From: Onchidella celtica
Lineage: Eukaryota; Mollusca; Gastropoda; Systellommatophora; Onchidiidae
Length of the DNA: 64,000 nt
Reading direction: 5' to 3'
NCBI GenBank assembly: GCA_963931925.1
Contig: OZ007582.1
Location: forward strand, 26,098,224 to 26,162,223
Each line of letters begins with the position of its first letter. Within the stretch, counting starts at the first letter, position 1. The position numbers and the translations under genes were made by a program. This document shows positions 1-64,000 of this stretch, in pieces. Under the pieces are notes generated by a model, which saw only the letters and a list, made by a program, of their open reading frames with translations, had not been told where the DNA came from and made no database searches.

Positions 1-1
1 C

Positions 2-3000
2 ATCTTAACTGCCATCGTAACAGTTACCTCCCAGGAACTGTCCTGTCCAGACGTTTGTGCCTGCTCTGGCCCAATCGCTGACTGTTATGGGAGAGAACTG
101 ACACAAATTCCAGAGGGATTACCTCCCAGTGTGCAGCACCTTGATCTTCAGGATAACCTGATTGCAGAAGTCAACAACAGCCTGCTAACACAGCTTCCTA
201 ACTTGCAAACATTGCTGCTCCGACGGAATCAGTTCACAGAACTCAAGGCTGATAGTTTTGCAAATTTGTCAAAACTGCAGAGACTTCATGTTTCCAGTAA
301 TCAGATTGCAAATATTGATGACAATGCATTCTTCAACCTCCCAGTCCTTCAGGTCCTTGATCTCACAGAAAACAAAATCTCCAACATATCTAGAAAATTT
401 AACACTCCCAGTCTAGAACGACTCGTGCTTGGCAAAAATGAAATCACAGAGCTTGGGAACAATACTTTTGAGGGTCTCGAAAACTTGATCTACCTGGTGT
501 TGTCAGAGAATAAAATATCATACATTTCAGAGCTGGCCTTCAATGGATTGAACAAACTGGCATTTCTCATTCTGAGTGGAAACCCACTGAAAAATCTGGA
601 CAATGTTTTCAATGGTGTAGAGTCACTCAGCTTTCTTGATGTCTCCTCATGTCAGCTGAAAAAAATTCCGGAAGGACTCCCATGGGCACTGCGATATCTG
701 CAGTTTCATAACAATAATTTGACAATAATCCGCTCACGAGATCTAGTCAATGTTCGTTTTCTGGATAGAGCAAGTTTTCAAAACAATCAGATCTACACAA
801 TTGAAGATGGAGCACTTTCTCATGCACCTCACCTCTCTAAACTGGACTTTGATTACAACAACCTGAAACAGCTGCCCTATGGTATCCCTGCTACAGTTAA
901 GAAATTCACAGCTGACGGAAACCAAATTATTCGAGTCTATCAGTTTAATTTTGATGTTGACTCACAAATGCAAAGTCTGTCTTTGAGAAATAACAGCATT
1001 AGTGATTTGGCAGCCAATACTTTCTCCAGACTAGGTAACTTGACCTCTCTCAATCTGGGACATAACGAAATCAAAGTGTTGAGAAATATGACATTTTCTG
1101 GTCTAGGCAAAGTTAGAGGTCTCAGTCTAGAGGAAAATCCTCTGAAAAAGTTTGAGCTTCGCGCATTCGTTGGTCTGTTTAGGTTAAACCAACTGAAACT
1201 TTCTGACATCACCAGTGAAAAAATTCAGTTAGACGGACCAATATTTCAAGAGGTTCCCTATTTGTCCAGCTTGAACCTGCAAAGTAGTCCATCCATGACC
1301 AACGTCACTTTAAGCAGTGACACACTGTTACGTTCTCTGCGCAGTCTCAAGCAATTAAATTTGAGGAATTGTAGTTTACAAACATTACCTAAAGATCTGA
1401 GAGCTTCTCTACCCAACTTAAAGTCTTTGAAGTTACAAGAAAATCCATGGCACTGTGATGCAAATCTCCTCGGACTTCAGAACTGGATGAAGGAATCTCC
1501 ACGTTTATTTTTCAGAGCAAACCAAATCACTTGTTCTTCTCCAGAAAACTTAGAAGGGAGGGCCCTTGTTGATATTGATGCTCATGAATTCACCATGCCG
1601 ACCACAACAACAACGACAACAACAACAACAACAACATCAGAGACTACCTCCATACCAAAGACTACAACATCATCTTCAACAGGTGCAGAGACAAGTGTAA
1701 CATCTGCAGTCCCGACTCCAACCTCCATACCACCCACAAAACAAACAGAACCCTCGGACACCACAACCAAATCAGCAATGGTGACAAGGGTAAGTAATGG
1801 CACTCCTTAACTCACCAGCATTCATAAAATAAGTAATGGCACTCCTTAACTCACCAGCATTCATAAGTAATGGCACTCCTTAACTCACCAGCATTCATAA
1901 AATAAGTAATGGCACACCTTAACTCACCAGCATTCATAAGTAATGGCACTCCTTAACTCACCAGCATTCATAAAATAAGTAATGGCACTCCTTAACTCAC
2001 CAGCATTCATAAGTAATGGCACACTTTAACTCACCAGCGTTCATAAAATAAGTAACGGCACACTTTAACTCACCAGCGTTCATAAAATAAGTAATGGCAC
2101 ACTTTAACTCACCAGCGTTCATAAAATAAGTAATGGCACTCTTTAACTCACTAGCGTTCATAAAATAAGTAATGGCACTCCTTAACTCACCAGCGTTCAT
2201 AAAATAAGTAATGGCATTCTTTAACTCACCAGCATTCCTAAATCGAAATGTTTCTTCAATGAAAAATCCAACCGAAAACCAAGTCGTCTATGTTTCCTTT
2301 CTTGAATGAACCAAAACAGACAAAAAGAATCTGTAAATGGCCTTAAGTCATCAACATGCAGGATGTACGCTTTAAACTTTTTATTTCTGGTGTTTTTTTT
2401 CTTCTCTTTGCTTTGGACAGATTATCGTCAATCGATTTCACCTCCTTGCATTATCGCCCCCAACACCACCTACCATGTGTTCATGTTGCCTAAACTTCTT
2501 CACCTAAACCATCTACTCATCAGCGGCAACATTCCACCGCCACAACATTCTGAACCATAACCCCACTTTCCATGTAATTTCCTTTCAGCGACCCTTCACT
2601 TCCACGACTACAGCGGATACTTCAAAGAGGCAGATCTCCACGACAATATCAACAACCAGCGACACTTCTACAACACAGCCAGAAACATCCTCAAGTGTTA
2701 CAACTATCACACAATATGAGACATCAACTACCACTTCTTCTGAGACTACTTCAATGCAGCCGCATACAACAGTTTCACTCCATCCTCAGACGACATTATC
2801 AACACACTATCAAACAGTACTAAAGACAGAACCTACTAATAAAACAACATCTATCACACAAACTTCCACAACAGACTTAACATCGACAACGGAGACCATT
2901 TTCTCCACATCAGACACGTCAACAGAGACCATGACAAGCTCAACAAGGTAAGCCGGAGAAACATGAAATGTAAATAATTATGGTAATTCAAACCAAACAA

Positions 3001-4452
3001 AAAAATCACACAAATGAAGATATTCTTGTGTCCCTAAATTGTCCCTTGCTGTTCTACTTAAGGAGAACCAAATATTGTAGTTTTCCTCCTGCCATTGACC
3101 AGTTTAATCATGAGTTTGAGTTTCAACATCTATCAGAGCTGCATTTAAGCAAACAAAAAAATATGATTTGGACCAGAAAAATATCTGATCTTGTTCTCAA
3201 AATCATAAAATTTTGTTCATGTTGGGTCAGACATTACAAAACAGAGAAAAGCCTGATTTTGAGCAAAGTCACTCCAGATTTGCTTTTACGTTTTTGTACT
3301 CAGATCATTTTAAGTGCCGCCTTATCTGTACATCATACATGAATTTGTAAAATTCTGGAGATCCTTTAAATAATGTTTGATGATCTAGGAATTTTCTGTT
3401 AATTTCTGTAACATATGACTTTTTTAAGACAGCACATTTCAGTTTTAGGATGCTGATCTATTATAATTGTCCTTAACTCAGGTTTCAAAATCATGAAAAC
3501 TGAGAATACCAAAGGTTCAGAAAAAAAAAGATTTAAAAAATTTGTTATTGTGTGAGCAAATAAATCTGGAATTTCACCTGAAGATTGATCAGAGGCATTG
3601 AGACACAACCAGTACAAGTACTTCTTGTTCATTTTCCCTTTGTCTCCTCTTAAAATTATGTGATAGTTACCAGTTTCAAGATCACTGTGAGTATTTCAAT
3701 GACCAGAGTAAGTTATTTTCTGTTTTTCATTTCTGTTGAATATGCATGAGTTTCATCAGAAATTGAATAAATGATTTTCTCTGATTGACAGCATCAGTGC
3801 AAACAGCTCTACTGCAGAGACAAAGGACATGAGCACTACAACATTGACTACTGAAGCCACAGCCACATCCTCTACAGGTAGACAGACAGTGCCAGAGGAA
3901 AGCACCAATGCTTTTCCCAACTCTACAGACAAGGATCAACACAACTATCCCTTAAAACCACCAAACACAGGTGATAGTCGTCTGCCCACTTTCTCTGGCT
4001 CCGCTGGCTCCAGGCTCAGAATTATCATCATTGCAGTCTCTGTATCACTCATTGCACTTGTGATTGGACTTTTTGTTGTTCTCGCTGTTGTCAAATATCG
4101 GAAACACAGAAAACGGGTATCTTTAGAGGAAAATGCTCACCAATACACAGAGCCACACATTGAAAGTTCTGACACAGTTTTCATCATTGACCAAATGCAT
4201 CATGGAACTGATACCCTCCCACCCAGCCCGCCAGCACAAGGTGAGGATGTGTCACCATCACATGATGCTTCATCACCAACCTCTCCTTCATCAAACAACA
4301 AATCCAGACGTAAATCTTCATCAACCAGGAAAAATTCAAAGGCTAACCGGAAGACATCCACTGCATCATCCGCAAGTTCCAAAGCTAGTTTTGACTGCAT
4401 GAGCGGCTCCCCTGAAGATGATTCTGAAATGCTCATGACCTCTTGGAAATAA
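2..4452 (+). CDS. Leucine-rich repeat single-pass membrane protein, 5' end cut by window edge
   Basis: Three exons join in phase: 2-1789, 2589-2947 and 3792-4452 (stop TAA 4450-4452). Donors are GTAAGT at 1790 and GTAAGC at 2948; acceptors end at 2588 and 3791. The frame is already open at base 2, where the end of a hydrophobic signal peptide is read, so the true start lies outside the window. Domains in order: a cysteine-bearing LRR N-cap (CPDVCACSG), about 19 extracellular leucine-rich repeats, an LRR C-cap (WHCDANLLGLQNW), a Thr/Ser-rich mucin-like stalk of roughly 250 residues that includes a run of about 12 Thr, one transmembrane helix (LRIIIIAVSVSLIALVIGLF) with a basic stop-transfer stretch, and a Ser/Lys-rich cytoplasmic tail without a TIR domain. 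It is therefore not a canonical Toll receptor. Ligand and function are unknown; adhesion or pattern recognition would fit. The gene lies antisense to the expected 3' part of TIMELESS. Confidence 0.88.
1791..2243. repeat. Minisatellite, 12 units of 39 or 34 bp, starting inside a splice donor
   Basis: Tandem units begin TAAGTAATGGCACTCCTTAA. By my count the lengths alternate 39, 34, 39, 34, 39, 34 and then become six units of 39, so the left half is really a 73-bp higher-order repeat. The first unit begins one base inside the 5' splice site of intron 1: exon ...AAGG, then GTAAGT. Later units carry AATAAG instead of GGTAAG, so they lose the GT and do not duplicate the splice site. Confidence 0.93.
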
Positions 4453-6423
4453 AAATTTTGCACAAGATGGACAAAATGTCACCCACCTCATTTTCAGTGT
4501 CTTTCAGTATCTTTTTTTTAATTTCAAATAACCAACAACTTTGTGTTTTTAATGAAAGATTCTGGAAACAGCTGAGTAAAAACTGCTCATATTCCCAGTC
4601 TAGAAACCATCCCGAGCCAGAGAATCTTACACTTACCATTTAATTTCACAAGAGTGTGGTGAACCAAGGAAAGGCTATTTACCTACTGTTTTCAACCAAA
4701 AATAACATACAAACCTAGAAATGCAACCCAAGGCTTTTTATCACCATCATCAGACATGTTTTCTGTGTGCAGATAGCAGCTGAGGATTACCTCCCCACTC
4801 CCTAACCACAGAAATATTCATTCCACTGAACTAATGACAATCTCTCAAACTTTCATTATTATAATTGTCTTTGCTCTAGTCCTCGAAACCTCATAAAAAC
4901 TCTCTATCTACACAGGGACTGTATGGCCAGTGGTGGAGGTCTGTGATAAAATACCATTTGTTTGTGCAGATAAACATGGCATCACTATTAGCTCCAGTCC
5001 ATCATTCACCCTTTTCTCATCTTTCCTATATTTTTTCTTTGATTTTTCACTCGTTTTCATTTTTCAAGTGGAGTCATTTGTCACAATGGAGAGATGCTTG
5101 TATGGCAAGATAGAAAGGCAGCAGGCCAGTCATTCTCTACAGGTTAAGTCTTACGAAATGTAATTATAAAAGTTTGTCTTCATTGTGACTCAAACAGACA
5201 GGTTTTGTTATATACAGCAATGCTGTAAAGATCTCCTAAGATGAGATCCACATTTAAACTCAATGTAAGATATTCAAGAATTTTGTACCGAGGTCAGATA
5301 AAGTTATGTAAGAGCGAATAACTGCTTTCATAATGTAATAATTGTTATCATCTCATAAAAGCCACATATATGTAGATCTGAATATGATGTATGCAGTATA
5401 CTTATTAGCATCTGAATCTTTGCAAAGTGCTTCATACCTCTATATAATGTACTTCATAACTAATGTGCTATGAATATTCTAGGTGCTTTACTATTCACTA
5501 CACATAATGTTTTCACAGCATGGATGAACGATGTTAAATGTTATGAATTGAGAAAAAAACTCTTTTTTTTTGTTCTGATTTATGGCGGCTTCAAATCATT
5601 CAACAGTGTCTAATTTGTAAATGTTCAATGTCAGAGCCTGCAGATACTTGAAGGTTTATAAACAATGCAGGAGCTACTTGTACTCCATAAACCAACATGA
5701 TATTGCCAATCTTAAAGTCAGTTTAAGAAAACCTGAATTTGAATGTTGTCATTGACAGGTGTTCAACCTTAAACCTCTTTTGAGGTCCTATCATTTTAAA
5801 AACATATTTTCTTTATCTCCTTTAAGGTAATACTTCTCGCTACATGTACCAGCATTTGTTATGTTACGGTCTGGACCTTAACAGTTAACAAAGAACTTAC
5901 ATATGACAGCAATGCGACTTCACTGACAAATTTTGCAGGGCACGAAAGAACCATGATCAAACTCACATGCTATAAACATCAACTCAAACCCTTGCCCGGA
6001 TATATCCATTTAAGCTTTATCAAATCATCAGAATTATCCCACTTGAGCTTCAGATACCCCATTCTTTTTTCTTTTTAAAATTTTTTATCAATTTTACATT
6101 AGATTTCCAATGATGCGTTTTCATTTACCAATGTCAAAATCTGAAATTAGGTACATGTAAAGGAATTTCATGTGCGGCTTCTATACTTATATTTAAGTAA
6201 ATGTGTATCTTCAGCTTTTGGGAGTCTGGCTGGATATAGAATAAAAAACTTGAAAATCTATTGGTATGATGTGTTAAGCCCGACATTTGTGTCAAATTAC
6301 AGCTGACCAGGAGTGGGTGAATGCAGAGCAGAGGAATGAACACTGTTTGATAAATTTTACTCTGTCATTTTCCTGTTGTTGTTTTTTGTATGATTGTTTT
6401 TGCTTTCAAACTGATAAAATAAA
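4453..6423 (+). other. Probable 3' UTR of the LRR gene, with AATAAA at 6418-6423
   Basis: No exon with family resemblance is visible on either strand. An AATAAA overlaps the stop codon at about 4448. The next one downstream is at 6418-6423, followed by a T/G-rich stretch, and is the best candidate for the cleavage signal, which would give a 3' UTR of about 2 kb. The UTR extent is inferred. Confidence 0.35.
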
Positions 6424-7329
6424 CTTGTTTTGCTTCCATCATTCATCGTCCTTCTTTGCGTGAGGAATGAGAACAAATGCTTTGAATTTTATATTCTCTA
6501 ATGACATGAAACTTGTGACAAACTTCTGAACAGATTGACAGATGAAATTTTTCTCTCATGAGGTCTTTCAGCTGCAGCCTCTGTCCATGATTTGACACAC
6601 AATCAGTTTTAATGCCACATATGCAATAACTATACTTTCCCTTGAGCTTCCTTGAGCAGAGACTGAATTTTAAAGCACATTGTCCTAGCCCTGAATGAGG
6701 ACCGTGCAAAACTGAATAATATTTTTCCATCCTGGCCCTAATCAGAGATGAAGGAAATCAACAAATGCATGCCTGGAGCCACAGTAAATGCCCAACTCGA
6801 GAGAAGTCAAATCCCAGCTTATTCTTCCTCCCACCAACAAACAGCCCTTCTCAGGGCTAAAGAAGAAGAACAAAAAGCCAGTCAATGAAGAAAGAACAGT
6901 AAGAAAAAGAGGTGAAGCTGCAAATTGAAGAAAACCTCCATAAATACAAATTTGATCCACAGCCACATTATGACATTTATAAAGTTTGATACATGACATA
7001 CCACTGCACTAGAACAAATGATGCAGCTACTTTACACAAAACTGATGGTCCCATTGACAGCAAACTTCAAATCTACACAAAGGTCTTTTGCCCTGTAAAC
7101 TGAAACCGTCTGTGATAGTGAGATTACTCAATGAAAAGTCATGTTCTTTGGGTAATAACAAGTTTTTCTGTATTTGTCCACATCTGAACATCTCTGCAAT
7201 TACAACTCTTTTATTTTTTTGGTCCTGATATCACCACATAAACTGATACAGTTTCAGAGATGAGCTGAAATTCATTATTTCAGTTATGTTATGACACACA
7301 CACTATGTAACAGATACTGCATAACTTAC
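6424..7329. other. Non-coding stretch between the LRR gene and the last visible TIMELESS exon
   Basis: I looked on the minus strand for the conserved second half of TIMELESS (the block that follows the REVWPE exon) and did not find it here. No repeats or inverted ends were recognised. Confidence 0.4.
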
Positions 7330-10300
7330 TTGGTAAAGCTGCCATGCAGACTTCTTGTAAGGCTGCCAACTCCTCATCTGTACTCATACCTTGTGATCCA
7401 AACTCATCTCTTTCTGGCCACACTTCTCGTGCAGCACGAAACAAGGCCACAGCTTCTCCAGGATTTCTCTCTCTTAGGCTGGCTTGTATATGCAGCATTG
7501 CCTCCACCCTGGACGGTTGAATTTAGATGAAAATTTCAGTCTCACGCACATTTCTCTGGGTCATTGGCACACAATCCACACATGTGTATCAGAATAGCTA
7601 AAACCACTTTCATCTGAAACATTGTACATTTTCTCAATTTCTGTCCTTGTCGGTGATATAAAGTAGGCCATATTTAAACACACTGTAAGTCAGAACTGAC
7701 CGAGGAAATCTTATTATAAAAAAAATAGTGGCGGGAGTGATCCACTGTGGTGCAATTTTGGCCCTTTTTTTGCTTAACGCTACAGCCTGAATGACAGTTT
7801 CAAAAATTATAAAGTTAATATTCTTAAGTGTCAACTAATCCAGCCCAATCACTTTTATATTGGCCGATTGTGTTTATTCAAGTTTCAGATATTTTTAAAT
7901 AAAAAGTTGTAAAAATGTAAAATACAATGATCTTTGTTTTGGCTCCCTGTAGTAAGCCTACTGCACCAGGAATGATATTAATACATGTTAAATTCCGTGC
8001 GCACCATTTTTCTACCAGATATGAGTGCGCAGTGCTCTGGTGCACATGAAATCTGTAGTAAGACTGTAGAAGACGGAAAGCTTTCTAGACCAAAAAAGAG
8101 AGACAGAATGGTGGGTTCACAGGGTTATCCCGTATGATGCCAGGTACCTCAGCTAGTTTTTCAAAATCTCAGTGGACTAATACTAGTAATCATACATGAA
8201 GTTTGGTCCAAGGGCACAATTAAATGTGTTTTGATGTCTGTGTTTGCTCTACAAAAAAAAGAAACAAAAGAAAAAGATCACTGAGTTGAGGGTAAAAGTA
8301 TTCTGCAATCACTTCCAATATTATCAACTGATTTTTGCACCTATGACATGACCAAAATTTGGTCTTTATGCCATGGAAAGAATTATTGTCCCTAAAACAT
8401 ATCTGGCGGGTTGCTCTACAAGAAATGAGACTGAAATCAACTTAATTATAACTGATGCTGAGACATTCAGGTCTCTGTCCTTTGTCAGTTGTTCTTCTTG
8501 TATTCAGCTTTCATTCCTTGGGGAAAAAAATGTAGAAGACAAAATATAAAATATCTCAACTTCAAACATAAACTTGCAAATAAACTTTGCAAATCCACAG
8601 TCACTGGCGAGACAAGTCATGCTGTGTCAGTATTCAATTCCCCAATCAGCCTTTACATTTCCTTAATGGATTATTTCCCTTTCCACTGCAACAAATTTCT
8701 AAGCTGACCTGCCTGTTATGTTCTAAAGGTCTTTCCAGACTGCAAGCAGAGCATTCAATTAGGCTTATGCCTGTGCACACTGAAGTGACTGAACTGCCAA
8801 GTTTGAACACCCTTGCTACATCGACACCATCTGCTCTGCTGGCAGCTTGTAAGCCCCTTTACTAATTGTTTACCTCTGCTGTTCCATATCCATTTCTGAT
8901 GCTGCATCAAAGGGTGTCAAGCCCTCAGGAACCTCTTGTCGACCCTCCAAAACTGCGGAAACATCACTGGATATTTCCGCCCATAATCCTTCCAGTTCCT
9001 CAGGGGCTGGTTCTGGATGTTCTGAGCCTTTGTATAAACAATCCTTTACAATTAAATACAGTCGAGCACGGAAGACTCGAATTCTTCAGGGTGGCTACAT
9101 CTAGTTCGAGTTTGCGGAATTTTGAGGAATATGTGATACATTAATTATGAAGTATTATTGTTGTATATTAAAGGAAAATAATACAGCTGACAACATTTAC
9201 CATGGACTACCTCCCTTAACCCATACCCCGCGCACTACCCGTAAAGCCCGCTGCCCGGTCAGTGACCTTACTCAAGGAGAATCTTATCTGGGGTCACTGA
9301 CCCGTGCCGCTAGACGATGACCACATACGCTGTCCTCGTGGTTCGGTTTTTATTGATCGGTATGAAACCATTCGCTGTTATGCCTTATCATGCTTGATAA
9401 TGAATTAACCAGCAAAACCTTAGTCTGTCAGTCTCTAACCAATGATCTGACTTATGATTCCAAACTTACAGCTGTAGTTTTCGTGAGAACGAAGCATGAT
9501 AACTAAACAAGCCACGCCCTCCCAAGCCCTACACAAATGGTTTCATCCTGATTGACACATACTAATAAACCAATGTGGGCATTTGGGGCAAAGATTATTT
9601 CAGAGCTTGGTTCTGATTGGTTCTTAGATACAGACAACTCCAGATGGTGGTGAGAAAATGAGATAGTATTGCAAATTTGTTGAGCAACAGTTCGCACGTC
9701 GATGTTACATCTTTTGAAAGTGTGGGGAGAGCCTTTGAAAGCTTAGTCTTTGTGATTCCGACCAGTGGTTCACTGGTTAATATGTCCATGTCACAATGCA
9801 TTTGATTTAGAAGAGATACAGTGAACAATAACACGGTGGTTACGTCTCAAAAAGGTCAGTGACCCGACGCGTGAAAATAGGGCTTACGCGTGGCGCGGTC
9901 AGCTTGACCTGGCCGACTTTTGCCGCCCGTGCGGCGTGAGCGCTTGCAAGTCAATACCGACTATTGCCGTCGGGGCGTGCAGGGTGAGGGTTAATCCCCC
10001 CTCCCCCTTTCCCCTTTTCCATAGTCACTTGAAAGAGAAACAAACAGTAAACTGACGTGACACAAATCATGGTTGCATAGCAACAGTAATGTGAGGTGAT
10101 GTAATGCATGAGCACAGTGGCATGCGACCTTGTGCCCAGGCTTTTTTTCTTTTCTCTTCTGGAAGCGCTTCAGGTAAGGACAGCTTCCAAGTCAAGCCGA
10201 ACAGAGAAAATAAATATAGCTGAAGGGTGAAAAAAAAAAAATTGCTTGAATCAGTCATCGCAGATGTTTTAATTTGCTGGCTTTATCGGGTTTGTTCAGG

Positions 10301-13300
10301 GGGACTAGACGTACTATTGTGCCACTACTAGGCTATGCTACGGCTAACCAAGTGACTTGACTACGTTTCGGGCGTTTGGTTTTTTTCTTCTTTTTTCTCT
10401 CTCCTTCTTCTCCTACTTGGATCACACTCGCAGCTGGAAAACTGGTTCCACGAATCCACGTCACAGTTCAAGGTTCACGTGAAATAACAAGAAAGAATAG
10501 TGAGAAATAAATTCGAGACTTAGGACTTTGTTTATGGGATTCGTGATTTTGACTTACGCGTGCTTGACTGTCTGCATAACATTTTATATTTAATGTTCAT
10601 TTTTACTAGATAAGTTTGGGGCCATAAAAATTTACCAAGTCATATTCTCACAACTGTCATAATCATAGTCAGTCATGAACATCTAGTCAAATTCTGTGGG
10701 CTTAAAAAAAAAAAAAAACAAATAGAAGAAAACCATTATCGAAGTTTCTATCTGATTAATGAAAGAAAAACCATGATAAATTACTACACCTCCAGAATAG
10801 AGTAAAAAAAACAACAAAACAAACATCAAAGTTTTACTTTAACTGACATACAGTATGAAAATCACAAGAATCTTTGTTTCCCAGTGGGAACTTTACACAA
10901 TTAAAATAATACATGTGATATATTGTAAAGCCCAAAAATGTGCTTCAGCTGAGAAGAAAGTTTTGAATGAGATGTCCTTCCCTTATTTTCCATTGGTTCA
11001 ATACACCATGTCATGATAACTGCTCCAACATAATGATCAAAGTCAAAACTGCATGGCACCTTTGACCCCCAGGTGAAACCCAACACTGTCACATGAGCAA
11101 AAAAACTTCATCCTTGCAGTAATGCATTTAACAACTGATAGCGTAAGATTTAAGTATTTCACAATGATACAGTTTTATCTGCTTTTCTTAGAAATCCAAA
11201 CAACAAAATGAGATGGGCCATTAGGTTAGCAAATGATGATATTGTATTCACAGCAAAGGGTTAATCCCTTTGTGACAAACTTTTTCGTCAAGTTTTGCCA
11301 AGCCTGTTTTGGTCAAGTTGAGATAGAGTGTATTGGCAGATTCTATGGTGGCGTTACAGTTTTGTAAATGTCTTTCACAATTGTAGAAGAAATATCCAAA
11401 TGTTGTGTATATTATTATGAAGAAAATGGACAAGCTGTCTACTGAGTTGAAAAACAAATGCTTTACAGGACTGTTTAAATCGCTTGGAAAGCGGTATTCT
11501 AGTTGCCGATCGGAATCCCCCGCCGACATCCCGCGATGTGGTCATAAATCACCTGTCAGCCGTGTGCACATCCGTGACGGCATGCCATCCCTGGTCAAGC
11601 CTGTGTAATACGATTCCACCAATTTTCGCATACCTTTGCAGCGCGATATCTTCCGATCTAATAATGCTACAGCACCATGCGAGATCTCATTTTAAACGTC
11701 AGGATTGTACCAACGGGACGATATAACTTTAGCTGCTTACTTTTCAAGATTGTTGATTTTATCGGCTGATATTTCCAGTGTGTGTTTTTTAGATTTTGGA
11801 ATTTGATTTTCAACACTAGTTCTCTTTAATCGTCAATATTTTGCACGGGCCTCCTTTGATTTCCATATAAAATCAATATTTCGAAAATGTAAAGGCTAAC
11901 CTCTAACCTGTGCAAGTTTGGTATATGTATAGGTTCTGTGTGATTTGTTTACGATTTTTGAAAAAGTTGTGCGACTCAATCGAGGTGCTTCTGTGCCATT
12001 TTTTGTTTGTTTGCCGCCTGTTATTAGCAGCTTGTGTGAAAAATATTGCAAAATGGAGCACCATGAAGAACATATCCACGTTGAGCGCCTCCACGAACGG
12101 TGTCGAACATGTGGTGGGAGGACACTTACCAAACAGCAAAAACGGCAAAAGCGGAAAGCAAAGAAGTGCAAGGACTTTGAGAATGACATTTTGCTTGCTT
12201 TTGGTGTATCCATCACCGGCGACTTGAATCATATTCACTCCTCAACTATTTGTTATTCGTGTGTGGCCATGATAGGAAACATCAAACGCCATGCCTTCAA
12301 AGGAAGTATTGTTAACGCAAGGAAGTTGGCCCAAGGAAGTTCACATTTATGGACCGAATTTCAGCCACACACGAGGGCCGCAGATTGTGTATTATGTGCA
12401 CAGTATTTAGAGACTAGTTTGGAGAGTAGACATGTTTCAAATGACTCCACACCACATCAAGACAGAGACCAAACAATAATTTCCACAGCAGCAGCATGTT
12501 CAACCACGACATTAGAGGATATAATCCCTTCGCCGATGACACAAAATTCAACATTTGAGGAGACAGCACCAACACAAACGATTGCATGTACAATACAAGA
12601 CGCAATCCATCATGACATAACGGAAGCCACATCAGCTACATTACATGACACATCCAACCTATCAACGACCTGTAGTACAACATGCGAGGACACAACGCTA
12701 ACAGAAAACACACCGTCATCTAGCAGTGGCCTTAATGAGGCAGAGTTGAGCGGCCCCCCTGTTGCTACATCAACGCCACACAAACCTACAAAGGTTATGG
12801 TAGACAGCAACACCTCACCGGCATTTAAACACGACAAGTTATTTTCCCAGTCATTCGAATTGTCCCCAACACGGCCACTTACACAAGAAGAACGTAAACT
12901 TCACACACATTTTGTTAGGAGACAATTGAATAATTCAGAAACAAACATTTTCAAATGCAAGACAGGAGGCCAACCTATACTATTAGCCAAACTAACAAAA
13001 ACAAATAAAGAAACATCTCTAGCCAAAGAAACAACCAAAAGAAAATGCACACATTTGCTTTCTACCATTAGGACTAGCATAGCGGGCGCATCACAAGACA
13101 GTATTACCACACAACATGCATCAGAACGTAGACAGGTCAAAACAGCGACACGAAAGAATATTTGTGAGGAGGCAGGCATTAAATTAAAACCACAAATGAG
13201 CAGCCAGTCTGTGATGGCAATGAAGGAAGCTACAGATCTAACATGGAGCCAATTACGTCAACAAAGACGGTATCTTAAAGAAGCTGGCCTCATGTTGCCA

Positions 13301-16300
13301 AATGAGCAAGAACAACGGAAAGCCATGGAAGATCTGGCAGCTGACATTGTCACAGAGATGGAGGATTTTATTGACGCCGATGGACAGACACACCGCGCAG
13401 CATTCGGGAGGGTTTCAAATCTATCAGATTTTGTAGTCAACATCTTAGACAAACACAAACAAAATGAGACACTCACGTGGCACGACTCCACCATTCCACA
13501 GGATGAAATTTGGGTTAAGTTTGGGGGAGACCACGGCAAAGGTAGTTTAAAATTTACTCTTCAAATAGCTAACACACAAAAAGCAAATTCAAAACACAAC
13601 ACATTTCTAGTTGCAATGGCAAAAATCAAAGACAGCTATGAAAACCTTGAAACATGTACGTCTGTTTTACAACCTAAACTTGCAGAGCTTTCAGCACTAG
13701 TATGGCAGGGCAAGAAAATAGTTTTATTCCTTTTTGGGGATTATGACTTTCTTGCTAAAATATATGGACTCTCTGGTGCACAAGGCACATACCCATGTCT
13801 GTGGTGCCTGGCGCCAAAGTCCCACATGATGAAGTTACAAACACATGACTCTCCAGCCCGCTCTTTGGCCACCATCAAACACGACTACAAACGTTTCAAA
13901 GAGGTCGGCTTAGGGCTGAAGAAACATGTGCGCCATTTTCACAATAGTCTCCACCTCCCAATGCTAGATGTAGATCCAAGCCATGCTGCTCCACCATATC
14001 TTCATATTTTGTTAGGTATTGTGCTGAAACACCATCGCCTGCTTGAAGAGGCTGCACATGAAATCGATGTGCAGTTGGGCTTACAAGCAGAAGATGAATG
14101 CAAAGGTGTGTCTGCGTCAGTAAAATCCTATGGAAGCAACTGGCCAAAGGCTGAGGGACTCGAAGAAAGAATTCGGTTCCTGCAAGGTTGTGTGACTCTG
14201 ACTAATGATGAAGAAGAGAGAAGCCGTTTTCAGGAGAAGCTCTCAGATGCAGAAGAAGAGTTACTCAACCTTGATTTCGAGCCCCTCAGCCCTAGGTCAG
14301 GGCCCATCTGCTCACAACTAGACAACATTCTTGACAAACACAACATTACACCTCAGTCATACCATAGCCGTTCATTCATCGGAAACCACTGCCACAAATA
14401 CATCACTGCCAAAGTTTATAAAGACATTACTTTGTTCATTATCAAGAAAACACAGGAAAACACACACAACCAGAGCATACTGACCACGGCTTTCGTGTTG
14501 CGGGACAAATTTAATGAAATAAATGAAGCATACGCCAAAGTTCACACATTAATATCACATGGAAAACCTGTGCCACCTGACAACATTCCACACATTCATA
14601 CTTGCATTACTAGGTACATGGAATTATTCAGATGTTCTTTCCCCAATAAAATCATACCTAAGCAACATATTCTAGAGAAGCACTGCCTTCCCTGGATACA
14701 GAAATACGGGTTTGGTATGGCACTGCATGGTGAGCAAGGGGGCGAGCTCATTCACGCTTCTGTGGCCAAGTTAGAAAGACGGGCAGCAGCCATCAAAAAC
14801 AAGCAACACCAACTTCAACTAGTCATGCAGTCACAACATCTACAAACCTCCCCAGAACTCCAAGCATGTGCTCCACCAGTGAAACGAAGGAAGACAAAAT
14901 CTTAATCTGTGACATTATTTATAATTTTATAGACCCATTCATTGTTTTTGATTATTTGTGAATTTGTGATAACATTGACTGGTTAAGTGCAGGCATGACA
15001 TGACACTGACAGCGAGGCCAACGGAAAACAATCGTCAAACTCGAATAACTCGACACTGGATATCTATACATGAATGCAGTCATGTGAGTTTTGAAAGTTA
15101 ATCCTATTTCTCATGTTGTGTGATATTTCACCTCCTTCGATGGGGCCAATCATATCTGATTTCATATCTGAAATTTATGAACAATGTACTAATTTGAGGA
15201 AATATTGTATAATTTTGTGCCTCTATATCTCTACTACGATGTTGAATACATTTCTATGGTTCACTGTATACATTTACAATATATCGCTAAGTTATTATGT
15301 GTTTACAAAAGTATGACATATGGGCTGATTTGGGTGTGAGACTGCTTTGATTACCGATAAAAAACAGAGTCAGAAGCACTACACGGGCTCCGGGAAAACC
15401 CCCCTAGATTCGAGGTCGCTGACCCAGTTAACGAGGTCGCGACCGGGTCAGGTCACCAATAGCGGGGAGGCTGCTCGACTGGGCAACTAGAATACCACCT
15501 CTTAACAGCCGTGTTTAGGTTGTTGAAAATTCCACATTGTGTGTGAGTGACAATAGAGATTGAGAAAGGAAATGCACACAAGTGGTAAAATATCATTTCG
15601 TAAACTTCCAAGCTGAAGAGATTATATTTATTCATATATTTTTTGGTACTGTACATTTTGAATTCTTTAAGTTTACTCTTATAAAGTCACAGTAATGTAA
15701 TTACAATATGATACACAGTGTATGTTGCAATGACCTGGGTTATAGCAAAAACGGTGCCACACCGTGGCACTGAATTTATGATGAGACGTGTACATCTGCC
15801 ATCACAAAGCGGTTAAGGCTGACCCGCAGGAAGGAAATGCAAGATGAAATGTTCAGATGAAAATCAGATATTCTTACCTTGAACAACATTGGATTTCTTT
15901 TTCTTTCTCTTCCCTTTCTTATTTTTCTGCACCACCACATGTTTGTTGGACTTGGTGAAAACTTCCAACATCTTCAAGAAAATATGTGCTGATTCAACCA
16001 AATCCTGTAGATATGCTCTGGAAGTAGCAGATCAGAATACATTAGAAAATTTACCCATCTCCATATTTAAAGGACTGTAAGTTCTGGCGCGATACATTAA
16101 AGCCATTCTGCTACACAATGGCACAATAGAAAAATAAAAATTGAAACTTTTAGGAGAGTGATGTTGTGGAAACCTTCAGAGGAAAATAATGCTTGTCAAA
16201 CAAAGAGTTTCAGCCCTTTTCCTTCATGTTCTTCTCCAATCCTGTCCGGCTGGCTGCATTCAAACCTCTAAATCTTTCCTGATTTATCAGATTAAAAAAA

Positions 16301-19300
16301 ATGGTTGGTCTTCAAAATGAGGAAAACACTCGGTGGCCCTTGCTGACAGGAACTTTCAGCTCAGCAAACTGTATAAATTCCAAACTTTTCTCAAGCAAAT
16401 AGCTTTAAACATGACTCAACAACCTTTCTCAGTTGTAAAACATGGGACAAACAAGAGTAAAAAAAAAAGCACCAAGTTTAGCAGAAACATTGACATGTAG
16501 ACAGGCTCACCATCTTGGACAAGGAAGAACGAGACAATCATACTGATATAAGAATCTGAGCCACATGGGCGGGGAGACATTCATAAAGCACCAAGGGAAA
16601 GACAGAGTGTCAGTAACAAACATAACAAATTGCTAAAACAGAAGACTATTCCACCAGTTGCATCTGCCAACCAGTCTCAACATGCTGTGAATCGAAAATG
16701 AATTTCTACTTGTATTTTTCATGAACTGATTCAATTTCTTTTTGAGAGACATGCAGCAATACTGGATACCTACCTTGAACATTTTGATTCCTTAAAGTTC
16801 TTAAGTAGCGTGATGAAAATGTCTCTGTACTCAATCATGTAGAACACATTACCTGGAAATGGTCAGGGAAGGAATTTTCATTCACAAGAAATATGGCATA
16901 AGTACAACAATTTCATTTCCTTTTACAGTAGACCATCATGTTTAATGACACTGCTAATAACGAAACCTTTGCTAACTGCGAGAACATTTTAAATCCCCCT
17001 TTGTTTCTACTATATGAGCTATATAACACAATACCCGAATAACGGCAATCGGTAATCATAGCGCCTGCTATAGTGGGAGAATTACTTTTGAGTACGTACA
17101 GCAAATGGTGGGGGCGGCCTCAGAACAACCTATTGAGAGTCAGTCCAGTCAGACAATAACAACATGCATCATTCTTTGTTTGTTACTACATGCCCCCCTT
17201 GCGAGTTCCCGCCCCACCTGGCCATCTCTCACTTAGGCCTAGTATGCTTTCTCTCGCTACTGACCATGTGCTGTGACACTGACAGCACACTACATGCAGC
17301 CAGATCAAAGTGACGATTCATCACTCACTGAGGCAAACTGTGGGGAAGGCCATGAAAGATACAACTGTGTACCTCCGTCAGACACCCACACTCTCTGGAC
17401 ACTACCTGTGATGTGTGATGATTATTACATGTAGCATGGTCTTTGATCGTAATTGATCGCCGCGCAGCGTGTGCTCTTTGTCTACACCGGCCTTTGTGAC
17501 CACATGCCTATACTCCCTGTGTCACAAACACGTGGCCAGCCTGTTCCCATACTTTGATTGAACGATACAGCACAGGGAGCCACCGGAAACTCATCTGCCT
17601 CTAACTTTTGCATCTGACTGTCTCGTAATTTGATCGAAACATATCAGCAAAAAAAAAAAGACAAAAAAGCAAAATAAATTACCAGTATCAAGGCAGAGAT
17701 CTGCTGTCAGTTTGACATTATGTACGCTGATGTACAGGACATGCCAACAAGGGAGGTAACCATTAAACTACTACACTATTTTCATGGTTGCCGCCCTTGT
17801 TAGCATGTCCTGGGCATGGGTATTTTAATCCCTTGCCTTGCCTTGCCTTTTGTACCCTTTCCTGGAATAGCCAGACCTTTGGTATAACAAGACTTATTTG
17901 GTGGAACATGACCTCTTGTTATTACCAAGTTCCACTGTATTCAAATTAAAGGAAAGCCAAGTCAGCATGTCAGTGGAAAATACCTTTTTTCTGAAAAAGA
18001 AAAACTGGTGACTAACAGCTAATACTCCTCTTTGCTGATCTGTTACAGACTATGATTTCTGAGGACATTGCTCAGACATCGGAAACTCTTTTCCTCTAAC
18101 AAAAATACATTATGTTCTAATTTCACAGACATTCTAAATGCCCTACTCTGAGTTCAACCGTAGCAAGATGTTCATGCCAGTTGAGAATAAATTGAGAAAT
18201 TTTCCCCACCAGAAAATTGATCAGTTACAGGACTGTCAGCTGACAATATTTAATGCCAAAATCCTTTAGAATTGGCACTCACTTTGAATAACCTTTGCAC
18301 TCTCCCTTATCTGTGTCTCATCTGATCGACTCATAAAATCCAAAGTCCGTAACAACTCTTGGTAAGCCTTCAAGGCCAAGTGAGATCTGAAATTCAGAGG
18401 AAATCCATACTTGCATACTGAATAAAACTTGCAAAATGCCAACAAGGATTTAAAATGCTGAAGATTTGCATTCTTGAAATGTGCCAGACATGCAACATTA
18501 CCACAGTATCAACTCTCTCAGAACATTGCAACTTCACATGAAATTGTAATTCCTTAAAATCTCTCGCTCACAGAATGGATAAGTTACACTTTAAACTTAA
18601 CTACTCATTATACACTATACAAATTGCCACTTGGTGATCGCCTTCTGTAATTAAAGGCACACTAGTATCCAATAACCATTTTATGTGAAAGTCAATGGCA
18701 AATTTTTTCTGTTACCGAGGGGTTGAAATACCTACAGGGAAAAGTTCCAGACAGATGGATGGACAAACTCACCTCCTGCCCCAGAGCTTACACTCTTCAC
18801 CTTTCCCAAGTCGCAGATTCTCATAGTAGGTTGTCAGTTGGGTGTAGATATAGTGGAAGGCTGACATGGACATTGTCTCACTGGAATGGAGAAAAGTAAA
18901 GCTTGAACAGATAGTACATTTTCAAACATTTTAAACAAATTACCTCATCTGATACAGTGAGACAAAACTAAGATTGATGAGTTAGCAACTGGAGTGTGTA
19001 TTTCCAATATATTTAAAAAATAAAATTAAACAGACCACTGGATAAGTGGTTGCACTGCAGACAGCTTGAGGGTTGATTCCAAAAAAACTAAACATATTTT
19101 GTTGTGCCAGCTTTCAGTCTGTGAATCCGAAGATGAAATTTATAACTCTATGTCCATCCTGATAAAATCATGACTTTTCATTCCCATGAAGTATTATATG
19201 CAGAAACAGAGAAACTTCCACTGAGTAAACAAATAAATCAACATCTTGGACAGGTAAAAATTCTATATTCAGGAAAATCCCTAGTGTTGTTTTGCTGAGG

Positions 19301-22300
19301 TAAAATCAGTTAAGATTATTTACAATAGATGTTACTGATACAATTCTGAAATTATATCTTAATTGTGCAATCTGCAGGGATACGTTTACAAAATGAAAAT
19401 GCTTTAATATTTCTCCCATTGAAATGTACTGCAGCGTATCTGGCATACTACAAGAGCCAGAAATAAATGAGTGGAAAAGAAATGTGTCCTTTATCTAATT
19501 TCATGTTAGTTGGAAACTGATATAATCTGAGGAGCTTTTCCAGAATCTTCCAATCTTTCCACAATATGAAAGTCTGATTCCCCTGAAACGAAATGAACAT
19601 TACTTTTGGTCTTTTGTCCTAACCTACTAGACTATATAAATCAAATAAAATGATTTTTTGAACTCCAACTTTTCTCAATGATAATTAAAATAGAGTTAGT
19701 TTTTTATTCATGGGCACAGTAGCCTGAATATCCTCAAGGGTTAACTCACCTCACAAGATCAACTCTTTTACAGTGGAGGCGGCAAAACTCCATAAAAAAT
19801 CTCATTGCCCACAAATAATATGTTTCATCATTGTCTTGAGTGGTCTTTCTTGTCAGTGCATGCTGAAAAGAACAAATTTTACATACATACATTCTTGACA
19901 TAAAACACTCATCTCATCTGCACAGCCCAGTGGAACAAATACATTGTATATTGTATATTAACATTACATATTGGAATCTACCAATGGATTGTACGTAGCC
20001 AAAACAAAACAAAAAAAAAAAAAAATTCCACTATTTATCCACTTTTTATGCCTTTCTTTCACTTTCATTTTCATTTAACTAATCTTTACTACCATACTAG
20101 TTCAGCACAATGTCAAAAATTAACACAAGCTTAATGATGGATTAGACCAAGTTGAGTCTGATGACAAACAGAATTAGAATTCCAACAACAGTCCGGGTTG
20201 CATTCAATACAAGGATTAAATGGTGAAATGGGAGTCAAAATATTTCACCTCACTTCATAAAGAAAAACAACAACTAAAGCAGACTCATTCACTGATTGCC
20301 AGCCCAGCTGAACTATTTTTGGAAGTCAAAGAAAAGATCAATATATTTTATCATAGCTGTAAAACAAAAAAATCTGAGGCTCACCTTCACAGATCTCATG
20401 AGAGGATTGTATGCTTCTACTAAAAACTGCACACAAAATTCTTTCAGGCTGAGTCTCATGCTGAGAGTTGATCTACGTTTCGGATGTTCTGTTTTGATGG
20501 GGGCCCGGTTCCTGCCAATTTTCTTGGGGACTTTGCCATCATCATAGGTGAAGGATTTCACTTCACACAAAGGTTTATGGTATATGACATCATTATCACT
20601 GATGGACTTGGTGTTCTTCATGACAAAAGTACCGCCAAAACGTGAATGTCTGTCCAACAGAAATACATCAGCATAATATCAAGAGCTTTTTTTTTTTTTT
20701 AATGTGAATATCTTCACAATTCAAAACATTTATTACATTCATAGGCCAAACTTCGTTGGTATTAAAAGAATTATTTACTGAAACTCATTTTAAAACCTAT
20801 GATTACATCTGGTCTTTCTCTTAACATTGTCAAAATAAACCATCTTTCATTTATCTCAACTTGAACCTTTTCCCCTCTTTCCTGTATCCACCAATTCCAT
20901 CTTTGAGATTAAGATGCATGCTTCAGTACAAAAGTATTAAAGTGAAAACACACACTGTTCATAAATTCCACTGAAACAATCTGTTTAAGCTAACCAGAAC
21001 TAAGCACTAATTTGTGAAAAACAGCCAGAGATATGTCCAACTCTCACCTGGCACTAAATTTCTGGATATTTGTCTTTCTCTGTGCTCTTTCCTTTGCTCT
21101 GGCTTGCTCCAGCTCTCTGATAAAAAGAGAACAGATCATCAGCACTGCTACCGGAGATTTTCCTTATCACTGCAAATTGTTTTCAACAATGCCACAACAG
21201 ATGACCAAAAAACGCAACAGAGAAATCAATTGTTAGTTGCATTTCTTCATCATACCAGATCTCCAGAGCCAGATTTTGCCACTGCCTTGCCTCAAACTTG
21301 CATATAAAAGAAGAAGAAAAAAAGAAAAGAAAAGAAAACTGAGACAGATTTAATATGTCGTTTACTTTCATTGAAATTTCCACACCACTCAAAAGAAGCA
21401 CTACTCATTTCAGGCTGCCTTTCAAAAAGTCCCAACTTTCATTATCTGGCACAGAAAGAAATTCTCGTGACAAAGAAATATCTACATTACCAGCATGAGA
21501 GACCCTAGCAAATATATCTGCTAAGGCTTGTGGCAAACAAAAATATCAACTCACATAATTAAGTGATGATGAACCCCATAAGCCTGCAGAGACATTATGT
21601 AAAGGCAAAAATGAGCCAGCTGTGCTAGATGACAACAACTTACTTCTGGTCTTTCTCCTTTTCTGTCACTGATCTTTGCAGGCCGGCGACAGCCAAACTC
21701 TCTGCTTCCTTTTGACGAAAAAAAACAACAGATTTCACCGTTTAGCAAAATACCAAGTATTATCATTACTGTTTTTTTCTTCCTTACTCTAGTTTCTTTT
21801 TATTTGGTTGTTATCAAGTTGTTAGAATTTGGGGTAAGTGTTTGATAGTTGTAGTGGTGAAGTCCGTAACAGTATAAGAAAATTACATTTCCAGAAAAAA
21901 AAAACACAAAACAAACACACATACATCCTATCCTTTATTTCGTCGCCTCCCCTTACTGAAAATTAAAAAAGTACACTTCACAGTAACAGAACTGATGATT
22001 TTTCTAGTGTGTAACATAATGAGATTGGGGACAAAGTGAAGCATTTCAAATATAGGACACTGGGCATGTGAGGGTTATCGTTTTCATAATCAATGCATTG
22101 TTTTTATAGAAACAGAATGGCTAACAAAATTCATATTCAAAAGCTGGACTAGCCAGAGAAAATTTGCACCCCAACATTTCACTAGACCTTCCAACTAGTA
22201 CGAACAGAATACAGGGAGATCTGATTAAAAACCTGGGAGATTTCACAAAAAAAACAGGGAGGTTACCACAGTGTTTTAGAAACTCAACCGATACAGTAGC

Positions 22301-25300
22301 ACATGCACATACTAAGACCCAGTGGAAAAAAAACTCATATCACATCCATATTACACCCCTCACCCCCTTTAATGCTAAAATTGATAAAAATGCCACTCTC
22401 CTGTTTAACTCACTTGAGACTGTTCACGCAAGAGTTGCGTGACGGTTTGGCAATCGCTATGGACGGTTCACACACCCCCTGCGTGATAAAGGAAAGTGTT
22501 TCTACCGGCTGTACCAGTCATGCAAGGTTTGCGTGAACTGTCTCTTACGCTTGCTAGGGCATTTATTTTGTTTCGTTTCAAGTTTGGCGGAAGTAGGGTG
22601 GTAACTTTTGTGGGTGTGGCCTGTCAAGGGCAGTCACTCCAATCATTGAAAATAGTACTTGTGCACCTAAAAGGATCGTCAAACAGAAAGAGAGTGAAGA
22701 CAAATGAACAGATGGATACAGGACTTGAAAATATAACATAAGACAGATATTTTTGGGTACAATGTCATTTTATTTTAGTATAGGTACAGGTCCCAAAATT
22801 TTTCCCAAAACTCAAAAGTATGTCATTTTTTAAAAATCATAAACATAGAACTGTAAGAGATAGAGTATTCTCCTTTAGCATGTGTATTGTACACACTCTC
22901 ATACTGATTGTATCCAAAGGACATCACAATTAATCCATTTGTTTCCTTTTTATGAATTTTCAAAGTACCCCCAAAAATGCCGGTCTTGAGCGTAAGTACA
23001 CCGGAAAATACTTGTCTCAAGTCAGTTAAGACCTCAGTAGGTGTATGTAAAACATTTTCCAGTTAGGCCTAGTTAAAGAAAACCTAGAGACAAGTTCACA
23101 CTGATTCTCTTAAGGAATCTGGTCAGCCCAACCTGGCATTTCAATGTGATAATCAGAAAGCTCGATTTATTTCCCAGTGCTACTACTGCATAATTATAAG
23201 TGTGTGGCCACATGTCTAGCGATGGGCCAAGCGGTGAGCTACACTGTAGTGAAGCGACGGGAATAAATGCATTAAACCTAACCTAGGTGTCCACACCACA
23301 AGCGATTACCGCTAGCTAGGGGCTCGCTATGAGCGACGATAAATAACTTGCCATTTAACATCGCTCATCGCTCAAGCTGTGTGTCTTGACCCCATGCCCT
23401 CCTAAAAATTGTGAGGTTTTTGCGCACTTTCACTTTCTGTCTAGTGTCTTTTTTCAAGCACATCGTCAATGAAATGCTTTTTTAACCAGCGAGCCTTTAA
23501 TTCTACAAAATATCACATTATGCATCAGAAGGTGTAAAGGTGTGTGTGGGCATATTTTGAAAGGTCTTAATGCTCACTTTATTTTGTAATAATTGTGTTG
23601 ATTTCGATTCCCAACTGAACTGATCGCAAGAAAGTGTTGCGATATTTTGAGCAGATAAAAAAAAAATGATACAATAAGTATACATGTAATAGGACTGTAT
23701 CTATAAAAAATTTTTCAAGCAGCCATAATGAAAGGTGGAAAATACCGTTTTTCTCTTCAATATTAATTGAGATATTAATGATTTTCAACGTAGCTTCAAT
23801 GTAATTTTTGTACATGCGCTTGCGACCAGTGTTTGTATTTCTTTATTAATAATATTAGACTCCCTTCACATTGCAGTGGGAGAAATTAAAACAACAACAA
23901 AACAAAACATCATCTTTGGGTAATATTCATAGAAGAGATTTAGATATAATTTTCTTGCCAAGCCACGGCACCAGGACCAACAAAATATTTCACCAGCTGC
24001 TCTCTCATCCATGTTGCATGTTGTCCTGGTCGATCTTGGTAGCGCCTCACCCGCCTATCACCATCTTGGACTGGAGCATCATACCACTTTTCGTGTTCTG
24101 TTTCCATTCTGTTCAAACTTTTAATGTCAACAATTGCGGATGATTATGAACATCCGCTGGCAGAACAGTGTCACCAACCAGGAGGTGCTAGACAGAGCTG
24201 GCTCAACAAGCATTGAGTCGATGCTGCTGAAGGCTCAGATGCTCTGGACAGGCCATGTAGTATGAATGGATGACAGCCACATCCCCAGACAAGTCATGTA
24301 TGGAGAGCTGAAAGAGGGTTCGTGCAAACAAGGACGCCCAAAACTGAGGTACAAAGACACCTTGAAAAACAACCTCAAGTGGAGCGGCATTCAGCCACGC
24401 CAGCTGGAAGCGTGTGCCTCCAATAGATCAGGATGGAGGTCTCTCACCTCCAAGGCAACCACTGTCTTTGAGGAGGATCGGCGACAGCGTCTCGCTGCGG
24501 CAAGGGACAGACGTCACTTGGCAGCGTCCACCTCGGTCCAAAATAAAAACTTTCAATGCGACACCTGCTTCCAGCTTCGGTCTGCGGAGCCACATTCGCC
24601 GCCATTGCTGAGAGCAGAAAAACAACGTCATCATCGGATCCCGATGACTACCAAGCAATGCGACGGTAGCAAGGACAATCTTAACAGTTGATATGGCCGT
24701 CTTCAACACTCGCCATGTTGCTGCTAGAACCCCAAAGACATACTCGACACAACGCCTTGCTCGCGAATGACGATAAGTAAATATTTTCAGATCACGTGTT
24801 AACTTTGAATTGATGGTGGTTATTAGATAAGGTTTTAGAGGATAAGCTGTGTCTCCAATGAGAAAATAGGGAAGCCGGATGTTTGAATTCCGTAGACCAG
24901 AGCCTGTTGGGAGTTCAGCAACGTTTGCGTCAAGCTGAGTTTGTAGCTCAGATCTTGAAAATATTCCATCAACAGCCACCACACAGAGTGCGGTTTTCGT
25001 CGACGAAGAGTGCTATCGCACTTATGAACGAACGTAAATGCTTTTGTTCTTATTTTTTTTCTTTTAATAAACTGTTATTTTTTATCTATTATATCTTGTT
25101 GTTGTTCAGTCAATTTATTTACTGTGTGGAGAATGAAATGAAGCAAAATGAATATACCGTAGTTAGTTTGTAAGTTATCTTAATAGTTGCATTAAAAATA
25201 AGTAGATTTGATTCAAGCCCAACAAGGTCCATAGACTAGCTGAATGAATCTCAGCGAGCTACAAGCGAGCTACTGAGCTAGCTATAATCGCTTGAACCGT

Positions 25301-28300
25301 CCACACCATGAGCTATTGCCCAGCTAAGGGCTAGCCTGTAGCTTGGAAATCCATAGCTAGTGGTGTGGCCACCCAAGCTCCATCGCTCACAACACGACCG
25401 TCGCCTGATCACAGCGAGCTGGCAGCGCGGCTCGACATGTGGCCACACTGTAATGCTCATGAGGAAGCTGCATTAATCCTGTTTGTCTATCAGTCGTGTC
25501 CACAAGTGCAGTCTACACTCGGATATTTCAAAAAACCCAATTTTGTATGTTTTGTTTCAAAATCACACTAGCACCTCCATTAGCCCTCTGACCCAGGCGA
25601 GAAGACCATCTCCATCCCACCTCTACTCTGCCACTCGCACTGGGTGCCACACTTCAGGTAACATCTTGTACACGGCGTACAAAAACCGGATACTTTAGTT
25701 GGCTGCCGGTAATAGGCTGGAGGCGCCTGCGGTCGTTGGGCCGTGACGGTGATCGCGGTTACTCATCGGTCAGTGAGCGCCGTAGAATGGATGTTGCAAA
25801 ACGCATTTTTTTGTACTTTATCGGGGAGATATTACGCTAACAATGTTTGGTTCAGCGATTAATTGTTAGTGGGTAGCAGTAGGCAAATGCTGTTAGTGTA
25901 AGATATCGAAAGAAAAATACTTAAATATTGATTGGTTTAGTTGTAGTAGGTAGTTAAAGTTGACCCTATTTCAATGCTGACACTGTTGTTAGATATGACA
26001 TAATAAAGATCCATAATTCGGTAACCGCTGGTCGGTTCCCGTTCAAATTTACAACACATGAAGTAGACACATGTACAAGCTTTCTTACCAAGTGGCTTTT
26101 TTGCCGCAGCTTTTATAATGCGTACAGGTCAATTTAAACAGCTACGTGTTGTCACATGGTATATTATGTCGCCCTTAGCTTGCACTTGCCGTCTCCTCGT
26201 AAGAAAGTTTGCGCATAAATTTTCTTTTTCTTGGAACAGCTTATTTATGTACACTAAATACAGTTTCGAAGTGCCTCACAATTTGGTTCATTGTTGTGTG
26301 GAGGGGTCGGTCTCTGAATTTTCATTTGGCCGCACTTTAGGCCAGGGTTTGACTGTGCAGCTCAGTGATGGAGCTACTTGCAACAGATGGATTTTCATGA
26401 TAAATTCTAGTTTACGAAAGTCATCATTGATGCTACATACTCTTTTTTTTTTTAGTTTGGCGATAGCCTGGTGGCTACTCGCACTGCCTTGTTCACCCAG
26501 CAACCAAACCCGAATGTTATTGCCTTATATGGTATGGTATGTAGATCTAGTGGTGTTCTACAATGTACTGTTCTGGGAGTGTTTTGTTGGGCAACATCTT
26601 CCTGTATGTCACATTGTAATTGTCTATCACTATCAGAGTTTGAAATCCAGAGAGTGATTCTGTGTGGACGGGTTTAGTGTATGAGATGGCTCTGTGAACT
26701 TGACTGAAAGAGCTGTTGAGATAGTCGAATGTCATTTGCAGTGTACATGCCTCCTCGATGATGAATGGGGTTGCGTGTATGCGTTTTTGCCTGAGTGACA
26801 CTCTTTTCAGTGAGGCTGAGATTCTTATGGCAGTGGTTATCAATAAATGACCTGCTGCTATAATAAGCATATGGTGAGATTCTGTGTTTTGAGAATTCCA
26901 TCGAAACAGGAAGCAAGAGCGCCAGAGTTAAGGGTGAGCCCAGAAAATGTGCTAAGAGATAATGTGTCTTCTGTCTGCTTCAATTCTTGTGTGTATTTTT
27001 GTTTTGTCGGCGTCCGTGCCGCTGAAAATTATGCTTGCTAGTTACAGTTATATAGGGTATGTCCTGGCTGGTTTTTCAGTGTGAGGTATGTTTTGGTCAG
27101 TTATGTTTGTTTTAGAGAGACTTGTGCTTGGAGAGTCTACAGTGGTGTTTTTGGTTTTTTTTCGGCTGCTGAGGTGAGACGACTGGGGTGCAAACTGCTT
27201 CAGTAGGACACAGCCGTGAGACATTCGCTGGCTCTGCTGTTTCGTTACAGATGGGGTTGTATTCGCTCCTAAAGTTTAAACTGTTTTCAATAGTAGGTCG
27301 GAGAATCAAGTGAAACTGTTGTTAATCAGACATGTAGATGAACGAGAGTGTAGAACAGATTTCAACATGTCCTGTTTATTCCGGTTGTCTGCACAAGGGA
27401 CTGTACTCTCAATTACAGACGAGTACCTAAACATTGTGGTGAGTGTCGCAAATTTATAAAATTATAAATAACATATTAACATCCTCTTTTCTCAGGATAA
27501 ATAATTCTGTGAATTATGTGTAATGTGTAAGATGTAATGAGTGTTGAAATGAAGAGTCGTTCACATCGTACTTTGATGAGATTAGTAAAAAAAAAAAAAA
27601 AACAATAATGTAATTTAAATTAACACTAACACAGAACAAAAGTAAATTTGTCATTGCAGGTGGAAACTGTTATAGTTTTAGCGAACAAAGTCTTTCATCC
27701 AATTTGATCTGAAGCGCTCCCTGGTTGACCTTCTAGGTTCCATTGCCATTGGGTTATTTTCCGATGGTGTCTGTGTCACTGAGGGAGTATCATTTGATGT
27801 TTGGTCTGGGTTCGGTTCTGTGTACACCTCTGTTGGTACTTGGGGTGAGAATGGCGTTCTCTTGTGTCTGGTGTGTACTCTGTTTCTCACAAAGTGTCCT
27901 CCATTTTCTCCAGTGATCTGGTATGATTTGGAACTGTCTTTTGGAGCTGCCGTTATTATACCACTTTCCCACTTTTTCCTTTCAGGGTTTTGGTAGTACA
28001 CTGGGGAGTTTGTGCAAATGGGTGGTAGCTCGTGAGCTCTTTTATTGAAACATTTCTTGATTGACATTTTATGCTTCTGTAGTTCTTCGACTACGTCTGG
28101 GTTTATTCTGTTCTTTTCTTTGTTCTCTGCTATTGAAGGTATCATTGTCCTAATGTTTCTTCCCATTAGGATTCTTGCAGGGCTCATTGTGAAACCTTGA
28201 CGTGGTGTGTTGGGAAGTTCCAGCAATGCCTCATACTGATCTGCTCCTTCTTCTACAGCCTTCCACATCATTTTCTTTATGATTTTTACTGATGCCTCTG

Positions 28301-31300
28301 CCTTCCCATTAGCTTGATGATGTCCAGGGTCGGATTTGATGTGTTGAAAACCCCATCTTTGTGCGAAATTACTGAACTCACAGGAGGAATATTGCGGTCC
28401 AGAATCCGTAACAACACATTTTGGTATTCCATATCTGGCAAAGGTGCAAAGGTCCTGGTCTCCCGAGAAGAGCCAGTTGGCGGTGGGCCAACTACCCACC
28501 CTGTAAAAATAAACCAGTTACAGAAACACAAGCAAATACTTCAAATCAGTCTTTTATCTTGGGAGAAGGGGGAGCATCTGCACCTGTAGATTCAATGAAG
28601 GACAATGGACAAAGCCGAAAGGACGCCACTGGCCCGACTGCTCCTTCATCAAGCAAGTCACTCCGGATTGCGTCGTGGAATGTCCGCTCCATGTATGAAG
28701 CAGGAAAGAGTGCCCAGGTTACAATGGAGATGAGGCGATACAGACTGCACATACTTGGAGTTAGCGAGACCCGCTGGATACAGTCCGGACTGAAACAACT
28801 TAATACTGGGGAAAAGATTTTGTATTCTGGAAGGGAGGACAAAAAGCATACAGAAGGAGTAGCGATCATCTTGAGCAAGCACGCCCAGAGGTCACTGAGG
28901 GGATGGGAACCCTATGGAAGGAGAATTATATTGGCATCATTTACTACTAAGAACAAGAACATCAACATGAACATTGTGCAGATATACGCCCCAACAAATG
29001 AAGCAACCGATGAGGACAAGGACGACTTCTACAACCAGCTTCAGGAAATAGTTGACACATTGCCAAGAAAAGATGTGAACATTATAATGGGAGACGCCAA
29101 TGCCAAGATAGGACAGGACAATACAGGGTATGAGGACATTATGGGGTGCAATGGTTTAGGACAAATGAATGAGAATGGAGAGCGGTTTGCAAGTTTCTGC
29201 GCATTTAACAGCTATGTGATTGGAGGTTCAGTATTCCCACACAAGAGGATCCATAAGGCCACTTGGATTTCACCGGATGGAGTAACTGAAAATCAGATTG
29301 ACCACTTTTGCATCACCCGACGATTCAGACGCTCACTAGAGGATGTCATAGTACAGAGAGGAGCAGATGTTGGATCTGACCATCACATGCTGCTGGCAAG
29401 ACTCAAACTCCGCCTCAAGAAACAAGGTACCAGAGCAGGAACAAAGAGGAGAAAGTTTCAAGTGAGCCTTCTGGCTGGAGACAAGAAGGAAGAGTTCCAG
29501 CTGACACTGAGGAATAGATTCAAACCCCTTGTTGACCTCGAAGAGACAGTAGATTTGGAGACTCACTGGGCTAAGGTAAAAGGAGTATTTACATCGACAT
29601 GTCAGGATGTTATTGGGGAAAAGAAAGTGGAACACAAGGAATGGATCAGTCAAAAATCACTGGACTTGATAAGGATAAGAAGAGACCTAAAAGAACGGGT
29701 AAATGCAAGTCGTACAAGAAGCTCAAGAGTTGGTAACCAGGAAGAGTACCGAGCATCAGCTAAAGAGGTCAAAAAATCAATTAAAAAAGACAAAGAGGAG
29801 TTCATAGGAATGTTAGCAGAGAAAGCAGAGAAGGCAGCAACAGGAGGACACATGAGGATCCTCTACCAGACTACAAAGACTCTTGCTGGAAAATATGGAA
29901 AACCTGAAGTTCCTGTCAAGGATTACAACAGGAAGGCTATTTTTGGAAAGGAAGCTCAGGCAAAAAGATGGATAGAACATTTTAACAGCCTCTTGAACAG
30001 ACCTCCACCAAGCAACCCACCCGACATTCTACCCGCAAGAAATGATTTACCAATCAGTTGCGACCCTCCGACTAAAGCAGAGATTAATGATGCCATAAAG
30101 CAGTTAAATCGAGGCAAGGCAGCTGGACCAGACCAGATCCCACCAGAGGCGCTGAAGGCAGATGCTGCTGGGGCTGCAGAGGGTCTGCACTCACTATTCT
30201 CGAGGATTTGGATCGGAGGCAAGTTTCCAAAGGACTGGAAGGAAGGACACCTCGTGAAGCTCCCAAAAAAAGGGGACCTCAGCAATTGTAGTAACTACAG
30301 AGGAATCACACTTCTCTCCATCCCAGGAAAGGTTTTCAATCGGATTATTCTCAAGCGAATACAGAATGCAACAGACCAAAAACTTCGCGAGGAGCAAGCT
30401 GGTTTCAGGAGTAATCGATCAACCACCGACCAGATCGCCACGCTGAGAATCATAGTAGAGCAGTCGCTAGAGTGGAACTCCCAACTGATAGTGAGCTTCC
30501 TTGACTACGAGAAGGCCTTTGATAGCATCGATAGAGAAACACTGTGGAGAATATTGAGACATTATGGAATCCCAGAGAAGATGGTGAATCTTATCAAGAG
30601 CATGTACGAGGGGACAAGTTGCAGAGTCGTACATGATGGTGAGCTTACTGACAGCTTTGATATCAAGACTGGTGTTAGGCAGGGTTGTTTGCTGTCCCCA
30701 TTTCTGTTTATCCTGGTGATTGATTGGCTTATGAAAGAAACCACCAGTGGAGGAAGAAATGGCATACAATGGACCCCATGGACACAGCTGGACGATCTAG
30801 ATTTTGCAGATGACTTGGCACTATTGTCGCACACACACGACCAGATGCAAGCAAAGACTACAGCTCTAAACAAAATTTCAGAATCTATTGGATTGAGGAT
30901 ACATCCCGCGAAGTCGAAGGTCCTAAAAATTGTTGCACCCCTAAGCGAACAAGTCACAGTAGGAGATCAACCACTGGAAGATGTAGAGTCCTTCTGCTAT
31001 CTTGGTAGTATCATTGACAATAAGGGAGGAACAGAGGCAGAAGTCAAAGCACGAATTGGAAAGGCACAGGCAGCTTTCACATCCTTAAGCAAGATTTGGA
31101 GAACCAAGGATATATCTCTAAAAACAAAGCTGAGGATATTCAACTCGAACGTGAAGTCAGTCCTGTTGTATGGATGTGAGACTTGGAATGCGTCCCAGGC
31201 CTGCATAAAGAGAATCCAAGTTTTCATCAACAGATGTTTGAGGAAGCTACTTAAGATCAGATGGACAGACAAGGTCAGCAATGAAATTGTATGGAAAAGA

Positions 31301-34300
31301 ACAAGACAGAACCCAGTCAGAGAGGAAATTGGTAGGAGGCGATGGAGATGGATCGGCCACACTCTCAGGAGGCCAGGAAACAGCATCACGAAGAAGGTAT
31401 TGGACTGGAATCCCCAGGGCAAGAGATCAAGAGGAAGGCCGCGCGGAACGTGGAGAAGAGCCAGAGAAAATGATGTGCAACGAAGCGGAAAGACTTGGAA
31501 TAATGTAAAGAGGCTGGCCCATGATAGAGAGGGATGGAAGGTGTTTGTTGGTGGCCTATACCCTGATCCAGGGTGAGAAAGGCAATGATGATGATGATGA
31601 TGATATCTGGCAAAATGGCCTTTCAGTTTTGTGACTATCATGGAAGTTGTTGTGGTGGGCAGGTAGTCTACCTCAATGAAATTGGAGAAATAGTCTGTGA
31701 CTACTTGGTATACTCGCCCTTTGATTTCAAACAATCTGTGGCAATTTTGGTCCATGGTTCACTTCCTTCTCCATGCTGTTGTAGGTTTTCCTTGCAGTTC
31801 GAAAGTTTAATTGCTTGGCAGCTTTCACAGTTTTCAGCCATTTGCTTGATTTCAGAGTTCATGTTAGGCCAATAAATTGCATCTCTGGCCCGTCTTACCA
31901 TGCTATCATATGCCAGGTGAGCTGCTTGAAGTCTGGTTTTCATTTCATGTTTCAAAGTAAAAGGGACAATTATATATTTGCCTTTGAGAATTAGATCATT
32001 TTCTACTGACAGACAGTCCTTTATTTGGAAATATGGGAGTATTTCGGAAGGAACTTCACTTTTTGACTCAGGCCATCCTTCAATGATGGCTGTTTTCAGT
32101 CTTTGCAATGTTCTATCTCGCTTGCTCTCTTCGGCAAATCTATCTAGCATGAGGTCAGAAATGGGCACTGTTATAAAAGAGATTGTGGCTATTTCATCAT
32201 TTACATCCGCTTCATCAGTGTCATTTTTGAGGTAGTGTCGTGAGAGGAAATCTGCGAGGATGAGCTTTTCTCCTTGAAGCCATTGAAATTTGAAATGATA
32301 TTTGTTGCTCCTCATAAGCAACCGTTGAAGTCGTGGCGGAGCTTGATTCAGTGGTTTGCCAATGATGGATAGCAATGGTTTGTGGTCATTTATTATTGTT
32401 ACTTCTCTTCCATAAGTATATTGGTTGAAACGTTCTAGTCCAAATACCACAGCCAACATTTCTGTTTCAATTTGTGCCCACCTTTGTTCTGAGGTGGTGA
32501 GCGCTCTTGAGGCGAATTCGATTGGCTGTCCATTTTGCATTAATACACAGCCAAGACCGGATTTGCTACTGTCCACTTGAACTTGCAGTTCTTGTTTAGG
32601 GTCAAAGTATTTCAGCACAGGTGTATCAACTATCAGTTCTTTGACTTCATTGAACGCATCTTGACACTCTCCGCTCCAATGAAAGTCAGTATTTTTCTTC
32701 AACAAATTTCTTATTGGTGCCAGTTTCTCGGATAGGTTGGGCAGGAATCTTGCTAGGTATTGAATCATGCCGCAGAATCTGCGTACTTCCTGAGCATCTT
32801 TTGGGGGTGCCATATGTGTAATTGAAGATACTTTCTGGGGGTCTGGTTTGATTCCATCTACACCAATGCGGTGTCCCATGAAAGTGATTTCCCCTTGCTT
32901 GATGTGGGATTTGCCTTTGTTAAGCACAATGTTTTTCTCAGAGCACCGCTCTCTCAACCTGTGTAAATTTTCATCATGATCGACATTGGCCACTTCTTGT
33001 GTTGACCCTCTGCCAACAATGACTATGTCATCAGCAACATTTATGCAGCCAGGCAAGCCTTCCAGTGCTTGCATCAGTTTCTTTTGAAATATTTCTGTGG
33101 AAACATTTAATCCAAAAGGAAGCCGTGCCCACCTGAAACGTCCAAACGGGGTGATCACTGTAGTGAGCATGCTGGACTCATAATCTAGACACACATGCCA
33201 GAATGCATCTTTTACATCTAGCTTTGAGAAAACTTTTGCATTTTCAAAAAGAGGCAGAGTGTCCTCTAAAGTTGGTAGTTTGTAATGTTCTCTTTTGAGC
33301 GCCTTATTTAAAGGTTGTGGGTCAATGCAAATTCTGAGTTTCTTGTCTGCTTTTTCAACCACTACCATCTGATTGACCCAAGCACTGGGTTCCTCCACTG
33401 GAATGAGAATGTTTCTTTCCACTAATTGATTTAGCTCTTCTTTGACTTTGTCCTTTAAAGCAAAAGGCACGTTTCTGCATGGCAGGGCGACAGGTTTGGC
33501 ATCTTGGTGTACATGTAGTTTGGCATAGCCCAGGTTTCCCAACTTTGGTTTGTCTTTGGTTTGCATTTTTCTACTGGTTTGTTGAGGTGGGTGTGATTCA
33601 GTAACATTGATAAATCTATCTTTGTGCACAGAAAGTATCTTGAATTCTTCACAAGCTTTTGTACCCAACAAACACATAAGATTGTTTTCTACCACAGTGA
33701 ACTCTGGTTTCTTCTTTTGTCTTGTTCTGATGTTTTCAACTTCTAGTTCTGCTTTGCCCACTGGCAACAATTTTGTGTTGTTCCACATGACCAGAGTATG
33801 GTCTGTCTTCTCAGTTTGTTCTTTTTTGACAAATTTCTTGCAGATTATGTTCACATCTGCTCCGGTGTCGACAAGGAAACGAATGTTGTGGTTGTTAATC
33901 TTGAATTGAGCTGTTATCCTGTTGTTCTTTGATTTGTCGTTGTCTACTGCAAAAAGCCATGCTGTACTCGTAGACCCTTCTTCTTGTGTCTCCATTGTTT
34001 CTGTACTTGCACAGATTTCTGAAAGGCACAGATTTATTTTCATACATTTTGCTCGAAAATGATTTCTTCCTTTGCAGGCTGAGCACGTTTTTCCCCACGC
34101 TGGGCATAGTTCCTTTTGTCTAGGGTGGCTTTTGCCACAATATCTGCAGTTTGCCAACATGATTGGTTTTTGCTTTGATGATGACTGTCTCGGTGGCTGG
34201 CTAATAGCCTCAATCTTCCTTTCTTGAGAGGTTGTGTTCATTTCCTGGACATGTAATGTTGATTACTCCACTGCTCGACAAATTTGGATTGTCTTGTTGA

Positions 34301-37300
34301 GGTCTAACTCGACTTCTCTTAAGTGGCGTTCCTGCAACTTTTTCTCAACAGTAAAAACTATTTTGTCTCTCAACATCCTGTCTTTGTCTTTGAAATTGCA
34401 TGAGTTTGCTCGAGCTCTCAATTCTGTTACAAATGAATCAAATGGAACACTGATGGGAGTGTTCCAGAAACGATATGACTGTAGTACTTCATTTGTTTTG
34501 GGGTTACAGTATTCTTCTAACTTTTGGAGGATTTTCCCAAAATTTTGCCTGTCTTCTTCTTTCTCAAAAGGAAGTTGGTCGACGACTTCAACAGCCGTAG
34601 GACCAGCAATATGAAGGATAGTTGCAGCTTTCCTTATGTCGTCCTTTTCAGAAACACCTGAAGCTGTCATGTAAATGTCTAAATGGCGTTTCCATTTACG
34701 AAAATTCTCGGCAACATTGCCTTCATTGATTTCTAAGGACGGAGGCAGATGAAAATTTGCCTCAGCCATGATGGTTGTTTCAATCCAAATTTAGTGAATG
34801 ATGACGAACTGATAGCAGTGGCACTAACAGGGCCCACTGTGTGAGTATGTTTCAGTTTTGTTGCTACGTTTTCAAACTTGTAGTGGTGGATTGTTCATTG
34901 CGAGTTGTGTCAATTGCATTCTGTTGCGATTAGTTTGAGGTGATACAATTTTGTTGTTGCACATTTACTGGCTCTTCATGAATGACAACACATGCTATGT
35001 TGCAATTAGTTTGAGGTTTTAACTTGGACTAGGTCACGCCAGGGGAGGTAAGAGTGGTTCGCTTGAGGGTTCTTGAATGTATTCTTGAGTTGTCTCCCTA
35101 TGATTGCTTTTTTTTTTTTTTTTTAGAGCGTGTGGCGTCCAGGAAAGTTCATTTCAGTTCCACATTCACTCAATTTCATTCCGCGATGAGTTCGAACTTG
35201 GGAGGTTGGGTTCAATCATTCATTCAGTGAATGTACTTAGCTGACTGCCACCATGTTAATCAGACATGTAGATGAACGAGAGTGTAGCGTCCCACTAGTT
35301 GAACGATCGATATTTTTCTTCCCCCTGCATGACGCGTCTCACTCGGCGACCTTCCTCCCCCCCCCTCTCGCCAGCAAGGCCGGTATTTCCCTTTGATGTC
35401 GCTGTGTGGCTTGTTTGTCTCACTGTAGAAAATCCAGAAGCGTCTGGAAGATACTGCAGTGTCCGAGATTACGCTAGGTCGACCTTGAGTGATGTAATGC
35501 TGTGACGTGTCTGTGTACGATTGGGTGGCCTGTATGTGTCCCGAACGATCTAGGTCTGTCTCGTGCTTATGGGGCGGTAAAGCCGCTTCCTGAACGTTCC
35601 TGGACAGAATATATATAAGGAGGGCCAGGCGAGTAGGATAGTGTGTGCAAACCATGGATGCAGGTCGTAGGTGTAAATCTAGTCGTGGTCAGATATATTA
35701 TAGTGCCTTCCCTGATAGGTGTAAGTAACTTGTGGATATCAGCTCGTGTTTACAGTTATTAAACGTTAGTATTAATTGTTCATCGGATCCTGTTATTTAT
35801 TTCTACAACAGTTCGAGACAGTTTCGTTTTTTTAAGGGGTAGACGATCAGTTCATCTGACTCTCCCCATCATAACGTGCTGAAATTTGCATCAACTGTTA
35901 CAGAGAGTGTAGAACAGATTTCAACGTGTCCTGTTTATTCCGGTTGTCTGCACAAGGGACTGTACTCTCAATTACAGACGAGTACCTAAACATTGTGGTG
36001 AGTGTCGCAAATTTATAAAATTATAAATAACATATTAACAACTGTGCTTTGTTGACATTTAGCGTCCTGAACTATTTTGTAACATTCTGGACAGATATAT
36101 TTTGAATGTTTCTCGATATACCCTTCCCTGATATCTAGACGGCAGACAAAAAAAAACCAAAAGACGTCGCAAGCAATTGATGAACACACACACAAAAAAT
36201 GGTTTTTGGTCTGTTTTTTGTTGTTTTTTTATCAACCAAACATACGTCACAAATGTCCAGAGCAGAAATATGCTTATTTCGTGCATGATTCACGTTATTA
36301 TTATGTTCAAGCAGTTTATTACATCACAAGAAAGTCAGTAGTTTGGCCAACTTAACAACAATAGGTGAGCACGTCACATATAAATTGATATAGCGTTCCA
36401 ACTAAAGCTGCGGTATTATTGAAATTAGCGCAGACAGATCAGAAATTATTTCTGATCACACAGATGAAAACTGCTAACTGTTTTCGCCGGCCAGTTTTGT
36501 GTAATTAAGAATAGTTTATCAGCGATTGGGCACGGGAAAAGTACAAAATATAGGTAATACACACATGCGTAGAAGAAAGACAAAAGCACGTAGAAAGCTG
36601 GAATTTGCGCAGACTGTAAGGGAAAGATTGTTGCTAGTCTTCATAGCAAGACATCGGGATGGGTCCACGGGGACTGTCGCAAATTTGATATCAAAAGAGC
36701 CGAATTTTAACATGAAAGCGTCTCCCGTTAATTGCTGCCCGCGGAGCGAATCTGACCGCATTGACCCCGGTGAGCATTCCCGCGCACGAGATTTATGACC
36801 GCCAGCCGGCGACAACTAAGAGGCGCGATTTCGAGCATTTTTGTACGCCGTGTGTAAAATCTCCGGTGGACATCAAAGTAAGTAGCCTGAAATTTCCCTA
36901 GACATGCCGGTGCCGACTAGACTCTACACTGTTCTCAGGTGAAAGCAACTGAATGGGCATTGCAGGCGGCACAGGTCCCCTCCATGTTAATTCCCACCCA
37001 ACCCTCCCCATCCCAACTCGAGTGAGGACTGTCCAAGCTCTTGTCTCTGATACATACATGTACATTGTATTAGCCAAGTGCAATGTACAATAATTTTCAT
37101 GTGATCATCAAAACTTGACTGAATCCCCCATCCCATGTCATTTCTGGGGAGTTTTCAAAGGAATACAGGGAGGGCAAGATTTTGTCATAAAAACAGGGAG
37201 ACTTGGGAGGTCTGTTTCACCTGTTTAAACAAGATGTGTTCTTCTCAATCTATTATGTATGTAGAGAGAAATGCTTGCAAATAACCACTTTTTGATCTCT

Positions 37301-40300
37301 GACAAGAGTGAATGTAGGACACAGGTTTTTCTCATTTCTCCTATAATATCATTGATCAAATTCATCTGTTATGATTATAATGATGGCATAATAAAAATGC
37401 ATGAAGATCCACAAGCGATATTAGTGTTTCCTACCTGCTCCCGAAACATGAGGGATATAATCTCCATTATGTGCATGCACAGCATGCCTTTCCCGTCATC
37501 CGAGCTTGCTACAAACAAGATCAGATCTTCAATCCCACTTGTATGCAAAGTCCATAGAACTTGATCATGGATGCTGGCATCATCGTCTGTCCGCTGTCAC
37601 CAAAATAAGTGGTATGCATGTTGTAAAGATAACTATGCAAAGATGTCTGACAAACCGACATCACTCTTCCTATTATGACCACTTCCTAGATACCTGACAC
37701 CCTGAGCAATTCTCATTGAGAGTATGTAGTTACAACCTAATCCTACATAAGTTATGAAGAGAGAATGCGAAGCAGTTGGAAGAAATGCTCTGCTTTCATG
37801 TCCAGCATGAGGGCAGTTGGTAGAATAAGCTATATTTCTGTAACGCGTAAGTATGATACCCTGTCTCAATCACAGCAAAATTGGTTTACCTTATGCAATG
37901 CAACAACAACAAAAAAATTCCCCCTTGATTCCATCCGACAACCTTTATGACAGTTCTGAAATGTTCAAACACTCTCAGCCTTACAAAAACACATTTTGAG
38001 TTGTTGTTTCTTTACATTTTATTTATTTCATCCAACTATAGAACAACTATAGTATGATTATCAACCCCCCCCCCCCCTTTCAACTGAGACAAGAATGGAG
38101 AAGCTTTCAGTTGTCTACTCCATTCAACTGTAACCATTTCAATACTGTAAAAGAGTCAATAGTGCTGCAGACTTAAGTTTCACAGCAAATGTTCATTATT
38201 ATTATTTCATAGGATGACTTTCTGAAAGCAGCTGGTAAACTGTTATGGGTGAATAAAGAAATAAAACAGACAAAAAAGAAATCTGGATGTAACAAAAAAA
38301 CCTGTTCTCTCTGTGGATCAGGGGGAATCATGAGAATGTTCCGGATCAGCACAAACAGCCTTTCCAGCTGCAGTTTATCATCTTCCCTTCGCTTGTCCCA
38401 ATCCTGGAAGACAAAAGGAAAAAGGAAAATGTCACCATTTATTTTCATTTACCTTGCATTTCACCCCCTTTCAACACGTAACAACTTCACATGAATTTTC
38501 TCACAGTACCGCATACAGAAATCCCACTGAACAGAGGGATAAATTTCTGTCAGCCCTCAAATTCTCTCTTTGCCAAAGTTATTTCACAATTCATTTAGAA
38601 AGTGCAAAGAGAAAGATCCATGAATCACATATATATACAAAGATAACCCTTGAAGATGCAAAATAAGTTTTCAATTACTGAGTTACACGAGTTGCACAAA
38701 AGAAGCCCATATATTGCTTTAGAAAATGCAAGATCATAAACACTCGTGCCAGCTTCCCCACCATTCTACAAGGTATCAATCTTTGTTTTCAATGAACTTC
38801 CCTTCAACAGCAGATTACTTTACACCATAAACTGCACATATAAATGGCATCAAAACTTACCAGTTTTAGGATAGACAGAACCTTTTCTGCGATGACTGAA
38901 AAGAAATCCTCATCAATGAATGCCTGGGAAGAGAGATAATTACAAACAACCATGAACCATGAATGAAATGCTTGAAAATACACAGAGACAAGGAAAATAC
39001 CAGTACAAAGGAGATATAAAGACATCAACCTCTTTTTTCTTAAATTAAAAAAAAAAAAAAGACATGTTATAAAATATTTGACTCCACCAGTCATAAGAAT
39101 CTATCAACTTAGCATGGTTAACTAAAACAAAAAAAACTTCAAAATGTTATAAAATATTTGACTTCACAAGTCATAGGTCATAAGAATCTAAGGGGGACAC
39201 AGTGGCCTGGAGGCAAGGTGCTCGCCTCTCATGCCGAAGATACTGGGTTCGAATCCCGGTCTGTGCAGGCATGTTGGAATTTTGGGATTTTTCTCATATT
39301 TTCCTGTCCCTGATGCTATGGTAGATAGGACCGAACACCTAGTCATCTCGGATAAGGACGAAAAATATGGAGGGCCCATGTGCATGTTGCGCATGTTAAA
39401 GATACCTTAGCAGTTGGAAATCGAAAACAGCAGGCTGGACAGGCCGCTGCGCGGGCAAAATTTTATTTTAAAAAAAAAACAAAAAACGATCCCTATCACA
39501 ACAAGAAAAATAAAAACAAGAAAAGTGAGATGTAAATGCCAAGGGCAGCGAAACCTCCTAAAATAAAGAGCTAAACACAGTCATAAGAATCTATGTCCTC
39601 ATTGCACTGAATGTAATCAGACATGTGTGGATGACAAACAAAATACTATCATTCATGTAAAAGTAATATTTCTATAAAAGCAGTATAATGCTTAAGTTGC
39701 CATTGTGTGAACAGTAAAGCACTATACTTCAGTCTACATGGCCACAGACAACAAAATATGTCTGTCTAAAATCACAAGCAGGACAATTTTTCTTATAAAC
39801 AATTCATAATTTTTATCTAATTCACTTTCACCTTCACAGCCTGTGATTAAGGGGGGGGAAAAAAAAAAATCCAATATCTAACTCTGAATTTCACATCTCC
39901 TTTTCGTTAATTGGTTAACTGTATCATGATGGAATTTAAATATTTCCCTTTATACACACACAAAAAAAAAAAAAGTCAAATGTGCATGGTGAAGCGAAGA
40001 TCTTAGAATTTTTTTGCAGTTGAAACAACTCCCAAACCTCCTTGTAATCTTGCAAATAACCCTCAACTTCCAGGCAGTTGTGTCTCAATGTTTTCTCATC
40101 AGGAATTTCATTGTTGAAACATGCAGGCATTGGCTGTGTCAGGTTCACCAGGAGTCTGCAATAGACGGGTTGAAATTAATCTCACAAAATAAATATTTTA
40201 CATGGAATATATTAATTTAATATACACATACACAGCTCATGCCAATTTAGCATGTTTTTTTTGCATTGCAACATTAATAAAACTTACATGGGGACTGGAA

Positions 40301-41217
40301 AATCTCCACAGAGCTGAAAATGGACTGAAACCATTTGTAAGGCCCGAACCTAGAGCAGCTATTTACCTGAATATTTCCTATTTCATGAATACTTGATGGC
40401 ACATGAATATATACACTAGCTGAAGGCAGACAAAAAAATCATAATGGGGCTGAGGTCAGCCCAGGGAAGGATAATTCCCTCCTATGATAAATGGAAATTC
40501 TCATAAACGTTTAACATATTAAAATCATATACTGTGGTTCAACATTAATAGAATTACAAGGTTTTCTGGCTCAATCACTCTACTGCATCTATCCCAACTT
40601 TCTGAAAACTTACTTTATCACAGTTTCAAATAAGGCTCTTTCAGTGTGATAAAACTTGACCAGTGATATAAGATCACTCTGAACAATCTGAGCATGTCCA
40701 AGCTGTCGACGGATGTCACAAGTATCATTGTCACGACGAAGAAAGCGAATCAAATCTTTCACCGTTTCTGAAATAATTAGGCAAAATACAAACAGAATGG
40801 CGAAATACAAACAGAATGGCAAGACATAACCCCAGCCCATTAAAATCTGTACTAAATAAAATGTACTAAGGTACTATCTTTTACCGAAAAATAATGTGTA
40901 ACGCATTATCACTGTCGCTTTTCTTGGTGACAATTCAAATTCTAGATATAAGATGTGTGGACATAAAATTTAAAGTCTTGTGAATTTCTGAAACTAAAAA
41001 TTATAAAGTGAAATTGCATTCCTTTGTCCTCTGTAAGCTCTGTCTAAGATCCTGTTTTTAATGCAAAAGTTTATCACTCTAACTTCCAGTGGTGTGGTAG
41101 CCAAAAAAATGTGTAATAAATATTTCATTGCCAACCTAAGCAATCAGGCTCCTTGGTGTATTTATTTCCTTCCAAATAGCCCAGTGCACTACACGTTGCT
41201 TGAAGCTCAATATCCAT
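7330..41217 (-). CDS. TIMELESS: TIMELESS (replication-fork protection complex subunit), C-terminal exons not in view
   Basis: Sixteen coding exons in reading order: 41217-41136, 40767-40614, 40155-40038, 38923-38861, 38403-38302, 37593-37435, 21708-21644, 21116-21048, 20649-20385, 19862-19750, 18880-18773, 18386-18283, 16852-16774, 16017-15878, 9006-8874, 7508-7330. All junction phases agree and introns are GT-AG (two weaker donors, GTTTGG and GTTTTT). The product starts [17 protein letters not shown]. It follows vertebrate TIMELESS block by block: [65 protein letters not shown], a Lys-rich stretch, PFDAASE, and [16 protein letters not shown]. About 644 residues are encoded against roughly 1,200 in human. 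The known role of the family is to bind TIPIN and travel with the replisome; it is the Timeout/Tim-1 type rather than the insect clock TIM. An upstream acceptor ends at 41232, so a 5' UTR exon exists. Intron 6 is 15.7 kb and full of transposons. The 3' half is either beyond the left edge or lost. Confidence 0.93.
7509..8873. other. TIMELESS intron 15, nothing recognised
   Basis: AT-rich sequence with no coding block matching the neighbouring exons and no terminal repeats that I can pair. Confidence 0.4.
9220..9990. mobile_element. piggyBac-like MITE (non-autonomous) flanked by TTAA
   Basis: TTAA stands at 9216-9219 and 9991-9994. The left end reads CCCATACCCCGCGC and the right end, on the other strand, CCCTCACCCTGCAC, an imperfect inverted repeat starting CCC, as is usual for piggyBac elements. 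Inside both ends lie further mirrored blocks (CGTAAAGCCC against CGTAAGCCC, and the palindrome GGTCAGTGACC). It is GC-rich at the ends and codes for nothing. It sits in TIMELESS intron 14. The superfamily call rests on the TTAA duplication and terminal CCC only. Confidence 0.62.
9995..11492. other. TIMELESS intron 14 sequence between two transposons, nothing recognised
   Basis: AT-rich, with short homopolymers. No coding resemblance and no paired repeats seen. Confidence 0.35.
11493..15496 (+). mobile_element. Apparently complete RAG1-related DNA transposon
   Basis: A 15-bp exact inverted repeat, GGTATTCTAGTTGCC, lies at 11493-11507 and, reversed, at 15482-15496. It continues imperfectly inward as GC-rich sequence on both sides. 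The 4.0-kb interval contains one long open frame (12053-14905) with about 560 bp of leader and 590 bp of trailer, as expected for a single-gene cut-and-paste transposon. I could not find a convincing target-site duplication: the five bases outside are AAAGC on the left and ACCTC on the right. The exact ends are therefore less certain than the interior. The element lies in TIMELESS intron 14, opposite to the gene. Confidence 0.7.
12053..14905 (+). CDS. RAG1-like transposase, 950 residues, uninterrupted
   Basis: The start is set at ATG 12053 (context AAAATGG); an in-frame ATG at 11945 would add 36 unremarkable residues. N-terminal region: ERCRTCGG (C17, C20), then [10 protein letters not shown], then [13 protein letters not shown] (C112, C115). 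This follows the order SICRICG ... IHPTEFCHNC ... WHPHTPSCDIC of vertebrate RAG1. A Ser/Thr-rich linker follows. The core has [12 protein letters not shown] (D493, matching RAG1 D600), [20 protein letters not shown] (D563, matching D708) running straight into CLWC (C582, C585, matching C727/C730), HILEKH (H872, H877, matching H937/H942) and HGEQGGE (E894 or E898, near E962). The distance from the second Asp to the first Cys is 19 residues, as in RAG1. RAG1 numbers are from memory. The likely job is cut-and-paste transposition. No RAG2-like partner is visible. Confidence 0.8.
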   Translation: MEHHEEHIHVERLHERCRTCGGRTLTKQQKRQKRKAKKCKDFENDILLAFGVSITGDLNHIHSSTICYSCVAMIGNIKRHAFKGSIVNARKLAQGSSHLWTEFQPHTRAADCVLCAQYLETSLESRHVSNDSTPHQDRDQTIISTAAACSTTTLEDIIPSPMTQNSTFEETAPTQTIACTIQDAIHHDITEATSATLHDTSNLSTTCSTTCEDTTLTENTPSSSSGLNEAELSGPPVATSTPHKPTKVMVDSNTSPAFKHDKLFSQSFELSPTRPLTQEERKLHTHFVRRQLNNSETNIFKCKTGGQPILLAKLTKTNKETSLAKETTKRKCTHLLSTIRTSIAGASQDSITTQHASERRQVKTATRKNICEEAGIKLKPQMSSQSVMAMKEATDLTWSQLRQQRRYLKEAGLMLPNEQEQRKAMEDLAADIVTEMEDFIDADGQTHRAAFGRVSNLSDFVVNILDKHKQNETLTWHDSTIPQDEIWVKFGGDHGKGSLKFTLQIANTQKANSKHNTFLVAMAKIKDSYENLETCTSVLQPKLAELSALVWQGKKIVLFLFGDYDFLAKIYGLSGAQGTYPCLWCLAPKSHMMKLQTHDSPARSLATIKHDYKRFKEVGLGLKKHVRHFHNSLHLPMLDVDPSHAAPPYLHILLGIVLKHHRLLEEAAHEIDVQLGLQAEDECKGVSASVKSYGSNWPKAEGLEERIRFLQGCVTLTNDEEERSRFQEKLSDAEEELLNLDFEPLSPRSGPICSQLDNILDKHNITPQSYHSRSFIGNHCHKYITAKVYKDITLFIIKKTQENTHNQSILTTAFVLRDKFNEINEAYAKVHTLISHGKPVPPDNIPHIHTCITRYMELFRCSFPNKIIPKQHILEKHCLPWIQKYGFGMALHGEQGGELIHASVAKLERRAAAIKNKQHQLQLVMQSQHLQTSPELQACAPPVKRRKTKS
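16926..17937. mobile_element. Tigger/pogo-like non-autonomous element, tentative
   Basis: The left end reads TA then CAGTAGACCATC; the right end, reversed, reads TA then CAGTGGAACTTGGTAATAAC, the style of pogo/Tigger ends, with TA on both sides. Internal similarity between the ends is weak and there is no transposase. It contains a foldback at 17736-17811. It sits in TIMELESS intron 12. Confidence 0.35.
17736..17811. repeat. Foldback of 76 bp with arms of about 30 bp
   Basis: AGGACATGCCAACAAGGG at the left end is mirrored by AGGACATGCTAACAAGGG read from the right end, continuing with few mismatches to a small loop. A short CCTTG pentamer array follows near 17831-17850. Confidence 0.7.
21709..23199. 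other. Left part of TIMELESS intron 6 before the Harbinger element
   Basis: No coding resemblance found. It contains a foldback (22416-22544) and a stretch near 22200-22260 with AACAGGGAG-type words that recur near 37160-37210, perhaps remnants of one dispersed repeat. Confidence 0.35.
22416..22544. repeat. Foldback with arms GAGACTGTTCACGCAA / reverse
   Basis: GAGACTGTTCACGCAA begins at 22416; its near-perfect reverse complement (TTGCGTGAACTGTCTC) ends at 22544, with about 95 bp between. TTAA lies just left (22406) but there is no matching TTAA on the right, so I do not call it a piggyBac MITE. Confidence 0.6.
23935..24990 (-). pseudogene. Remnant Harbinger transposase, interrupted by a LINE fragment
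   Basis: The upstream piece (about 24990-24660) reads [13 protein letters not shown], then [18 protein letters not shown], then [20 protein letters not shown], the C-terminal half of the DDE domain of PIF/Harbinger transposases. The downstream piece (about 24130-23935) reads [20 protein letters not shown], resembling the family's usual C-terminal end. Between them sits plus-strand LINE sequence (about 24142-24660). The first catalytic half and the start codon are missing, so it cannot encode an active enzyme. Confidence 0.72.
24142..24660 (+). mobile_element. Truncated non-LTR retrotransposon, 3' end only
   Basis: The plus-strand frames give the C-terminal end of a LINE ORF2: [77 protein letters not shown], and a final CDTC cysteine knuckle. 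One in-frame stop (near 24265) and a frame slip near the 3' end show decay. It is severely 5'-truncated and landed in the Harbinger transposase. Clade not determined. It is similar in layout to the fragment at 45421-46330. Confidence 0.7.
26280..26920 (-). pseudogene. RAG1-like transposase, C-terminal core, broken
   Basis: Across two frames it matches the intact protein at 12053-14905: [14 protein letters not shown] against [34 protein letters not shown] against the [20 protein letters not shown] block; [14 protein letters not shown] against [14 protein letters not shown]; and [20 protein letters not shown] against [20 protein letters not shown]. At least two frame changes and one stop are present. 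It belongs to the element at 25671-36852. Confidence 0.75.
27320..27481 (-). repeat. 3' LTR of the Gypsy element (short form)
   Basis: Begins TGTTAATCAG and ends ATTAACA. It matches the two outer parts of the 5' repeat at 35254-36040 almost base for base. Confidence 0.85.
27678..28499 (-). pseudogene. Integrase portion of the Gypsy element
   Basis: Carries the second half of a retroelement integrase core ([32 protein letters not shown]) and the downstream integrase tail. Part of the fossil at 27320-36040. Confidence 0.8.
28443..31602 (+). mobile_element. Full-length RTE-type LINE inserted in the Gypsy element
   Basis: A 12-bp target duplication ATATCTGGCAAA lies at 28431-28442 and 31603-31614. 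The element is 3.16 kb with one open reading frame, a very short 3' UTR and a 3' end made of ATG/TGA triplets (31584-31602), all typical of the RTE group. It is inserted opposite to the Gypsy reading direction. Because the frame is open throughout and the duplication is perfect, it is young. Confidence 0.9.
28595..31576 (+). CDS. LINE endonuclease-reverse transcriptase (RTE type), 993 residues
   Basis: The start is set at the first ATG inside the element (MKDNGQSRK); the open frame runs further upstream only through the target duplication. An apurinic-endonuclease domain comes first ([44 protein letters not shown]). A reverse transcriptase follows ([78 protein letters not shown]), with the catalytic FADD intact. 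The C-terminal part has GCETWNA and [10 protein letters not shown]. No gag-like ORF1 is needed in RTE elements. No stops or shifts are visible, so it may still be active. Such proteins are often mis-annotated as craniofacial development protein 2-like. Confidence 0.9.
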   Translation: MKDNGQSRKDATGPTAPSSSKSLRIASWNVRSMYEAGKSAQVTMEMRRYRLHILGVSETRWIQSGLKQLNTGEKILYSGREDKKHTEGVAIILSKHAQRSLRGWEPYGRRIILASFTTKNKNINMNIVQIYAPTNEATDEDKDDFYNQLQEIVDTLPRKDVNIIMGDANAKIGQDNTGYEDIMGCNGLGQMNENGERFASFCAFNSYVIGGSVFPHKRIHKATWISPDGVTENQIDHFCITRRFRRSLEDVIVQRGADVGSDHHMLLARLKLRLKKQGTRAGTKRRKFQVSLLAGDKKEEFQLTLRNRFKPLVDLEETVDLETHWAKVKGVFTSTCQDVIGEKKVEHKEWISQKSLDLIRIRRDLKERVNASRTRSSRVGNQEEYRASAKEVKKSIKKDKEEFIGMLAEKAEKAATGGHMRILYQTTKTLAGKYGKPEVPVKDYNRKAIFGKEAQAKRWIEHFNSLLNRPPPSNPPDILPARNDLPISCDPPTKAEINDAIKQLNRGKAAGPDQIPPEALKADAAGAAEGLHSLFSRIWIGGKFPKDWKEGHLVKLPKKGDLSNCSNYRGITLLSIPGKVFNRIILKRIQNATDQKLREEQAGFRSNRSTTDQIATLRIIVEQSLEWNSQLIVSFLDYEKAFDSIDRETLWRILRHYGIPEKMVNLIKSMYEGTSCRVVHDGELTDSFDIKTGVRQGCLLSPFLFILVIDWLMKETTSGGRNGIQWTPWTQLDDLDFADDLALLSHTHDQMQAKTTALNKISESIGLRIHPAKSKVLKIVAPLSEQVTVGDQPLEDVESFCYLGSIIDNKGGTEAEVKARIGKAQAAFTSLSKIWRTKDISLKTKLRIFNSNVKSVLLYGCETWNASQACIKRIQVFINRCLRKLLKIRWTDKVSNEIVWKRTRQNPVREEIGRRRWRWIGHTLRRPGNSITKKVLDWNPQGKRSRGRPRGTWRRARENDVQRSGKTWNNVKRLAHDREGWKVFVGGLYPDPG
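31701..34241 (-). pseudogene. Nucleocapsid, protease, reverse transcriptase, RNase H and start of integrase of the Gypsy element
   Basis: In order: cysteine knuckles ([19 protein letters not shown]), aspartic protease ([10 protein letters not shown]), Ty3/Gypsy reverse transcriptase ([21 protein letters not shown]), RNase H and the integrase zinc-binding head. The layout and knuckles resemble the Mag/SURL group. Part of the fossil at 27320-36040. Confidence 0.85.
34263..34769 (-). pseudogene. Gag-like region of the Gypsy element
   Basis: About 168 residues beginning [14 protein letters not shown], of the type seen at the start of Mag/SURL-group Gypsy elements. It lies directly upstream of the pol-like region. 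Confidence 0.7.
35254..36040 (-). repeat. 5' LTR of the Gypsy element (787 bp)
   Basis: Same TGTTAAT...ATTAACA borders as the partner repeat and adjacent to ACTGT. It contains a TATATATAAGG box near 35610 on the plus strand and T-rich stretches. It includes about 600 bp that the partner repeat does not show. Confidence 0.85.
36046..36175 (-). pseudogene. RAG1-like N-terminal CxxC remnant
   Basis: The minus strand reads [20 protein letters not shown] followed by KIVQDAK. This resembles the region of the intact copy around [15 protein letters not shown] and the IHPTEFCHNC segment of RAG1. It abuts the Gypsy element's target duplication, so the LTR retrotransposon landed inside this coding remnant. 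The match is short and the call is moderate. Confidence 0.45.
36853..37434. other. Right end of TIMELESS intron 6, nothing recognised
   Basis: Apart from short AACAGGGAG-type words also seen near 22240 there is no recognisable content. Confidence 0.35.
39191..39579 (+). mobile_element. tRNA-derived SINE with target duplication
   Basis: The head (about 39191-39265) is tRNA-like, with an A-box-like TGGCCTGGAGG and a perfect B box GGTTCGAATCC at 39246-39256. An unrelated body and an A-rich tail region follow. GTCATAAGAATCTA flanks both sides (39177-39190 and 39580-39593). The same AATCTA-containing segment also occurs once more just upstream (about 39090-39110), so part of the duplication may be older local repetition. 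Located in TIMELESS intron 3. Confidence 0.75.
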
Positions 41218-41783
41218 TGTGGCCAACTTTCCTACAATGGAAGAGATAAATTAATGATTTCCACGAATTTTCACTACTCAGCAAGTGGACAGTAAGACTA
41301 AGAGTCACAGACTTAAGAAATTTTCCTCTTAGACTCAAAATTTCACATCCCTTGCTCGCAAAATTTGGGAGGAGTTTTGAATGCAGTTGCAACTCAAGGC
41401 TATAATATAAATTTTTTTTTAACCTTTCAACCATTTGTTCATTATAAAACAGAAGCATCATCCATTTCAGAAAAACTGCAAAATGCATATGGCCAGATTT
41501 CCTTAGTCATCAAATATTCCAAACTGGGGGAATATATGGATCCCCACAAGGACACGACTTAAGGAGCAGCCCTGCACATGGGAAAAGGCCTCCCTATCAT
41601 AGGAATAAAATGGCACGAGATGTAATCAGAAGTCTTTCCTCTTTTTCTAATTAAATACGCCCGGTGAAATAAAGACAAGGCAAAAATTCTTCAAATTGTC
41701 CACTACTGTTGTATGATGAGACTTTAAGAATTGCCTGTGCATAGGAGGTGGCCGACTGTCCCTGGCAAATTATTCTTCTAGAC

Positions 41784-42411
41784 CAGGCATGGGCAAGCTT
41801 TTGTACAGTAAGGGACCAACCTGAAAAATGTGAGGATGCTGAGGGCCAGATACTCTCACCTCACAGAACAGTACTTCTATAAATTTACGAAGAGTTTAAT
41901 CAGCCGAGAATTGGTTTAAGTGATGTTTATAATAAAAAAAGCTAAGCATCTTTGCCTGTCAATCAGGAGTCCGTGGCTCAATTCTCAGGATGGTGCTTTT
42001 TTTCTTATAAGACTTTTATTAGTGGAGTTTTTTTTTCTTCTCAGTCTTTTCATTAGAAATCAATCTTTTTTAATCCAAGAACGATAATAGGGAATAACTG
42101 AGGGTTTTTTGTGTGTGTGTGAAAACTGTGATTAGTCAACACCAATACTGGAGGATTAATCCGGGCCGATATTGTTGGCAGATAAACCCAGGTAGTATCC
42201 ACCGATAATGTTGGAGAATAATGGCGGCCAAATACTATTTGGATGTTGATTTTTAAAGAAACAGTTCTTTTTTGATTTGGGGTTGTGGGGGGAGGTGTCA
42301 TATAGGCCCCTACATTTCCTTATTGTTCAGTGACCAGCGTGTAAAGTAATTTTCAATCAACCTCAGCAGCCGACCAAAATTTTTGGCGGGTCATAGGTTG
42401 CCTATAATCTG
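41784..42411. mobile_element. Degraded hAT-like non-autonomous element
   Basis: The left end reads CAGGCATGGGCAAGCTTT; the right end, reversed, reads CAGATTATAGGCAACCTATG then ACCCGCCAAA, in the style of hAT ends. The flanking 8-mers TTCTAGAC and CTCTATAC match at six of eight bases and fit the nTCTAGAn duplication preferred by one hAT group. No transposase. It lies in the 5' UTR intron of TIMELESS. Confidence 0.45.
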
Positions 42412-43292
42412 CTCTATACTCTGTATGGATGTTTCAAGTAGTTTACATGCAATACAGATGATAAACATTCAGAAAATAAAGCTGTTGCTTTTGGCATGAG
42501 TCGAATTCATAACTTCTTCCATCTGCTTTTATGAAAAGTTGAGAAACCAGAATGAAAGGCTCCTTGAAAGTTATGGCATGCTGTCGTCACATGAAGGCCT
42601 ACATTTCAAAAAAATTTTTTTTTATAATTCCATGAGCAGAAAATGTGCAATTTCATACCCAAGACAGCTAACACCTAAATTAAAATCTATCCCAAAAGCA
42701 ATGCTTTAAATTTCTAGGAGTAAGACAGATCAGTGGCATTATATATATTTAAATTCCCATATTGACTGGTACAAAATCTAGATCTAGATCTAAGTCTACA
42801 TTAGAACTTAGATCTAGATTTAGGCTAGGCCTATGTCCACTTCCATCCTTTAGTTCATTATTTTTCTTTCTAGATGTCTAATTTCCAGTTGCAGAAATAT
42901 TTTACTTGATGAAGCCTGCCACATTCCGTATGTTGGACTAGATATCCAGACTCTACCTATCAGTCAAGATATCCTAAAACTATCCCTTCCTTACCCATCC
43001 TTATGCCTAATCCTACATCATATTGAATCTCTTTCCCCTATTCCTTGCCCTTTCTCAACAAGGAAAGTAGCCTACAGACAGTACAGGCTACTGAGACTGT
43101 GAGAGTTCAAAATGGCCGGGACGTAAGAACTGTTACCCTGTACTTTTAATAGACCTAAGATCTAGTCTAGACTTTGGATGTAGAAAATTTTCTTCGAACC
43201 ATTACCAATTCAATTTCTCTTCACATTCTTGTAAATCTAGACTGGATCTCGACTCTCCCAGTCTAGAGATATATTTATAGCCTAAGATATAG

Positions 43293-43343
43293 AATCTAGA
43301 TCTAGATCTAGATCTAGATCTAGATTTTAGATCTAGATCTAGA
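43293..43343. repeat. CTAGAT hexamer array
   Basis: Several perfect TCTAGA-phase hexamers with one interruption. Shorter runs of the same hexamer occur near 42780-42825, 47810 and 60835, so the motif is dispersed in this part of the window. Confidence 0.85.
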
Positions 43344-43480
43344 CTCCCATTTTTTTTCCTTGCACAAGGGTAGAAATACACCCAAAACCTGCATAAACAT
43401 CTTCCCTAATACATAAATTCATCAAAAGTACCAACTAAGTGAATGATATTAAATGTTTGAAGTATGTGTACAAGTCATAC

Positions 43481-43560
43481 CTCCAATTTACACCGTGATA
43501 AGACTAAGAGTAAGAGGAAGCAAGCACTAAGCAGTCATGTTTGGCGCAAATTCCTAGGTT
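43481..43560 (-). promoter_or_regulatory. Candidate 5' UTR exon and promoter of TIMELESS with an E2F-like site
   Basis: The first coding exon of TIMELESS has an acceptor just upstream of its ATG, so a separate 5' UTR exon is required. A good donor (GTATGACTTG on the minus strand) ends a candidate exon at 43481. Within it lies TTTGGCGC (43540-43547), an E2F consensus; E2F control is known for replication genes. No transcript evidence is available here. Confidence 0.3.
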
Positions 43561-45420
43561 CATTTCCGGGTTAACTTGTTCGTACAACGAAAGCCTCGCC
43601 TAATACTTTCTAATTTCGAGGTTGACGACTTTTTTTTTCACCATCAATTTCATGCCCCCCCCCCCCCCTCTCTCTCTCTCTGTGTACATGACCGTTTACT
43701 TTTATCGGCCACTGTGAACCCACGTTCCCGGTTTGTTTGGGCTATCCCGATGATCACGTTTTCCAAACGTTTTCTCAAGTCAGTCGCGACGAAAAGATGG
43801 AAAGAGCCGGCAGATAGTGAGATACATGTAGGCCTATCCCCTTGAAGCTAAGGAAGATGATACCATAAGGGGTGTATCACACTAAACCCCGTCAGACAGC
43901 CAGGTGAGGGCAGACAAAAAGTGCACACCTTAATTTCCTATATTTTCTGAGTAAATCCGGGAAGACCCTAAGCCCGGGCAGGCACAGTCATTTTCTACCA
44001 TTATATTTATTTATATGTATTTATTTCTTTGGCATACTGATGGCAGTATTTCACTGTGTCTGACTGGGCTTAGTATGATTCCCCCCCCCCCCCCCCACCC
44101 CAAGGTAATTGGTCCACAGCTTCAGTAAATATTCATTGTCCTTATGATGATTAACTAAAAAAACAAATAAATGTCCACAACGAAGATTTACTTCGGGACA
44201 AATACACAGATCATTTATCTCATTCTCTCTCCAGCAAACACCTCTATCAAACAACAAACTCAATGTGGAAAAATTTTTTATGTCTTCTGTTGTTTATTTT
44301 TCCAAATAAAATAATGATTTATGTGGTATCTTTGAAAGTGAAACGATCAACTCCAGGCACATATGAAATAATGTTCAGCAAAGTAATTGTGTTACCCCCC
44401 CCCCCCAAATCATTCCTCTCATTAGAACAGATCAATGCAGACACCCTCCTCCCCTTCCCTTTTGGTTCTCAGAACAACAATAACAAGTCCAGTCATATGG
44501 CCTCTTGATCATTTGTATTTAGTGTTCCAATCCACAGACGGGCAATGCTCCAACCTTATTTCACATGTTCTGTGAAGACTCCTGCATGCTACTCTTGTAT
44601 TACGGACTGAAAAATGATCTCTAAAATCAGTAAATCAAATCATTTGTCTCATACTGATTGTCTCAGACATAAAGTTCTTTTTTCTCCTTCTGGTGTAAAC
44701 CAAAGAGGAGTTCATTCTATATCATGAGCTAAAAATATATAGCTAACCACTGAACAAAACAGAAAATTCAAATACTTTTTTGTTCACAGCCAACGTTCAA
44801 CTGATATTTGCTTTTAAAATCCCTGTTTCACAAATTTTACTCCTTAAAGTGACGTCTCTGATCAGAAGGGATGTACTAGTAAACTGCCCATCGATAGCAA
44901 GGTCATATTCATGTATAATCAATATAGCCTACATGTAGTGTTCGGCAAGCAGCCTGACATATTATATTGTGCATTATTATGGCAGAGAGGACAGCAACCA
45001 GCTTGAGAGATGAGTCCATGACAGAAGGTCAAAGTCATGAATGTGATTTTGGACAAAAAGTATCCTACTTCAACTTATGAAATGGCACAGAAAATCTGTT
45101 TAGATCTTATGATGGGAGACAACTTGGCGACATTATCTTAGAAAAATTCCCATTTTGAACCCCATCTTTTGAATTTGAATTGTAGCAAATGTGATGCTGC
45201 AACCATCTTCTGTCAGTCTCAGATGCACTAGAGTTAACTGCTGTCCCATATGAAATTAATGTGAACAGATGTCAGAAAATATTTCTGTCCACAATGACTC
45301 ATTGAAGATGCCAAGAGTGCTCGACCGAAATCAAGGAATTGCTACTGAAGAGATCACAACACGGAGAACAAACAGTTGTTTCCACAGACATATTTCTATC
45401 TAAAATAATCAGAGAATTGA
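43561..45420. other. Intergenic stretch between TIMELESS 5' end and a LINE fragment
   Basis: It holds long C homopolymers (about 43655, 44081 and 44395) and a TC run near 43670, and otherwise nothing recognisable. Confidence 0.4.
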
Positions 45421-46330
45421 GAAAAAAAAAAAAAAAAAGCGGTGCAATACCCCAAGCCCTGACAGTGTGTGGTTCGTCCGTCGGAATCGACGAGGACCAT
45501 CTAGTCATCCTGGGGGGTAGGTGGATTGGGTTCTGTGGGTGCGCAGATGGCTAATCAGACCAATTCGAGCCTGGAACGTTCTGGCGCAGTGTGGGCATGG
45601 GATGGTGAAGGATGTCGGGGGCTTGCTGGCACATTTCCTGGCCTGTCTGCGTTTCTCTGCTGCAGCGGTTCTGTTTGCCTCACTGAGTTTGGCGCCTTTG
45701 TGGACAGCTGAACGCCATTTTGGTCTGTCCATTGCAGTGACCTCCCATGTGTCGTGGCTGATGTTGAAGGCCTTCAGAGGAGCTTTCTGGGTGTCTTTGA
45801 AGCGCTTCTTTTGGCCTCCATGGGAGCGCTTGCCGTGTTGGAGTTTGTCGTACAGCAGTTTTTTGGGGAGCCGGTAGTCTGGCATGCGAACTACGTGGCC
45901 TGCCCAGCGTAGATGGTGTAGATGCTGGGCAAGTTTGCACAAGTGAGCACCTCTGTGTCAGGGATCGTCTCCTGCCATTCTAGCTATGCCGAGAAGTCTT
46001 CTGAGGCTGGTGGTGTGAAAGTGGTTCAGCTTTTTTGCATGGCGTCTGTAGACAGTCCATGATTCACAACCATAGAGTAGTGTGGTGAGAACTATGGCCT
46101 TGTACACTTTGAGCTGTCTCCCGAGTGATGCCTCTTCTGTTCCAAATGTTCTTATGGAGCCTGCCGAAGGCAGCGCTGGCTTTAGCGAGTCTGGCATTCA
46201 CCTCGTCATCAATGACAACTGTGCGAGAGAGTGTACTGCCCAGGTATGTGAACTTGTCCACCGCATTAAGACGTTGGCCGTTGATAAAGCCCTGACAGTA
46301 CTGTTGAGATGTACCACTCTAGAGACACTC
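45421..46330 (-). mobile_element. 5'-truncated non-LTR retrotransposon, 3' portion
   Basis: Minus-strand frames give the C-terminal end of a LINE ORF2: DKFTYLGSTLSRTVVIDDEV, then LLYGCESWTVYRRH, LRRLLGIA, LRWAGHVVRMPDYRLPKKLL, RFKDTQKAPLKAFNI, WRSAVHKGAK and a C2H2 finger CPHCARTFQARIGLISHLRT. Several frames are used, so it is broken. It shares layout with the fragment at 24142-24660 but is a different subfamily. A run of A on the plus strand marks the left border; the right border is approximate. Confidence 0.75.
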
Positions 46331-47185
46331 ATTGTGATGTATAAAATTTATTTTTTGAATCCATTACTGAAACCTGCACAATTGTATTTTTGTTTGTTTT
46401 TTCGGGTTGGCTATTAATATTATTGTTTTTTTCTTGTGTTATGCCAAAGACCTCAATATATAAGATGATTACAAGAAAATACACTTATGAAATTGTGTCA
46501 GAATAAATGAAATTTATAGAAAGATATGAACATTAATATGAAAATTCAACTGAATTCCAACATGTTCCATAAAATGACGCGGGGAAAAAAAAAATGAAAT
46601 AGTTTTCCCTTAAAATATGGAAGAAATGTTTTTGTCACTTTGGTACTTTTCCAAAAGTCATTTTGTGAAGTGCACAAATATTCACTCTGCGGAAAACATC
46701 ATCTTCCATTTCATTTATGCAACATAAAACTACCGGTAAGAAGACGACAACTTCACACTTGTGTTCAAGGTTACAAAAAACATTATTTGAGATGTGCATT
46801 TAATTTTGTCTGTAAGCAAAAAATGAAATATATGTCAGTCATGGATGACAATTACAGGAGAACGTTACAAAGGAAATGTGTTGCAAATAGTCAGAAATTT
46901 CATTCATGTTTTGCTGTGTCTGTGATATCAAAGAATGAAAAAACAAACTGAATATGTGCATAAATTAATATATTATGCAAGACATACAAATAAAAACAGG
47001 CATTTATCAATGTACAAAAATGGTATGCCATGCTAGGCAAATTTTCACATTTGAACAAACCATGTGTATTGACAGAAAAAGATCCTACCAAACATAAATG
47101 ATTCAGACTGCACCTTTCTCCCAAAAACCCGGACATGTGCTACCTAGCAGTGTCTAGAAAACACTTTCATTTTTCAACTTTATGT
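46331..47185. other. Intergenic, nothing recognised
   Basis: AT-rich sequence without coding resemblance or paired repeats. Confidence 0.35.
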
Positions 47186-47670
47186 TATACTAGCTGAGGT
47201 CCCCGGCCCTGCCCGGGATAAATCGGTTTGAATATTGGTTTCAGTTCTGGGTGGTTATTATGGACCTGCTTCATCTGGCCTGTTACTATTCGTTTATTTT
47301 ATTTTTGTTTGTTTGTTTTTAAATAAGTCTTGCTGCTCTGCCTTTGTGTGTTGACACCCTGCGCATCCCGTACAACAGCATGATTTGCGCACGGGTTAGT
47401 GTGTTGTTGTGTGTTTGATAGTGAACACATCGCAGGAAGTGATAACGAAACCTTAAAATGGCGAACTATGACTCGAAATAGATCTAAAGGATGGCGAAAC
47501 AATAAATTTCCAATAAAAAAAACTACACCGATTTGAGACTTCTATTAAAAACTGTGCACCCTTACATCCATTCTGATGCACCATATAAAATTTGAAGTCT
47601 GAGTGTTGAGTGGTTCAGAAGCCTTTTGCAACGAAAAATCTCAAGTCCACAAATATATATAGTATAGATA
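47186..47670 (+). mobile_element. Dispersed repeat, probable LINE/SINE 3' part, copy A
   Basis: Starts TATACTAGCTGAGG with a GGCCCTGCCCGGGA motif and ends AATATATATAGTATAGAT. The same 3' end recurs at 48476. Both features are typical of a widespread invertebrate non-LTR repeat type. Borders approximate. Confidence 0.45.
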
Positions 47671-48239
47671 TATGCGCGCCCGGCACATTTTAACATTAAA
47701 CACGCGAGTGAAACAACAGCAACACCAAGTCAACGCTTGTACTTGTACTCGAACTAATCACACTTTCTTACGGTTTTAGCCATAACAGATTACCTGTATT
47801 TGTATGCCTAGATCTAGATATTAACATTTTGTTGCACAACATATCATTAAAATTTATAAACACTGCATTATTTGGTGCAGGACACATTTCACTGAACACG
47901 TGAAAGCAAGACGAACAGAAAGTTGGAAAGTTGGAGTGTAGCTCGGTAATTGTGCTTTGAAATTACCGCGAAATATCGATACCTTTGGCAGTTTCCAGGC
48001 AAGATAGCCAGATAACGTTTAGGTGTGGCCAGATCGGTCAATTTAAGTAGCCAGTGGGATAGGTGAGGAAACAAAACATAAAAGACGTTCCCAGGAAATT
48101 TTAATATTTTAATAAAACAATGTCAACACAGGTCTAATTTATATGAAATTGCTGTACTGTCTTTTGGCGCAAAGGAGATGTCAATATTTTGGTATTTAAT
48201 TTGAGAAGCCAAACTTTTTTTTTTTAAACTGGCAAGTAA

Positions 48240-48476
48240 CCTTCGTTAGTTGTTAAAAAATGTTAATGGCGTTCCCAAGTCTTAAAGAACGCGAAACAAA
48301 GAAAATAACGGAAAATCACAAATAGAATGCAAACAGTTTCGAACATCTGAATAGGCTAAGAACCTCCGATAAATCATAAAAAGGTTCCATGCCAAATTTG
48401 GCCCCAATCTGGTCAGTGGTTTTTGAGATAGGCGCACACAAAAATCCCAAGTCCACAAATATATATAGTATAGATT
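48240..48476 (+). mobile_element. Dispersed repeat, copy B (3' end only)
   Basis: Ends with the same AAGTCCACAAATATATATAG string followed by TATAGAT as copy A, preceded by a similar GGTCAGTGGTTTTTGAGAT segment. It is followed by a 21-base C run (48543-48563) and a short CA run. Confidence 0.4.
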
Positions 48477-48599
48477 TAGACCTGTAAGTGACCCCAAACA
48501 AAATTGTATGAACTTTTTTCATCCAATGCAGTGTGTTCACAACCCCCCCCCCCCCCCCCCCCCGACACACACACACACATATGCACGCGAGTAGGCAGG

Positions 48600-50458
48600 A
48601 ATTTTGGGGCTTTGCCTCTTTAAATAAAGGAAAAGATTTCCAGCATTTGCTTTAAAACATCAAAATATTTAAACTATAATTCTGTGAATATGCACTGAAT
48701 TTAGATCTAGATCCAGATAATTTTACAAAAACATGCTGTGGAGCCTTGCCAATTAAAATCTTGAAATGATATCTAATGACCACTTCTTCCCTAGAGTCCT
48801 GGGGAGCAGGTAACTTCTACATGAATGAGATAGAAACTTATTTCATGATACTTTACAGCATAAGTGTTTGATGTAAGTTTAGTTAAATCTACATTAGATC
48901 TATAATGCCTTATATATTTCCATCCGTGTTCTCCTCAAGCCAATTCCATCTGAACTTCACACCATCCTAGATTTTCTTTAGGTCTGAGTTTCTGATGACA
49001 TATTTTAGCGGCATGGCGAAAGGTCTAATCTAGCTCCAACAAAGCAAAAATCTCAAACGTTAGGCCCAATCCTGATAGGAAATTGAAAAGCCCAAAGCGG
49101 AAGTGCATCTATCTCTCTAGTAATGTTTCGCAATTTTATCACCTCGTTTCTGACCTCTGACTTTCATTTCATGATTCGATGTCGGAAACCTCTTGGGGCT
49201 GCCGATGGTCGGGATCTTGGGTCGGAAAATTGATTCATCTGAGGATTGTTGGGAAAACGTACAGGTCTATATATTTTCCAATACTGCCTCAAATACTAAG
49301 GATTCTAGTATTCTGACACTGTGCACAAAATCAGACATTAAATTATTTTCAGTTCCAATCTTCAATACTTTGCTGTATGTCAAGCAGATTTCTGAAGTCA
49401 ATATCCGAGCATTATGTCCACTGTGACCCAGAAGTCCAATCTGTGAACTGGTCCTGCACCCAGTCACTGATGCCACAACTGGATATCACGGCTTTTCATT
49501 AAGAATTAAATTTCCTTCATTTCACATGAAAGTACCAGTGACTGTTGGCCTGCAATAACATTTGAATTTCTTTGCAAGAGCTTCAGTTCTCAAACACATG
49601 AGGTGACCTGCCCCTTATAAAATTAAACTGTGTGATATTTTATGCTACTGGTGTCAGTATGTGTATAAAAAAAAAACTGTAGGAAACTTCCATCCGTATC
49701 TAACAAAAAAGACATACCAGTCATGCCTAGTATTATGGCACTTTTGCCTGATCTCTCCTATCATATAAATCTGCATATATTTACATCAGAAAACAAATTA
49801 AACTTTGGTATCTTGAATATTTATCAGACATTTTCAAAACAAGAAAAAAATGATGTGGTATAAGCAATGGGCCATCTAATTTATGTTATTAAAATACAAT
49901 ATGTAAAGAATACATATATATACTGCTCACCAACAGCTGTAAACAATCAGAGACCTCCAAGGGGTATCCAAGAAAGACACATAAAACTAACGTTTTGACA
50001 TGCCACGTCTCTCTGACATTGACAAATATTAAAAGTGTGCTATAAAATCACAGATGCATTGAATGTGTTAAATAAATCGCATTATAATACTCAACCTGCA
50101 TGAACACAGGTCCATCATATTATTTTTCCAATCTTTGCTAATTTAAAGATTTCTGTGATTTCATTAAATTATGTTTTACACATAAAGCAAATTCATCCTT
50201 ATCAAATTCTTTCTCCAAACTGACTCAAGCTAGTTACACTGACTGTAGTGTTACTGACACTATTTTAAATAGGTAAAGGACCATTTCCAGCAAACAGACC
50301 ATGGCAATCTAAGGCATCACAAGAGGATCTTTTGCTGGAAAAGAAAAGAAGCCCTGATAAGGGCTTTAGCTTCCCACACAGCAGCCCAGGGTATTGCACT
50401 GGACCAGTCTGTTCACTTTTGTTGAGCAATATGCATCACATGGCATGTCACATCCTCA
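48600..50458. other. Downstream of MLX, nothing recognised
   Basis: Probably includes the MLX 3' UTR. I see no clear AATAAA on the minus strand close to the stop codon, and no repeats with matching ends. Confidence 0.35.
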
Positions 50459-53400
50459 TCACTGGTTGTTGACTGTTGTGTTGACTTGACGCAAAATCCC
50501 CAACACCAGCTCACGGAGCGTCTGAAATTGGAAGTGGCAAGAAACAATGAAAACCAGTTGAAAGAACATACTATGAGACCAATTCCTGCCAAAAAAGCAT
50601 ACTAAATAAATACACAGGAAAAAGAAAATATACATAAACACAACAGAATTTTGACAAATATAAGAATAAACAACTTATCTGAAAGACATGACAACTGCTT
50701 GAAGGCAGTAGTATTAGCCTGCCTTTCTCAGTTTCACAAAATCTGCAACACACACACTGGAGTAAAGCTGCATGATAAAGGATACATACTGCAATTATGC
50801 TTTTGTAAATTTTATGCTGATTTTAAATGAAGTGATTGGCTCGGGGTGACACCTTTCAGCTCTTTGGTTAGAATGAGTATTGAGAAATGGACACGTAAAT
50901 AGTACTGAGACCAGCTGAGATAGATAAGATGGGACAGTGTCTTCTTCTCACATCCAAAATGAGGGTGGACACAATTAGTGTCCTGTCATGGGTGGGGCCT
51001 ACACTGTGTGAAGGGAGTGCTTGGTATGTGTATAATAATAAGTTTATAACATGATTTTGTTACAGAGCCACCACAACCAATAAAAAAAATTGTAGTTTTC
51101 CAGTAGTCAATGAAATTAAAATTACAAAGTAGGCACTTAAATCAAGGCCCAGTGTGATGGCTGAACAGTAAACAAAACTCCAAATTTTTCTTTCTCAGCT
51201 TTGTAAAATAAGTCATTGTTTATGTCTCCCAAACTTCCACCACTAATGGCATGGCTGAAACCCTTGAATGCAAAACGCCCCGGTTATCTGATCTTATCAT
51301 ATCTATTATCTTTGCTTAACTCTCAAACGTTTTCTCATATGGATATCGACCACCGGTGATCGACACATGTAACAATGATTTTTTACCTGAAAATTAATAC
51401 ATATAAATATCAAAATAAACGTTCTTGAGAGATAAATGCCATATTTAACGATATTAGACCGAAAAAAGTGCATTGCAATCATTTTTAACAAAAAATGATG
51501 ATGCGATTTGTAAACAACTTGTGTTTCCCCTTTCGCCGCCATCTTGGATTTGTGCGAATACGTCATTCGACAGCGAAGCTAAATAAACGGCTGAAAATGG
51601 ACGAAGAAACATCTTCCGATGAAGAAATTTTGTATGAATCAAGCGATGAGGAGGTGTGGATTGAGGAGGAAGAATCAGATTCTAGCGACGAGGAGAATAG
51701 GGCCCATACGACCAGCGGAAATGTTCGGGAGCGAGGGTGAGTTTTTCATTCTTTACCATTGTGTGACGCCGCATTGGTGTTTTAGCTACCAAAACCTAAA
51801 ATTAGTGCCACAAGTGATACTTTCAGCTGTTTCTGCAGTTAGCATATACAATTCCTCCCAACATATGGAACTCATGACTAAAACTTAGTCATTATTAGTG
51901 ATGTATTTAGCCGATGATGAGACCACCTGAGATCACACATAGACCTAGCAACCTGGCAGTTGCACTTGTTGACATTGGTTACCGCTGCCTATTATAAATA
52001 AATAAATATACTAATGAGCTAGGGCCTACTCTTCAACCGTATAGTAATTGCAACAATCTAGTTATTAGATTTTGATGTTTTTGTTCATGTGAGTTTTTTT
52101 TTTTTTTTCGTAACTACCCAGTTATTTGTCACAGTCTAATTACAGATGATCATGGTCCTGTCTTGTCTTTCTTCCATTATCAGTTATGGTGATTTTGATG
52201 CTGGGCCACCAAAAGCCATCCCACCCTTCCGGCCAGAGCGACCACCTGGGGCACAGATTCCTGACAGCACCACAAGAGAGGCCAGGCGGAAGTTCCTCAC
52301 CCCCCTCTCCATGTTCAAGCTGTATTTTACAGCAACATTAGTGCAACAGCTCTGCAGCTTCACCAACAAGAATGCAGCAGTTGTGGGACCAACAAAGCCT
52401 TCTATGTACTGTAACTGGGTGGACCTCACTGAAGATGAGTTTTATAGGTTTGTGGGCCTCCTCATGTACATGGGGATGGTCCAAGTTCCTAATGTAGACC
52501 TTTACTGGTGTAAGAAAAGTTTGTATAATGGTCTTTGGGCACGTGCATTCATGTCAAAATTTCGTTTTCGGCAGATTCTTTGTTTTCTGAAAGTTTCAGA
52601 TGCAGAAAGAGAAAGGGGTGATGATAAACTCTGTAAAGTTCGTCTGTTGTTTGAATTCCTGCGCAGGAAATGCATGAAATTATATCAGCCAGACATGAAT
52701 ATTTCAATTGATGAAAGGATGGTTCGGAATAAGGGAAGATTTTCTTTTAGACAGTATATCAGGGATAAGCCAACAAAATGGGGTATGAAGCTTTGGGTTT
52801 TGGCTGATTCTAGATCTGGTTACACATTTAATTTCGATGTTTATTTAGGGAAGAATGGAAGGGAAAATTCAAAATATGGTTTAGCCTATGATGTTGTAAT
52901 GAATTTGGTTCATATGCTTTGTGGCCAAGGTTACCGTCTCTTTGTTGACAATTTTTATACAAGTGTTCAATTGTTTTTTGATCTATTGAAAAAGGGGATT
53001 GCAGCGTGTGGTACAATTTTGTCCAACAGAAAGGGATTTCCTGCAGATTTGAAGAATGTGAAGCAGTGGGAGAAGAGCAAAGATCGGGGAGCTATGAGAT
53101 GGAGCAGGCAGCAAGAGATTTTGGGACTTCAGTGGAAGGACAATAAAACCGTCTCTTTCATTTCTACTATTCATTCTGCAAATGATATAAACGTAGCTAA
53201 AAGAAGATCTAAAGTAAATGGTGTTTTTGAAAGTTTGGAGGTTAGGCAGCCAGATTTTGTTAGGGATTACAATGTAAACATGGGAGGGGTCAATAAAAGT
53301 GATCAACTGTTGACCAAGTACAACGTGCTGCTGAAAACAAATAAGTACTGGAAGACTCTTTTCTTTCATTTTTTGGATATTGCTCGAGTTAATAGTTATA

Positions 53401-56400
53401 TTCTTTTTAATGACTGGAGGGAACAGAACAAAGACCTGATAGAGTTGAAAAGGAGTTCAAAATACAATCAGCTTGCATATACAGAGGAACTGATCAGACA
53501 GTTAGCAGGAATCGACCCATTAGATGATGTACCATTAGCAGCTAAACCAAAAATACTTACAGCTCATGCTATTATTCCTATAATGGTCCCATCCTCCAAG
53601 AGGAGAAATTGTAAAAAATGTTATAGTGAATATAATCTTGAGAGGAAATCTAGGACATATTGCTCAGTGTGTAATGTCTTTCTGTGTTTTCAAGATGACA
53701 GGAATTGTCTTGTTGACTATCATAAAGTATAATTAACATATTTAATTAATTTGTCCATTTCGGCCACAGTTTTATTATCATACATTGGAATGCAACCTGT
53801 ATTGATGTATAAATTAAGATTTTTATGAGTTAAGACTAAGAGACCCAGTTATGAGCATTATTTCCTAATATTATGTTCTTTCTTTCATGTTCGCACATTT
53901 ATGTGGCGATTTTGGTAATTTACATGGATTATTAAAAAAAAGCTCTATTTCAGTCAAATGTCTATCAAATTTCATGAAATTTGGATATATGTTGCAAAAA
54001 TGGGTGTACTTTATGAATATTATAAATTGGTGAAGTTTACCTCAAGTATGTGTTTTTTTCCTTCTTACCACTTTTGGTGTGGTCCTGTGAGAGCATACTA
54101 TTTTTTCGTTTTTATCTGTAAAACAAGACCTAAAACTACACATAATGATAGAAGACAAACATTAGACCACATTATAATGATAGCACATTCAATGCTGAAA
54201 AGATTGATATATAATATGTTAGACTAACTTACTCATGGAGGAAAATATTTTGCATCAAACCAATCCATATGAACATCTGAGTAAAATACCCGAAAAACCA
54301 AAAAACGTTTGAGGGTTAACCAACACAACGTTCCAGAAACTGAATCATTCGCTACAGCAGCCCTACATCTGAATTTCAATGATCTTTGGCTCCTAGATCA
54401 CCTCATATGTGTGTTGCGTGATCATTTTCTGACTCTTTCACTTCATATCTTGCTGACAAATACTGTAAGTCCCAAATGTTTTAAACAAATGAGATTAAAA
54501 AAGATCCCATATTTAAATTCAATTGAAAATACTAAAAAAGTTGTGCTTCATTTTGGTATTTGCAGTGACTTTTATCCATCAATCTGCAAAATTATACACT
54601 GAAGCAAAAAAATTCACTGAACTCTATGACTACCTGAAGTTTTAACATCACGATTTGGTGTAAAGAATGAAAGTTGGCATCAGTACCTGAGGTTTGCAAT
54701 ATTCCTCTAACCAGCTGAAGACACAAGCAGAAAGCTCAGCAAAGTTAGCCACAGAGATGGAACCATTGAAAGACTGGAACAGTGAATCCATCATGTTACG
54801 GAACTGCAGAAAATGAAGTGAGAGAAAAATATACATTTATTTTCTATTGAATGAGAAATGCAGCTGGCCATTTGACTGATAATGTAAAAAAAAAAAAGTC
54901 ACTGACTTTGATTTTTGATGCCTAATCAACATCTAAATATGAAATCCAAGAAGATGTTGCTGCTAAATAAACCAACCCGACATGATCTTTGCTGCACAGG
55001 ATGTGCAAGATTTCAAGGTCCACCTTGAAGCAACAGGATAAGCATGTATCCAGTTGGTGCACAGGACAGACACAGCAACATTTCAGGTCTGTGTCAACCA
55101 TTTAATGAAGTATACTATTACTACACAAGCTTCCTTGATTATAATATTAGACTGGTCGGGCTAATCTTAATTTTGGAAACTAACTCCTCCAAAGAAGAAC
55201 AAAGTTCACAATCCGTAAGCAAATACTGGTAAGCACGACATAAATGATTTCCCCACAGTGAGCACAGATTTCATCTGTGTATGTTTACTGATTACTTTTA
55301 TATATCAAATAAAATATAAGAGCCTTTGGATTGTGATAAAACTATCACAAATGACTTACCACTTGAAATTTGACTTCATCTGACACCTGGTTCTGACCAT
55401 GAGAAGGTGAACTTTGGTGTGTCTTCACAATGTGTTCATAGTTCCTGTGGGTGCAAAGTGAAGATTGATAGGGCATGCCTGAACACTGCCAAGTCAGTCA
55501 CGTTAACTTGTGATTAGGATCTGAGACTGGCCAAACGATAAATGGACATAGATCACATGACATTCTGGAAGGTCAGTCAAAATCTTCACAAAAAAGTAGT
55601 CTACAATGGTGTCTGTCTTTCAATTCTGCTTGGCTTTTCCTATCCCTTTCTTTTGTCTTGTCTTTTTTTTTTTCTTTCAGATTCAACAACATGAAAGGAT
55701 CTGCTTTAAAGTATTTTTACACTGTTCTCTCAAGACCCACTGTAAATTAACAAGAATTCCACAACATAATAACAACAGAAAGAAAAAAATTCAACAAAGC
55801 AACAGTCCATGTGTATTTAAAAAAAAAAAAAAAAAACTCTTGATCCAGTTTAAATCTTAAAGGTACCGTGAAATGCCACTTCTCTTGTTAAGTATAATTC
55901 AAAATAGTTTCATGTTCATAGTTTTCCAAAGTATTTACGCTTTCATAATCTTGAGTGCCATAACTTCCTTCCTGAGGGATTCCAGCTCCTCCTCTTGTTT
56001 TTTCTTCTGACTGCTCAGAAACTGCATGTAGTCAATGGCTGAAACAGGTCAGACAAAACAATGGTCACAAGTAGTAAAATGGTGGGGAACTGAACATACA
56101 AGCAGTTGAATTGTATATGTAGTTAAGAAACTTTCAAGACAAAAGATAAAACATGAGTTCCATTATCTGTTTTACAGCCTGTTAGCTCCATATAGGCTTC
56201 ACAAAATCCGTTACTTACTTATGTTTTCCAATGTGACTTTACCTGCATTTTTGTTGAACTTTCGTGGGCCTTCGATTTTCAACATTTGGAAGTGGAGGGC
56301 AGTATTACTGCTCACCACAAACTGCTAATTAGGTCAAAGTACTATTTAGAATGTTTTAAGAGAGGGCAACAGAAAGTGTAGACACTTACATCTCTGTAGG

Positions 56401-58614
56401 ACAGTGGCTTTGCTGATTTTTTGTGATCCCAGAGAATCCTGCTGCTGACAGGTGGGCACAATACTTTGTAACTCATCATAGCCTTTCTGTGAATATCAGA
56501 ATACATTGTCGCGAGCGAGTGAGCGAGGATCAATAATTACGGGGAGAAGGGGGTATAGTAAGATTAACTCACTGCAGACAATTAATGGAAAGCGTGGAAT
56601 GTTGTGAGTTGGGGATTGGACGAGGCGAGATCAGTGTACTTACCAGTCACTGCACACAGAGAGTCCTAAGGGAACGGACGCAAGAGAGAGCCCAGAGGGC
56701 GAACATAAGGGAGCAGTCGGAAGACTCGTGTTAGTGTTTTTCCAGTGATGACTGGTAGGTTGAACTATGATTGATAATTGATGTACTATATTCTTCTGAT
56801 GACCATGATGTAAATAAGTTATATGCGAGGAGTGTGCAAGTCATGTGCTACTGTATTAATAGATGTGAACTTAGGGCGAGATCTGTACGTTAGGAGTGTG
56901 GATTCCTAGCCTAGCCTGAGTACTGTGTAATACGGTGGAGGTGTGTTACAGAAGAGAGGCGCAGTTGTGTGGTGAGTGAACTGTGGAATGTGTATGTACG
57001 CGTGATGGTTCGTAATGAGTGGTGAAGTGGATAGTAAGTGTATGATGTTATAGAGATGTAATGTTATTCTTATAGGTGCCGGGGTCGGGCAGTGAGGCCA
57101 CCCGCGGTGGACGGACACAGGCCGGGGACAGGCTGTGGAGCCGTGCAGACAAGGGCGTAAGGCCGACAGGCAGCCAGCAGCAGTGGCAGTCTGGTTCGGG
57201 GAATTGGGCTAGCTATATTCCTAAGTTATGTACATGCTATTATTGTAATACGAAGTGTACAGGTGTTGATGTTAAATTATGTACATGAGAGTTCGGTAGT
57301 ACGACTTATACAGGGGTGATGTTAGGTCGAGTAAGGGCCTGGAAAATTATGTTGTAAAGCACGGGCTGTACGGTTGTGGAACCGGAGATAGGGTGACTGT
57401 ATGGAAGAATGACCCTTGAATTGTAGTTGGATTGAATAATGTACCGTATGTAATTGAACGTATATATATTAATGTTATAATAAATGTGTGAGCCTGTTTG
57501 ATTGTTTTGTTACTTGTTATACTTGTTCGTTTGTGATTGTTGTCCTGTCTTAATCAGTACATTTTCCAGTCTGGAATTTGTTACATACATGAACAGGGAA
57601 TGAAAGTCTCTCAAGGCAAGTCTGGTCAAATAGCTGAAAATCTCCAATACACGTTTTCCATGTGAAGACATCCATCTATATAATCATACTGCTATACATG
57701 CAGTTAGCTGCAATCTGCTCATTCCTACATAACATTTGTATGACAACTGCAGTAACACTAGTAGCTTTTTCCATGGTTGCTCATCCATAGGAAAGCCACT
57801 GCCAGAATTCCTGGTCTCCTCCCTCTTGTAACTTGTTTAATTTACAAGACATTAAACATCTGCAAAATAAAATCCTTCTCAGTTCTTCACACTGATTTCC
57901 TAATGTCAATCTCAATCAATCAATGAAGAAATCGTCCCTCAGAACACATACTAGCGTAACCAACATTCAGCTAGTTTTGCAGGAGACCTGTTTCAAGTTT
58001 TTGAGCGATTTTCATCACCCTCCTGTGGCAGTTTTCTCCTTCTTGCCCTGATATTTTGATATAACATGAACAGGGCTTTCAACATCCAAGTGCAAGAAAG
58101 CTTTTTTTCTCAAAATTGGACAGTACTTGATCCTTGTTTTTCGAGAAATAACAATACGCTAAAAATTTAATAACCCATAGCTCAGCGAATAATCCTCACA
58201 TCGATTCCCCAATTAGAGAGGGGCTAGAAAACGGCACAAGTAATTGCATGGTGATTCTAACTCTATTTCGCTAGTATGTGTTCTGAAGGACGAAATGTGT
58301 GGGTATTTTTGAGCTTATCTGTCACACTCTTCATTTTCATTCATGTATCTTTGAGGTGATTCATACAACAGAAATATTACTGATCCCCTGCCCCTTCCAC
58401 CTCCTGACTAATTCCTGAAAGATGTTGCATGATTTAAGAATAGAATACAAGGACACATTCCTGGGCTCTGTAAAGACTCAGTGGAGGTTTTATCCAAAAT
58501 CAGTGGGTTTTTTTACCTTGATGGCATCTCTCCTCTTCTGTTCTGCCACAGTATGAGCTTCACGTCTCCTGTCCTTGTAGGAGGGAACTTTGCTAGACTC
58601 ACTGTCTTCATCAT
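50459..58614 (-). CDS. MLX: MLX, Max-like bHLH-zip transcription factor, N-terminal exon(s) missing
   Basis: Six exons in phase: 58614-58517, 56486-56390, 56038-55939, 55444-55360, 54803-54687, 50521-50459 (stop at 50459-50461). They give about 186 residues: a basic region (KDRRREAHTVAEQKRRDAIK), helix-loop-helix (KGYDELQSIVPTCQQQ, GSQKISKATVLQRSIDYMQF), a zipper (KKKQEEELESLRKEVMALKI), then the MLX-specific dimerisation/cytoplasmic-retention domain (VSDEVKFQV, MDSLFQSFNGSISVANFAEL, SACVFSWLEEYCKPQTLREL). The His, Glu and Arg that read CACGTG are present. Known role: obligate partner of MondoA/ChREBP and of MXD/MNT proteins in nutrient-responsive transcription. Human MLX has extra N-terminal residues before the DDEDS segment; that part would lie right of 58614 and was not recognised. 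The last intron carries a piggyBac element, and the 56487-58516 intron a solo LTR and a MITE. Confidence 0.94.
50522..51315. other. MLX last intron, left of the piggyBac element
   Basis: Nothing recognised. Confidence 0.4.
51320..54315 (+). mobile_element. Complete piggyBac transposon in the last MLX intron
   Basis: TTAA on both sides (51316-51319, 54316-54319). Ends: CTCTCAAACGTTTT on the left and CCCTCAAACGTTTT on the right, reversed, 13 of 14 identical. A subterminal CATATGGAT block is also mirrored on the two sides. It encloses one intact two-exon transposase gene. It runs opposite to MLX. Confidence 0.9.
51597..53732 (+). CDS. piggyBac transposase (PGBD4-like), 562 residues, apparently intact
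   Basis: Two exons: 51597-51736 and 52184-53732. The donor GTGAGT and acceptor TTATCAG join GG+T in frame. The N-terminus is very acidic (MDEETSSDEEILYESSDEE), as usual for the family. The DDE_Tnp_1_7 core follows: FYRFVGLLMYMGMVQVPNVD, then the three catalytic aspartates D223 (MNISIDERM), D302 (RLFVDNFYTS) and D420 (NMGGVNKSDQL). It ends in a cysteine-rich domain (CKKCYSEYNLE, YCSVCNVFLC) of the kind that binds the transposon ends. Nothing is missing and no stop or shift is visible. With its matching ends it may be capable of TTAA-specific transposition; its host-side role, if any, is unknown. Confidence 0.92.
56507..57585. mobile_element. Solo LTR (fossil) in an MLX intron
   Basis: Begins TGTCGCGAGC and ends TTTGTTACA, with a perfect 5-bp target duplication TACAT (56502-56506, 57586-57590). 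An AATAAA lies near 57480 in the plus orientation, so it reads on the plus strand, opposite to MLX. There is no internal region. Family not determined. The length of 1079 bp and the intact duplication suggest moderate or young age. Confidence 0.8.
57933..58292. mobile_element. MITE with 24-bp terminal inverted repeats
   Basis: CGTCCCTCAGAACACATACT (continuing AGCG) at the left is mirrored at the right with one mismatch in 24. AAAT flanks both sides, a possible 4-bp duplication. It is 360 bp and non-coding; superfamily not determined. Lies in the MLX intron next to the solo LTR. Confidence 0.78.
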
Positions 58615-61600
58615 CTGATTATCACACAAATGAAAAACCTTCAAGACAGTGGAACTGACAAATTAAAGAAAATTAAACAAACTGCCAAAAAATATACATG
58701 TATCTGGAATATACAAATGCACTTTCATCTAAGTAAAGATTTGAGGGCTGGGGAAAGTGGAAGCTGAAAAAAAATGGTAGATTCAGCCAGAAAAGTAGAG
58801 GAACTGCAACACCAATATGGTTCCCCCATGGGAGGGGGGAAGAACCATTACATAAAAAGTAGCTTCAGCCACATTAGGACAAAACAAAAGACACCACAGA
58901 CTGGGGACAAAAAAAAAGAGGGAAGAGATGGGGGTTGACAAAATGTACCTTTAGCCAGCCTGCCACTAGTACAGCATATGCCAATTTTGAAACACAACAA
59001 ATAAAAATAAACTTAAATTGTAAAATTTAACCCAACAACTAGATCTATATAATTATTACATGTACACTTTTTTTTGGATATATGTTCCATCTGTCTGTCT
59101 ATCAAGTCAGGTGCAAAACGGTTGGTGATGGGGTCCAAAGGGGATAGAAGAGACAGAAAAGTGAACAGGAAGTATAGCCTTCCTTCTGATGCCATAATTA
59201 ACTCAAAACATCTGTTTGCTATGTACATTCAGATAATGACTCAAATGAGTGAAGATCTTGGCCATTCAGTCTTGTTTTTTTATTTTACCGCTACCGTAGG
59301 GTCACTTCTAAAGAAAAAAATCGAAAGATCTCTTGACTCATACAGGTTTCTTTGCGTTCTTTTGTGTGTATATGTGGGGGGTCTGCAAGGGGGATGTAAT
59401 TACACGCATGGTATGGGGCAGACTGCAAAATAATGGTTATTTCCCTGCTCAGAGGTAAACAGAATTTCGGTAAATCGAAGTTTAATCCATTTCTATGCGA
59501 CTTCGAATTATACAGGCTCCACTGTAGCCAGTTTGACGGGAGACGGTAGTACAGAAGACTCCCAAACCGCATACTGTATCTTCAAAGAGTACTTTAGCAG
59601 TTTCACGTGCGGCCGATTAGATTACACCAGTCCAAGTATTTTCAAGGCCAACTGAGATCAGACAGACTGGTGTCGTCTTCCGTTAGGCCTACTGCTAGTC
59701 TAGTGAAAAACATCCGGTTTGTGCTTCGTCAAAATCGAGGTCCGCATTATTTTCTTTATAAATAATTTCCCGTCGTTGCCATTCGCTGTCAAGCTTTTTC
59801 ATACTTTCGTTCTACGGACTCAGATTTCGGGAAAAATTGCATGATTTGGGGATTTCTTGTGAGAAGTTCGAAACCGGGTTAAATTCGGCAAGGTTGGCAG
59901 GTCTGCAGAATGGTGTTCTGGAGTGGAGTTGTATTTCTTGCATGACAATACTCAGGTATTCGAAGCAGTGTCGAATATTCCCACAACAGCAATGACTATT
60001 CCATTTTCGTTCGATAAAATACAATTTGCTATGCGACACAGCACCTGTGGCTTGACAAAATTATACATTTGTGATATGGAATTCACCCCCCCCCCCCGAA
60101 CTTTTGGCGCCATTGAAAAAATTGCTGATTGAAATCGGGAACAGCTCTATCCCTAACTCGGGGGAAAGGTGGGTCCGGTGAACGAATGATTCTGTGACGT
60201 GGTATCCAGATTACAAAATGTGAATGGTGGGACTGTGAACGCGGCCGATCATGGATGGTCAATAAGAGATGAAAAGGAAGTTGGAAACTCGGGTTCATAA
60301 TAAACAAACAAATAAAAAGGTATACCAAAAATAGTTCAGGTCGTCCGTTGTCCTTTTTTTTTCTCTCCTGTTTTAATTTAACTTTAAGTGCTTGCCAAAT
60401 CAAGAAATCCTGCTAAAGTACATTATTGATTATAAAATTCCTAATAATGCTCTAATGCATCATTGTACAATGTACAGGATAAAAAATCAGAATCTAAGTA
60501 ATGAACAGCGGTTAGGATGGGGTGGGAGATATATGGGAATAATTATGATTGTGGTGTGACCCACACACTTTCTGGGCCGCTTTTTCAACTCAATCGATGG
60601 CTGAATCGCGCGGAATTAGATCACCGTCTATCATTAGATATTGAATCCCCACCAGAGATCGCTATCCCCAGGTTAGATTCTATGCGTGCGTGAGTACTGA
60701 CGAGTGAACAGCCAGAACAAGTAGCGGCTGGTGAGTGATGCATGCTCCTCTCATCCGCTGGTCATGTGACGGACCACGGCTTCAGCACCAGTATCGGGAC
60801 CAACCTTTCTTCCAAGATTGTCATAATATTATAGTCTAGATCTAGTAAAACTGGGGCCTGATTCTCGGAATAGATGGCGACACCAAGGCCACCAGATCCG
60901 TAACCATCTGAAGTAAAAATGCAAAGCGCCCCCTCCCCCCCCCCCTTTTTTCCCTGCGTTTAAAAAAAAGTGCACTGATCTTCCGTAGACAAAATCGTTA
61001 TTATTTAATACAAGATTCGAATTTTGTTCACGTGCCCTTGGCTACCAGACTATAGTCTGTATTAAATGAGAGACACTTACAAACATTTAACGCAGGGGGG
61101 CGGGTGATGAGAAAAAAGAGAACGGGTCTTCAAGACGCCGCTGTACAAAATAAAGATTACGCACGCCCTGGACTCCCAAGTTCCACACCACACACTACCC
61201 TTCATTGCACGTGCACCACAGGTAAAAATTCATGGACCCTCACCGTTATGTTGAGGACCATTTTAAGTACCATAATAAAAAAGGCACCTCGGGCACAAAA
61301 CAAGTTTATTACCATAACGCCGGTCTTCAGTCATGAGTTCGGGACGCGGTGACGGTCACCCAATCTAGCATACTGCTACTTTACCTCAATCACGCATCAA
61401 TATAATACATATACAACGTTACCCGAATCCCGTTCACTATTTTAAAGTGATATCCCTGATCTACATGCCCTACTGTTGAAGCGTACGCCATGGGGCACTT
61501 GATCTACATGTACCTGGACACGGAAGCGTGTGCCACAAGGCATTCAGAGTAGCTGAACGACTATCAGCTTTCTCACAGGCAATTCACCCAACAAATTTCC

Positions 61601-61890
61601 TGATTAAAAATGTTGCTAAAATCCCTGGCTTTTTTTTTTTTTTAATAACGTACTTATATACACGTTCAAGTATTTTTGAGTGCGTCCAGAGAGCCTACAA
61701 TAAGCTTTAAGCTCTCTGGTGCGTCCTAAATGCAGCATTCACGTGACCTTTAATGTCATGAGCTGAGTTTGGGGATCGAATCTTGACATTTACTATTCAG
61801 CAAAAGCTGTGTCATAGTTTGATCCTAATGTCTGTCACCTTTTTACATTGCGTTACAAACAGGCCCTTCCCACATAAATATAATACACCC
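58615..61890. other. Upstream side of MLX, no exon recognised; E-boxes
   Basis: The MLX N-terminal exon and promoter should lie here or further right, but no coding block could be identified. Perfect CACGTG sites occur at 59604, 61029, 61208 and 61740, with two more at 62114 and 62254. A pogo-like end (read from the right as CAGTGGAGCC) is at about 59517-59526 with no partner found. C runs lie near 60087 and 60936. Confidence 0.35.
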
Positions 61891-61893
61891 CTA

Positions 61894-62040
61894 TTCCCCC
61901 CCCCCTCTTTACAAGTGGTTTAACTCTCTCTTTTCTTTCTATTCCCCCTCCCCCCCTCTTTACAAGTGGTTTAACTCTCTCTTTTCTTTCTATCCCCCCC
62001 CCCCTCTTTACAAGTGGTTTAACTCTCTCTTTTCTTTCTT
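61894..62040. repeat. Tandem repeat, three units of about 50 bp
   Basis: Each unit is a C-rich block followed by CTCTTTACAAGTGGTTTAAC and a CT-rich block. Units start at about 61906, 61957 and 62005 and differ in the length of their C run. Confidence 0.85.
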
Positions 62041-62688
62041 TACATCGGGTCCTTCTCGATCTTCAACCCTCCCCCTTTCATCAGACAGAATACTGAAGAA
62101 ATTTCAGAACATTCACGTGCACAACGAATGATTGAACAGTGACAGGTTCACAAATGCATATGGCAACAACATTTCGGGTGAAACTGTGGGCTGTTTTTTT
62201 TTCCCCATCAATCTGGATGTCCAGATCGATGCTGTTAATTCCGGGGCACGGGTCACGTGTTTACCGAGTGATCATCTGGAAAGGTCAATAATGAGGGACG
62301 TGATAGACCGAGTACAGTACAAAGTTTTGCACACTGCCGACTTCAGAATGAGGAAGAATAGTGGGGGTGATTATTTTAACAGGTTACTGTTCCACGCCCA
62401 GCAACTGAACTACTGAGAATTTGTCCGAAACAGTCTAGATCAACTACAAAGTCACTCGTGAATAGCAACAATACACTGTACACTGAAACACCTGGGAATC
62501 AGTTAATGCAAAACTATAGTTCATCAAAGCTCCATTGACACTTTCACCAAAGGCGCTAGCTCTGCTATCGTTGGTTTCACTTTCAGTAACGATTCTATTC
62601 GATGGTAAATTTCAGAGGTCCTTAAGCTATGCACAAGATCCCTCACAGGGTTATCAGTCCTTAAACAATGACCATGGTATGATGCAAC

Positions 62689-63944
62689 GGGGTACGGAAG
62701 ACTGAGCCGGTTTTTCACCTGTTATGCAACACATTGCGCAATAAGCCGCCGACCCCTGTTGGAAAACTGAGCCGGTTTTTTGTTGTAGAAATCGACTATG
62801 TTGTTTTCGAACTTTAGATCGATTAGACTGATGTATCAACCCTAAAGTCACTGGACTGTGTAAACATGATAGATCTTTGGATAGACTCAGTATGCTAACA
62901 CACAACAGGAACAGTCACAAACTGACTGTGCGCGCGCGCCTAACAAAACTCAATAGGCTAGCCATGCTTTCCGCCTGTTGAGGCACCTTCCCAGAGACTA
63001 CAATAAAAGCCTGTCAGTTTCATGTCGGTCAAGCATGGTGCCGAAAACTTCAACAAATTGAACTATCTTCTGAGTACAAGTCACCAGTGAAACTGCAATG
63101 TGGCTAAAATCCATTTTTGGCTTACCGGCTCTTGAGCCTAGTGAAGTACAAGATTGCTTTGCTTTTGTCATCATGGTCCAGTGCCCAGACCAGGATGATG
63201 ACAAACTCGCAATGTTTTCAGACTATGCTTTTGACAACTACATTTCTTCAACTGCCAGATACCCGCCCAGCTTGTGGGCTTGTCTTGAAAGTTCCGTCAG
63301 AACGACCAATGCATGCGAAAGTTTCCATAAACATTTTGCAAGCCACTTTACATCGCCGCATTCAAACATATTTCTGTTCATCGAAAAACTCGCAGAAGAA
63401 CAGCTACGAACTGACATAAAAGTCAGATCATCCTATCAGTACCACAATGTTCCTGTGAGACGCTTGCGTGAGCGTGAGAGAATTAGGGAGACCCTCATTA
63501 CTGAGTACAATGAGCAAAGGCTGTCCCAGGCAGAGTTTGTGCACAAAATGGCTCTCAAGATGCTACCCGTCAAGTTCTGAGGCCCCTTTTAATATTTTTT
63601 AACAATTTTTATCATGATTTTAACAGCTCTCAATATAACATTTATCCTGCTCAAAATCCGACTTCCACCCCCCCCCCTCCACCGTGGTGAGCAGGAGGCA
63701 ACACGTATCAAGACCGTTTCAATCAGCTGTTATAATTACATGCATTTAATTCTTACAAAACTCACCAGAAAAAAAAGCAAAGAAACAGTCTCGATAAGTG
63801 GCGAACGGAAGAGGTTGACTAGTCGTTAGAAAAATTAAGTATCGATATGCCAAAAAACCGGCTCAGTCTTCCAACAGCTTTTACGAGCTACCTTTGAAGT
63901 TTTGAACAATAGGATTAAAAATCCGGCTCAGTTTTCCCGTACCC
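62689..63944 (+). mobile_element. MULE (Mutator-like) element with 9-bp target duplication
   Basis: TGATGCAAC flanks both sides (62680-62688, 63945-63953). The ends are inverted repeats: GGGTACGGAAGACTGAGCCG on the left and GGGTACGGGAAAACTGAGCC on the right, reversed. Each terminal repeat is about 90-100 bp and contains the ACTGAGCCGG word twice. A 9-bp duplication and long ends are typical of MULEs. The interior holds only the C-terminal part of a transposase, so the element is non-autonomous. Confidence 0.85.
63009..63580 (+). pseudogene. MULE transposase, C-terminal fragment, frameshifted
   Basis: Reads ACQFHVGQAWCRKLQQIELS in one frame up to about 63100, then WLKSIFGLPALEPSEVQDCF, YPPSLWAC, SSVRTTNACESFHKHFASHF and HSNIFLFIEKLAEEQ in the next frame to a stop at 63578-63580. 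These are conserved C-terminal blocks of animal MULE transposases. A one-base shift around 63098 separates the two parts. The catalytic N-terminal half is absent between the left terminal repeat and this fragment. Confidence 0.78.
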
Positions 63945-64000
63945 TGATGCAACATATGCATACGGAGATTATGACCATCCGACTGTCAGACGCCATTTTT

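Follow-up and report, generated by a model that had tools for sequence, protein, structure and literature searches.

We find that a 64,000-nucleotide stretch of the genome of the gastropod Onchidella celtica (hereafter the window) carries an element, element 1, whose sequence supports its reading as a transposon with an intact gene for a DDE transposase related to RAG1. That relation is one of superfamily distance, and the element fits best in the Chapaev superfamily and not among the RAG-like or ProtoRAG elements. We consider it very probable that element 1 is an autonomous cut-and-paste Chapaev transposon of the CMC/CMCT group, distantly akin to Transib and RAG1, with the ends and mechanism proposed here. 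Its features are:

11466 to 15513, plus strand: element 1, putative Chapaev-superfamily DNA transposon of 4048 bp, placed by CA..TG termini (8/10 inverted match) and a 4-bp duplication
11462 to 11465, no strand: left target site duplication TTTA, identical to 15514 to 15517
15514 to 15517, no strand: right target site duplication TTTA, identical to 11462 to 11465
11466 to 11475, plus strand: 5′ terminal block CAGGACTGTT, 8/10 match to the 3′ terminal block
15504 to 15513, minus strand: 3′ terminal block CACGGCTGTT, 8/10 match to the 5′ terminal block
11493 to 11507, plus strand: 5′ inner block GGTATTCTAGTTGCC, the "end" of the original prediction, with TAGTTG starting 34 bp from the terminus
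15482 to 15496, minus strand: 3′ inner block GGTATTCTAGTTGCC, with TAGTTG starting 24 bp from the terminus
12053 to 14905, plus strand: transposase of 950 aa, a single uninterrupted ATG-to-stop frame
12053 to 12415, plus strand: N-terminal zinc domain (Chapa / RAG1 N-terminal-like), residues 1–121, from Pfam RAG1_imp_bd and a shuffle test
13154 to 13666, plus strand: DUF1280 match, residues 368–538, taking in D493 (Pfam E 1.4e-14, 54.7 bits against a cut-off of 25)
13529 to 14746, plus strand: predicted catalytic stretch with D493, D563, C582/C585, H872/H877 and E894 or E898, from motif and spacing, not structure

The uninterrupted 950-residue frame that had been claimed for this locus is borne out: it contains no stop, the other five frames of the same interval contain 22–61, and 500 shuffles of the same bases gave a mean of 53.7 stops in frame and a minimum of 35. 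The predicted protein would comprise a zinc domain like the N-terminus of RAG1, joined by a linker of low complexity to an RNase H-like DDE core that bears C2/H2 zinc ligands. A search against NCBIfam returned 0 families for it. Among viral contigs and prokaryote genomes no relatives were confirmed (7 and 61 pattern matches, respectively), and its G..G...CxxC stretch, written as a degenerate DNA pattern, had no match.

For the N-terminal region, Pfam RAG1_imp_bd scores 25.8 bits against a cut-off of 23.3 with residues 1–140 alone, and 12.6 bits, below the cut-off, with the whole protein; the corresponding phmmer match to RAG1 has an E of 0.0015 with residues 1–140 and 0.29 with the whole protein. 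None of 2000 shuffles reaches the score of this region against human RAG1 (z 8.6). According to PMC4411706, Chapaev transposases have an N-terminal zinc region in common with RAG1, and here the Chapa-type domain is recognized via RAG1_imp_bd and human RAG1, not via the Chapa profile itself.

In the core, D493, D563, C582-x2-C585 (19 residues past D563) and H872-x4-H877 are all present as originally predicted. For the glutamate predicted soon after the histidine pair there are two candidates, E894 and E898, either of which may be the catalytic one. We infer the active-site assignment from motif and spacing; the D-to-CxxC (19 residues) and H-to-H spacings equal those of RAG1. The C(2)C, LH and H(4)H motifs of Chapaev are all found in the 950-aa protein, the LH pairs lying between the other two, and their catalytic role is putative. 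Single-sequence structure models were of unusable confidence, with a mean pLDDT of 39.4 for residues 300–950 and 41.1 for residues 476–600.

The similarity of the whole catalytic core to RAG1 is marginal: among 2000 shuffles, 6 reach its score. When the D-D-CxxC part is picked out and aligned under a laxer gap penalty, no shuffle in 2000 reaches the score (z 7.1), and the H-H-E part alone is not above shuffles (127/2000 as good). The best pairwise alignment begins past D493 and sets D565 opposite the second RAG1 aspartate, with neither D493 nor D563 opposite RAG1's aspartates. A phmmer search of PDB with the whole protein, taken to an E of 1, did not recover any chain of the RAG1 core. For the nonamer-binding domain of RAG1, a weak, single-sequence test gave no score above shuffles (1730/3000 as good), and a by-eye match of GGQP to GGRP in that domain was lost in the same shuffling.

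Chapaev transposons were reportedly described by Kapitonov and Jurka in 2007. Later papers equate DUF1280 with Chapaev transposases (PMC3985635), treat Chapaev as a clade of the Transib superfamily that is only distant kin of other Transibs (PMC4411706), and give it duplications of generally 3–4 bp, CAC/GTG ends and the C(2)C, LH and H(4)H motifs (PMC4079192, where Chapaev1-3_ACa of Aplysia and Chapaev1-2_BF of lancelet are named). Element 1 is like these in its DUF1280-type core, the three motifs, the zinc domain, a 4-bp duplication within the given range and a 3′ GTG; it is unlike them in its 5′ terminus, CAG instead of CAC, the comparison being with published descriptions and not with Repbase sequences. 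Its uneven bipartite ends are likewise absent from the Chapaev descriptions found, as far as the extracts go. The transposase has no CxxC between residues 117 and 581 and therefore no RING finger, unlike two Chapaev subgroups (PMC4411706). Chapaev3 elements (Merrow, Garfield, Conan), as excerpted from PMC4079192, share the catalytic motifs and CA..TG-type ends, but have a shorter protein (Garfield, 556 aa) and 3-bp TWA duplications, whereas those found here are 4 bp, TTTA and, in a second element, TGTA.

The original prediction had implied that the locus is akin to the RAG-like elements reported from molluscs and other protostomes. Its RAG1-related DDE transposase stands; the kinship with those elements is not supported, given the DUF1280/Chapaev assignment, the lack of a RAG2-like frame, the 4-bp duplication and the marginal core. 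That element 1 is itself a RAG-like (RAGL/ProtoRAG/TransibSU) transposon, and thus a direct informant on the ancestor of V(D)J recombination, appears very unlikely to us. Such an origin would fit the DDE-type residues and C2/H2 ligands, which follow the order seen in RAG1 and share its D-to-CxxC and H-to-H spacings, the D-D-CxxC part that beat all 2000 shuffles under the laxer penalty, and the N-terminal zinc region, likenesses of order, spacing and zinc region that extend to ProtoRAG and TransibSU (PMC7204232, PMC4411706); the ends of ProtoRAG, moreover, are given as asymmetric and bipartite, 27/31 (PMC8289069, in part). The best family is nevertheless DUF1280/Chapaev. RAG-like elements are described as having RAG2L and almost always 5-bp duplications (PMC7204232, PMC4411706) and proteins with more than 30% RAG1-core similarity across ~600 aa (PMC4411706), whereas element 1 has one gene, 4 bp duplicated at the preferred ends, core similarity of the marginal kind given above and no RAG1 core chain in the phmmer search. 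No frame of at least 70 aa, RAG2-like or other, occurs within 14906–15513, between the transposase and the right end, where the longest listed is 67 aa, in a test that small multi-exon remnants would escape. Transibs belong to the same DDE superfamily and in some cases have 12/23-like uneven ends (PMC8355894), but they have a 5-bp duplication and, according to PMC8355894 and PMC4411706, no RAG1-type N-terminal domain.

The original prediction had also placed the element ends at a 15-bp inverted repeat. That repeat encloses the gene and is exact (15/15, 11493–11507 and 15482–15496), but we place the left terminus 27 bp and the right terminus 17 bp beyond it. When the 60-bp flanks were shuffled 4000 times, a CA-starting 8/10 pair with a 4-bp duplication came up in 4 of the shuffles; without the CA rule, an equally good terminal pair arose in 98/4000. 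A competing pair at 11371/15569 has a 5-bp duplication, but not CA..TG. TTAA sites flanking the 15-bp repeat had hinted at another superfamily, a reading dropped by eye because the sequences adjoining the two sites differ.

A decayed relative in the same window, element 2, offers a second set of ends:

25671 to 36852, minus strand: element 2, decayed relative split by an LTR retrotransposon, from transposase remnants on the minus strand, CAC...GTG ends and a TGTA duplication
25667 to 25670 and 36853 to 36856, no strand: target site duplication TGTA of element 2, the two copies identical
25671 to 25685, plus strand: 3′ terminal block CACGGCGTACAAAAA, with TAGTTG 25 bp in (25696–25701)
36838 to 36852, minus strand: 5′ terminal block CACGGCGTACAAAAA, with TAGTTG 34 bp in (36813–36818)
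26345 to 27004, minus strand: transposase remnants, pieces of residues 723–942 in three frames, from tblastn
27344 to 36040, minus strand: gypsy-like LTR retrotransposon within element 2 and not part of the Chapaev element, from LTRs and Pfam domains

Three of the tblastn pieces lie inside 26345–26895 (E 8e-16) and a fourth, weak one reaches 27004; where the proteins of the two elements can be compared, they share about one-third of their residues for the most part (32, 34 and 63% in the separate pieces). The ends of element 2 were set independently: the rule called for a 4-bp duplication and an inverted repeat, exact over 14 bp or more, that begins with CAC. Two places in the window satisfy this rule, one of them a CA-rich run, and none in 60 shuffles; with the repeat length lowered to 10 bp there are 2 in the window against 3 in 60 shuffles. 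Both ends conform to CAC/GTG. The inserted retrotransposon has LTRs of 138 bp with 1 mismatch and reverse transcriptase, RNase H and integrase domains, but its LTR ends are not flanked by a target duplication (the sole 4-bp match lies inside the LTR), so its history inside element 2 is not simple.

Read against element 2 and together with the duplication, the ends of element 1 at 11466/15513 have good support: a pair at element 2's distances, within 1 bp, was found in 0/4000 shuffles, even without the CA rule. GC content is 60% in each of the 100-bp bins that take in the inner blocks (11501–11600 and 15401–15500), which also accords with the preferred reading. The notion that element 1 ends instead at the 15-bp repeat, its target duplication decayed or never made, draws on the exactness of that repeat and on shifts in GC near it. 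We regard it as highly improbable, since symmetrical offsets from −6 to +6 around the repeat yield no duplication above 2 bp (lengths 2–6 and 8, two 2-bp matches) and its termini would be GG..CC, against the CA..TG that an extract of PMC12730594 calls common to most of the group; in element 2, TAGTTG is set 25 and 34 bp inward from CAC termini that are flanked by an exact duplication. At independent offsets near the repeat there is no duplication of 4–8 bp either, and the window holds no further copy of the 15-bp block at up to 3 mismatches beyond the known two.

The 3′ terminus of element 1 is GTG and the 5′ terminus is CAG, its third base being G and not C, which puts in question the present mobility that might otherwise be presumed. 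One could read this departure from CAC, together with the long intact frame, as signs of a transposase domesticated by the host and no longer part of a mobile element. We hold this to be most improbable, as both ends and the exact 4-bp duplication are still there and the CpG observed/expected ratio reaches 1.28 over the first 200 bp of the element and 0.91 over its last 113 bp (0.66 for the whole of it and 0.51 for the window), high values at the ends that fit a young insertion.

On the preferred reading as a Chapaev transposon, the transposase would recognize a bipartite end, consisting of a terminal CA(C/G)G(G/A)C block as the putative cut site and an inner TAGTTG-containing block as the putative grip site. 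Cutting and end pairing would both fall to the transposase, the element being excised and joined to a 4-bp T-K-T-A target with TTTA left on both sides. The distance from terminus to inner TAGTTG is 34 bp at the 5′ end and 24 bp at the 3′ end of element 1, and 34 and 25 bp in element 2. As the inner block thus lies about one helical turn deeper at the 5′ end in both, we suggest that the transpososome may prefer one long and one short end. The arrangement brings to mind the 12/23 spacing known from V(D)J signals, with a function that is putative here, and it is conceivable, if doubtful, that Chapaev has a 12/23-like rule of its own, with two signals per end, the inner one about a turn deeper at the 5′ end, and synapsis of unlike ends. 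Among the literature matches listed, in the extracts at hand and with Repbase outside the comparison, no uneven Chapaev ends are reported. Drift without any role in end pairing, through one ancestral indel or two unrelated ones, has a chance not far short of even. It accords with a base of two elements and four ends, with spacers between terminus and TAGTTG that are poorly conserved between the elements, and with a 3′ distance of 25 in one and 24 in the other, which means that the length is not rigid. Drift is less easily squared with equal 5′ distances and the same polarity in elements whose proteins are mostly about one-third identical, or with a difference near one helical turn in both.

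The original prediction had set the element in an intron, a location that the window does not support. When 10 of its long frames were compared with Pfam, a scan narrower than a systematic exon search, the host-type frame recognized was a leucine-rich-repeat one at 2–1807, upstream and on the same strand; frame 3775–4449 had only matches below the cut-off, and the scanned frames downstream of element 1 had transposable-element domains or were unmatched. Among the closest known systems is N-RAG-TP of Aplysia, reportedly described by Panchin and Moroz in 2008, which probably represents the same zinc domain in a Chapaev-type element. Like the protein found here, it is a mollusc transposon protein resembling the RAG1 N-terminus; unlike it, the extracts describe it as a RAG1 N-terminal-like sequence only (PMC8355894, PMC2996935).

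As a Chapaev member whose gene is intact, element 1 may encode a working transposase of the branch that has its N-terminal zinc domain in common with RAG1. We know of no tested transposase from the Chapaev branch with such a domain. The new point lies in the element ends and their uneven spacing. If Chapaev does have a 12/23-like rule of its own, spacers that differ by about one turn would either predate the RAG/Transib lineage or have arisen convergently with it, and would not be an invention linked to RAG2; and if the asymmetry is general among Chapaev families, how the 12/23 rule arose would become a comparative question that is not tied to vertebrate RAG2.

The transposase gene of the Chapaev-superfamily element studied here (element 1) is an uninterrupted frame of 950 codons, as the original prediction had it, running on the plus strand from an ATG at 12053 to 14905 with no internal stop. 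The shuffled bases of this interval contained on average 54 stops and never fewer than 35 (500 shuffles). The catalytic-type residues named in that prediction are all present (D493, D563, C582/C585 and H872/H877), and the spacings D-to-CxxC (19) and H-to-H (5) equal those of RAG1. Two glutamates (E894 and E898) lie after H872/H877, and sequence comparison does not settle which would be catalytic. In Pfam, the whole protein matched DUF1280 (E 1.4e-14), with D493 falling inside the matched residues 368-538. DUF1280 is described as putative Chapaev transposases, in the same clade as RAG1, in a classification of RNase H-like families (PMC3985635).

The RAG1 importin-binding model scored 25.8 bits against residues 1-140 alone (cut-off 23.3), and 12.6 bits, under the cut-off, with the whole protein as query. 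Alignment of the N-terminus with human RAG1 pairs C17/C20, H62, C67/C70 and PHT (residues 105-107), with a score equalled in none of 2000 shuffles, and ends just short of C112/C115, which by eye sit at the position of the next CxxC of RAG1. The whole core, aligned with an unchanged gap penalty, scored 58 against RAG1, which 6 of 2000 shuffles equalled; the D-D-CxxC part, a chosen part aligned under a laxer gap penalty, was matched by none of 2000, and the H-H-E part by 127 of 2000. The case for RAG1 likeness is weaker in the core than in the N-terminus. The core alignments place the CxxC in register, and in the H-H-E test both histidines as well, but the aspartates are out of register: the match starts downstream of D493, and in the laxer D-D-CxxC test the second aspartate of RAG1 lies opposite D565, not D563. 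Comparison of the transposase with the nonamer-binding domain of RAG1, a weak test on a single sequence, gave no score above shuffles (1730 of 3000 as good). On the core and N-terminal alignments, the proposed kinship with RAG1 holds as a distant one, and the putative active site is assigned by motif and spacing. Kapitonov and Koonin (PMC4411706) describe Chapaev as a clade of the Transib superfamily, distant from other Transibs and carrying an N-terminal 'Chapa' zinc domain common to RAG1; as described there, this is the same combination as here, a RAG1-type N-terminus with a distantly related core.

When the protein was blasted against the remaining window, a broken minus-strand relative appeared at 26345-26895 (E 8e-16), of which an extra weak piece reaches 27004. 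These remnants are enclosed by exact repeats, CACGGCGTACAAAAA, at 25671 and 36852, with TGTA flanking both ends.

Features of the decayed relative
25671-36852, minus strand: element 2, Chapaev-type and decayed, with exact 15-bp CAC...GTG ends, a TGTA duplication and an LTR retrotransposon inside
27344-36040, minus strand: gypsy-like LTR retrotransposon, occupying most of element 2, with 138-bp LTRs (1 mismatch)

No target duplication was found at the LTR ends of the retrotransposon. Within it, in the opposite orientation (28412-31573, plus strand), lies a long LINE-like endonuclease and reverse transcriptase frame. The whole window was scanned for exact inverted repeats of at least 14 bp with a CAC start and a 4-bp duplication, and this returned two matches, element 2 and a CA-rich run, with none in 60 shuffles; relaxing the length to 10 bp gave the same two, and three in 60 shuffles.

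The 15-bp exact inverted repeat of element 1 (11493/15482), first taken for its ends, is present but most likely represents an inner signal rather than the terminus. Among the pairs returned by a scan of the flanks, made without using information from element 2, was 11466/15513 (CAGGACTGTT and CACGGCTGTT), with the duplication TTTA; of the three that started with CA, it alone had a 4-bp duplication. Of the 13 pairs in the 10-base scan, one other, 11371/15569, had a duplication, of 5 bp and without CA. Shuffled 60-bp flanks yielded a CA pair with a 4-bp duplication in 4 of 4000 cases (98 of 4000 with the CA rule dropped) and a pair at the distances of element 2 in 0 of 4000. Duplications of 3 to 4 bp and CAC/GTG termini are described as Chapaev hallmarks (PMC4079192). 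On this evidence, element 1 most likely spans 11466-15513 (4048 bp).

Aligned, the four ends all have C1, A2, G4 and C6 at the terminus, and the TAGTTG further in is likewise invariant. With the ends oriented by the transposase, the distance from terminus to TAGTTG is 34 bp (5') and 24 bp (3') in element 1, and 34 and 25 bp in element 2, an asymmetry seen in a sample of four ends from two elements. The difference of 9-10 bp is close to one helix turn. Identity between the two proteins is about one third over most of the region compared (32, 34 and 63% in the separate pieces), and therefore the end sequences have diverged while spacing and polarity were kept. Vertebrate V(D)J signals have 12/23 spacers. 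ProtoRAG is described with spacers of 27/31, unlike ends working best (PMC8289069), and uneven ends are described in some Transibs too (PMC8355894); the literature matches listed, which lie outside the Repbase entries, hold no statement on uneven Chapaev ends.

Element 1 is a candidate for present activity, with an intact gene and TTTA duplication, identical inner blocks and a CpG observed/expected ratio of 1.28 in its first 200 bp and 0.91 in its last 113 bp, compared with 0.51 for the window; its 5' terminus, however, reads CAG, its terminal blocks differ at two positions, and the window offers no second intact copy for comparison.

Elsewhere, a 530-residue frame at 52140-53729 (plus strand) matches DDE_Tnp_1_7 (E 1.4e-81), which we take to be piggyBac-type, and a DDE_Tnp_4-matching fragment at 24431-25012 (minus strand, E 4.9e-08) is probably a Harbinger-type relic. 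A 20-bp exact inverted repeat at 62696-63872 (15-mer matches 62696-62701 / 63853-63858) encloses a 168-residue frame (63074-63577) with no Pfam match, a candidate mobile element. A leucine-rich-repeat coding frame occupies 2-1807 (plus strand), a 73-bp tandem repeat array begins at 1791, and a second frame at 3775-4449 (plus strand) looks by eye transmembrane and cytoplasmic.

From the group, we infer that the transposase would grip each end at its inner and terminal blocks, that its DDE site would cut at the CA/TG termini, and that the excised element would be joined to a 4-bp target; both target duplications (TTTA and TGTA) fit T-K-T-A. By analogy with V(D)J recombination, the uneven spacing may let a long end fit together with a short one in the synapse.
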